Origin: a virus
Strand: one strand, 5' to 3'
Length of the DNA: 33,974 bases
Virus record (IMG/VR): IMGVR_UViG_3300035698_004594
Coordinates: 1-33,974 of that record
The notes under the pieces are model-generated. The model was not told the origin of the DNA. It was given only the letters and a program-made list of their open reading frames with translations, and did not search any database. The position numbers and the translations under genes were made by a program. Position 1 is the first letter of the stretch, and each line of letters starts with the position of its first letter. Positions 1 to 33,974 of this stretch are shown one piece after another.

Positions 1-60
1 CTAATCGAGGCATTTCGGGCTGTTACGCCCCTCCTGCGTTCCACTCGATTAGCTTTTTTT
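1..60 (+). terminator. Rho-independent terminator with nested hairpin
   Basis: Bases 1-9 (CTAATCGAG) pair perfectly with 44-52 (CTCGATTAG). The loop holds a second small hairpin (GGGC 17-20 with GCCC 27-30). A run of seven T follows at 54-60. This is a terminator for a transcription unit whose genes lie left of the window, ending just before the methyltransferase gene. The window starts on the first base of the stem, so the left arm could be longer. Confidence 0.7.
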
Positions 61-77
61 AATATTAAGGCGGTAAC

Positions 78-896
78 ATGGAAACTAATAAGATTTACTG
101 CGGGGATTGCTTGGAAATTATGCGGGATTGGCCTGATGACTGTGTTGATTTGGTGGTTACGAGTCCGCCGTATGATAATTTACGTGATTATAAAGGATAC
201 CTATTTCCTTTTGAAAAAATAGTGCAGCAATTATGTAGAATTGTAAAAAAAGGAGGTATCGTAGTATGGGTTGTTGGTGACGCAACTTTAGACGGCAATG
301 AAACAGGAACGAGCTTTAAGCAGGCTTTGTATTTTAAGAAATTCTTAAAACTTCACGACACCATAATATACCAAAAAACAGGTATTCCTTTTGCGCAAAA
401 ATCAAGATATAGCCAAATGTTTGAATATATGTTTGTGTTTTGTAAAGGAAAACCAAAAACCGTCAATTTACTTACAATTCCAAATAAAAGTTTAAATAAA
501 TCAAAAATCAGCACTTTCCGGCAAAAAAGTGGGGAGACACAAACTAAAATCATACAATGCCGGAAAACCAGACCAAAAAACAATATATGGATTTATCAAA
601 CTGGTTATAACCATTCAGCAAAAGAATTAACAGCACACGAACATCCAGCTATATTCCCTGAGCAGCTTGCTATTGACCATATTAAGAGTTGGAGTAATAA
701 GGGCGATTTAGTTGCAGATTGTTTTTCCGGCTCCGGCACAACCTGCGTTGCCGCTAAGATACTCGGTAGAAATTACATAGGAATCGACATATCAGAGGAA
801 TATTGCAATATAGCGAGAGAGCGAATTAAAGCAGTCGAAACAGGCGTACCAGTTAAAGAGGCAAGAAAAGGGCAGTATGGATTATTTGAATCATAA
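78..896 (+). CDS. DNA methyltransferase, beta-type N4-cytosine/N6-adenine (SPPY)
   Basis: The 272-aa protein has the two signature motifs of the N6_N4_Mtase family in beta order. The catalytic motif TSPPY comes first (residues 28-32) and the S-adenosylmethionine site FSGSGTT is near the C-terminus (216-222), followed by GIDISEEY. A serine in SPPY is most often seen in N4-cytosine enzymes, but the base cannot be decided from this alone. No restriction enzyme gene is adjacent, so it is probably an orphan enzyme that protects phage DNA or marks it for regulation. The ATG at 78 follows AAGG (67-70) at normal spacing. The next gene starts 9 nt after the stop, so the two are likely co-transcribed. 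Confidence 0.9.
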   Translation: METNKIYCGDCLEIMRDWPDDCVDLVVTSPPYDNLRDYKGYLFPFEKIVQQLCRIVKKGGIVVWVVGDATLDGNETGTSFKQALYFKKFLKLHDTIIYQKTGIPFAQKSRYSQMFEYMFVFCKGKPKTVNLLTIPNKSLNKSKISTFRQKSGETQTKIIQCRKTRPKNNIWIYQTGYNHSAKELTAHEHPAIFPEQLAIDHIKSWSNKGDLVADCFSGSGTTCVAAKILGRNYIGIDISEEYCNIARERIKAVETGVPVKEARKGQYGLFES

Positions 897-905
897 AGGA
901 TTAAT

Positions 906-2966
906 ATGGAAATAATCAAGGAATACGATTACAAGGACGAATTAGGCGAACTGCTCTATCAGGTGGTCAGGTATGAACCCAAAACATTTCGTCAAAGGGC
1001 TCCTGACGGCAAGGGAGGTTGGATATGGAATATCACAGGCGTACGCAAAGTAATTTACAACCTAAAAATCATTTTACAAGCCGATCCCGACGATTGGATA
1101 TTTATTGTTGAGGGAGAAAAAGACGCGGACCGGTTAATAAAAGAGGGTTTAATAGCGACAACATGCGCCGGGGGCAGTAATAAATGGGAAGAATCATATA
1201 GTTTTTTCCTCAATGACCGGAAAATTTGTATTTTACCGGATAACGACGACCCAGGCCGCTTACATGCTAAACAAGTATCCGAAAGCATATTAGATGCCGG
1301 TGGTAAGGCAAAGGTATTATCGCTGCCTGCACTGCCCGTGAAAGGCGATGTGTCCGACTGGTTAGATAAGCTCGGCGGGACAGCAACTAAACTTATACGG
1401 CTAACAGAGCAGACTGTGAATGTGGCTCCTAAGACAATTATTTTGAACGACGATCTCCCGAGTTCGGTTGCGGCAGCATTCGAGAAACAAAGTAAGGTGG
1501 CTCACCACTATAACTCTGTTGACGGATTCTCGATCTATTCTGATAATAAATATCAAATGGTCAGAGACAAAAACGAAATCGGCCTGCATATACGCAAATT
1601 CCTTGTAAAATGCAAAGTAGAAAAGCGGAAAAAGGACGGCGACGGCTGGACGACGTACAATGAAAAGTTCAAAAAGCAGTCATCAGGCTATATAAAAGAT
1701 GTTATGGGAGCATTAGCCGCGATGGACAGCGTTCATATCCTGCCGAGTAATAAGGCCGTCTGCTCATTCAGTAAAACAGTTAATCCGGAAACAACGATAG
1801 CCCTTAAAAATGGCCTGTTATGTCTCAAAAATCCAGAGCGCCCTATTGTATTGCCATTTACGCCCGATTTTTACACTTTTAACTATCTACCAGTCAAGTA
1901 CGATCCAGGACGGAAAGCCCCGCGATGGATTGAATGCCTCGACTTCTATTTTGCCGACGAAGACGATCAACCCGACACAATAGCCCATGATGTACTGCAT
2001 AGCTGGCAAAAACGATGGTTGTTGAGATATATGGAACCTCACAAGATATGCGCCCTAATAGGTGAGCCTCGATCCGGCAAAGGAACTATCGGCAGGATAA
2101 CAAAAGCCATCATTGGGCATAACAACGCCTCAGCTATAACAATAACATCACTGGCAGGCAACCACGGCCTCTATGGGTTGATGAATAAACAATTAGGTAT
2201 AATGTGGGACGCATCGGTATCAGGGCGATCAGGGGACATCTCAAAGGCTGTGGAAATACTCAAGAACATAAGCGGTCAGGACGCCATAACAGTCAATCCC
2301 AAAGGCCGGGATACTATCGATTTAGAAGTTATGAAGCTAAATATCCTAATGATAGCGAATAAAATGGCCGACCTGCGAGACAATACAGGAGCATTAGCAA
2401 GCAGATTCGCCTTCCTTGAAACAACTCATTCATTTATAGGACACGAAAATGGGAGCTTTGAAAAGGAAATTATCGACCACGAACTACCCGGAATACTGAA
2501 TTTAATATTAGCAGCGCCAAGCACGATTATCGAGCATCCAAAGAGTTGTATTATGGCGCAAGAATTCGTCGAAATGAGCAGTCCATATACTGCTTTTGCT
2601 AACGATTGTTGCGAAGTTGGAGACCTAAATAAATCAATTCCGACCGACATCTTGTGGGCTTACTATTGTGATTGGTGTACTAAATTTAATCACAAACCAC
2701 CGTCAACTCATAAATTCAAATTGGAGTTCAGTTCAGCTATTCGAGGCGTAAAAAGGAGTCGGCCAAGACTGAATTATGAGCAGAGATTAGCCCTAAGTAA
2801 TCAGCATAAACTTGACCAAAGAGCTGGACAGACCCTGACCATAAAAGAACGGGTGCAATGTTATAAAGGAATTGATATGATAGAAAACCTAAAAGGTGGC
2901 TGGGCTTCGGTAAAAGGTCAAGATAGGTCAGACTTTGGTCAGGATCATGGACAGAATCTTTATTAA
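906..2966 (+). CDS. Primase-helicase: TOPRIM domain plus SF3 (D5-like) helicase
   Basis: The 686-aa protein has an N-terminal TOPRIM fold: the glutamate motif VEGEKDA at residues 68-74 and the metal-binding DNDDPG at 112-117. A C-terminal superfamily 3 AAA+ helicase follows: Walker A GEPRSGKGT (386-394), hydrophobic strand plus acidic LGIMWDA (430-436), sensor asparagine LMIAN (481-485), and an arginine finger in SRF (499-501). No CHC2 zinc finger is visible upstream of TOPRIM, so the primase half is short for a DnaG-type enzyme. The likely role is unwinding and priming at the phage origin. AAGGA precedes the ATG. The last ~17 codons overlap the GGTCA repeat cluster, so the C-terminal tail with its repeated GQD may be a by-product of those DNA repeats. 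Confidence 0.88.
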   Translation: MEIIKEYDYKDELGELLYQVVRYEPKTFRQRAPDGKGGWIWNITGVRKVIYNLKIILQADPDDWIFIVEGEKDADRLIKEGLIATTCAGGSNKWEESYSFFLNDRKICILPDNDDPGRLHAKQVSESILDAGGKAKVLSLPALPVKGDVSDWLDKLGGTATKLIRLTEQTVNVAPKTIILNDDLPSSVAAAFEKQSKVAHHYNSVDGFSIYSDNKYQMVRDKNEIGLHIRKFLVKCKVEKRKKDGDGWTTYNEKFKKQSSGYIKDVMGALAAMDSVHILPSNKAVCSFSKTVNPETTIALKNGLLCLKNPERPIVLPFTPDFYTFNYLPVKYDPGRKAPRWIECLDFYFADEDDQPDTIAHDVLHSWQKRWLLRYMEPHKICALIGEPRSGKGTIGRITKAIIGHNNASAITITSLAGNHGLYGLMNKQLGIMWDASVSGRSGDISKAVEILKNISGQDAITVNPKGRDTIDLEVMKLNILMIANKMADLRDNTGALASRFAFLETTHSFIGHENGSFEKEIIDHELPGILNLILAAPSTIIEHPKSCIMAQEFVEMSSPYTAFANDCCEVGDLNKSIPTDILWAYYCDWCTKFNHKPPSTHKFKLEFSSAIRGVKRSRPRLNYEQRLALSNQHKLDQRAGQTLTIKERVQCYKGIDMIENLKGGWASVKGQDRSDFGQDHGQNLY

Positions 2967-3109
2967 TGTAAGTTATTATGGATAATGCTTTTATGAAATC
3001 TGGTCAGGATAGGTCAATATCTATTGTTAAAGGTAAGATATATATATATAAATATATAAAAGTGTATAGTACGGTAACAACACACTTTGTATCCTGACCA
3101 CCCTTGACC
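2916..3109. repeat. Phased GGTCA repeat cluster around an AT tract (candidate origin/operator)
   Basis: The 15-mer GGTCAAGATAGGTCA lies at 2916-2930. Its one-mismatch copy GGTCAGGATAGGTCA is at 3002-3016. A diverged inverted copy is at 3095-3109 (TGACCACCCTTGACC), and a half copy is at 2937-2951. Within units the GGTCA cores are 10 bp apart, one helical turn. TGGTCAGGAT at 3001-3010 is the exact inverse of 3091-3100. Between these arms is a 24-bp stretch of only A and T (3038-3061). Two more TGACC cores lie upstream at 2813 and 2836. Iterons flanking an easily melted tract just after a primase-helicase gene suggest a replication origin. An operator array for the following genes is the alternative. 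Confidence 0.55.
3025..3052 (+). promoter_or_regulatory. Possible sigma70-type promoter for the 3132 gene cluster
   Basis: TTGTTA at 3025-3030 and TATAAA at 3047-3052 are separated by 16 bp, inside the AT tract between the GGTCA arms. Any TA-rich run gives such a match easily, so this is weak. Its position would let whatever binds the GGTCA sites control the downstream genes. Confidence 0.3.
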
Positions 3110-3131
3110 ATAAAGATTAAGGAGAGAAAAT

Positions 3132-3458
3132 ATGTTTTTATCAGACATAAAAAACACGACCAAACCAATCCAGAACCACCATCCCGATCCCCGGCTAAAT
3201 AACCCAAAATTCAGGCACGATGTAAGACTGGTTTTTCACAACCTTAGAATCGAAAATACCGTCCGGAATTTTAAGATATACGACGGGGTTATTGACTGGA
3301 AACTTTTCGCGGCCGGTGTGCGGAATCCGACGGTCGCTGCGGTCGTTAGAATCCGGGGTTCAAAAGATACTATTCTGCTCGATTTACCAGGGTCGAATCG
3401 AGCAGAGGCAATACGGAATTTAGACGTAAGCGAATACAGTTTTGTGAGGTGGTTTTAA
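3132..3458 (+). CDS. Hypothetical protein, 108 aa
   Basis: I do not recognise this protein. It is soluble-looking, with a basic, proline- and asparagine-rich N-terminal part and a mixed alpha/beta C-terminal half, and has no membrane segment or cysteine motif. The gene is convincing because AAGGAG sits 5-10 nt before the ATG at 3132, and the stop is one base before the next start. It is the first gene after the GGTCA repeat region, so it is probably expressed early with the two small genes that follow. Confidence 0.7.
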   Translation: MFLSDIKNTTKPIQNHHPDPRLNNPKFRHDVRLVFHNLRIENTVRNFKIYDGVIDWKLFAAGVRNPTVAAVVRIRGSKDTILLDLPGSNRAEAIRNLDVSEYSFVRWF

Positions 3459-3459
3459 A

Positions 3460-3756
3460 ATGAAAACAAAAAAACAACTAACCGAGAGAGTTAAATTTTT
3501 GGAACAATGTATATCTAAAGATTCTCGACAAAATTTTCACATCAACCAGAAAAGAAAATTGTGCGAAACAATAACCGATAGAAATAAACTACTTGATAAG
3601 GCTTTGGCGGACAATAAAGCGTTGAGAGCTGAAATAATTAGGCTTAACCCTCCACATAGGCATGATCATGATTATTTTCATGACGATTGCAGTTTGTGCC
3701 AGATGGAAAAAGAGCAATACAAGCCAACAAGAATAATTTTGGAAGGTGGGAATTAA
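3460..3756 (+). CDS. Hypothetical coiled-coil protein with His/Cys cluster, 98 aa
   Basis: The N-terminal two thirds (residues ~1-62) are charged and heptad-like, consistent with a coiled coil. Residues 66-80 hold a dense set of potential metal ligands, HRHDHDYFHDDCSLC, ending in CxxC, so a zinc site is possible but unproven. A G-rich SD-like sequence (GAGGTGG) precedes the ATG. It lies one base after the preceding gene, and its 3' end provides the SD for the next gene. No family is recognised. Confidence 0.65.
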   Translation: MKTKKQLTERVKFLEQCISKDSRQNFHINQKRKLCETITDRNKLLDKALADNKALRAEIIRLNPPHRHDHDYFHDDCSLCQMEKEQYKPTRIILEGGN

Positions 3757-3757
3757 A

Positions 3758-4021
3758 ATGGAAAAAACAATATCACAGGAAAACAAAGACTTCTTCAACC
3801 TTGGATTTCTGGAAGGTAAAATTGCGAACAGATCAACCCATGCCAGGATAACGCCGGTCGATTACAGGATAAAGCGGAAAGTTACAAGAGGAAAAGGCCC
3901 CTACACAATCTTACACAGGGGCCACGATGGTCATTGGCGGGTGTTTGAGAAGTATAACACGGTTGAATCAACTCTTGCCCGTCTAATGGTTCTGATTGGG
4001 TACGGAGCCCTACTTGAGTAA
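3758..4021 (+). CDS. Hypothetical protein, 87 aa
   Basis: This is a small basic alpha/beta protein of unknown family. I chose the ATG at 3758 rather than an in-frame GTG at 3746, because GGAAGG (3741-3746) would overlap the GTG but is well placed for the ATG. The last 12 nt overlap tail-to-tail with the minus-strand regulator gene (4010-4171), so this is the last gene of the rightward early group. Confidence 0.62.
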   Translation: MEKTISQENKDFFNLGFLEGKIANRSTHARITPVDYRIKRKVTRGKGPYTILHRGHDGHWRVFEKYNTVESTLARLMVLIGYGALLE

Positions 4022-4171
4022 ATCCAAACCCAAACCGATAGCCGCATCGGTGAATTTCCGCAAGGATAAGACTTTTTTGTGCTTGCCGATATACTTTGGA
4101 AGCTCGTTATGGAGCCGTTTTTCAATGTCAATCGATACCCGGATCGTTGTTGTTGGTTGTTTTTTACTCAT
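4010..4171 (-). CDS. Small ribbon-helix-helix (CopG/Arc-type) DNA-binding protein, 53 aa
   Basis: The translation starts MSKKQPTTTIRVSIDIEKRL and ends FTDAAIGLGLDLLK. The layout is that of an RHH domain: a short beta strand (TTTIRVSID, residues 7-15), helix A (IEKRL onward, ~16-30), a turn, then helix B beginning SLRKFTDAA (37-45). Length is typical for minimal RHH repressors. AAAGGA lies 7 nt before the ATG, and the ATG overlaps the stop of the upstream minus-strand gene (ATGA), indicating translational coupling. It is one of very few genes on the minus strand and lies between early and packaging genes, so I infer it is a regulator of the divergent promoters at 4358-4442. Specific target and fold need confirmation. 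Confidence 0.75.
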   Translation of the reverse strand: MSKKQPTTTIRVSIDIEKRLHNELPKYIGKHKKVLSLRKFTDAAIGLGLDLLK

Positions 4172-4308
4172 AATCTGTCCTTTCTGGCAATAACCACTAA
4201 GGCAATCGCCGGTAAACCAAAAACTATCAATATATTGTAAACCTTGCTAATTTCTCGACTATCACAACACATGGTTTTAATTTTACATTGTTTACCAATT
4301 GTTTCCAT
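4168..4308 (-). CDS. Small single-span membrane protein, 46 aa
   Basis: The translation starts METIGKQCKIKTMCCDSR and is followed by one hydrophobic segment, YNILIVFGLPAIALVVIA (residues ~25-42), and a short basic tail ARKDRL, predicting one membrane span. AGAAGGG lies about 8 nt before the ATG. The stop overlaps the start of the RHH gene (ATGA), so the two form a micro-operon. A good minus-strand promoter lies ~50 nt upstream. Function is unknown. Partners of small regulators in such pairs can be exclusion, toxin-like or sensor proteins, but nothing here decides between these. Confidence 0.65.
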   Translation of the reverse strand: METIGKQCKIKTMCCDSREISKVYNILIVFGLPAIALVVIARKDRL

Positions 4309-4334
4309 TTCTAAACCCTTCTAATTAAAGTAAT

Positions 4335-4375
4335 TATTAACTTATCAAACTATTAACATTATCGACACTATTAAC
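4335..4375. repeat. Three TATTAAC direct repeats (candidate operator)
   Basis: TATTAAC occurs at 4335-4341, 4351-4357 and 4369-4375, start-to-start 16 and 18 bp. The first two intervals share TTATC-like filler. The array overlaps the -10 and spacer of the minus-strand promoter and lies about 40 bp from the rightward promoter. That is where an autoregulatory RHH dimer array would be expected. The region is AT-rich, so some similarity is expected by chance. Confidence 0.5.
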
Positions 4376-4385
4376 AATAAGTCAA
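4358..4385 (-). promoter_or_regulatory. Promoter for the minus-strand membrane protein/RHH operon
   Basis: Read on the minus strand, TTGACT (4385-4380) and GATAAT (4363-4358) are 16 bp apart, each one base from the sigma70 consensus hexamers. The start codon at 4308 is ~50 nt downstream, behind a good SD. Confidence 0.6.
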
Positions 4386-4413
4386 GTAAAATAATGAAAT
4401 AAATAAAAGTATT

Positions 4414-4442
4414 TTGAAAGTTTTTATAAAACCTTGTTTAAT
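4414..4442 (+). promoter_or_regulatory. Rightward promoter for the terminase/virion operon
   Basis: TTGAAA (4414-4419) and TTTAAT (4437-4442) are separated by 17 bp, each one base from consensus. A further TATAAT at 4468-4473 could be a second -10 with a poor -35. The terS start is ~70 nt downstream. Divergent arrangement with the minus-strand promoter fits shared control by the RHH protein. The 4309-4515 gap holds only these signals. Confidence 0.5.
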
Positions 4443-4515
4443 ATAGACTTATAGCACGAAGTTTTTTTATAATTTCATAGTTAAAGTTTTAATGTTATTG
4501 TGCTGATAGTGGGTT

Positions 4516-4953
4516 ATGGCGAAAAAGACAAAAACAAAGCCCAAACACGCCGGAGGACGTCCCACTAGATATAAGACTGAATATGCCGATCAGGCGTATA
4601 ATTATTGCCTTTTGAAAGCCACGGACGCTAATTTAGCAGAGTTCTTTGGTGTTTCGGAACAAACAATTAACTCTTGGAAGAAATTACATCCAAAGTTTAT
4701 TGAGTCTATAAAAGCAGGTAAGGATATTGCAGACGCCCAGGTTGCAAAGAAATTACATGAGCGGGCGACTGGCTACTCTTGTAAAGAGACGAAAGTCTTT
4801 TGTGATAAGGGAGTTATAACAAAATGTGAAGTAATGAAGCATTATCCCCCTGACACGGCGGCCGCGTTTATCTGGCTCAAGAACCGTGCTGGCTGGCGAG
4901 ACAAGCAGGAACATTTATTGGCTGGCTCTTTGGAGGTAGTCTTGAAAAACTAA
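4516..4953 (+). CDS. terS: Terminase small subunit
   Basis: The 145-aa protein has a basic N-terminus with the motif GGRPTRYK (residues 13-20). A helix-turn-helix follows in ATDANLAEFFGVSEQTINSW (35-54), as in phage small terminase proteins that recognise the packaging site. The C-terminal half contains HYPPDTAAAFIWLKNR, which recurs in this TerS type. It lies directly before terL with a 1-nt overlap (TAATG), the classical order. The SD before the ATG is weak (GTGGG), which may keep the product low. It should act in the cytoplasm as an oligomer presenting concatemeric DNA to TerL. Confidence 0.85.
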   Translation: MAKKTKTKPKHAGGRPTRYKTEYADQAYNYCLLKATDANLAEFFGVSEQTINSWKKLHPKFIESIKAGKDIADAQVAKKLHERATGYSCKETKVFCDKGVITKCEVMKHYPPDTAAAFIWLKNRAGWRDKQEHLLAGSLEVVLKN

Positions 4954-7241
4954 TGGTTAAAAGAACACAAATAGAATTACCCCATATGTTCGACCTTCGC
5001 GACTATCAACAGCCGTTGCATAGCTACATGGTAGCTCCCAATGAGCGCACTAAGCGGCTTAAAGACCGGCGAGCAGGTAAGAGGGCGGCTATTGTCTGGC
5101 ATCGGAGGACTGGTAAGGATAAGACCTGCTTTGCACAGGAGATCGTTCCGGCTATGTTTGAGCGTGTTGGTGTATATCATTATTATTTTCCTACAATGGC
5201 CGATGGCCGCAAGATTTTGTGGAACGGCATTGACAAGGACGGATTCCCGCTTATTGACCACTTCCCAAAGGAGTTGATAGCTGAGAAGCACACCCAGGAT
5301 ATGACTATTAAGGCTAAAAACGGCTCATTGTTCCAGATTGTTGGCTCGGATCGAGTCGAGAGTGTCGGAACTAACCCGGTCGGTTGTGTATTCAGTGAGT
5401 TTAGCAAGCAAAACCCTCGATGGTGGGACTTAGTACGTCCTATCCTGGCGGAGAACGAGGGTTGGGCAATATTCAATTGGACGCCGCGAGGTAAGAACCA
5501 CGCTTACAGGCTTGACAGGATGGCCAGGACTAACCCTAAATGGTTTTATGAGCTTCTAACCGTCGATGATACTAACCACGCTATCAGCCAGGAGGCTATT
5601 GACGAGGACAGGGCGTCTGGTATGAGCGAGGAGATGATTCAGCAAGAATACTATTGTAGTTACAATCTTGGCGTCGAGGGTGCGTATTATGGCAGGATCA
5701 TCGGTAAACTGTGGGAAAGTGGCCAGATTGCTAATGTTCCCATCGATCCTAACGCTTTGATTCATACCGCTTGGGATCTTGGGTATGGTGATAGCACCGC
5801 GATTTGGTTCTATCAGCTTTGCGGCCAGGAGATCCACCTCATTGACTTTTACGAGAATCACGGCGAAGCTATGCGGCATTATATCGAGATATTGAAAAAT
5901 AAAGATTATCTATATGGCAATCATTACGCCCCGCATGATATCAACCATGGCTCCATGAGCACAGGTGAGACGTTAATGGAGACGGCGAGGGACCTTGGTA
6001 TCATATTCGATATGTTACCACGCGAGAAGATAGTTGATGACGGTATCGAGCGGACACGAAGTATCTTTCATAAGTGTTGGTTCGATGCTGAGCGATGTAA
6101 AAAGGGTATTGACGCACTTGAGAACTATCACGCCGAGTATAGAGAGCGGCTCGATGTCTACGCAACCAGGCCGGTTCATGATTGGTCGTGTTTAGTTGCA
6201 GGTACTAATATAAAGACAGATAAAGGAGAGGTTCCAATTGAGCAGGTTGTAATTGGTGACTCAGTACTTACGCCTACTGGTTACAAAGAGGTATTGTTTA
6301 GTGGTTTAATAAAACAAGCTGAATTACTTTTGGAAATAACTACAAATAAAGGCAGAAAGTTGATTTGTACGCCAGAACATAAGATATTTTTTAATAATAA
6401 CATTGACATAGCAGATGCGTTGCGGTATAATGACATATTGTTTAAGAATACAATATGGAGACGATTACTATGGAGACGATTAAGTTTAACGGATACGAAT
6501 TTGGGCTTCAAAGAGGCTATTTCAAAAGGATTGGGCCAAAAACACTTCATCAGGCAGTGTGGGAGTACTATAATGGACCAGTTCAAGCGGGATATCAAAT
6601 CCACCATAAAGATAGTAACCCAAAGAATAATGCTATCGAGAACTTGGAAATATTTACAAAGAAAGAACATGATCGCTTCCATTCCAAATGTAAGTATCAA
6701 AAATGGGTGGGAAGTGACGGAAACATTAAGCAACTTGAAAAAGCAAGAAGCAAAGCGAATGAATGGCACGCAACGTCAGAGGGCAAGAAATTCCATTCAT
6801 CTCTCGGCAAATATACTTGGAAATATAGAAAGCGGTTTGTCAGAGAATGTGATATTTGCCACAAAGAATATACGTGTGCCTATCCAAAGAGGTCGAATTT
6901 TTGTTCGGAAGTATGCAAAGCAGCAAACAGAAGATTACAAGGTAAAGATAGGACAAGTCGTACTTGCATCATTTGCAAGTCTGTGTTTAAGACTAATAAA
7001 TATGGTAAGACCAGAACGTGTAGCCCAAGTTGTTCGGCTAAACTACAAAAACAAACCAAAAAATGTCTATGATTTAACAGTTGAAGATGACCATTGTTAC
7101 TATGCAAATGGACTTTTAGTTAGTAATTCCCACGCCGCGGACTCATTTAGGTACCTATCTGCCTCGTTACCTTATAGCGATTCAGCAGGTCGGGCAACGA
7201 AACAGAGTTGGCGTGAGACTAAAGAAAGGATGTTTTGTTAG
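4953..7241 (+). CDS. terL: Terminase large subunit containing an intein
   Basis: The precursor is 762 aa; removing the 313-aa intein (residues 413-725) leaves a 449-aa TerL, a normal length. ATPase signatures are Walker A WHRRTGKDK (49-57) and a Walker-B-like strand GCVFSEF (144-150, glutamate 149). The RNase-H-like nuclease has AWDLGYGDS with Asp275, HYAPHD (Asp329) and, after splicing, HDWS-SHAADSFRYL with Asp730. The intein sits exactly in this last acidic motif, so unspliced protein should lack an intact nuclease site, while splicing at Cys413/Ser726 restores it. TerL powers packaging of DNA through the portal and cuts the concatemer. It overlaps terS by one base and the portal gene follows immediately. 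A second gene (HNH endonuclease) lies inside it in another frame. Confidence 0.93.
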   Translation: MVKRTQIELPHMFDLRDYQQPLHSYMVAPNERTKRLKDRRAGKRAAIVWHRRTGKDKTCFAQEIVPAMFERVGVYHYYFPTMADGRKILWNGIDKDGFPLIDHFPKELIAEKHTQDMTIKAKNGSLFQIVGSDRVESVGTNPVGCVFSEFSKQNPRWWDLVRPILAENEGWAIFNWTPRGKNHAYRLDRMARTNPKWFYELLTVDDTNHAISQEAIDEDRASGMSEEMIQQEYYCSYNLGVEGAYYGRIIGKLWESGQIANVPIDPNALIHTAWDLGYGDSTAIWFYQLCGQEIHLIDFYENHGEAMRHYIEILKNKDYLYGNHYAPHDINHGSMSTGETLMETARDLGIIFDMLPREKIVDDGIERTRSIFHKCWFDAERCKKGIDALENYHAEYRERLDVYATRPVHDWSCLVAGTNIKTDKGEVPIEQVVIGDSVLTPTGYKEVLFSGLIKQAELLLEITTNKGRKLICTPEHKIFFNNNIDIADALRYNDILFKNTIWRRLLWRRLSLTDTNLGFKEAISKGLGQKHFIRQCGSTIMDQFKRDIKSTIKIVTQRIMLSRTWKYLQRKNMIASIPNVSIKNGWEVTETLSNLKKQEAKRMNGTQRQRARNSIHLSANILGNIESGLSENVIFATKNIRVPIQRGRIFVRKYAKQQTEDYKVKIGQVVLASFASLCLRLINMVRPERVAQVVRLNYKNKPKNVYDLTVEDDHCYYANGLLVSNSHAADSFRYLSASLPYSDSAGRATKQSWRETKERMFC
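6455..6484 (+). repeat. Tandem 15-nt duplication at the endonuclease start
   Basis: ATGGAGACGATTA occurs at 6455-6467 and again at 6470-6482, period 15. As 15 is a multiple of three, it is neutral in both frames: the endonuclease reads METIT then METIK, and the intein reads WRRLL then WRRLS. It creates a second ATG with GGAG (6457-6460) nine bases upstream, so the duplication probably built the ribosome binding site. Confidence 0.75.
6470..7072 (+). CDS. HNH homing endonuclease encoded out of frame inside the TerL intein
   Basis: Residue numbers count from an alternative ATG at 6455. I prefer the ATG at 6470 (Met6, 200 aa) because GGAG lies 9 nt upstream. The HNH core is YQIHHKDSNPKNNAIENLEI then EHDRFH (His50/51, Asn63, His72), matching phage HNH_3-type homing endonucleases. 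Two C4 zinc modules follow: C132/C135/C150/C154 and C171/C174/C189/C193. The frame is shifted by two bases relative to terL, which stays open throughout. The stop (7070-7072) falls inside the intein VYDL block. It should nick or cut an intein-less terL to spread the element. Translation must start internally on terL mRNA. In known inteins the endonuclease is normally fused in frame or freestanding. Confidence 0.88.
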   Translation: METIKFNGYEFGLQRGYFKRIGPKTLHQAVWEYYNGPVQAGYQIHHKDSNPKNNAIENLEIFTKKEHDRFHSKCKYQKWVGSDGNIKQLEKARSKANEWHATSEGKKFHSSLGKYTWKYRKRFVRECDICHKEYTCAYPKRSNFCSEVCKAANRRLQGKDRTSRTCIICKSVFKTNKYGKTRTCSPSCSAKLQKQTKKCL

Positions 7242-9179
7242 ATGGCATCAGAAAAAGACCGTAAACAAGATTTCGAGGCAGCACACAAGCAAGCATGGGC
7301 CGGATGGTCTACTTCTCAGGCTCATAGCAAGGACGATCTGAAGATATATAACGGCGATCCTTGGACGAGTGCCCAGCGTAATCGGTTCAAGATGCAAGGT
7401 CGCGAGGTTATGAGCTTTCCTATGATCCGCCGTAATATCAAGTTAATCAGTGGTTATCAGCGGAAAAATAGACTATCGACGAAGTTTGAGCCTCAGGAGG
7501 GTTCGGACGATGCTACTGCTCAGTTGTTCACGCAGCTTGGCACCTGGGCTATGAATCGCGGCAATGGCCATAATATCCAATCGGATGCGTTCGAGAGTTC
7601 GTTAATCACTGGCATAAACCTGGTTAATGTTTATAACGACCGGAACCAGAACACTTTCTTTGATAGATTCTATTATAATCAGTTCTTACTTGACCCGAAC
7701 TTTAGTTATCGGGACCTTAGTGACTGTCATTATGGGTTGCTTCGCAAGTATATCACCAAAGACGATGCAAAGATGTTGCTTCCTGACAAAGAGAGGTTCA
7801 TCGATAAGCTCGACGATAACGCAGTTATTGATGCGAGGTTCCCTAATTTCCTTGCTCCGACGTTATTTGGTGAGAAGTTACTCGCTTATGACGAATGGCA
7901 GAGTCGGACGACCAAAGAAGAGATCGTTATAATTAATCGCCAAAGCGGTGAGGAGAAGGTTTGGAAGGGCAAGAAAGCTGATTTAGAGATATTGTTCTAT
8001 CAGAACCCGCAGATTGCACAATCTCACACGGTTATAACTCGCAGGATTGCAACGGTTGAGGCTACAATGTATCTTCAGGACCAGGAAGTGTATCATGGTA
8101 TTGACCCGTTTAACATTGGCGATTTCTCGTTTTCTCCGGTCATTGCCTTCTGGCACCCTGAGTCTGATCGTATGGAAGATAAGCTTCAAAGTGTTGTTCA
8201 TGGTATGGCTGACGCACAACGGGCCTCTGACAAGCGGATGATGGCTATGATGGCACAGTTTGAACAGCAGATAGGCGGCGGCATGGACTTTGAGGAAGGT
8301 TCTTTGGTTGATGATGAAGATGCTTTCGCTACTGGCAACAAGCCAAGACAGTTCAAGAAAGACGCTCTTGCCCAGAACAGGGCACGGGATCGGCAGGTTC
8401 AGGGTATCGATGCTTCACAGTTCCAGCTTCACCAGCTATTTAATGAGCAGATGATTAAGAGTGTGAATATTAACGAGGAACTTCTCGGCTCTACTCAGGG
8501 CAATCCTCAGATTGCTGGCGTTCTTGCACAATTCAGGGCTGGCCAGGCGTTGGTTGGTCTTCGAGACTTGTTTGACAATCTATCGCTGGCACAAAAGACG
8601 ATAGGTGGCAAGTTACTCAAGTTAATGCAGCAATACGCACCGAGCAGGGTACAAAGGATAACAAGTAAGCCGCCAACTAAAGAGTTCTATACCCGCAAGT
8701 TTGGCGAGTTCGACACCGTTGTTACCGAGGGCATGGAGACTGACTCACAACGCAACTTATTCTATTCTGAGCTGATTAATCTTAAACAGATGGGTGCTTC
8801 GATGGGTGATCCGGTCCCGTTTAGTTGGTCATTTGTGCTCAAGAACGCCCCGGTTGCTATGCGAGGTGAGTTAATGGAGGAGATATTAAAGAATGAGAAA
8901 CAGGCGGCTGAAGGTAAGCAGAAACAAGAGCAGATGCAGCAACACCAAATGCAACTTGACTTAGAGCTTGCAAAGGGTAATATACTGGCTAATCGTGGTA
9001 TCGCGGAGGCTCAGCGGGCTAAAGCGGTTGAAGATCAGAGCGATGCTGCTTTGAATCGTGTTAAGACGTTGGCAGAGATCAATGATATTGGTCGAGCGAG
9101 GGTAATCGAGTTAGCACAGTTAGGTTTGCAGTTTGAGCAATTATCGCAACAAAATCAGGAAGTAAAGGCAAAATCATGA
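7242..9179 (+). CDS. Portal protein, P22-like
   Basis: The 645-aa protein immediately follows terL. Its N-terminal half (KIYNGDPW, MSFPMIRRNIKLISGYQRKN) fits the P22-type portal family of podoviruses, and so does the size. The C-terminal ~110 residues are a long Gln/Glu/Ala-rich helix (from about residue 550, with repeated QMQQHQ-type stretches), as expected for a portal barrel or crown. It should form the dodecameric ring at one capsid vertex, docking TerL during packaging and the adaptor and tail afterwards. The start ATG directly abuts the terL stop (TAGATG), and GGA-type SD bases lie in the terL end. Its own stop overlaps the next start (ATGA). Confidence 0.85.
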   Translation: MASEKDRKQDFEAAHKQAWAGWSTSQAHSKDDLKIYNGDPWTSAQRNRFKMQGREVMSFPMIRRNIKLISGYQRKNRLSTKFEPQEGSDDATAQLFTQLGTWAMNRGNGHNIQSDAFESSLITGINLVNVYNDRNQNTFFDRFYYNQFLLDPNFSYRDLSDCHYGLLRKYITKDDAKMLLPDKERFIDKLDDNAVIDARFPNFLAPTLFGEKLLAYDEWQSRTTKEEIVIINRQSGEEKVWKGKKADLEILFYQNPQIAQSHTVITRRIATVEATMYLQDQEVYHGIDPFNIGDFSFSPVIAFWHPESDRMEDKLQSVVHGMADAQRASDKRMMAMMAQFEQQIGGGMDFEEGSLVDDEDAFATGNKPRQFKKDALAQNRARDRQVQGIDASQFQLHQLFNEQMIKSVNINEELLGSTQGNPQIAGVLAQFRAGQALVGLRDLFDNLSLAQKTIGGKLLKLMQQYAPSRVQRITSKPPTKEFYTRKFGEFDTVVTEGMETDSQRNLFYSELINLKQMGASMGDPVPFSWSFVLKNAPVAMRGELMEEILKNEKQAAEGKQKQEQMQQHQMQLDLELAKGNILANRGIAEAQRAKAVEDQSDAALNRVKTLAEINDIGRARVIELAQLGLQFEQLSQQNQEVKAKS

Positions 9180-9634
9180 GAAAATCTAAGATAACACACG
9201 GAGACTTCCGTAACTGGTCAATGGATGTGCTTTATGAGCAGATCGATAAGATCATTAATGCTAAGCAGGCTCGTCGCACGCCATATTACATCATGGCAAG
9301 GGTGGAACGTGGGTACAGTGGAACTCCGGTCAAGAACTCGAACCATATATTGTCGGGTGACGTCGTTGCAGCTAAGAAGACTAAGGACATGGACCTATCT
9401 AAGAAGGTAGTAATGAGCAGTAGGATCGTTATCATGGACGCTCCGCCGATTGTTCCTATGTTGAATACAATGTTGTGGAAGGTTGACAATGTTAGAGGTT
9501 CCATTGATCCTGTGTATATCTTGCCGGTAGATACTCCGGTCGATTCTGACGTTGATATGACCGAGTGTAGTGAGTTAGTTAACAAGAGCGGCCAGGGTAT
9601 GCCGCTTGCATATAATAAAGTTGAGAGGAATTAA
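9176..9634 (+). CDS. Hypothetical protein after portal, 152 aa
   Basis: I recognise no family. The N-terminal part is basic and helical (HGDFRNWSMDVLYEQIDKII), the middle has alternating charged and hydrophobic beta-like segments, and the C-terminus is acidic then polar. No signal or membrane segment is seen. The start overlaps the portal stop by 4 nt (ATGA), indicating coupled translation with a virion gene, so a head-assembly accessory role is possible. Confidence 0.72.
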   Translation: MRKSKITHGDFRNWSMDVLYEQIDKIINAKQARRTPYYIMARVERGYSGTPVKNSNHILSGDVVAAKKTKDMDLSKKVVMSSRIVIMDAPPIVPMLNTMLWKVDNVRGSIDPVYILPVDTPVDSDVDMTECSELVNKSGQGMPLAYNKVERN

Positions 9635-9636
9635 TT

Positions 9637-9888
9637 ATGTCATCAGATATAAAAAGTACATCTAAAAAAATAGACGGAATTGACGCATGGGAAGTAGGAA
9701 ACGCGGCAGATACGTTGATAAGAGCCGAGGAAATACAGGCCGATAGTAAATTATACAAAGCTGCTTTGAAAGTGGTTGATTCTAAAATGAAGGCAACTGC
9801 TTAAGCTAAGCTTGACGCTATTAACGCGGTATCTAAGAAAAAGAGCAATGATCCGTCTAAACTACCTACTGTAACTATTCAGGTGTAA
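9637..9888 (+). pseudogene. Small gene split by an in-frame TAA (55 aa + 27 codons)
   Basis: The ATG at 9637 follows GAGAGGAA and opens a 55-codon frame (MSSDIKSTSKKIDG ... SKMKATA) ending in TAA at 9802-9804. The same frame then continues without interruption for 27 codons (AKLDAINAVSKK ... PTVTIQV) to a second TAA at 9886-9888, one base before the next gene. The helical, Ala/Lys-rich character carries on across the stop. A single C-to-T change (CAA to TAA) would explain it. A 55-aa product, suppressor readthrough and a sequencing error are the alternatives. Confidence 0.55.
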
Positions 9889-9889
9889 C

Positions 9890-9964
9890 ATGTTTTTTAG
9901 TTGGTTTTCAATATTGATTATAGTATTATTTATCGCTGAGGCGATTGACGGAGATACTAAGTGA
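9890..9964 (+). CDS. Very small membrane peptide, 24 aa
   Basis: The frame encodes MFFSWFSILIIVLFIAEA followed by IDGDTK: one hydrophobic helix and a short acidic end. It begins one base after the second stop of the preceding gene and overlaps the next start by 4 nt (GTGA). Packing supports real translation, but the size makes the call tentative. Confidence 0.4.
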   Translation: MFFSWFSILIIVLFIAEAIDGDTK

Positions 9965-10119
9965 CTGAGCAAGATAAAAACCAGGAATTATACAAGATAG
10001 GCAACACAATACAGCGGTTATTCCCTGAATATCACGGTAATATCCAATTTAACTTACAGCCATCGCGAAAAACTGTTATGATAACGAAAAACGAAACGCT
10101 CATTGAGAGCAAAACCTAA
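9961..10119 (+). CDS. Hypothetical protein, 52 aa, GTG start
   Basis: The frame starts at GTG 9961, with GGAG seven bases upstream, and overlaps the preceding microgene by 4 nt. The product (MTEQDKNQELYKIGNTIQRL, then FPEYHGNIQFNL...) looks like a folded small helix plus two-strand protein without membrane segments. No family is recognised. Codon use and SD support it as a real gene of the accessory cluster between portal and scaffold. Confidence 0.55.
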   Translation: MTEQDKNQELYKIGNTIQRLFPEYHGNIQFNLQPSRKTVMITKNETLIESKT

Positions 10120-10154
10120 ATTACGCCTACAAAAGGCAAGAAAGGAAGTGAAGA

Positions 10155-10520
10155 ATGAGAACATTAGAAATTGGGACAAGAAAACACACAGAAGTAATTG
10201 CACTCGACGAAAAAGGCCAAGGTAACGCGAACCACGATTACGAAATTCACCCATCCAACCCACCACAAGAAGAAGAAGTCAGTTGGAGTCAGGGCATTAC
10301 ATTCCAGAACGGCCCAATCAAAGAGGTTGGCGTCAATGGTGTGATGAATGAGGATTTGATCGCCATTGTAATTGATCGTATGCGAGGTTTTCAGTCCGGT
10401 GATTACGCTTGTGATGCAAACCAACACGCTTTGGCTCATTTAAAAAATGCTCTTACGGCCTTAAATGGCCGAACAAAAGAGCGAGAAGAACGTGGCGTTG
10501 AAGGCACACATGAAATTTAA
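10155..10520 (+). CDS. acb2: Acb2/Tad1-type cyclic-nucleotide sponge (anti-CBASS/Thoeris)
   Basis: The C-terminal part matches what I know of the Acb2/Tad1 hairpin family: FQNGPIKEVGVNG (residues 50-62), NEDLIAIVIDRMRGFQSG (65-82), and a final LNGRTKEREERGVEGTH (103-119). Known members bind cyclic di- or trinucleotides, or cADPR-type signals, and so block CBASS or Thoeris defence. The 121-aa form has an extra basic N-terminal strand region (IGTRKHTEVIALDE) and a polar linker. It sits between portal and scaffold genes with a strong SD (AAAGGAAG), so it would be made with the virion proteins. Ligand preference cannot be read from sequence here. Confidence 0.78.
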   Translation: MRTLEIGTRKHTEVIALDEKGQGNANHDYEIHPSNPPQEEEVSWSQGITFQNGPIKEVGVNGVMNEDLIAIVIDRMRGFQSGDYACDANQHALAHLKNALTALNGRTKEREERGVEGTHEI

Positions 10521-10994
10521 CCTTACAGAAAGGAAGTGGATTATGAAGAAGATACTGTTATTTTTGATTTGTGTGATGTTTATTGTAGGTTGCGATGAAG
10601 ATTGCTACGACCCTTTTAATACTAAAGCCTATGCGTCTGATTGCGCCTTAGACTCCAACGATTTTGCTGAAGTTTTGTGTAAAGAGAACGGTATTGACCC
10701 TAATTGTCCCTACCGAATAGAGTGTCCTAAATGCCCGAGCGGCAACTGGTATAGCTTTATTCCTTATGGGGAGGTAGTGTTCGGTGCTTATGTAGAAAGA
10801 AACCCTGACGGTACAACAGTTGTATGTTTATTTAATTGTTTTCCTGATGGAATGGAGGGTACACCCGCTGGGATATATTGCAGTCAGTGTGGTTATCAAG
10901 TAGGGACAGATTGGTCTATATTTGCGATTGACCCAAATGAATTTAGTACAAAATGTACGATAACAACAGATGATTTTATAACCTTACAGAAAGG
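10519..10994 (+). repeat. 15-bp direct repeat before each lipoprotein gene
   Basis: AACCTTACAGAAAGG occurs exactly at 10519-10533 and 10980-10994, each 9-10 bases before a lipoprotein ATG (10543 and 11004), and carries the AAAGG ribosome binding site. The second copy lies inside the end of the first lipoprotein gene. This suggests a duplicated gene-start cassette. Confidence 0.65.
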
Positions 10995-11004
10995 GATTGA
11001 ATAA
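10543..11004 (+). CDS. Cysteine-rich lipoprotein, 153 aa
   Basis: The start is placed at 10543, where MKKILLFLICVMFIVGC forms a signal peptide with lipobox IVGC (Cys17) and AGGAAGTGG is the SD. An in-frame ATG 26 codons upstream would bury the signal. The mature part is rich in cysteines: after Cys17 come CYDPF, LCKEN, CPYRIECPKCPSGN and later YCSQCGYQ. The two CxxC pairs could bind zinc or form disulphides after export. It should be lipid-anchored outside the cytoplasm of the infected cell. Superinfection exclusion is a common role for phage lipoproteins, but I do not recognise this one. It overlaps the next gene by one base. Confidence 0.72.
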   Translation: MKKILLFLICVMFIVGCDEDCYDPFNTKAYASDCALDSNDFAEVLCKENGIDPNCPYRIECPKCPSGNWYSFIPYGEVVFGAYVERNPDGTTVVCLFNCFPDGMEGTPAGIYCSQCGYQVGTDWSIFAIDPNEFSTKCTITTDDFITLQKGIE

Positions 11005-11300
11005 TGATAAAAGTAATAGAATATGGAATATCAATGGCGGCACTCATGTTATTGTTGGCGATGGTATTCTTGATAGGCGGTTGCACTGAAGCCGCGAAGC
11101 CTACCGGTTTGACGCTAAGAAGCCAGACAATGGCATTGAATACAACTGATGGCGGTAAAAAGTGGGCGGAGGCTTTCGGTGACAATGTTGAGACGGCGCA
11201 GAGTTTTAACCTTGCGTTGTTGAATGAGGCTTATAACAACATGGATGTTCGGGTTAAGGCATTGGAGAAACTAAATACAGTTATTGACGTTAACGAGTAA
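11004..11300 (+). CDS. Small lipoprotein, 98 aa
   Basis: A hydrophobic segment (MAALMLLLAMVFLIGG, residues 11-26) leads to a lipobox LIGGC with Cys27. The mature region is ~70 aa, polar then helical. Start TAATG overlaps the previous gene, and its SD lies in the repeated 15-mer. Size and lipid anchor resemble outer-membrane spanin subunits as well as exclusion lipoproteins. The only inner-membrane coiled-coil candidate partner is far away at 31397, so a spanin role is speculative. Confidence 0.68.
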   Translation: MIKVIEYGISMAALMLLLAMVFLIGGCTEAAKPTGLTLRSQTMALNTTDGGKKWAEAFGDNVETAQSFNLALLNEAYNNMDVRVKALEKLNTVIDVNE

Positions 11301-11451
11301 ATTAACAAGTAAACGGTCAACATACCGGCCAAAAGAGGTATGACAAAGATAATGACAGAATATTCAGATGTAGCACGGACAAGGGCGTAAAGGAGCTTGG
11401 TCGCCGCAAGCAGGCTGATGTCGGGCCTTTAGCTACAGGAAGGAAGTAAAA
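11301..11451 (+). other. Intergenic region before scaffold gene
   Basis: About 150 bp. An open frame from 11306 to a TAA at about 11450 would encode ~47 residues but has no ATG, GTG or TTG, so it may be a gene remnant. A 16-codon frame at 11340 lacks a usable SD. AGGAAGGAAG near the right end is the SD of the next gene. I see no hairpin or clear promoter. Confidence 0.4.
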
Positions 11452-12252
11452 ATGCCAGATTCAATAGAAACGGGCAAGACAGAGGAAGTTGATGGCGATG
11501 CCGGCCAGCAAGCACAGGACACGGGCAATAATAGTGCGACTGTTGACGGTCAACAGGGTACTAACCAGGATGCCGCTGGAAATCAGGATAACGAAGTTGC
11601 AGGGCTGAAAGCAGCCGCAGCCGCCGAGCGTACTAAGAGGCAAGATATTGAGACTCAAAACGCTCAGCTTCAACAGCAAATGGCGGTTGTTAATGCTAAT
11701 CAGGCACCACAGGCCGCAGTACAGCAGCCAAAGCAGAGCATGTTCATTCAGGCCGCTAAACATCTGGGTTACGATCCAGAGTATTTAACACCTGTTGAGC
11801 AGGGCAATGTTATGGATGTGTTGATGCAGTTTATGGCGCAAGGTCAGCAGAACGCCGCTTTCGACGCTTCTCATTCTGATTTTGATGAGGTTGTGGGAAA
11901 GGTAGTTGGAGGAACATTCCAACCATCTGAACATTTACTGAAAGTGTATGAAACAAATCCGGGTTTACGTGGAGCTTTCGCAGGAATAGGCTTGACTCCT
12001 AACTCAAAGCTGATTGCGTATCAAATGGTTAAGAATAGTTCTAATTATCAGGCTACTCTTAAACAGGCAGATATGACACCAGATCAGAAGGCCGCGGCTG
12101 ACGCCGCAGTTAAGATACAGGCGGCTAATACAGTTGCTTCGATCAGTTCTGTTCAGGGAGGCGGTAATCTTGACAGATCAGCCGCTATTACAGCTATGAG
12201 CCAAGAGGAGTTTAGGGCTGATCTTGACAAGAAGATGAACGCTGCTACGTAA
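11452..12252 (+). CDS. Probable scaffold protein
   Basis: The 266-aa protein lies just before the major capsid gene and has scaffold-like composition. There is an acidic, Gln/Asn/Gly-rich disordered N-terminus (to ~residue 48), an Ala/Gln/Glu-rich helical segment (LKAAAAAERTKRQDIETQNA and onward), and a mostly helical C-terminal half ending EEFRADLDKKM. Scaffold proteins drive procapsid assembly and leave before or during packaging. No protease motif is seen. The call rests mainly on position and composition. Strong SD AGGAAGGAAG. Confidence 0.68.
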   Translation: MPDSIETGKTEEVDGDAGQQAQDTGNNSATVDGQQGTNQDAAGNQDNEVAGLKAAAAAERTKRQDIETQNAQLQQQMAVVNANQAPQAAVQQPKQSMFIQAAKHLGYDPEYLTPVEQGNVMDVLMQFMAQGQQNAAFDASHSDFDEVVGKVVGGTFQPSEHLLKVYETNPGLRGAFAGIGLTPNSKLIAYQMVKNSSNYQATLKQADMTPDQKAAADAAVKIQAANTVASISSVQGGGNLDRSAAITAMSQEEFRADLDKKMNAAT

Positions 12253-12272
12253 CACGGTAGAAAGGTATTTTT

Positions 12273-13199
12273 ATGGCAGATACAATGACAACCACAGACC
12301 AGGTTGATCCAGCCGTCGGACTATACTACGAGCGCACGCTATTACAGCCTGCTACTCCGAAATATATCTACGCTGAACATGGTCAGAAATTCTCCATTGG
12401 GAGAAAAGCAGGTAACACAATTAAGATGAGGCGTTATGCTCGATATTCAGCGGCTACAACTCCACTGACAGAAGGCATTACCCCCAACGGTCACAGGCAG
12501 AGTAAGGTCGATATCCTTGCCCAGGTCAGCCAGTACGGCGATTTCGCTATTGTCACTGATGTAGTTGACTTAACGGTCGAAGACCCTAACATCACTATCG
12601 AGGTTGACAGGCAGAACGATCAGATGCAGAACACTGTTGACCAGCTTACCCGTAACGCTATTGTAAACAGTGCCTCAAGTTTGGCTTGTTCTAATGGCGA
12701 TCCAACATCAACTCTTCTCAACAAGACTGACATTGACACAGCAAGAGGGACACTTCGCGTCAACGACGCGGACTACCTTACAGAGTGGATGCGGGCTTCG
12801 ACTGGACAGGGCACAAGCCCGATACGTCCTTCGTTTATCGGTTTAGCAGATATAGACCTTGAAGATGATCTGGAAGCAGTATCTGGTTACAAGGATTCTG
12901 CAAACTATCCAGGTAACCAGAGTATTCACCCGGCAGAAAAAGGTAATACCGGCAATGTTCGCTGGCTTACCAGTTCTCAGGGTAGCGTATCAAGCGGCAC
13001 CTATTCATGTCCTATCCTCGGCAAAAGAGCCTTTGGTGTGATTGACATAAACGGTGGAAATGCCAAGGCTATCATAAAAGGCTTTGGAACAGGCGATGAT
13101 CCTCTGAATCAGAGAGCTACCGTCGGTTGGAAAATGTGGCAGGTTGCAAGAATATTGAACGATGCTTTTATTCTCGTTCTAACTTGCACTAACGGTTAA
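12273..13199 (+). CDS. Major capsid protein, N4-gp56 family
   Basis: The 308-aa protein shows the pattern of the N4-gp56 coat family (HK97 fold): an N-terminal region ending KYIYAEHGQKF, then GNTIKMRRYARYSAATTPL, TEGITPNG, a strand QYGDFAIVTDVVDLTVEDP, and a helical spine DQLTRNAIVNSAS. The C-terminus contains the A-domain-like GKRAFGVIDINGG and NQRATVGWKMWQVARILND. Hundreds of copies form the head. Its position after the scaffold is as expected. AGAAAGG is the SD. It is one of the most secure calls in the window. Confidence 0.9.
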   Translation: MADTMTTTDQVDPAVGLYYERTLLQPATPKYIYAEHGQKFSIGRKAGNTIKMRRYARYSAATTPLTEGITPNGHRQSKVDILAQVSQYGDFAIVTDVVDLTVEDPNITIEVDRQNDQMQNTVDQLTRNAIVNSASSLACSNGDPTSTLLNKTDIDTARGTLRVNDADYLTEWMRASTGQGTSPIRPSFIGLADIDLEDDLEAVSGYKDSANYPGNQSIHPAEKGNTGNVRWLTSSQGSVSSGTYSCPILGKRAFGVIDINGGNAKAIIKGFGTGDDPLNQRATVGWKMWQVARILNDAFILVLTCTNG

Positions 13200-13214
13200 G
13201 AAAGGCGGCAGAAT

Positions 13215-13877
13215 ATGGTTAAGATAAATAGTGGAAGTTTTGTTGCTGATGGCAATGAAGTTGATGTAGAAGTTGGGTTCATTCCTGATTACGTTATGGC
13301 TTTTGAGGGAATTGAAGAAACAAATCCAGCAGTTCACCACTGGCTTAGAGAACGTATTGACTCGGCAAGTGCTGTTGGTCAATTCGGCTTTGTAAGGGCT
13401 GGAGATGGTACGCTTACAACTCACGCTGCTGCAGTCAATGGCTTTGCTCCATTGGACGAAGCAACTAATAAGATCAAATTACCTGCACCAAGCGGTGAAG
13501 GTGAGGCAGTATCGTCTACACCGAGTCCTTACACGGTTTCGCTTTCAACGGCAGCGACAGCACGATCAACAACTGCACTTGGTACGGTTCTTAAACCGTC
13601 ACTTGGTAATGAGACAGGTTATGTCTACGAATGTACTACCGCCGGAACAGGTTCAGCAGAACCTACATGGCCAACAGTACCAGGCGAGCATGTAACAGAT
13701 GGTTCGACTATATTCATTTGTCGCGAAGAGAAAGTTTTCCAGGGCAACGTCAAAGGATTTACACTTGGCGCAACCGGGCAAACTGACACTGACGAATGGA
13801 CATGGGTCGCATATCAGTTTGATAAAATAACAACGGAGGTCGATGCAGCTGATGTGGCTGCTGGTAATCCGGTGTAA
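13215..13877 (+). CDS. Virion protein, possible capsid decoration, 220 aa
   Basis: Residues 1-75 form a compact unknown domain (GFIPDYVMAFEGIEETNPAV). A middle Thr/Ser/Ala-rich linker follows, and then a recurring phage beta-domain with GYVYECTTAGTGSAEPTWP and VTDGSTIF. The C-terminus returns to the first fold (NVKGFTLGATGQTDTDEWTW). The beta-domain thus looks inserted into a smaller virion protein. Directly after the capsid gene and before a terminator, it is likely abundant; head decoration is an inference. SD AAAGGCGG. Confidence 0.6.
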   Translation: MVKINSGSFVADGNEVDVEVGFIPDYVMAFEGIEETNPAVHHWLRERIDSASAVGQFGFVRAGDGTLTTHAAAVNGFAPLDEATNKIKLPAPSGEGEAVSSTPSPYTVSLSTAATARSTTALGTVLKPSLGNETGYVYECTTAGTGSAEPTWPTVPGEHVTDGSTIFICREEKVFQGNVKGFTLGATGQTDTDEWTWVAYQFDKITTEVDAADVAAGNPV

Positions 13878-13890
13878 TTTACTAACAATG

Positions 13891-13925
13891 GGTGGTTGAT
13901 TATTCATTAGTCAACCACCAAATTT
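13891..13925 (+). terminator. Hairpin after capsid/decoration genes
   Basis: GGTGGTTGA (13891-13899) pairs perfectly with TCAACCACC (13911-13919), extendable by two AT pairs across a GT pair, followed by AAATTTTAA. The U run is short, so it may be a partial terminator or an mRNA-stabilising 3' end, which would raise capsid mRNA levels over downstream genes. Confidence 0.6.
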
Positions 13926-13939
13926 TAAGGAAAAGTATT

Positions 13940-14515
13940 ATGACAGAAAAAACTACTACAGAAGTACAGGCAGATATAAGCGGAGCTATTTCGCTTGAAC
14001 AGGAATTGAAAGGCAAAAACAAGGCGCAACTTATCCAGTATGCAGATCAGAAACTTGGTTTGAGTGTTGACGGTACTTTAGACGAGAAGGTTATCCTTGA
14101 AAACATCGTAATGTACGCCGATTCACAGATAAATGCTGCACGCGAGAAGTCAGAGAAATCAGCTAACGAAGCGGTATCTGAGAGCGATCCGTTAATGGAA
14201 GTGATATTCCGCAACCTGCAAAGCCAGAACGAAGATGTTACTTTTGCATTTGCCGGACCGCGAGGTACGTTTGGTCCTAAGAATCCAGACGGCCATAAGA
14301 AGATGCCGGTTTATCAGTTGTTCCCTGGTATGAAGATCAAACTACCTTACAGTGTAATCGAGCATCTTAGGAGCAAGGTTTTTACGCGACATATTCCTGT
14401 TTACGATGACAATACCGGTATGATCGGTGGCGTCAAGGCGATTATAACTCCGCGATTCATTTTGGACATGCAGTTTACAAAAGCACAGGCAATTGCGTTA
14501 CAGAAATTAAAATAA
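13940..14515 (+). CDS. Hypothetical virion-associated protein, 191 aa
   Basis: The start is placed at ATG 13940, preceded by AAGGAAAAG. An in-frame GTG at 13892 lies inside the terminator hairpin and is rejected. Residues 1-80 are acidic and helical, containing LKGKNKAQLIQYADQKLG (a SAP/LEM-like or peptidoglycan-binding-like short fold, uncertain). Residues 90-191 form a beta-rich domain (VTFAFAGPRGTFGPKNPDGH, KMPVYQLFPGMKIKLP) that resembles small phage structural domains. Position between capsid and beta-helix genes suggests a head or adaptor component. Confidence 0.6.
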   Translation: MTEKTTTEVQADISGAISLEQELKGKNKAQLIQYADQKLGLSVDGTLDEKVILENIVMYADSQINAAREKSEKSANEAVSESDPLMEVIFRNLQSQNEDVTFAFAGPRGTFGPKNPDGHKKMPVYQLFPGMKIKLPYSVIEHLRSKVFTRHIPVYDDNTGMIGGVKAIITPRFILDMQFTKAQAIALQKLK

Positions 14516-14535
14516 TTTAAGATCGGAGTTTTCCT

Positions 14536-16146
14536 ATGAACGGAAGAAGAATAATTCGAGAAGATGAGGTTGATACTCAAGCAGAGATTGCGCAAGAGTT
14601 TCAAAAAGTAACAGATAATCTTTATATGCTTGAGACTAAAGTCGAACAGCTTGTATCGGCTATCGAAAATAAAGGCAAGAAAATCAAGAAAGAACAGAAA
14701 GGTAATGTAACTATGAAAACACTTGCAAGCTTAATTATCATGGTATTGTTAGTATCTATTGGCTTTGCAACAGTTCCTGTCAAAGAGATAAACCACGACA
14801 CTGTAACTTCTGGAAGATTTGCTCAGGATTTACGAGGTTGGTTTGCTACCGTGAACCAGGATGTTTTGGAGGCAGGCAATCCAAATTTGGGTACCGGAGA
14901 TATCTACTACGTTGACAGTGGCGTAACGACAGCCGGCGTTGGTAATACCATGTCTTCGGCTGTAGAAACTCTTGACGAGGGAATCGCTTTATGTACAGCT
15001 AACCACGGTGATGTTATTTACGTTGCTCAAGGTCACGCTGAGACATTTACGGCGGCAGATGGTTTCGATGCTGACATTGCAGGCATTACGATCATCGGAT
15101 TAGGCAACGGAGCGGATCAGCCTGAGTTTACATTTAACCACGCTGATGCGGAAGTAGCTATCGGTGCTGCTAATGTAACAATAAAGAATTGTCGATTCCT
15201 TACAACCATAACTGCTGTCGCTATTGGCGTATCAGTTGAGGCGGCAGGCGACAACTTCACAATGATTAATTGTATTTTTCCTGAACCGGCTGCAACTGCA
15301 TCAGAGTTCGTAGATGCTATTGACCTTGCTGCCGCAGCGGATGGAGTTACAATTTATGGTTGTGAATACAGTAATTACGGTGCAGCAGGTGCGGATCACT
15401 TCCTTGAGGCTGGTAACGGTGTGAATTTGAACCTTAGCGTTATTGGTTGTAAGTTACTAGGCGACTTTGATGTTTCGGCGATATGGTCAGATACAGCAGA
15501 CCTTGATGTATTACTTTACGGTAATACGATCACTAATAACAACACAGGCGAACATTGTATTGAGTTTACAGCTGCTGCAACTGGAATTTGTGCATATAAT
15601 ATAATGTACTCAGATACTAAAACAACTACCCTTGATCCAGGTTCGGCGATTTATTGTTTCGAGAATTATGTATCAATAGACGCTGACCAGTCGGGCGTAT
15701 TGGTTCCTGCTCCTGCTACGGTTGCAGGGCAAATTTATGCTTCTGTAATGACAGCAACATCTACAACTGATAATTTATTTGATGTTGATGGTGGTGCTAT
15801 TCTAATAACAAGTCTTACTGGTATAGTAACAACACAGATAGGTAACGTAACTAATACTATAGAAATTTCGCTTGACGCTGATTCTGGCTGGTTGGACTAT
15901 GATTTTTCTACCGCGGTTGATACAGACAACGATGCCGCTGGTACTCGTTATGTTTTATCTAATGTTAATGAGGCCGTGTTTACTCCACTAGAGGGAGCAG
16001 ATGCGGGATGTACGGTACTTAATCAGCAGTTGTATTGCGGTGAAGGTATGATTATACAGACAGCAGGCGGAGCCACTACTGGTGCAATTAAGTGGTATAT
16101 CACATGGATACCTTTTGATGATGGTACAACCGTAACTGCTCAATAA
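14536..16146 (+). CDS. Right-handed beta-helix virion protein with internal signal-like segment
   Basis: From 14536 (SD GGAG) the protein is 536 aa. Residues 1-59 are a charged coiled coil. Residues 60-78 are a secretion-signal-like stretch, MKTLASLIIMVLLVSIGFA, whose Met (ATG 14713) has a poor SD. A beta-helix region follows: IYYVDSG, GDVIYVAQGHAE, GITIIGLGNG, NVTIKNCRF. These are typical of pectate-lyase-like repeats in environmental phages and suggest carbohydrate contact. The last ~135 residues form another domain ending IKWYITWIPFDDGTTVTA, which resembles the protein at 25077. Either the coil is fused to a formerly separate secreted protein, or two starts are used. A terminator follows. 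Confidence 0.72.
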   Translation: MNGRRIIREDEVDTQAEIAQEFQKVTDNLYMLETKVEQLVSAIENKGKKIKKEQKGNVTMKTLASLIIMVLLVSIGFATVPVKEINHDTVTSGRFAQDLRGWFATVNQDVLEAGNPNLGTGDIYYVDSGVTTAGVGNTMSSAVETLDEGIALCTANHGDVIYVAQGHAETFTAADGFDADIAGITIIGLGNGADQPEFTFNHADAEVAIGAANVTIKNCRFLTTITAVAIGVSVEAAGDNFTMINCIFPEPAATASEFVDAIDLAAAADGVTIYGCEYSNYGAAGADHFLEAGNGVNLNLSVIGCKLLGDFDVSAIWSDTADLDVLLYGNTITNNNTGEHCIEFTAAATGICAYNIMYSDTKTTTLDPGSAIYCFENYVSIDADQSGVLVPAPATVAGQIYASVMTATSTTDNLFDVDGGAILITSLTGIVTTQIGNVTNTIEISLDADSGWLDYDFSTAVDTDNDAAGTRYVLSNVNEAVFTPLEGADAGCTVLNQQLYCGEGMIIQTAGGATTGAIKWYITWIPFDDGTTVTAQ

Positions 16147-16155
16147 GTTTTTAAT

Positions 16156-16184
16156 GGGGTGGGTTTCGGCTCACCCCTTATTTT
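16156..16184 (+). terminator. Rho-independent terminator after beta-helix gene
   Basis: GGGGTG (16156-16161) pairs with CACCCC (16172-16177), extended by a GT and a GC pair around a six-base loop (TTTCGG), followed by TTATTTT. This is a GC-rich stem and T-rich tail in an otherwise AT-leaning gap of ~50 bp. Confidence 0.7.
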
Positions 16185-16194
16185 GAGGTTGATT

Positions 16195-16308
16195 ATGCGT
16201 GGACGCAGAGGCGATCAGGGGCACAGGCAACTAAGGAAAGACATCAAAGAGGCCAGAAAAGAAAGTAAGTCATTAAGGAAATTTAAGAAAGATAAGAAGG
16301 AGAAATAA
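16195..16308 (+). CDS. Very basic small protein, 37 aa
   Basis: MRGRRGDQGHRQLRKDIKEA is followed by a Lys/Arg-rich helical tail ending KKDKKEK; nearly half the residues are Lys or Arg. GAGG lies 7 nt upstream, and the stop overlaps the next start (TAATG), so it belongs to the operon. A nucleic-acid-binding or charge-neutralising role is possible. A similar basic microprotein is encoded at 31746. Confidence 0.6.
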   Translation: MRGRRGDQGHRQLRKDIKEARKESKSLRKFKKDKKEK

Positions 16309-17330
16309 TGGCTGCTGATGTTTTTACATGGATAATGTCGGAGTTGGTTACAGAGTTCCGGGCATTGACTGGTTCTAAGTCAACACAACAGGTAAGCGAC
16401 GCAAACGTCCATAAGTGGATAAATGACTACTACCAGAACTATTTCCCATCACAAGCCGACGTGGACGATCTGGAAGGGTTTCTAACGCAGGCGGTATCTG
16501 CAGTTGATTCAGGGGAATATGCACTTGCACAGACAGTCTTGAAACTATCTGAACCAGTTACTTTGGACGGTAACAAGATAAATTTGTATTTTGACAAAGA
16601 ACTGTTCTTTGACAGTTACCCGGAAGATGAGCAATATATCACGGAACCAGGACTTGCAATAGGGGTTAGTGATGCAAAAGCAGTTTATCACGCTGGGTTT
16701 AATTATACAATTGGCGACAATTCGTATAGCAAGGCAACGAGCGAGGTATCGTTCTCAGGTCTTAGTACGGTACCACAGAACACATACGGAGCCTTCTCGC
16801 TTACTATCGATACCGATGGGACGATAACTATCAACGAGGCAGGTTCTAATAGTACAGGCTATGACACACCTGCTCTTGCTATTGCAGGATTATCAACCGC
16901 TGCAACGAGTTCGGCGTTTATGGGTTGTGTTACAGTGATAAGCACCGCCGCGGCTGGCTTTATACCAGGAACAACGGAGCTTAGTACAGGAACGGTAACA
17001 GATACATACACTGACGGTCAACCTGAACGACGTAACAAACCGGAGGCCATATTGCAATATGGCGATGTGCTGTACGCAAGACCAAAATCGGACGATATCC
17101 ACCAGATTAAAATTGCTTATAAAAAGAGACCGGATGCAATCGAAGATGGTGCACCACTTGACGTTAAGTGGGGACCGGCTATTGTTCTCGGTGCGGCAAT
17201 GCTGTATATGAGCCGTAACGGATTAGAAATATCACAAGAAAATGTAGCTGCGTTTAATTTCAGAATGAACTCTATACGCGGTAAAAGATCAATGAGAAAT
17301 CAGGCAAGAGTTAACGAAGTAAGTTACTAA
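16308..17330 (+). CDS. Head-tail adaptor-like protein with inserted beta-domain
   Basis: The 340-aa protein begins like phage adaptor proteins, with a helical LVTEFRALTGSKSTQQVSDA and HKWINDYYQNYFPSQADVDD. It ends with the helix LGAAMLYMSRNGLEISQENV and NSIRGKRSMRN. Between residues ~130 and 235 is an inserted beta-domain of a type recurring in phage virion proteins (NTYGAFSLTIDTDGTITI, GYDTPALAIAGLS, GFIPGTTELS). The adaptor ring would sit under the portal. SD AAGGAG lies upstream, and the start overlaps the basic microgene by one base. Confidence 0.6.
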   Translation: MAADVFTWIMSELVTEFRALTGSKSTQQVSDANVHKWINDYYQNYFPSQADVDDLEGFLTQAVSAVDSGEYALAQTVLKLSEPVTLDGNKINLYFDKELFFDSYPEDEQYITEPGLAIGVSDAKAVYHAGFNYTIGDNSYSKATSEVSFSGLSTVPQNTYGAFSLTIDTDGTITINEAGSNSTGYDTPALAIAGLSTAATSSAFMGCVTVISTAAAGFIPGTTELSTGTVTDTYTDGQPERRNKPEAILQYGDVLYARPKSDDIHQIKIAYKKRPDAIEDGAPLDVKWGPAIVLGAAMLYMSRNGLEISQENVAAFNFRMNSIRGKRSMRNQARVNEVSY

Positions 17331-17341
17331 GGAGTATTACT

Positions 17342-18502
17342 ATGAAAAAGATTATGGTTTTAATATTGTTGTTATGCACAATGGTAAATGGTGCTGACAG
17401 AGTTAATGTTATTGATAAGACCGGCAGAGAGGTCAACCCAGGGGCGTCGAATCGATGGCCAGTTAGCCACGTAAACGCTGCTGCTGCCGGTGTAAAAATG
17501 TTATTGTCTGCTCCTGGTAACACTAAAAGTCATTATGTTACTGGCTTTGTTTTGACTGGTGGTGCGACGGGAGATGGTTTTTACCTATTAAGGCAAAGTT
17601 GTGTTCTTTTGAATGCTGCTGCTGACACGATTAGTCTTGCCGACGATGGCACAGATTACGATTGGGGAACAAAAGCGGATAACGGAGATTTTACCTGCGA
17701 GTTTTGGTATAACCTTGAAGCGACTACGGCAGCGGTACCTAACTTGGTTACAAGGGGCGATGAGGCTTCGGATGGTTGGAATATCGAATTAACTGCTGCT
17801 TCGTTACTGAAATTTACAATTAACGATGGCAATGCAGTAAGCGCGGCTGTTTCCATAACAGGTACGACGGCATTAGACGATGGCGAATGGCATCACATAG
17901 CTTGCGTAGTTGATAGATCGTCGGCTACAGGAATGCAGATATATATTAACGGTGAGGCTGACGCTACCGCTGTAGACCCCACTGGCGAAGTGGATACTAT
18001 GGACGGTGGATCAACTATCGTACTAACCGGCGTTGATAATGAAGAAATGTATGTTTCGACTATTGGTATTTATATTGGAAGCGGTGCTTACTTTACTGTT
18101 GAGGAAGCAAGGACACGATACAACTCTGGTATAGGTGTTAAGTACGAAGGTGACGAAACAAGCCTTATTTCAGGATTCAATACAGACGAAGGTATATCGA
18201 CGGCATGTCACGATATTAAGAACGACGCGAGCAACGTCATTACCTTGAGTGGTGCTTCGTGGGTTCCGTCAAGACAGAATGGAGCTACTGCAGAGATCAA
18301 TGAGGCAGGTGCACCGTTTAGTCTACAGGATATGATGAGAGCGGTTGGTCAGTTTCAATGCGGCATAGGAACTGCCTTTGGCGGAACCTTTGTTACTTTC
18401 CCACATCCAGTAAAGATAGGACGTAACTGTCCTTTGAATATATTAGAGACCGATGGTGCTTTTGATTTAGTTGTGTTTGGTTACACGGATAAGGTGAGGT
18501 AA
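17342..18502 (+). CDS. LamG/concanavalin-type virion protein with signal peptide
   Basis: The 386-aa protein starts with a clear signal peptide, MKKIMVLILLLCTMVNGA, then a beta-rich domain. A laminin-G-like lectin domain spans about residues 95-270, with key stretches FTCEFWYNLEA, GWNIELTA, DDGEWHHIACVVDRSS, MQIYINGEAD. C-terminal residues ~310-386 (FSLQDMMRAVGQFQCGIG, LDLVVFGYT-like end) seem to complete the first domain, so LamG is probably an insertion. A glycan-binding role is likely. The secretion signal is odd for a virion component. Strong SD AAGGAG. Confidence 0.7.
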   Translation: MKKIMVLILLLCTMVNGADRVNVIDKTGREVNPGASNRWPVSHVNAAAAGVKMLLSAPGNTKSHYVTGFVLTGGATGDGFYLLRQSCVLLNAAADTISLADDGTDYDWGTKADNGDFTCEFWYNLEATTAAVPNLVTRGDEASDGWNIELTAASLLKFTINDGNAVSAAVSITGTTALDDGEWHHIACVVDRSSATGMQIYINGEADATAVDPTGEVDTMDGGSTIVLTGVDNEEMYVSTIGIYIGSGAYFTVEEARTRYNSGIGVKYEGDETSLISGFNTDEGISTACHDIKNDASNVITLSGASWVPSRQNGATAEINEAGAPFSLQDMMRAVGQFQCGIGTAFGGTFVTFPHPVKIGRNCPLNILETDGAFDLVVFGYTDKVR

Positions 18503-18505
18503 AAA

Positions 18506-18556
18506 ATGAAAAGAATTAATTACACACTAACAGTTAAAGGAGGTATAATTAAATGA
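18506..18556 (+). CDS. Possible 16-aa leader peptide
   Basis: MKRINYTLTVKGGIIK ends in a TGA that overlaps the next ATG (ATGA). It contains the strong SD (AAAGGAGG) of the next gene. It may serve only to couple translation between 17342 and 18553. No conservation evidence is available. Confidence 0.25.
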   Translation: MKRINYTLTVKGGIIK

Positions 18557-19560
18557 AAAAGTCGAAAATTATCCATAAAGTTTTTCTATTAGTTATCCTC
18601 CTTACTGCTTTATGTCAGGGTGGTTGGGATCAGACAAAACCTTCGTCATCTACGTCGCTTAGAAACTCTAATCCTGAGATTCTAGCTAACTGGGTGGCAT
18701 TACAGACGGCAATAGGTCAGGATCATACCTTTTCTGCTGGCACACCGGACGGTAAGCATATACAGGTAACATTTACGGCACCATTAGCCGTTGCCCCGGC
18801 CGCAGTTATCGAGACAGAAGGTATTTTGTATTTACTGGACGTTGATGGCACTTCAGAATTTCACTTTGAAGATGAGGACGAGAGTACAATACAATTAACT
18901 TCTGGCGGCAGTATGGGATCTGCTACTACGGCTCTTCTTGCAAGTACAGTTACGTTTTCCGGTGATATTACAGCGAATGGTACAATTACTTTAAGTGACG
19001 GTAACGATCTTATAGGTTCGGCAACTTCTGATATTACTTTCAATACTGATAAGTTCACGGTAGCAGGGGCGACGGGAAACACGCTCGTAGCTGGAACGCT
19101 TGATGTTACAGGGGTTGCTACTGTCGGGGATGGTTCATTGACTGCAACGTCGGCAGCTCCTTCCACCGACGCTATGATCGCTAACAAGAAATACGTAGAT
19201 GATCAGGTTGGTGCTGTTACTACATGGGTACACGATTACAGTACAACTGTTTTTAATACTACATTAACATCAGCCACTACGTGGCAGGATTTAGACTTAT
19301 CGGCAACAGTTGGGGCAAACAATGCCCTATGTTTCTTTAGTTTAACGTCTTCTGCCAATATAAGAGTATCTATAAGAACAAAAACTGATGAAACTTTAAC
19401 CGTTGGTTCTCCTGGTGAAAATCATGCATCATGGAGTCAAGTTAGTGATAATAGCTTCACAGCATTATTCGCTGCAACAGATTCAAGCGGTTTCGTTCAG
19501 ATATATGGCGGTGATAATTCTTCAACTCTTACTATTACGCTAATAGGCTATATAAACTAA
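18553..19560 (+). CDS. Tail fibre-like protein with signal peptide, 335 aa
   Basis: An N-terminal signal-like segment (KVFLLVILLTALCQGG, residues 9-24) is followed by WDQTKPSSSTSLRNSNPEI, the kind of N-terminal attachment sequence found in phage fibres. Then comes a repetitive Thr/Ser/Gly-rich beta region (TFSGDITANGTITLSDGNDL, GTLDVTGVATVGDG), a short helix with DAMIANKKYVDDQV, and a C-terminal beta domain. This layout fits a trimeric fibre shaft and tip. It overlaps the next gene by one base. The secretion signal is unexpected, as with neighbours. Confidence 0.62.
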   Translation: MKKSKIIHKVFLLVILLTALCQGGWDQTKPSSSTSLRNSNPEILANWVALQTAIGQDHTFSAGTPDGKHIQVTFTAPLAVAPAAVIETEGILYLLDVDGTSEFHFEDEDESTIQLTSGGSMGSATTALLASTVTFSGDITANGTITLSDGNDLIGSATSDITFNTDKFTVAGATGNTLVAGTLDVTGVATVGDGSLTATSAAPSTDAMIANKKYVDDQVGAVTTWVHDYSTTVFNTTLTSATTWQDLDLSATVGANNALCFFSLTSSANIRVSIRTKTDETLTVGSPGENHASWSQVSDNSFTALFAATDSSGFVQIYGGDNSSTLTITLIGYIN

Positions 19561-21890
19561 TGTACACACCATACCCAATCTTGAATATGAGAGAAGGAAA
19601 ACGGACGGACCTTGATCCCTGGATACTTCCTTCTGATGCTTTTGAGACACTTCGTAACTGTCATTTAAGGGATGGTGTTCTTGAGAAGCGAAGGGGATAT
19701 TCGTTATTCGGTCAAGTAGTAAAGGTCGTGACCTCGACCAAAGCCCCGACGTTATCGACTAATCCGGTTATGGGTATTTTTAACCATCTGTCGAGCACAA
19801 CGGAAAATCTCTTAATTGCAGATAAAGAACGGGTTTGTAAGTTCATGTCCGATCGGGTTTCTAATGTTGACATTACGGCATTTGCGAATGTAGACGGCAG
19901 CAATGTTACCGTGACGGCGGCCGGACATAGCTTAGCGGATGAGGATATCGTAACGATAAGCGGGACAACCAGCTACAATGGTACTTTCCGTGTTCACGAT
20001 AAAGCTACTAATACTTTCCAGATAACAGATACTTGGGTTGCTAACGATGCTACAGGCTCAGTAACACAGGAAGCATTCCTCGATCTTACAAAGAACAAGA
20101 TAAAGTTCAAAAAAGATACATCAATGACACAACCGTCTACTGGTATTGTTATCGAGGAATCTACTAATGATGGATATGGTGAAATTGCAACAAGTGGTTT
20201 GTTTACTGACTGGGGGACATTTGCTGCAAATACTGCTTATGGCACTATTGTTTTTAAGAATGGAACATATAGTGGAACTTTCGAAGACGGAAAAACTTTA
20301 CAATATTCCACAATCGCTTATACCAGTGGTGGAACACATGAGGTTGTTGCTGGCGATACACTTACAGGAGCAACAAGTGGTAAAACGTTCATAGTTACAA
20401 AAGTGACATTAACAACAGGAACGTGGGCTGATGGTAACGCAGCGGGAACATTCCATTTAAGACTACAATCTGGAACATTGCAGTCAGAGAACCTTAACGA
20501 AGGAGCGAATGGTAATGTTTGTACAATAGGCGGAGATTCTACCGTTGTTGTCGTTGGATTGTGTAATGGAAGTAATGGTGACGAATCGTTTTCCGGTGAT
20601 AATACTGATTTCTTTATGACTGAGAATTGGGATCACGACGGAGACCATGAAAACCTATATATCACAAACGGTAATGATCCTATCCAGATTTACGACGGAA
20701 ATCATTTAAGGCAATTAACAGTCGATATAGGTACCGACGCCAACAGGCTTGGGGTTAATGATCTTGGTTCTGCTTTGTTGGTTGTTGTTTTCAAAGAACG
20801 AATTATTGTATTCAATACAATCGAAGATGGAACAAGTTATTATCAGCGGGCAAGGTGGTGTGGAATAAAGACTCCGTTTAGCTGGCCTACTGCTAATTTC
20901 AAAGACGCACCGACCTCCGATACTATTAAGTCGCTGGATTTTATAGGTGAGGAATTATATATCTGGTTCGAGCGGAGTGTATGGCGATTCACCTGGACTG
21001 GTGACTCAGCTAACCCGTTTGAATGGGAGCGGGTTGATAACTCAAATGGAACAGTAGCACAAATGAGTTTAGCGACTCAGGACGACAAACAATATGCTTT
21101 GGGGACTGCCAGGATCAATATGCTTGACGGCAGGGATGTTAAGTCGGCAAGTGGTAAGATACCGGACTTTACATTAGACTGGAACCAGGATTCGTTGCCG
21201 TATAGCAATAGTATAATATTGGAGGAAGAACGACAATTACAGATGTCTTACACTTCCGAAAATGCTTTATCTGACGACAGCGATCAGCCTGACGATGGTA
21301 ATGTTTATGCCGATAGTTTGTTGGTTCTTAATTATGAGGATTTTAGTTATGCCACATATGGTATGCCAGTTCATACTTTTGGATTTTCGTCTATCGAAAG
21401 CGATCTTACATGGGACGACATAACGGATGCGTGGGAAGATATCGATTGGTCATGGAACGCTGGACAGGCAAAGTCTGGTTTTCCAACAACTCTTTTCGGC
21501 AATCATGTTGGTAAGGTATTCCAGATGAATTATAGCGGGGCCGATGACGGTTCTGATATTGAGTTTGAGGCTATAAGTGGTCAGTGGAATCCATTTGTTA
21601 AAAAAGGCCATAAGGCAAAACTCGGTTACATTGATTTCTTAGTCGATGTCGATGCCGATGTTACTTTCGATGTTCTTAGCTACCTCAATTCTGATAGTAC
21701 GGAATTTCAGACGATGACAGTTACCTGCGATGCGGTTAATGGCTCTGACAGTATTGTCTGGAAACGGGTTGATGTTTTTGCAACTGCTGATTTTCACAGA
21801 ATCGAGATAACAAATTCGGCAAGTAATAACAGACCTCGTATCCATGCGATAGTACCTTACTTCGAAGAGGTTGGTGGGAGACTAATTTAA
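19560..21890 (+). CDS. Large tail structural protein (tail tube/nozzle candidate), 776 aa
   Basis: The N-terminus REGKRTDLDPWILPSDAFE, with NCHLRDGVLEKRRGYS, is a pattern I associate with tail or connector proteins of environmental podoviruses. Residues ~100-165 look like the FCCH-type beta-barrel inserted in many phage proteins (VTAAGHSLADEDIVTISG, YNGTFRVHDK). Another inserted beta-domain follows (~210-330, TGTWADGNAAGTFHLRLQSG). The middle has propeller-like strands (NLYITNGNDPIQIYDGNHL, ELYIWFERSVWRFTW). Size and position between adaptor and fibre genes suggest a tail tube/nozzle role, by inference only. Confidence 0.55.
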   Translation: MYTPYPILNMREGKRTDLDPWILPSDAFETLRNCHLRDGVLEKRRGYSLFGQVVKVVTSTKAPTLSTNPVMGIFNHLSSTTENLLIADKERVCKFMSDRVSNVDITAFANVDGSNVTVTAAGHSLADEDIVTISGTTSYNGTFRVHDKATNTFQITDTWVANDATGSVTQEAFLDLTKNKIKFKKDTSMTQPSTGIVIEESTNDGYGEIATSGLFTDWGTFAANTAYGTIVFKNGTYSGTFEDGKTLQYSTIAYTSGGTHEVVAGDTLTGATSGKTFIVTKVTLTTGTWADGNAAGTFHLRLQSGTLQSENLNEGANGNVCTIGGDSTVVVVGLCNGSNGDESFSGDNTDFFMTENWDHDGDHENLYITNGNDPIQIYDGNHLRQLTVDIGTDANRLGVNDLGSALLVVVFKERIIVFNTIEDGTSYYQRARWCGIKTPFSWPTANFKDAPTSDTIKSLDFIGEELYIWFERSVWRFTWTGDSANPFEWERVDNSNGTVAQMSLATQDDKQYALGTARINMLDGRDVKSASGKIPDFTLDWNQDSLPYSNSIILEEERQLQMSYTSENALSDDSDQPDDGNVYADSLLVLNYEDFSYATYGMPVHTFGFSSIESDLTWDDITDAWEDIDWSWNAGQAKSGFPTTLFGNHVGKVFQMNYSGADDGSDIEFEAISGQWNPFVKKGHKAKLGYIDFLVDVDADVTFDVLSYLNSDSTEFQTMTVTCDAVNGSDSIVWKRVDVFATADFHRIEITNSASNNRPRIHAIVPYFEEVGGRLI

Positions 21891-22187
21891 TTGGAATACC
21901 TAAAAGACACAGAGCGATTTGGAACGAGTTATAAGGAAGGCGAGGAATTAGAAGGTTTCTTTGTGAAGTTGATATCCTTTATGGAAAGAAGAATATTCAA
22001 TAAGGTATCTAAAAGACTGAATTACTTATTAATGCGGGTAAACGATCAGAAAGTTGAGATCGTAGCTGATGGGAACGATGATAAGAACGAAAATGATAAT
22101 TGGCGAATAATTGAGAGTAGTGGCGATTTATTAGTACAGAAAAGAATATCAGGGACATGGACTACGGCAGAAAAATATCATGGTTAG
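21891..22187 (+). CDS. Hypothetical tail-associated protein, 98 aa, TTG start
   Basis: The frame opens directly after the preceding stop at TTG 21891, with GGGAG ten bases upstream. The N-terminal helical part (KLISFMERRIFNKVSKRLNY) is followed by an acidic loop and a C-terminal strand set NWRIIESSGDLLVQKRISGT, a pattern seen in short phage proteins next to fibres. It overlaps the fibre gene start by 31 nt, an unusually long overlap. Confidence 0.6.
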   Translation: MEYLKDTERFGTSYKEGEELEGFFVKLISFMERRIFNKVSKRLNYLLMRVNDQKVEIVADGNDDKNENDNWRIIESSGDLLVQKRISGTWTTAEKYHG

Positions 22188-25075
22188 TATTGCTCTTAGT
22201 CGGAACGTGCTTTGGTACGTTTGGCGATAAAGAACTCAAGGTCGATGGTGCTAAATGGATCTGGAACAACAACTCCCAGACGTTTAGTCTCGCCGCCTCT
22301 GCTACGATGTCAGAAAGTGTTAATTACATATGGCCGGTAGCTGATGCGACATCAGGTGGCCAGGCTTTACTTTCCAATGCTTCCGGCGTCCTGAGTTGGG
22401 GCATTCCAACTACCTCGGCAGCTCATAACTTATTGTCAGGTACCCACGATGCAACTACGTCGGACGTAAATCAAGGTGATATTGTTTTTGGTAACGCAAC
22501 GCCAAAGTGGGACGATTTAGCTATCGGAGCGACAAACGAGATTTTAAGAGTATCATCCGGTTTACCAGACTGGCAGGCAACGACTTTCATTACTGAGCTG
22601 GGGACTATCACAACAGGAGTATGGAACGCAACAGTTATAGACATAAATAGCTATACAAACTTAGCTGTTACTTCTCCAATAGTTTTAACAGACGATACTA
22701 TCAGCGTTACAGTATCGAAGGATATTGTAACCACGTCACCTCTTACAGTGAATGCAGGGGCTAATCTTGACAATGTTATAATCGGAACAGACGCGGATAT
22801 AACCATTGCAATTGCTGACGCCGTTAATGATGGATCAACAAAAGGAGCGGCGTCGTTTGACAATACAGACTTTGGAGCTGCCAGTGGTAACATAACAATT
22901 AACGACGATGGCCATTCACACACGGCGTCTTCTGTTTCCGGTTTCCTTATTGATGCTGGAACGGTGATCGATAATAGCATACCAGCTTTTGATGGTACCG
23001 ATGGCGTTACTACGCAACCAACAGGGGTAACAATAGATGATTCTGATCATATGGATGGCGTAGTAGCTTTGGATATTAACTACGCTGCCTACTCCGTTAC
23101 AGGCGCAGACATATTTGATGCCGCTTTAGATTTGGAATACACTTACGCTTTCGGGATTAACGATATTCCTGTAGGCATGAGAGGCCATGTAGTCAACTCT
23201 GGCTCTGCTACAGGGGTAAACGCTCACCTGGTGGGAACCTTAGGCTCTGTAGTTGATACCGCAAATGGTGCCATAAATATGTTTGGCTTAGAGGGCAAGG
23301 TTGCGGCTTTAGGCTCTGACGGTGGCCATGTAGGCGTTGTAGCCGAAGTTAAATGGCAAGGTGCGGACTTTACATCCGTTGACGCCGCGAGGATTATTGC
23401 AGGCCATCACAGCATCTTAGAGATTACAACAAACGGTACGACACCTCACGCAAAAGGGATAGCAATCCAATACTCTGCCGCCCCGATTATTGGCGGTGGC
23501 GCAGGGACAAAATTTAGCTTCTTCGGTCGAGATCCACTTTATATAGGTTCAAACGCAACTGCCGCTAAGGGTATCACAATAGGCCATAACGACACAGACG
23601 GCTCTATCACTTGTTCTTCAGGCGATTTGAATATAACTACCGCAAGCAATGAGATTAGCATGGGCGCTGGAAACCTCACAACCACAGGAACCTTAGATTG
23701 TCATGGAGTAGCATTAAACAGAAATGATATTACTGGGATTCAGTCCTTAGTGAACTGGACAGGTGGACACGCACTAACAATAGGAGAGACATCAAGCACA
23801 ACAGACTATCTGAAAAAAGCTGGTGGAGTTGTAACGGGCAATGTTAAATTTAACGATAATGTTAAATTATATTTTGGGACTTCAGATGATTTAGAGATTT
23901 ATCACGATGGCTCTGATGCTTATGTCACAAATAATACTGGTGATTTGAATATTACAGGCGGCACAAAATTTAACGGATCAAACGTTTCTGGGATAGATGC
24001 TTTAACTGCAAGTTCACTAACGGTTGGTAACATAACAGTAACGGCCAATTCTGATATTACATTGAGTGGCACTGGTCATGTAACGTCAGGCTCAGAGGGT
24101 TTCATAGTTGGAACTCTTACTGTTACGGACGGTTCAATAGTTGATTCTGATGGCTCAATTGCTTTTGGTAGCACTAATTTATCAGGCGTAGGCACTATTG
24201 GCAGCGGTGCAATTACAAGCACAGGTATTATAACTCCATCTGTTACTACGGCAGGTACGACAGACATATTGAATCTAAAGTCTGATGCAACAGGTAATGG
24301 GGTCGGCGTTCAGCTTTTCTCTGGCGTAGCAGGTGGCGACAGACCTATTTTTAGGATATTTGGAAGTGGCTGGGCTGGTGCTGTTAAACAGGCAGATATA
24401 TCTATTGACTCATTTACCAGACTTAAATTTTCTGGTGATATTTTAGGATTATTGTTTGAGGGAAATATACAAACCACAAGCAATAAAGACATAATATTCG
24501 ACGCATCATCATCTATGAGAATGAAGTGGTATTCAGTTTCAAGCGTAGATCATTTTCAGATAAGCACCCCAGTTGGAGCGACAAGTGGAACTGGTTATAT
24601 TACTATTGTTGACAAGGATGATAAAACACATGGCAACAGAAGACCTGCTGGCGTAGCAACTGACCCAACATTGAGGCTATATGCTTCTGGAACAACTGCA
24701 ATAACCGAATACGTAGAAATGTACCACGATGGTACTAATGGAGTTATCGACGTTGGCACAGGCTTACTTGATTTGCCAGAAGTGAATATAAATGGTTTAA
24801 ATTTACAGACTACCAGAATAACATCCTCACCTTATGCTGTTCTTTCAACAGACGATGAGATTTTTGTTGACACTGATAGCGTAGATATAACGGTTAATCT
24901 TGCGGCAGGTGTTGACGGAAAGAGACTTAGAATAATAAATACAGGAAGTTCAGGTAATACAGTAACGGTATCACCTAACGGCGCAGAAGCTATACTTGGA
25001 AGCACAGACGATGTACTACTTGCTGATGGCGATGTTATTATAATTGTTTATGAAACCACGGAAGGATGGTGGTAA
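22157..25075 (+). CDS. Long tail fibre with N-terminal signal peptide, 972 aa
   Basis: The first residues, MDYGRKISWLVLLLVGTCFG, form a signal-like segment. The rest is a Gly/Thr/Ser/Asp-rich repetitive beta shaft with recurring units such as GNITINDDGHSH and GTLTVTDGSIVDSDGSIAFG. It also has the fibre motif LYFGTSDDLEIYHDGSD known from marine phage fibres. A compact C-terminal domain follows (residues ~885-972; SPYAVLSTDDEIFVDTDSV, KRLRIINTGSSGNTVTVSPN), the likely receptor-facing tip. The start lies inside the preceding gene with a weak SD (CAGGGA), so the exact N-terminus is uncertain. The next gene starts two bases after the stop. Confidence 0.78.
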   Translation: MDYGRKISWLVLLLVGTCFGTFGDKELKVDGAKWIWNNNSQTFSLAASATMSESVNYIWPVADATSGGQALLSNASGVLSWGIPTTSAAHNLLSGTHDATTSDVNQGDIVFGNATPKWDDLAIGATNEILRVSSGLPDWQATTFITELGTITTGVWNATVIDINSYTNLAVTSPIVLTDDTISVTVSKDIVTTSPLTVNAGANLDNVIIGTDADITIAIADAVNDGSTKGAASFDNTDFGAASGNITINDDGHSHTASSVSGFLIDAGTVIDNSIPAFDGTDGVTTQPTGVTIDDSDHMDGVVALDINYAAYSVTGADIFDAALDLEYTYAFGINDIPVGMRGHVVNSGSATGVNAHLVGTLGSVVDTANGAINMFGLEGKVAALGSDGGHVGVVAEVKWQGADFTSVDAARIIAGHHSILEITTNGTTPHAKGIAIQYSAAPIIGGGAGTKFSFFGRDPLYIGSNATAAKGITIGHNDTDGSITCSSGDLNITTASNEISMGAGNLTTTGTLDCHGVALNRNDITGIQSLVNWTGGHALTIGETSSTTDYLKKAGGVVTGNVKFNDNVKLYFGTSDDLEIYHDGSDAYVTNNTGDLNITGGTKFNGSNVSGIDALTASSLTVGNITVTANSDITLSGTGHVTSGSEGFIVGTLTVTDGSIVDSDGSIAFGSTNLSGVGTIGSGAITSTGIITPSVTTAGTTDILNLKSDATGNGVGVQLFSGVAGGDRPIFRIFGSGWAGAVKQADISIDSFTRLKFSGDILGLLFEGNIQTTSNKDIIFDASSSMRMKWYSVSSVDHFQISTPVGATSGTGYITIVDKDDKTHGNRRPAGVATDPTLRLYASGTTAITEYVEMYHDGTNGVIDVGTGLLDLPEVNINGLNLQTTRITSSPYAVLSTDDEIFVDTDSVDITVNLAAGVDGKRLRIINTGSSGNTVTVSPNGAEAILGSTDDVLLADGDVIIIVYETTEGWW

Positions 25076-25076
25076 T

Positions 25077-25499
25077 ATGAGTAGATTTGGATTCGTAGAG
25101 GCATTAGGTAAGAATAAGCTTATACAGGATATAACTTTCAATAACAGCACAGTACAGGAAGACGTCTTTACTGTTACTGGTGACGTTTTAGTTAGAATAA
25201 TACCTGTTATAACTACCGGCTTAGTACCTAATACAACTGCAAATATACGACTTGGAATATTAGGTTCTACTGATGCTATGATAGTAGATAGTGTATCCTC
25301 AGATTTAGACGCAAGGAGAATTTGGGTTGACCAGACTCCTGATAATGACGTTGAGCCAGTTGAGAGAATAAGAAGCTATATTATCACAGATGGCCAAGAT
25401 GTCATATTGACATTAAGTGCCCAAATCAATACTGGCGTAATAAGATTTTATTGTTTCTGGACTCCGCTGTCCAGTGATGGAAAGGTGGTAAACGCATAA
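25077..25499 (+). CDS. Small virion protein, 140 aa
   Basis: The start is set at ATG 25077 behind GGAAGGATGGTGG. An in-frame upstream ATG at 25044 would overlap the fibre tip. The single beta-rich domain (EDVFTVTGDVLVRIIPVIT, ANIRLGILGSTDAMI, GVIRFYCFWTPLSSDGKVV) is similar in pattern to the C-terminal domain of the beta-helix protein at 14536, so it may be a free-standing copy. It overlaps the next gene by one base. Confidence 0.65.
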   Translation: MSRFGFVEALGKNKLIQDITFNNSTVQEDVFTVTGDVLVRIIPVITTGLVPNTTANIRLGILGSTDAMIVDSVSSDLDARRIWVDQTPDNDVEPVERIRSYIITDGQDVILTLSAQINTGVIRFYCFWTPLSSDGKVVNA

Positions 25500-25933
25500 T
25501 GGCCGAACATATAGCAGGTAGAGCAAATAACTATGACAAACTTGACGTAATAGAAGAACATCTTCATTCAATATCTAAGGTCTACCCAAGCCTTACCGCG
25601 GGTGTGTCTATAACTTCTGGAGGCGTATGGACGCTTGGTAGTTTCACTGAGCTTATTCCAATCAATACCGTCCCAAAAGACTTTGATATACATTTTTTCG
25701 TCGTAGAAAGCGTGACCGATGATGAGACTTATGAGATAGTTTTTTACAATGTAACCACGGAAATATCAAGATTCAGATGGACGAGTCAATTAGCCGCTGG
25801 TGGTAGGGAGATTTCTATTCCATTTCCTATCCTCATGCAGATTCAGGCGAAGAACTCTCAGATTCAAATGAAACTTGCATCGTCCGGTGATACAGAAACG
25901 GTTGTTTTATCGGTAATATACCACAGTTATTAA
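25499..25933 (+). CDS. Hypothetical virion-associated protein, 144 aa
   Basis: N-terminal residues 1-28 are helical and charged (RANNYDKLDVIEEHLHSISK). The remainder is a beta-sandwich-like domain (ITSGGVWTLGSFTELIPINT, FDIHFFVVESVTDDETYEIV). There is no signal or membrane segment. Start overlaps the previous stop (TAATG), with GGAAAGGTGG upstream. It is probably a fibre accessory or baseplate-like piece. No family named. Confidence 0.62.
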   Translation: MAEHIAGRANNYDKLDVIEEHLHSISKVYPSLTAGVSITSGGVWTLGSFTELIPINTVPKDFDIHFFVVESVTDDETYEIVFYNVTTEISRFRWTSQLAAGGREISIPFPILMQIQAKNSQIQMKLASSGDTETVVLSVIYHSY

Positions 25934-25944
25934 TAGGAGAAATC

Positions 25945-26304
25945 ATGTTAAAGAAAATAGCAGTAATAATTTTAATCTTAACAGCAGTATTGTTGGCAGT
26001 CGTAGTTGACAGCAGAGTCGTTTCAAAGGCTACTCCGATCACTATTGTCATAAGGCCAAATAAGACGCATCAGGTAGCTGACGTTAATGGTATCAAGGAA
26101 ACGGCTTACTACACACAGATGACTATCAGGTACAGCCTGATGGACGCTAATGATGTCCACCTGCTCTATAAGAACAGCATACACACCAGCCAGGACACAA
26201 ACGAACCGTTGGATTTAGCGGGGATCGCTACACTAATGGGTAATATTCGCAAAGCCTTCCAGCTGGATAAGTTGGCTTTTTCAGGAGTTGACATTGGAGA
26301 CTGA
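25945..26304 (+). CDS. Membrane-anchored small protein, 119 aa
   Basis: One N-terminal hydrophobic segment (KKIAVIILILTAVLLAVVV, residues 3-21) is followed by a soluble domain of ~95 aa with beta strands (ITIVIRPNKTHQVADVNG, YYTQMTIRYSLMDANDVHLL). Topology suggests a signal anchor with the domain outside the cytoplasm. AGGAG precedes the ATG. It overlaps the next gene by 11 nt. Function is unknown. Confidence 0.6.
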   Translation: MLKKIAVIILILTAVLLAVVVDSRVVSKATPITIVIRPNKTHQVADVNGIKETAYYTQMTIRYSLMDANDVHLLYKNSIHTSQDTNEPLDLAGIATLMGNIRKAFQLDKLAFSGVDIGD

Positions 26305-26743
26305 AACAGAAACAAAAAAGTTTACAGACCTGCAATTCGTCAGGGTAACACAGTGGCTATTATTCGATAAGATACCTCGTTACCTATTTGAACAGTTGAA
26401 GGATAGGACGTTTGAGATTGACAGGTTATATAGAATGTCCGAGCGATTGTTACGCGATCCAAGCCAACTGTTCTACGTTCTGATCGATGAAGATAACCAG
26501 ATCAAAGGCATATTCTGGGCGGTGGCTAATGTCCTCCATAACAGTATTGACGTTGTAGTTCTAAGCGTTGACAAAGAGTATCAGTTCAGCGATGCGATTA
26601 AAGAAACTCGTAAGTTCGTAGATACGTTCCAGAAAAATGCGACCATAAGAATAATTGCAGCAAAGACAGCGGCATACGAAAAAGAAGGGTTCAAAAAAAT
26701 AAAAGTTCTGATGGAATTAAAAAACAATGAAAGCGAGGTATAG
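26294..26743 (+). CDS. GNAT-like protein, 149 aa, TTG start
   Basis: AGGAG (26283-26287) lies six bases before TTG 26294, so I chose this over a TTG at 26288 that touches the SD. The protein resembles a small GNAT fold: an N-terminal helical region (LFEQLKDRTFEIDRLYRM), strands LFYVLIDEDNQIKGIFWAV and IDVVVLSVDKEYQF, and a final AAYEKEGFKKIKVLMEL, as in the last strand-helix-strand of acetyltransferases. The acetyl-CoA pyrophosphate loop is not obvious, so enzymatic activity is doubtful. Similar proteins occur in phage virion gene clusters. Confidence 0.5.
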   Translation: METETETKKFTDLQFVRVTQWLLFDKIPRYLFEQLKDRTFEIDRLYRMSERLLRDPSQLFYVLIDEDNQIKGIFWAVANVLHNSIDVVVLSVDKEYQFSDAIKETRKFVDTFQKNATIRIIAAKTAAYEKEGFKKIKVLMELKNNESEV

Positions 26744-26745
26744 TT

Positions 26746-27990
26746 ATGGGCGGTTTATTTGGTGGCGGCGATAGTGGTGGTTCTGAGGGAAGGGTTGAAC
26801 AACACGAAACATTAACTGCTGGACAAAGAGAATTATTGGATGCTTTGACAGGTCAGTTAACACCACAGGTCGGACAGGGCGTTACCCCATTTCAGGCTAT
26901 CCGTCAAGGTGAGGTTCCGTTTGGCTCGTTACAACAGCAGGCATTAGGTCTTGCCGGTGGTTTCGGCGGCGGTATTAGTTCTGGATTAGATGCTTTTAGT
27001 GGATTCGATCCATCACAAGGCCAACGATTCTTGGGACAAGCCGATCAAGCTTTACAGACAGGGCTACAGGGTTTCGATCCTCAGAATATCTTAGATGCAC
27101 TGGAACCGGGTAGACAGCTTGCTATGAACACGTTCCAACAGGATATTGTACCAGACCTACTTGAAAAGTTTGGCGCAACCAGCGGGCCGTCAGGCTCCTT
27201 AAACAAAGCGTTAAGTGAGGCAGGTGCAGACTTGTCATTAGGATTAGGTGCTCAAGCCGGTCAATATCTCGGTCAAGCCGCTTTACAGGCTCCTGGCCAA
27301 CAGCTACAGGGAGCAAGTTTAGCAAACCAGCTTGCCGGTGCACCCGGTAACTTAGCTCAACAGGGATTAGGATTAGGAAGCGGTGGCTTACAATCGTTAC
27401 TCGGAATAGGCGGAGTAGAACAAGCCTTGCCAGCAGGTCAGGCACAGGCTGAACAATCGCGATTCTTAGAATCACAAGGTTATTCTAATCCGTGGCTGTC
27501 ACAATACGGACCATTGGCATTAGGCACACAAGCATTTGAGAATGTAGCTTTCCAGGGATACAGGGAACCGAGTATGTTTGAAAAGATATCACCGTTACTT
27601 GGCGGTATAGCCACTGGAGTTGGTGCTTACTACGGAGCAGGAGCGTTAGGGGGACTCGGAGGCGGAGCGGCAGCAGGCGGAGCCGGTTCTACAGCGTCAG
27701 GGTTAGGTAATGCACTTAGGTCTTCGCCGTATTTCTCTGATGAACGGATCAAAGAGAATATCAAGCCGATTGATAACGCACTTGACAAACTCAAAAAACT
27801 CAAAGGCAATACTTACAATTACATATTCGATAAAACAGGACAACGCAACGGCGGTATTATGGCGCAGGATTTAGAGAAGGTATTGCCCGATGCAGTATTT
27901 GAGGTCGAAGGCGTTAAGGTTGTTAGATACGATGCTGTTATGGGACTATTAATCAATGCAGTCAATGAACTGGCTGAGAAAGTGAGTTAA
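26746..27990 (+). CDS. Gly/Gln-rich virion protein with C-terminal S74 chaperone domain
   Basis: Residues 1-330 are dominated by Gly, Gln, Leu and Ala with helical repeats and a glycine-zipper run (GVGAYYGAGALGGLGGGAAA), typical of internal or ejection proteins. The last ~85 residues are a Peptidase_S74 intramolecular chaperone: FSDERIKENI with the catalytic Ser-x-x-x-x-Lys spacing, GIMAQDLEKVLPDAV, and YDAVMGLLINAVNELAEK. In tail spikes this domain trimerises the protein and then cuts itself off at the serine. Here it follows a non-fibre-like body. SD GAGG precedes ATG 26746. Confidence 0.75.
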   Translation: MGGLFGGGDSGGSEGRVEQHETLTAGQRELLDALTGQLTPQVGQGVTPFQAIRQGEVPFGSLQQQALGLAGGFGGGISSGLDAFSGFDPSQGQRFLGQADQALQTGLQGFDPQNILDALEPGRQLAMNTFQQDIVPDLLEKFGATSGPSGSLNKALSEAGADLSLGLGAQAGQYLGQAALQAPGQQLQGASLANQLAGAPGNLAQQGLGLGSGGLQSLLGIGGVEQALPAGQAQAEQSRFLESQGYSNPWLSQYGPLALGTQAFENVAFQGYREPSMFEKISPLLGGIATGVGAYYGAGALGGLGGGAAAGGAGSTASGLGNALRSSPYFSDERIKENIKPIDNALDKLKKLKGNTYNYIFDKTGQRNGGIMAQDLEKVLPDAVFEVEGVKVVRYDAVMGLLINAVNELAEKVS

Positions 27991-27992
27991 TT

Positions 27993-29048
27993 ATGGCAAC
28001 AGTAGTAGGAGCACCGGCAGGATCAGGAAGCATTGCGCAGAACTACGCTCTGGCAGGCGGCCAATTAGGGGGTGGCATAAGCCAGGGGATAGGAGCGTTT
28101 CTTCAGCAACGAAGACAACAGCAACAGCAACAGGCATTGCAACAGTTCTTGCAAGGTCAAGGGGTACAGGGAACAGAGAACCTTCCACCTGAGTTATTAC
28201 AGCAAATCGCGTTACAAGCCAGACAGCAACAAGGAAGCCAATCATTACAGCAACAGCAGCAACAGGGAGCATTGGCATTGCAGCAAGCGAAACCGATTAC
28301 CCCGAGTACGCAGATTGCACAGAAAAAATTAAATGCAATAAATCTGTTACAACAAAAAGAAAAGGCAGGAACTATATCACCTGCCGAAAAAGAAATGTTG
28401 AACAAATCAGTGTTAGGCGGTGGTGGTATAAATATAGATTTCAGTAAAGGCCAATTGCTTACGGCGGCAACTTCATTGAGAAATGAATTTAATGCAGATC
28501 AAAGAGTTAAGGATTTTAGAATCTTAGCACCTAAATTCAAAAATATGCTTTCGTTTTTAGATCAATCACAAAAGACGGGGCAAAAAGGCCCGACAGATAT
28601 CGCGTTATCTAAGACATTTCAAAAATTAACAGACTTAATGTCATCGGTACGGGAAGGTGAGTACGAAACGACGTTTAGAGGGCAATCTCTTTTACAAAAA
28701 CTAAGAGGTGGTATTAAGAAACTCACAGAAGGCGGTGAAGGTATTACTCCTGAATTTAGACAGGAACTAACAGATACGGCAAGACTAATGTTTGAAGATG
28801 GAAAGTTATTCTTTAATCAGGCTATCGAAGAAAAAGGAACAATAGCAGACGCTTTTAATATTCCACGAAAACAAATCCTCGGCAACATAAAACCCTTTGA
28901 TATAACTAATACAGAAAAAGAATTTGCTGACATATTTGGTTTGCAACAAACTCAACAGCAGCAGCAGCCAGCGACAGCGACTAATAAGGAAACAGGGCAA
29001 AAATTACAATCTTTAGATGGAGGTAAAACATGGCAACCAGTACAGTAA
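27993..29048 (+). CDS. Glutamine-rich internal virion (ejection-type) protein, 351 aa
   Basis: Residues 1-100 are extremely Gln-rich, with several Q runs (RQQQQQQALQQFLQ, SLQQQQQQGALALQQ) after a Gly-rich start. Residues 110-300 are helical and charged, and the C-terminus has a short Q run and a WQP end. Such composition is common in podovirus proteins injected with DNA. It begins two bases after the previous stop and overlaps the large ejection protein by 19 nt, making a three-gene ejection set. The SD is weak (GTGAG). Confidence 0.6.
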   Translation: MATVVGAPAGSGSIAQNYALAGGQLGGGISQGIGAFLQQRRQQQQQQALQQFLQGQGVQGTENLPPELLQQIALQARQQQGSQSLQQQQQQGALALQQAKPITPSTQIAQKKLNAINLLQQKEKAGTISPAEKEMLNKSVLGGGGINIDFSKGQLLTAATSLRNEFNADQRVKDFRILAPKFKNMLSFLDQSQKTGQKGPTDIALSKTFQKLTDLMSSVREGEYETTFRGQSLLQKLRGGIKKLTEGGEGITPEFRQELTDTARLMFEDGKLFFNQAIEEKGTIADAFNIPRKQILGNIKPFDITNTEKEFADIFGLQQTQQQQQPATATNKETGQKLQSLDGGKTWQPVQ

Positions 29049-31381
29049 ATTTACCTGCTGGCTTTGTTATTGACCGTCAACCGTCACCATCACCGCTACA
29101 GTCAAACTTACCTGCCGGCTTTGTTTTAGATAAACAGCCACAACAACAAAATGGATTAGGTGATCAATTCTTATCGTCAAGAGTACCTTTGAAAACAGGT
29201 GAGCAAATACCACTGAGCCAACAACCAATAGATAGTCTAATATCACAAATCGGAACTAAGTTACCAAGTCAAGTTGCACCAAAACCATTTAGATTACCTC
29301 AAGGCGGCCATGATCCATTAGGTATTTTAGCTACACTAAGAAATAAGCCGGAAGGAATTGGCGACAGGGAAAGACAAAGGAAATTAGCTATTGTCCAGGA
29401 ATTACAATTTCGTGGATTCACTGAAAAAGATATTGAGGAAAGATTAGACCCTACGTTTTTTCAGCAGTTAAAACAGGATGTAGGTAGAATGGCAGGTGGT
29501 ACTGTAGGCGGAGTAGGAGGCGCAAAAGGAGGTGCATTAATAGGAACTGCCGTTTCCCCAGGTGTTGGAACATTGATAGGTGGACTGCTCGGAGCGGCCA
29601 CTGGTGCTGGGTTAGGTGGTTTTGTTGGTGAAGATATACAAAACACAACTGAATTTGTAAAGATTGCAAACAAAGCAAAAAGAGGTGAGAAACTTACATT
29701 CAAAGAAAACCAACTTATTAGCAGAACAGAAGAAGAATTAAAATCCGAAAGAAGGGGGGCTGCTATTGGAGAAGGTGTTTCAGAACTCGTTGGAAGGGTT
29801 GGTATAGGGTTAGCTGGAAAAGTATTTCGTAGACCATTTGCAGGATCGGTATTGCCGGAAGTAGCTGAGTTTCAAGATATGTTTACAAAAGTTGGCGGTA
29901 GATTTAGTCCTGCTCAATTAATTGAGGGCAAATCTGCTAAAAATAACTTAGGTGCTTTTTTTTCTGACTTTGTAGATACCTTAGAGTCAATCGGAGAGAA
30001 AGGTTTTGGCGGTCGTGGTATTTTTAAGCGATTTAGAGCATTGAAGCAAACATTGCCTTATGAAAAACTTATTAAGGGCGTAGCTGATGACGTTGTTGGT
30101 ACTGCTGTAAGAATGACACCAGAACAAAAAGCTGTAACGTTAGCTAACATACTTGGTAATAGGAAAGATGCTTATAAAGGTGTTCGTAATTCTTTATACA
30201 GATGGGCAAGAAAAGCTAATAGTGGAAATGATATTTTAGTTTCAATAGATCCTATAGAGAAGTTTATAAAAAATACAAAAAGAAGCCTTACTGGAAAACT
30301 TGGTCGATCAGAACTTGGAGAAAGTTTGGTTAAAAAATTTGATGAGATAATCGCACAAGTTAAAACAAGAGGTAGTGTTCGTAATCCATTAACTGGTAAA
30401 TTTGTTTCTGGTAAACAAATGACCATATTAGAAGCTGAAGATATGTTGATAGGTCTTAATTCTGAGTTAAATGCTCTTGGTAGAGCAGGTGATACTCAAG
30501 GGAAAAGAATAGCAACTGTCTTGAAATCTTTAGTAACCAGAGAAGCAAAGAAAGCAGAACACGGATTAGAACCAGAAGTATTTAGACGATTAGGTGTAGC
30601 AAAGAAATTTGTAAGAGAAGGACAACCTATATTTGAAGAACAATTTGTAAAAAAATTATTAGATGGTGAAACAGGTTTATTAAAAAATCCTGAAATATTA
30701 AATAAAGTATTATTTCCAAATGCCAAACCATCGCAAATTCAACGCGCTAAAGATTTAGTTATAGGAAAAGGAAAATTTGCTACTGGTATAAATAAAAGAA
30801 AATGGAACAATATGACAGTTAGTTGGTTAGAAGATACGATTAGGGGATCAACTGATGTAGATGGTTTTTTTAAACCTTCACTTTTTCATTCTAAATTGAA
30901 ACAAATGGGCGGTAAGATAGGAAGCAAAGGAAATAAAAGTTTAGATGTAATGTTTGGGGACGAGATATCTAAAAGGATTCAGAATATTCCGAAGATAGGT
31001 TCGATACTAACAGGTGAAACAGGTGGCGGTGGAAGTTTGGCTATACGGATAGGACAAATAGGAGCAGTTGGAGCTATAGCAAGTGGAAAAGGAGGTATTA
31101 AGGCAACTGCATTAGGTATCTTAATTTCACCATCATTACTTGCATTATATATGACGTCAGACGTTGGTATAAAAGCATTGACTACTGGACTAAGAGCAAA
31201 ACCAGGTTCAGCAGCAGCAGCAGCGGCAGTTACAAGATTGATAGGTATCGCAAATAGATTACAAAAACAAAAGGGTATAGTTAAACAAAAAAAGCAAAGC
31301 TCCCAAGAAGCAGCAGCCGAAAGAGGTCGCTTGTTTGCTGAGCAGCAAAGAAAAAGTAACAAAGCACTAAGGGCACGTTAA
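29030..31381 (+). CDS. Large internal virion (DNA ejection) protein, 783 aa
   Basis: The N-terminus has a duplicated short motif, NLPAGFVIDRQP and NLPAGFVLDKQP (residues 7-18 and 26-37), like the LPxGFV motif of other phage ejection proteins. A glycine-zipper membrane-active segment spans ~150-200 (GGALIGTAVSPGVGTLIGG). A long helical body follows, then a second hydrophobic stretch near 675-715 (GILISPSLLALYMTSDVGIK), an Ala run and a basic tail. I expect it to be stored in the head and to form part of a channel across the host envelope. SD GGAGG lies upstream. Confidence 0.65.
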   Translation: MATSTVNLPAGFVIDRQPSPSPLQSNLPAGFVLDKQPQQQNGLGDQFLSSRVPLKTGEQIPLSQQPIDSLISQIGTKLPSQVAPKPFRLPQGGHDPLGILATLRNKPEGIGDRERQRKLAIVQELQFRGFTEKDIEERLDPTFFQQLKQDVGRMAGGTVGGVGGAKGGALIGTAVSPGVGTLIGGLLGAATGAGLGGFVGEDIQNTTEFVKIANKAKRGEKLTFKENQLISRTEEELKSERRGAAIGEGVSELVGRVGIGLAGKVFRRPFAGSVLPEVAEFQDMFTKVGGRFSPAQLIEGKSAKNNLGAFFSDFVDTLESIGEKGFGGRGIFKRFRALKQTLPYEKLIKGVADDVVGTAVRMTPEQKAVTLANILGNRKDAYKGVRNSLYRWARKANSGNDILVSIDPIEKFIKNTKRSLTGKLGRSELGESLVKKFDEIIAQVKTRGSVRNPLTGKFVSGKQMTILEAEDMLIGLNSELNALGRAGDTQGKRIATVLKSLVTREAKKAEHGLEPEVFRRLGVAKKFVREGQPIFEEQFVKKLLDGETGLLKNPEILNKVLFPNAKPSQIQRAKDLVIGKGKFATGINKRKWNNMTVSWLEDTIRGSTDVDGFFKPSLFHSKLKQMGGKIGSKGNKSLDVMFGDEISKRIQNIPKIGSILTGETGGGGSLAIRIGQIGAVGAIASGKGGIKATALGILISPSLLALYMTSDVGIKALTTGLRAKPGSAAAAAAVTRLIGIANRLQKQKGIVKQKKQSSQEAAAERGRLFAEQQRKSNKALRAR

Positions 31382-31396
31382 AATAGGAGTAACAGC

Positions 31397-31759
31397 ATGG
31401 CCGAGAAAAAGACAGGTAGCGAGAGGTTGGGTGTGGCAATAAAGTTAGGATTGTGGTTGATCGGAGTGATCTTCGCCGCTGGGATGACGTTGCAAGCTGT
31501 AACGTCGCAAGGTAAGAACATCGCGGTCAATGCAAAAGACATCAAAGGAGTAAACGAGAAAGTTAACACTATGCAGCGCGGCCAGGATAAGATCGGCTTT
31601 GATATCACAAGTATTAAAGACGATGTGGCTGAGGAAAAGATGGCGAGGACCACGAAGAGAACAGAAGATCGAGAGTTCCAAAAAGAACAGCGTACAATAA
31701 ATATGAAAATATTAACCGAGTTAAGTAAATGGGAGGCCATTAAAGATGGGCCAAATTAA
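31397..31759 (+). CDS. Membrane-anchored coiled-coil protein (holin/i-spanin candidate), 120 aa
   Basis: A short basic N-terminus is followed by one transmembrane segment (IKLGLWLIGVIFAAGMTLQA, residues ~15-34) and a long charged, heptad-like region to the end. This topology matches inner-membrane spanins (Rz-type) and some small pore-forming lysis proteins. No endolysin is found nearby, so the lysis assignment is tentative. SD AGGAG lies upstream. It overlaps the next microgene by 14 nt. Confidence 0.6.
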   Translation: MAEKKTGSERLGVAIKLGLWLIGVIFAAGMTLQAVTSQGKNIAVNAKDIKGVNEKVNTMQRGQDKIGFDITSIKDDVAEEKMARTTKRTEDREFQKEQRTINMKILTELSKWEAIKDGPN

Positions 31760-31823
31760 AAAGAAAGCTAAAGGTAAAGTAAAACATAGTTCTGGTAAGA
31801 TTAAACCTAAGTCGAAAAAATGA
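31746..31823 (+). CDS. Lysine-rich microprotein, 25 aa
   Basis: MGQIKKKAKGKVKHSSGK ends KPKSKK: more than 40 percent Lys and no acidic residue. GGGAGG lies upstream in the overlapping preceding gene, and its stop overlaps the next start (ATGA). It resembles the 37-aa basic protein at 16195 in composition only. Confidence 0.45.
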   Translation: MGQIKKKAKGKVKHSSGKIKPKSKK

Positions 31824-31939
31824 CCTGTCGTATAGAACAGGAAAACGATAGACTAAAAGAACGTATTATCTTCCTTGAGAAAATCATTGAGGAGCTTAGG
31901 GATAATATACGTCAAATGTTAACTGATATAAAAAAATAA
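31820..31939 (+). CDS. Short coiled-coil protein, 39 aa
   Basis: MTCRIEQENDRLKERIIFLE and the rest (KIIEELRDNIRQMLTDIKK) form a near-ideal heptad pattern of Leu/Ile, predicting a short dimeric or trimeric coiled coil with one cysteine at position 3. ATGA coupling to the preceding microgene and a terminator 60 nt downstream make it the last gene of the late operon. Confidence 0.55.
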   Translation: MTCRIEQENDRLKERIIFLEKIIEELRDNIRQMLTDIKK

Positions 31940-31999
31940 ACATTCTCCTCCCTACAGGTTCATGGATGGTTGTAATACCACGGACGGTATGAAATTGGA

Positions 32000-32036
32000 A
32001 ACCCGCATCGACGTTAAAATCGGTGCGGGTTTTTTT
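32000..32036 (+). terminator. Strong rho-independent terminator ending the late operon
   Basis: AACCCGCATCGA (32000-32011) pairs with TCGGTGCGGGTT (32020-32031) with one GT pair and an eight-base loop, followed by TTTTT. Bases 31940-31999 hold no gene; a small ATACC/GGTAT inverted repeat is visible there. Confidence 0.85.
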
Positions 32037-32110
32037 ATTTTGTGAAAAATTTTAAGTGTTTACTGTGACTGAGGTTATAGGTTTGTCTGAAAAAATATTA
32101 AAGTTTTTTC

Positions 32111-32151
32111 TTGACAAAACCGAAGTAGTTATTATTATCAGCAATAATAAT
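32111..32151 (+). promoter_or_regulatory. Promoter with overlapping palindrome for the small-gene cluster
   Basis: Consensus TTGACA (32111-32116) and TATTAT (32133-32138) are 16 bp apart. The inverted repeat ATTATTAT (32131-32138) / ATAATAAT (32144-32151), with a five-base centre, overlaps the -10, so a repressor could bind there. The rest of the 32040-32174 gap is AT-rich with no gene. Confidence 0.65.
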
Positions 32152-32174
32152 TAACTTAAACCGAAAGTTGAAAA

Positions 32175-32573
32175 ATGGAACACTGGACAAATAACATAAC
32201 AAAAATATCACTTGGGATAATAGATTATGGGGATGAGTTTTCAGTACATGAACGGCATGAGTATATTATTGTTACAATAAATTCTGCCGGAGAAGAAGAT
32301 ACGATTCCTGGATTCTTCACATCGAAAACAGTTGCTAATAAAAGAATTAAGGATATTGCAAAAACTGTAAATAAGAATAATGATTTTATTTGCGAAATAG
32401 GCCAGGACAGAACAGTTTCTCCGGAATGCTTCGGTAATGAAAAACAGAAACAACTTGAAAGTAAACTGGCTTACGGGAGGATGAAACGATATGCCATGAA
32501 TGCCAAAGTGAAACTTAATTTACAACAATCTAATAATTGCCCTGGCGGAGCACATCGCCATGCAGAAAGGTAG
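32175..32573 (+). CDS. Hypothetical protein, 132 aa
   Basis: This is the first gene after the 32111 promoter. Residues 1-60 are beta-rich (FSVHERHEYIIVTINSAGEE, DTIPGFFTSKTV), followed by helical, Lys-rich segments and a polar C-terminus ending CPGGAHRHAER. No family or membrane segment is recognised. A weak SD (GAAAG) precedes the ATG. Confidence 0.6.
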   Translation: MEHWTNNITKISLGIIDYGDEFSVHERHEYIIVTINSAGEEDTIPGFFTSKTVANKRIKDIAKTVNKNNDFICEIGQDRTVSPECFGNEKQKQLESKLAYGRMKRYAMNAKVKLNLQQSNNCPGGAHRHAER

Positions 32574-32583
32574 AAATTAAAAA

Positions 32584-32760
32584 ATGATCACAGCAGAACA
32601 AATATCAAAATCAACAGAGATAGACATCAATGCAGTCAGGTATCGATTGAGTGTGCTTCGTCGTAAAGGTAAGATTAAGTTTAAGAAGTATGAGGCAATG
32701 TATCTGTACGCCGAAAGCGTTGCAAAAAAAGTTATGGATTTTAATAAGGGAAGTAAATAA
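32584..32760 (+). CDS. Small winged-helix-like DNA-binding protein, 58 aa
   Basis: The translation begins MITAEQISKSTEIDINAVRY and continues RLSVLRRKGKIKFKKYEAMY. The pattern 'AEQISKSTEIDINAVRYRL' fits a helix-turn-helix with the recognition helix around residues 14-25, followed by a basic wing (RRKGKIKFKK). GAAAGG is the SD. It is likely a regulator of the small-gene cluster or of early transcription; its palindrome target could be the one at 32131-32151, by inference. Confidence 0.62.
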   Translation: MITAEQISKSTEIDINAVRYRLSVLRRKGKIKFKKYEAMYLYAESVAKKVMDFNKGSK

Positions 32761-32761
32761 A

Positions 32762-33007
32762 ATGTTCTCCGTCTTACAAATAAAAATGTCAAACTCGCAG
32801 GACATAAACGACAGGTTCAATTTCTGGCCTGTAGAAAAGCGATTCCGAGCTTTATTTAAGCATGAACGCTTGATGCAGAGGATTATGGATACGAACCGTC
32901 TGAACTGTATGTGTGAGGACTGTAATAGTCTATTTAACAGCCATAGACCGCAGGAATTGGGTTGTAGTGAGTGTGGCGGACATAACTTAGTGAGTGGGTA
33001 TTATTAA
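32762..33007 (+). CDS. Zinc-ribbon protein, 81 aa
   Basis: The start is set at ATG 32762, one base after the previous stop and behind AAGGGAAG; an in-frame ATG at 32651 lies inside the previous gene. Residues 52-73 (CMCEDCNSLF ... LGCSECGGHN) hold two CxxC pairs ~14 residues apart, a treble-clef or zinc-ribbon site for one zinc ion. The N-terminal half is helical and basic. Such small zinc proteins often bind nucleic acid or host polymerase; no partner is evident. Confidence 0.65.
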   Translation: MFSVLQIKMSNSQDINDRFNFWPVEKRFRALFKHERLMQRIMDTNRLNCMCEDCNSLFNSHRPQELGCSECGGHNLVSGYY

Positions 33008-33024
33008 TTAGAAAGGGAAATATA

Positions 33025-33297
33025 ATGGAAAAAATAGTAAAAGATAAAATCGCTTATATGGGTTCACAGTATGGTTATACGTTCACCGGTACTTATCTCA
33101 CAGAGCCAAAAGGCGAAGCACTAATTGAAATTCACAAAAACAATCAACTCGTTAAAGAGTTTTTGTTTCCTGCGTACAAAATATTCAACATTCCTGCACA
33201 CGCCAAAGATATTGCTGAAGGATTAGATAAGGAAAACGACGAAGGTTTGCGAATAGCAGGTTCCGATGGGTTAGGTGGTAATTCTTATTCAGGATAA
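33025..33297 (+). CDS. Hypothetical protein, 90 aa
   Basis: This is a small alpha/beta protein (KIAYMGSQYGYTFTGTYLTE, GEALIEIHKNNQLVKEFLFP) with an acidic, Gly/Ser-rich C-terminal tail. AGAAAGGG precedes the ATG. It is the last gene before a terminator. No family named. Confidence 0.6.
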   Translation: MEKIVKDKIAYMGSQYGYTFTGTYLTEPKGEALIEIHKNNQLVKEFLFPAYKIFNIPAHAKDIAEGLDKENDEGLRIAGSDGLGGNSYSG

Positions 33298-33333
33298 TTA
33301 AAAACAAAATAACATCACCCTCCTCAGCTCTTT

Positions 33334-33364
33334 GCAGGGCGGAGCATAAATGCCCTGTTTTTTT
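33334..33364 (+). terminator. Rho-independent terminator
   Basis: CAGGGC (33335-33340) pairs with GCCCTG (33352-33357), plus an outer GT pair, around an 11-base loop, followed by seven T (33358-33364). It separates the 33025 gene from the 33407 gene. Confidence 0.75.
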
Positions 33365-33406
33365 GAAAAAGTTAACGCAGTTTTATTTATTAAAAAAGGA
33401 GAAAAA

Positions 33407-33775
33407 ATGAGCAAATCAAAAACAGTTATGATTGACGAAATTGAATACATCCGCAAGGATAGCGTTTCTAAGAAAGCACAAGAAGTAGAAGGTATGGAAT
33501 ATACTCTAATTAGAACATATTCCGCTGGGGTACATGCTGGCTATCTGAAAGAAAGAAAAGGTAAAGAAGTTACGCTATTAAAAGCGAGACGACTTTGGTA
33601 CTGGAGTGGATCAGCAACATTGTCCCAATTAGCTATGGAAGGCGTGAAGAATGTATCTAATTGTAAATTTCCACAGGAAGTCATCGAAATAATTCTAACA
33701 GAGGCTATTGAAATAATTCCTTGCAGCCAAGAAGCTCAAGATAGTATTGGGAGCGTGCCAATATGGAAAAAATAA
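33407..33775 (+). CDS. Conserved phage protein, DUF6948-like, 122 aa
   Basis: The start is placed at ATG 33407 behind AAAGGAG; an in-frame ATG at 33350 falls in the terminator. Conserved-looking stretches are IDEIEYIRKDSV, LIRTYSAGVHAGYL, ARRLWYWSGSATLSQLAMEG and a C-terminal LTEAIEIIPCS. I associate this pattern with a widespread uncharacterised phage family, DUF6948, from memory only. It is small and soluble, with no catalytic motif evident. It overlaps the Gly-X repeat gene by 13 nt. Confidence 0.72.
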   Translation: MSKSKTVMIDEIEYIRKDSVSKKAQEVEGMEYTLIRTYSAGVHAGYLKERKGKEVTLLKARRLWYWSGSATLSQLAMEGVKNVSNCKFPQEVIEIILTEAIEIIPCSQEAQDSIGSVPIWKK

Positions 33776-33974
33776 TAACAAAAGAACAAATGAGAGGCGA
33801 TGGCTATGGCTCTGGCTATGGCTCTGGCTATGGCTATGGCTCTGGCGATGGCGATGGCTCTGGCTATGGCGATGGCTCTGGCTATGGCTCTGGCTATGGC
33901 GATGGCTCTGGCGATGGCGATGGCGATGGCTCTGGCTATGGCTCTGGCTCTGGCTATGGCGATGGCTCTGGCTA
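33763..33974 (+). CDS. Gly-X repeat protein, truncated by the window end
   Basis: After MEKIITKEQMR the frame is entirely Gly alternating with Asp, Tyr or Ser (about 29 units visible), still open at the edge. Composition is like a disordered or phase-separating low-complexity protein. Tyr supplies stickers and Asp charge; no fold is expected. The DUF6948-like gene overlaps it by 13 nt, so the two are probably co-translated. Full length and C-terminus are unknown. Confidence 0.7.
   Translation, partial: MEKIITKEQMRGDGYGSGYGSGYGYGSGDGDGSGYGDGSGYGSGYGDGSGDGDGDGSGYGSGSGYGDGSG
33796..33974 (+). repeat. Hexanucleotide repeat GGC-(GAT/TAT/TCT)
   Basis: This is a tandem array of six-base units. The first codon is always GGC, the second only GAT, TAT or TCT, in irregular order (D Y S Y S Y Y S D D S ...). 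It shows no further variation over ~180 bp and runs off the window. Copy number is likely variable and may explain why the contig ends here. Confidence 0.9.

Follow-up and report, generated by a model that had tools for sequence, protein, structure and literature searches.

The locus described here raises the question of how one stretch of phage DNA comes to encode an intein and, in a different reading frame of the same letters, a complete endonuclease, and whether such an arrangement is kept by selection or is an accident. The window (one strand of IMG/VR record IMGVR_UViG_3300035698_004594, positions 1 to 33,974, 33,974 nucleotides) contains on its plus strand an open reading frame of 762 amino acids at 4953-7241, with no internal stops, which matches the PHROG terminase large subunit (TerL) with E 2e-21. 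The gene lies between that for the terminase small subunit (4516-4953) and that for a P22-like portal (7242-9179), and its TerL has a 77% identical homologue without an intein, in locus L028. Upstream of the terminase genes, the region 78-2966 encodes a DNA methyltransferase and then a primase-like protein, while the remainder of the window is a structural region for head and tail in which few families can be recognised. The features of the gene are collected in Table 1.

Table 1. Features of the interrupted terL gene and the nested HNH gene (positions in the window), with related loci of apparently split layout.
Feature	Position	Strand	Basis or remark
TerL N-extein, residues 1-412	4953..6188	+	ATPase and most of nuclease domain; ends HDWS; PHROG
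Complete intein, residues 413-725 (313 aa)	6189..7127	+	Cys1 to terminal Asn, +1 Ser
Hint N-part, intein residues 1-88	6189..6452	+	Blocks A and B, TPEH
Insert in intein frame	6453..7019	+	Without recognisable domain; disordered; open
Hint C-part, intein residues 278-313	7020..7127	+	Block F VYDLTVEDDH, block G LLVSN
TerL C-extein and stop	7128..7241	+	SHAADSFRY..., last acidic motif of nuclease domain
TAA closing HNH frame upstream of start	6443..6445	+	Sequence
GGAG Shine-Dalgarno-like core	6457..6460	+	9 nt before ATG 6470; within 15-bp tandem duplication
HNH endonuclease gene	6470..7072	+	-1 (= +2) frame relative to intein; HNH_3, PHROG_15471, AlphaFold (AF2), dN/dS
HNH core	6602..6670	+	His45-His46, Asn58, His67 (numbered from ATG 6470)
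Two C4 zinc modules	6848..7033	+	Alignments; second overlaps start of Hint C-part in other frame
HNH stop TGA	7070..7072	+	Read out of TAT GAT, which encodes Tyr-Asp in intein block F
Apparently split TerL inteins: L004, L005, L121, L136, L137, L144, L145, L151, L220, L227, L240, L245, L253 (also L112, L251)			

The reading frame 4953-7241 encodes a TerL interrupted by a complete intein, which would be removed by protein splicing. The Pfam Intein_splicing family matches the interval 6189-7127 with E 3e-14 (E 3e-13 for the whole reading frame). The intein is in frame with TerL, with Cys413 as its first residue, Asn725 as its last and Ser726 at the +1 position; it opens with CLVAGT, contains the TPEH and VYDLTVEDDH motifs, and closes with VYDLTVEDDHCYYANGLLVSN, followed by Ser. 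A model was generated using AlphaFold (AF2) from an alignment of 40 sequences, drawn from the window and from the loci of the survey described below. In this model, intein residues 1-88 and 278-313 come together in a β-rich Hint fold with pLDDT mostly 91-98 (93-98 for the N-terminal part, with 75 in its last block, residues 81-90, and 91-96 for the C-terminal part). The insert read in the intein frame has a mean pLDDT of about 40-70, mostly low. A Foldseek search with the model matches the gp41-1, MsmDnaB and Mtu RecA inteins, the gp41-1 split intein being the closest to the Hint part of the window.

Within the insert, the -1 frame encodes an HNH protein with both a catalytic core and DNA-binding modules, which would be expected to cleave DNA. 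HNH_3 matches the nested frame 6455-7072 with E 3e-16 and PHROG_15471 matches with E 2e-31, and its AF2 model has a mean pLDDT of 92.9. Alignment shows the residues of the HNH core to be invariant in 37 homologues and the C4 zinc residues nearly so, those of the first module being invariant or nearly invariant. The only PDB sequence matching the HNH profile is I-HmuI (E 9e-5). Foldseek with the HNH model gave no significant match (best E 0.07, with I-HmuI second), so that the family assignment rests on sequence profiles. The third frame has 23 stops across the domain, including a TAA at 6481, and an open frame on the minus strand (6281-6769) was treated as mechanical. An earlier, sequence-only reading of this DNA had described a complete intein in one open frame, delimited by the same residues and blocks, with an HNH enzyme carrying two C4 modules in a shifted frame at the endonuclease insertion point and stops in the third frame; the profile matches, the predicted Hint fold and the stops just counted confirm that description.

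The HNH frame opens at 6446, the TAA that closes it lying 9 nt before an ATG at 6455. This ATG belongs to a 15-bp in-frame tandem duplication (6455-6484, ATGGAGACGATTACT/ATGGAGACGATTAAG), which places two ATGs at the start of the gene, the first copy providing the GGAG ahead of the second ATG. The ATG at 6470 is the more likely start, given that homologues align from 6470, that a GGAG lies upstream of it, and that the ATG at 6455 is part of a duplication absent from L002, the closest relative of the window, which comes from another metagenome.

The arrangement is not peculiar to the window. A survey was made of IMG/VR, GTDB genomes and GenBank phages using the HNH protein alone as query, which is blind to frame; loci from a TerL search were added, and every locus was typed with profiles of the Hint N- and C-parts. 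This gave 138 distinct HNH homologues (those with less than 80% amino acid identity), of which 98 are nested in an intein but out of its frame, with 93 in the -1 frame and five in the other alternative frame (L139, L155, L181, L188 and L246). A further 15 lie between apparently split intein halves, 23 are free-standing, and two are in other nestings. On this typing, the out-of-frame arrangement of the window is common to about a hundred distinct phage relatives, which makes it much more widespread than the sequence-only reading was aware. That reading took the same HNH in frame with its intein as the sign of an indel or an assembly error here; this was seen in none of the 138 homologues, although the typing profiles came from the nested set, so that distant in-frame cases could escape while an enclosing in-frame ORF would be listed. 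The -1-frame nesting recurs in a relative of 79% identity in a different metagenome and in isolate or complete genomes, namely Tetrasphaera phage TJE1, Acinetobacter phage Highwayman and Rhodobacteraceae phage LS06-2018-MD07, and is therefore not an assembly error. In these three phages the HNH gene is unannotated, and only a long TerL is given.

By family assignment, the hosts of these HNH genes are nearly all TerL: the N-exteins belong to Terminase_6N in 36 of 85 cases and to Terminase_3 in 32 of 85, with one methylase. The sites of insertion are concentrated at the last acidic motif of the TerL nuclease domain, although some lie elsewhere, as in L022, near Walker B. Five nested loci (L196, L180, L195, L190 and L185) are weakly typed or oddly placed, with other sites or a degenerate Hint domain. 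Among the 15 relatives of split layout, TerL with Hint-N, the HNH gene, and Hint-C with the C-extein form separate ORFs; several of these are in Bacillota or gut phages, and they are candidates for new natural split inteins. A FastTree phylogeny of the HNH proteins (138 rows, with many weak forks) requires about 25 changes among arrangement states, with no direction readable, and at least 8 changes of the -1-frame nested state are forced by the well-supported branches alone.

The two overlapping frames have diverged very differently. Between the window and L002, the HNH frame has 78% amino acid identity, with dN 0.133, dS 1.61 and dN/dS 0.083, and the differences fall at codon positions 1/2/3 in the numbers 36/20/81. 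The same DNA read in the intein frame has dN/dS 1.19 and 54% identity, the low constraint being partly a mechanical result of the overlap with a conserved HNH frame. Elsewhere, the identities for this pair are 66% for Hint-N, 74% for Hint-C and 52.5% for TerL. Other pairs have HNH-frame dN/dS below 0.5 and a median host-frame dN/dS of 1.06 (132 pairs), with dS saturated in many. The conclusion is that the insert behaves in evolution as an HNH gene, and that the intein frame is neutral apart from staying open; the separate evolution envisaged in the sequence-only reading is visible in the comparison of the two frames.

Whether this openness is itself selected requires more care. The sequence-only reading had put the probability of such a stop-free run at 1 in 7,000, and had concluded that openness is likely to be selected. 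That figure is too extreme for a single locus. When the HNH protein is held fixed and its own synonymous codons are shuffled, the intein frame is open in 3.8% of trials (P = 0.04), and the value is 0.057 with the codon usage of the window phage and 0.006 with that of free-standing HNHs. The values for the window are this high because the intein frame, as it lies relative to the HNH frame, is intrinsically stop-poor, the HNH family having about three times fewer stops when read one base ahead than when read two bases ahead. The openness of the window locus taken alone could therefore be luck (P about 0.04-0.06), and here the earlier conclusion falls short.

At the level of the family it stands: selection keeps the intein frame open. 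Each of 82 distinct, fully typed -1-frame nested HNHs has no stop in the intein frame, compared with a mean of 6.65 stops in the corresponding frame of the 40 non-nested relatives, none of which is open; the nested class is defined partly by openness, so that the non-nested group serves to calibrate stop density and is no independent test. Under the codon usage of the TerL in the same phage, the prediction is 4.26 stops per gene, and the summed log10 P(open) over 89 loci is -176. For the five loci that use the other frame, the expectation is 7 to 17 stops and the actual number is zero, and chance is a much poorer explanation of openness there than in the -1 frame. It is worth adding that a Met codon followed by A, which creates a stop, occurs in 0 of 144 cases in the nested -1-frame HNHs and in 37 of 105 in their non-nested relatives. 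The overlap is thus a constraint on the HNH protein too, though this bias follows from openness.

The alleles without the intein provide clues as to how it spreads. Four terL genes are uninterrupted at the insertion site (L028 HDWASHGADAFRY, L029 HNWASHPSDAFRY, L030 HDWSSHGADSMRY and L031 HDLWSHGADAIRT), with a seamless junction of the pattern HDW(S/A)-SHGAD(A/S)(F/M)RY. The closest TerL to that of the window, L028, has no intein, and L002, in which TerL is only 52.5% identical, has the intein with its 78% identical HNH. Presence of the intein is thus discordant with TerL similarity, which is the pattern expected of a mobile element, and together with the intein-less alleles it indicates mobility, presumably by homing. 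Acinetobacter BP10 was considered as the empty allele of Highwayman and rejected: the HNHs match (107/209 residues identical) but there is no close similarity between the TerLs. L031 and L097 have inteins at another, N-terminal site in TerL (1542-3945 and 1004-3290, respectively), in which the insert is in frame and looks LAGLIDADG-like by eye, with no profile; as a control, the other frames of these two inteins are full of stops.

The same data bear on the proposal that the HNH protein is mainly a partner of TerL in DNA packaging, with a role like that in HK97, rather than a homing enzyme. HNH proteins that act in packaging are known (Kala et al., 2014, as cited in PMC10448857), and a role of this kind would fit both the near-exclusive choice of TerL as host and the free-standing relatives, in which the HNH gene adjoins an intact terL or terS/terL. 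We consider it improbable, because the close relatives L028-L031 have an intact terL with no HNH at the site, the distribution is patchy and discordant with TerL similarity, the homing enzyme I-HmuI gives the best match to the profile, and the gene is nested in a selfish element.

A second question is how the HNH protein would be made. In the nested set of 98, the stretch of open HNH frame ahead of the start codon has a median length of 4 codons. The start is ATG in 92 members, and a Shine-Dalgarno core precedes it in 48, whereas 19% of the remaining ATGs in these ORFs have one. This short upstream opening, the ATG starts and the Shine-Dalgarno enrichment favour internal initiation of the HNH gene over frameshifting. 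In 41 of the 94 nested -1-frame cases the HNH stop is built, as in the window, from the aromatic-Asp/Asn codons of block F, the remaining stops being close by (median 20 residues before the intein end). It has to be asked whether the sole product is instead a Hint-N/HNH fusion that arises through -1 ribosomal frameshifting, as might be supposed from the location of 93 of the 98 in the -1 frame and from a few loci, for example L107 and L168, in which the HNH frame is long open upstream. This is very unlikely: the TAA at 6443-6445 closes the HNH frame and so argues against such a fusion in the window, the features of the starts just described speak against it in the family, five loci use the other frame, and stop density accounts for the frame preference. 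Programmed -1 frameshifting is ruled out for most members of the family by the median opening of 4 codons.

Removal of the insert at the RNA level, as a group I or group II intron with an HNH gene in which the intein frame is never translated, has a certain appeal, given that group I introns often carry phage HNH genes and that the closest solved HNH by sequence, I-HmuI, is intron-encoded. A search of 4500-9500 with the Rfam group I and group II families gave no match, even at E <= 1. An intron also has no need of an open frame, yet one is kept in every nested copy, and the Hint C-part overlaps the 3' end of the HNH gene and so leaves no room for the 3' structure of an intron, all of which makes this reading barely credible. 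Least credible of all is that the insert is the debris of a decayed intein, its once in-frame endonuclease shifted by indels or assembly error: endonuclease loss is common in the intein life cycle and two junction indels would produce the same picture at a single locus, but decay and assembly error are refuted for the family by the low dN/dS of the HNH frame, the invariant or nearly invariant catalytic and first-module zinc residues, and the same layout at 93 distinct -1-frame loci, isolate phages included, with no in-frame relatives.

We therefore regard it as highly likely that the locus is a mobile TerL intein with a homing endonuclease overprinted in the -1 frame at the normal insertion loop. 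On this mechanism, a ribosome starting at terL would read the insert in the 'wrong' frame, giving a disordered loop of about 190 residues; the Hint domain would close around this loop and splice itself out, restoring TerL. A second initiation in the same mRNA, at the HNH start, would yield the endonuclease as a separate protein. The HNH would then cut intein-less terL at the insertion site, as suggested by the empty alleles, the patchy distribution and the discordant similarity, and repair would copy the whole unit of intein and HNH gene. In the HNH frame, selection would act on the amino acid sequence, whereas across the insert the intein frame would be selected for nothing beyond freedom from stops. 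The -1 arrangement would be favoured because the HNH family read one base ahead has about a third as many stops as when read two bases ahead, and because the HNH can take its stop from block F.

The nearest known case is the ShiLan domain, in which out-of-frame HNH genes are found in phage DNA methylases (Arsenault, Gosselin and Gogarten, 2025; PMC11855218), with a further hidden HNH of this kind in phage Applejack (PMC12613952). Like ShiLan, the window has an HNH gene in another frame of a phage gene; in both, the host frame is free of stops and its product is disordered. The ShiLan authors did not find a splicing domain and proposed that the insert stays in the methylase (PMC11855218); in contrast, the HNH of the window is surrounded by a complete Hint domain and the host is the essential TerL. 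A ShiLan-like methylase case, L018, was met in the HNH survey. The sequence-only reading knew of no named class for the arrangement. For inteins we likewise met with no previous account of an out-of-frame endonuclease in the open-access literature, a search that covered few subscription journals and leaves absence unproven, but for genes without inteins the ShiLan HNHs precede it.

Large inteins with an in-frame homing endonuclease include PI-SceI and the Hint-Hop inteins of crAss-like TerL (PMC7886860), and the endonuclease is taken up at the canonical dorsal insertion loop of the Hint domain (PMC6801210). The window has a Hint domain with an endonuclease at this same loop, but in the large inteins the endonuclease forms part of the intein protein as one of its domains, whereas here it occupies a separate, -1 frame. 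With I-HmuI and the free-standing HNH homing endonucleases of phages it shares the HNH profile match, and it has free-standing relatives beside terL; I-HmuI is encoded in a group I intron, while the HNH of the window is overprinted and carried by an intein.

The fractured genes that Dassa and colleagues reportedly described in 2009 (as cited in PMC10448857) are split inteins whose two halves are separated by an endonuclease gene of its own. The window resembles them in that the endonuclease is a separate gene at the insertion loop, and 15 relatives are in a split terL. It differs in that the intein frame is continuous, so that cis-splicing is expected, and in that the endonuclease overlaps rather than separates two genes. 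The related HNHs between apparently split halves imply that the nested class intergrades with this split-intein arrangement. Tentatively, and with rather more reserve than for the locus itself, we suggest that inteins with an overprinted endonuclease could be a large unrecognised class, standard for this HNH family, which has arisen repeatedly (two frames, many changes in the tree) and is intermediate between free-standing endonucleases and split-intein fractured genes, since a single stop in the insert would convert a cis-intein to a split one. Many of the long inserts in phage inteins in which no endonuclease is recognised may hide such genes.

The arrangement offers a testable route towards natural split inteins, which are widely used tools, and a Hint domain carrying a loop of some 190 residues under little or no amino acid constraint is a natural experiment on loop tolerance. 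It is also a warning for annotation pipelines, which missed the HNH in three phage genomes. Overprinting would free the endonuclease for expression, timing and evolution apart from splicing. Compared with the known systems, it would be a third way to join protein splicing and DNA mobility, by two overlapping genes, which are neither a fusion nor a split gene.

Follow-up and report, generated by a model that had tools for sequence, protein, structure and literature searches.

Introduction

In the textbook view, assembly of a tailed phage takes place entirely in the cytoplasm. Export of tail parts by Sec is not known for any tailed phage, nor are signals known on the nozzles of Vibrio phage VP1, P22 (gp10), or T7 (gp12). 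Virion proteins with Sec signals occur in filamentous phages of the M13 type, which assemble at or across the inner membrane, but their virion is unrelated to that of the phage studied herein, which possesses a portal, terminase, and capsid of tailed-phage type as judged from PHROG matches.

For SU10 (Kuravirus), the published report describes a tail with the adaptor gp11, the short fibre gp16, the nozzle gp17, and the needle gp18, in which the N-terminal part of the fibre docks on the nozzle, and the term "signal peptide" does not occur in its main text (PMC9509320). Use of Sec by phage proteins is documented for SAR endolysins (PMC7143992), which are lysis enzymes, not tail parts, and for Porphyromonas gingivalis phages, in which Sec signals are carried by major capsid proteins, spanins, and five genes with no known function; the authors expect those capsid proteins to be cut by the prohead protease, and the signals do not fall on identified fibre or nozzle families (PMC10367356). 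Among the open-access papers searched, none was recognised as a precedent for fibres or nozzles of tailed phages that bear signal peptides.

The window, that is, the whole stretch of 33,974 nucleotides analysed herein (IMG/VR record IMGVR_UViG_3300035698_004594), shares with SU10 the nozzle fold and the gene order fibre-nozzle-next gene, and its nozzle (19560) and relatives also resemble those of VP1, P22, and T7 in fold and profile; by this fold together with its portal, terminase, and capsid, the phage fits the short-tailed SU10/P22/T7 nozzle type. In contrast to what is described for SU10, predicted signals stand on fibres of this family and, in four genomes, on the nozzle as well.

Results

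Hydrophobic N-termini in the tail region of the window

The first-pass annotation had pointed to five signal-like N-termini between 14713 and 26010, and all five hydrophobic segments (14713, 17342, 18553, 22157, and 25945) were indeed found (Table 1). Four of them look like classical Sec/SPase I signals, namely MKTLASLIIMVLLVSIGFA|TVPV at 14713 (internal to ORF 14536, with agaaagg 5' of the start), MKKIMVLILLLCTMVNG|ADRV at 17342 (ctaaggag), MKKSKIIHKVFLLVILLTALCQG|GWDQ at 18553 (aaaggagg), and MDYGRKISWLVLLLVGTCFG|TFGD at 22157 (a weak upstream aggg). The fifth, MLKKIAVIILILTAVLLA-VVVD at 25945 (aggag), is ambiguous, as it could be a signal or, given its long hydrophobic run, equally a membrane anchor. 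Inspection by eye showed no lipobox cysteine (+1) at the predicted cuts, either in the four clear signals of the window or in the fibre family, and these proteins thus do not look like bacterial lipoproteins. Disulphides were rejected as a general reason for export because the window's signal-bearing proteins show no general enrichment in cysteine; their mature parts contain 10 (14713), 6 (17342), 1 (18553), 2 (22157), and 0 (25945).

Table 1. Features of the capsid and tail region of the window.
Feature	Position	Strand	Basis or remark
Major capsid protein, without signal	12273..13199	+	phrog_1357, E 6.6e-34
N-terminal coiled-coil extension sharing the frame of the 14713 signal	14536..14712	+	Separate other-frame ORF in some relatives
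Predicted Sec signal peptide of beta-helix protein, with cleavage expected at about residue 19	14713..14769	+	
Mature part, predicted beta-helix protein	14770..16146	+	AlphaFold, Foldseek, tblastn
Protein at head-tail adaptor position, without signal	16308..17330	+	Alignment, SU10 gene order
Predicted Sec signal peptide of LamG-domain protein	17342..17392	+	
LamG-domain protein, 3' of adaptor position and 5' of short fibre	17393..18502	+	Pfam Laminin_G_3, E 4.6e-17
Predicted Sec signal peptide of fibre	18553..18621	+	
Fibre with N-terminal WDxxKPA...IRxN domain, at short-tail-fibre position directly 5' of nozzle	18622..19560	+	Alignment
Tail nozzle, without signal in the window	19560..21890	+	PDB profile, Foldseek
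Small signal-less protein 3' of nozzle, at needle position in SU10	21891..22187	+	
Predicted Sec signal peptide of large fibre	22157..22216	+	
Large fibre-like protein	22217..25075	+	tblastn, local similarity to phage tail/fibre proteins
Small protein, signal or membrane anchor	25945..26304	+	Role not assigned

In four related loci (L002, L010, L012, and L021), the coiled-coil stretch and the signal of the 14713-type gene lie in different frames, which makes 14713 the likely real start, and a gene-calling artefact was therefore rejected as the source of this signal. The long in-frame 14536 form may be made as a second product; in L005, L013, L017, L019, and L020, no ATG lies directly 5' of the 14713-type signal, and there the signal may be made solely within the long coiled-coil form.

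The beta-helix, LamG, or fibre content that had been ascribed to the five proteins held for 17342 by its Pfam match and for 18553 by homology, a signal-less homologue in L024 having a Pfam Collar domain. Local matches point to a fibre for 22157, and the beta-helix of 14713 is predicted from an AlphaFold model confident over residues about 60-300, weak Foldseek matches (best E 1.7e-3), and a sub-threshold Pfam match (E 0.05); 25945 is at most a candidate virion-like protein. A signal-less homologue of 14713 directly follows the capsid gene in MW202647. The profile search of related loci found no homologues of 17342 or 22157 and no relatives of 25945.

The nozzle at 19560 was matched to that of VP1 by PDB profile (E 2e-16), and its beta-propeller fold gave the nozzles of SU10, VP1, Pa223, P22, and T7 as top Foldseek hits (E 8e-20 and weaker). 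The product of 16308 has the right place for a head-tail adaptor, but gave no Pfam match and no clear PDB match; we regard it as a putative adaptor from its position, the alignment, and the gene order relative to SU10.

Distribution of signals among related genomes

Relatives were found by means of the major capsid protein. Those at 46-49% capsid identity lie in Desulfatibacillum (an isolate and a MAG), a Pseudodesulfovibrio MAG, and a Deltaproteobacteria MAG; no closer relative or host of the window's clade was found in two surveys of 395 genomes each, which yielded mostly the same positives. Signals were called by a rule of our own, which passed 9/10 exported, 2/15 inner-membrane, and 1/44 cytosolic proteins of E. 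coli K-12, the classes being assigned by us from product names and recall.

In the survey of related phages for conserved signals that the first-pass annotation had proposed, signals were predicted on 22/45 fibres of 18553 type and 13/14 distinct proteins of 14713 type; among head, packaging, and late genes of the related contigs, none of 416 distinct homologues had one. These counts exclude ORFs starting at most 3 bases from a contig end as well as 9 loci that are controls or come from cultured or distant records, and retain the near-copies L023/L046 and L034/L037 as well as L106 as rule-negative. Capsid homologues had no signal in any of 76 cases. An earlier first set, from whose profile search 24 loci (duplicates, fragments, and others) were left out, had given 1/370 for head, packaging, and late proteins vs 16/33 for fibres (Fisher p 1e-18). 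Within the window's capsid clade, the rule was met by 49/95 tail-region ORFs vs 10/171 head-side ORFs (Fisher p 1.8e-17; 18 of the 22 loci were usable, 4 being without gene 13892); some of the head-side matches are small lipoprotein-like ORFs. Three cultured capsid relatives showed no signal on any of the 35 CDS after the capsid gene, and the signal-bearing genomes are metagenome contigs except for the MAG L025, in which a lipoprotein-like gene lies between the adaptor position and the fibre.

The rule also marked 6 of 66 adaptor-family matches. Five of them align only from profile position 95 onward, which is not the adaptor N-terminus; the sixth comes from the distant L060/L061 group, in which three SU10-adaptor-family proteins carry signals. 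Unless these are paralogues, they break a clean rule that the adaptor stays inside, and since the adaptor-family domains follow the signals there, we do not claim for this group that the adaptor is never exported.

Placement and composition of the fibre signals

Signal-less fibres begin with M plus 1-4 residues followed by WD..., and start exactly at the conserved WDxxKP domain, while signal-bearing ones read signal-[G/A/S]-[A/G]WD..., with the signal directly ahead of the same domain, which begins at most 1-2 residues past the predicted cut. Throughout the family, the ribosome site and start lie 5' of the signal, so that starts downstream of the hydrophobic segments, which had been offered as a possible refutation, are unlikely; by this placement and these ribosome sites, a gene-calling artefact was rejected for the fibre signals as well.

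The signals show the basic n-region and hydrophobic core of Sec/SPase I substrates. The predicted -1 residue was A, G, or S in 15/15 signal-bearing fibres (the 16th, L041, being left out), whereas these residues make up a background of 12% in those signals (p 2e-14); the -3 position held an allowed residue in 13/15, which is uninformative at a background of 72%. Pairwise identity was 25% in the signal regions vs 47% in the next 30 residues, as expected if just the signal pattern is kept. Signal-bearing fibres had fewer K/R than signal-less ones, both in the first 18 motif residues (1.25 vs 2.62, p 0.016) and overall (4.95% vs 6.65%, p 0.0009), with p 0.08 for net charge; these comparisons comprise 16 vs 16 sequences, and their p values ignore kinship.

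On a capsid tree of 54 rows (22 without a fibre gene, and with the fibre status of L019 set by hand), fibre signals occur in the window's clade, L002, and L041. The fibre of L020 is signal-less though within the signal clade, and L033/L045 adjoin that group; both gains and losses of the fibre signal are thus likely.

Nozzle signals and their co-occurrence

The nozzle itself carries a signal in four genomes (L027, L066, L124, and L133), which fall in two separate branches of the nozzle tree (FastTree, topology without support values), and in L027 and L066 it is the only nozzle copy found in the record. The signal status of the nozzle and of the next gene agreed in 20/20 genomes (4 both, 16 neither; exact p 1/4845), with the gene after the nozzle of L019 set by hand to no signal, because the rule match is internal in ORF 15841-17532 and the gene at 17517 has none. 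All four nozzle-signal genomes also have a fibre signal, and 12 genomes have a fibre signal without a nozzle signal; the fibres of L106, which failed the rule, and L019, missed by the profile, were set by eye to signal. Nine genomes whose nozzle has no signal encode a short protein that lacks one as well and, after it, a fibre that bears one.

Discussion

The sequences show that the signals are present and conserved, that they are exactly placed, and that they occur together; that the proteins are exported, cleaved, and built into the virion, and when and where the parts join, is inferred. The segments are very probably genuine cleavable signals, and it is quite probable that the proteins bearing them are virion parts, while completion of the tail outside the cytoplasm appears evenly balanced.

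In the explanation that, taken as a whole, we somewhat favour, the segments would be functional cleavable Sec signals on outer components of a short tail resembling those of SU10 and P22. The cytoplasm would retain capsid, scaffold, portal, and the products of later genes, and the fibres, together with the nozzle and its neighbour protein in a subset of genomes, would be exported and lose the signal, leaving as mature N-terminus the docking domain with which the signal-less relatives begin. The exported parts would stay in the periplasm until the inner membrane is opened by the holin, and would then be joined to the DNA-filled head; the compartment border would vary by lineage, lying between nozzle and fibre in the window and between adaptor and nozzle in L027, L066, L124, and L133. 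A scheme of assembly split between two compartments, in which heads are filled in the cytoplasm, the fibres, and in some lineages the whole nozzle complex, are exported by Sec, mature in the periplasm, and are joined after the inner membrane opens, and partners change compartment together as the border shifts from fibre to nozzle, is put forward more tentatively, as we are slightly disinclined to accept it in full. Assembly outside after lysis was one of four options listed by the first-pass annotation; it fits best among them, and now reaches further with the nozzle and neighbour signals in four relatives.

An unlikely alternative is that the signal-bearing proteins are exported effectors, not virion parts, which would coat the cell, mask or remove receptors, or serve as surface proteins of lysogenic conversion. 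LamG and beta-helix folds are common among surface proteins, no homologue was obtained for 17342, 22157, or 25945 in the profile search, and L025 has its lipoprotein-like gene, so that surface coating or receptor removal, as had been suggested, may apply to these three individual proteins. However, signal-less relatives or solved tails have members of the fibre and nozzle families as parts of the virion, nozzle and next-gene signals change together, and such roles do not explain signals on the nozzle of L027 and L066, whose records hold no second copy.

We consider it less likely still that the signals act weakly or conditionally, so that the proteins are drawn to the inner membrane, with tails assembling on its cytoplasmic side and export being partial or not taking place. 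Co-translational targeting is favoured by very hydrophobic signals, and this reading would spare the fibres of the window a difficulty: its nozzle has no signal, and exported fibres would thus be separated from it by a membrane that they must bridge. The conserved SPase-like site, the fewer positive charges behind it, and the concordance of partners nonetheless argue for real translocation.

Uncleaved N-terminal virion anchors or plugs, for instance hydrophobic helices inserting in the host membrane at ejection, are improbable: hydrophobic segments do occur in ejection machinery, 25945 resembles an anchor, and the long 14536 form would yield an internal membrane helix, but the uniformly small -1 residue, the docking domain directly behind the cut, the homologues that do without the segment, and the same pattern before unrelated proteins (fibre, nozzle, LamG, and beta-helix) speak against this option of the first-pass annotation. 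Signal placement, the -1 residue, and the agreement between nozzle and next gene argue instead for exported tail parts.

If exported tail parts do join a filled head, a tail can be built from parts held across a membrane, which would bear on the timing of lysis and assembly and on fibre folding. The signal status of interacting tail proteins offers a sequence-level test usable across viral databases, and for annotation, the presence of a signal peptide should not be taken to mean that a protein is not part of the virion.

Tail genes and their N-terminal segments

The window, an IMG/VR virus record that is linear and 33,974 bases long, carries terminase, portal and capsid genes, and its tail type is itself of a known kind. 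Gene 19560 (genes are named by start coordinate) is the tail nozzle, as its family profile matched the VP1 nozzle (E 2e-16) and the nozzles of phages SU10, VP1, Pa223, P22 and T7 were structural matches of its AlphaFold model (mean pLDDT 59.5, higher in the propeller part). According to the SU10 report (PMC9509320), the short fibre docks on the nozzle, and 18553 occupies the corresponding place in the window; a signal-less homologue in the relative L024 carries a Phage Tail Collar domain. A LamG domain was identified in 17342, and 14713 is predicted to be a beta-helix by its AlphaFold model, with weak structural matches.

The five N-termini highlighted in the first-pass annotation were all found in the window as described. 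Those of 14713, 17342, 18553 and 22157 combined a basic n-region, a hydrophobic core and a small-residue end of the Sec type; that of 25945, for which no relatives were found, is ambiguous and could be an anchor. The 14713 start, inside ORF 14536, is believable because a ribosome-site-like agaaagg precedes it and because the coiled-coil stretch and the signal occupy different frames, as separate ORFs, in L002, L010, L012 and L021. In L005, L013, L017, L019 and L020 they share a frame with no ATG just 5' of the signal, and therefore a long coiled-coil form may be made as an additional product. They are also in frame in the window, L004, L006, L009, L011 and L018. In MW202647, a signal-less 14713 homologue lies immediately 3' of the capsid gene.

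Distribution of signals

Searches for relatives that took the capsid, the nozzle and the protein at the adaptor position as queries yielded a family of uncultured phages. Signals were counted over distinct homologues with one fixed rule for all genes, which was positive in 9/10 exported, 2/15 inner-membrane and 1/44 cytosolic proteins of E. coli. The single signal for gene 9176 (1/47, first homologue set) is likely a false positive. Three cultured phages have capsids related to those of the family; none of their 35 CDS downstream of the capsid gene had a signal.

Features and signal counts in the window and its relatives
Feature	Assignment or observation	Homologues with signal
Terminase		0/44
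Portal		0/64
10543-11004, 11004-11300	Pair of small lipoprotein-like ORFs flanked by the portal and scaffold genes; possibly spanin or lysis genes	
Scaffold		0/71
Capsid		0/76
13215		0/61
13892		0/58
14536-14769	Possible two-product gene with internal start	
14713	14713-type	13/14
Adaptor-position family		6/66 (5 of the 6 match the rear part of the profile only)
17342	LamG domain protein (domain search)	
18553	Fibre, directly upstream of nozzle 19560; position matching the nozzle-docked short fibre of SU10	22/45
19560	Nozzle	4/38
Gene after nozzle		5/21 (one a mis-hit)
26288		0/14
26746-27990	Late region; glycine/glutamine-rich, C-terminal Peptidase_S74 (endosialidase chaperone) domain (Pfam E 2e-16)	0/28
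33695-33974	Low-complexity record end; repeated SQSHRH on minus strand	
L027 15023-17119	F5/8 type C (discoidin-like) domain inserted in signal-bearing nozzle (Pfam E 5e-10)	
L061 13257-16524	Three consecutive signal-bearing SU10-adaptor-family-domain proteins, one with FG-GAP repeats	
L133 14935-15105	Small ORF, hydrophobic and holin-like by eye, lying between the fibre and nozzle genes	

Signal placement in the fibre

Signal-less fibres start M-WD, MA-FD, MTT-WD or MATN-WD, and signal-bearing ones show G, A or S followed by AWD at the junction; L041 (with signal, MKRVFIGLSIILFAVTVYA/ANTRTWNASYELLPADGDNISAG) and L024 (signal-less, MTTWDSSFETIPANSDNISAG) form a close pair. The predicted -1 residue was A, G or S in 15/15 fibres, compared with 12% at the other positions of these signals (p 2e-14); residue -3 was uninformative (13/15 against 72% background). 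Identity among fibres was 25% within the signals and 47% over the next 30 residues. If the hydrophobic N-termini served as virion anchors, this predicted cleavage pattern would be left unexplained. Positive residues were fewer in signal-bearing fibres, in the motif region and the whole protein, and the difference in net charge alone was not significant (p 0.08), both comparisons being uncorrected for kinship. Exported proteins are known to favour fewer positive residues.

Nozzle signals and concordance among contacting proteins

Nozzle signals were predicted in L027, L066, L124 and L133, with junctions ...CSVVKA/QEYEPFLI, ...CSTAFG/QAGYEPFL, ...CTIVRA/QEYQPFLI and ...CTTVFG/ADYEPYPI, respectively; L133 clusters with L002 in the nozzle tree, apart from the other three. 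The L133 start is supported by overlap of its ATG with the stop of the small upstream ORF (atga), and no second nozzle was found in the L027 or L066 records. Were the signal-bearing proteins released as free effectors, these nozzle signals would remain unexplained.

All four genomes also have signals on the fibre and the gene after the nozzle. Nozzle and next gene agreed in 20/20 genomes with both found (4 both, 16 neither), the L019 next gene being set by hand to no signal and the L106 and L019 fibres to signal by eye. Among 35 genomes with nozzle and fibre, 4 had both signals, 12 the fibre only, 19 neither and 0 the nozzle alone; nine genomes, including the window, have a signal-less nozzle, then a short signal-less gene, then a signal-bearing fibre.

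Some results count against the reading of exported tail parts: three proteins of the SU10 adaptor family bear signals in the L060/L061 group, whose capsid is 28% identical and which may or may not have a signal-less adaptor as well; the L020 fibre is signal-less though inside the signal clade; and 25945 lacks relatives. For the window clade, the closest phages with a named carrier occur in Desulfobacterota and in a Deltaproteobacteria MAG, without fibre signals; the Pseudodesulfovibrio MAG L025 has a signal-bearing protein at the 14713 position.

As far as open-access full texts show, where no description was found, Sec signals on the fibres and nozzle of such tails are undescribed; the nearest report (PMC10367356) concerns other gene classes. 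Judged from sequence, touching proteins bear or lack signals jointly, from the tip inward, and head and late genes never bear them. The simplest account is that tail parts would be exported from the cytoplasm and joined outside it.
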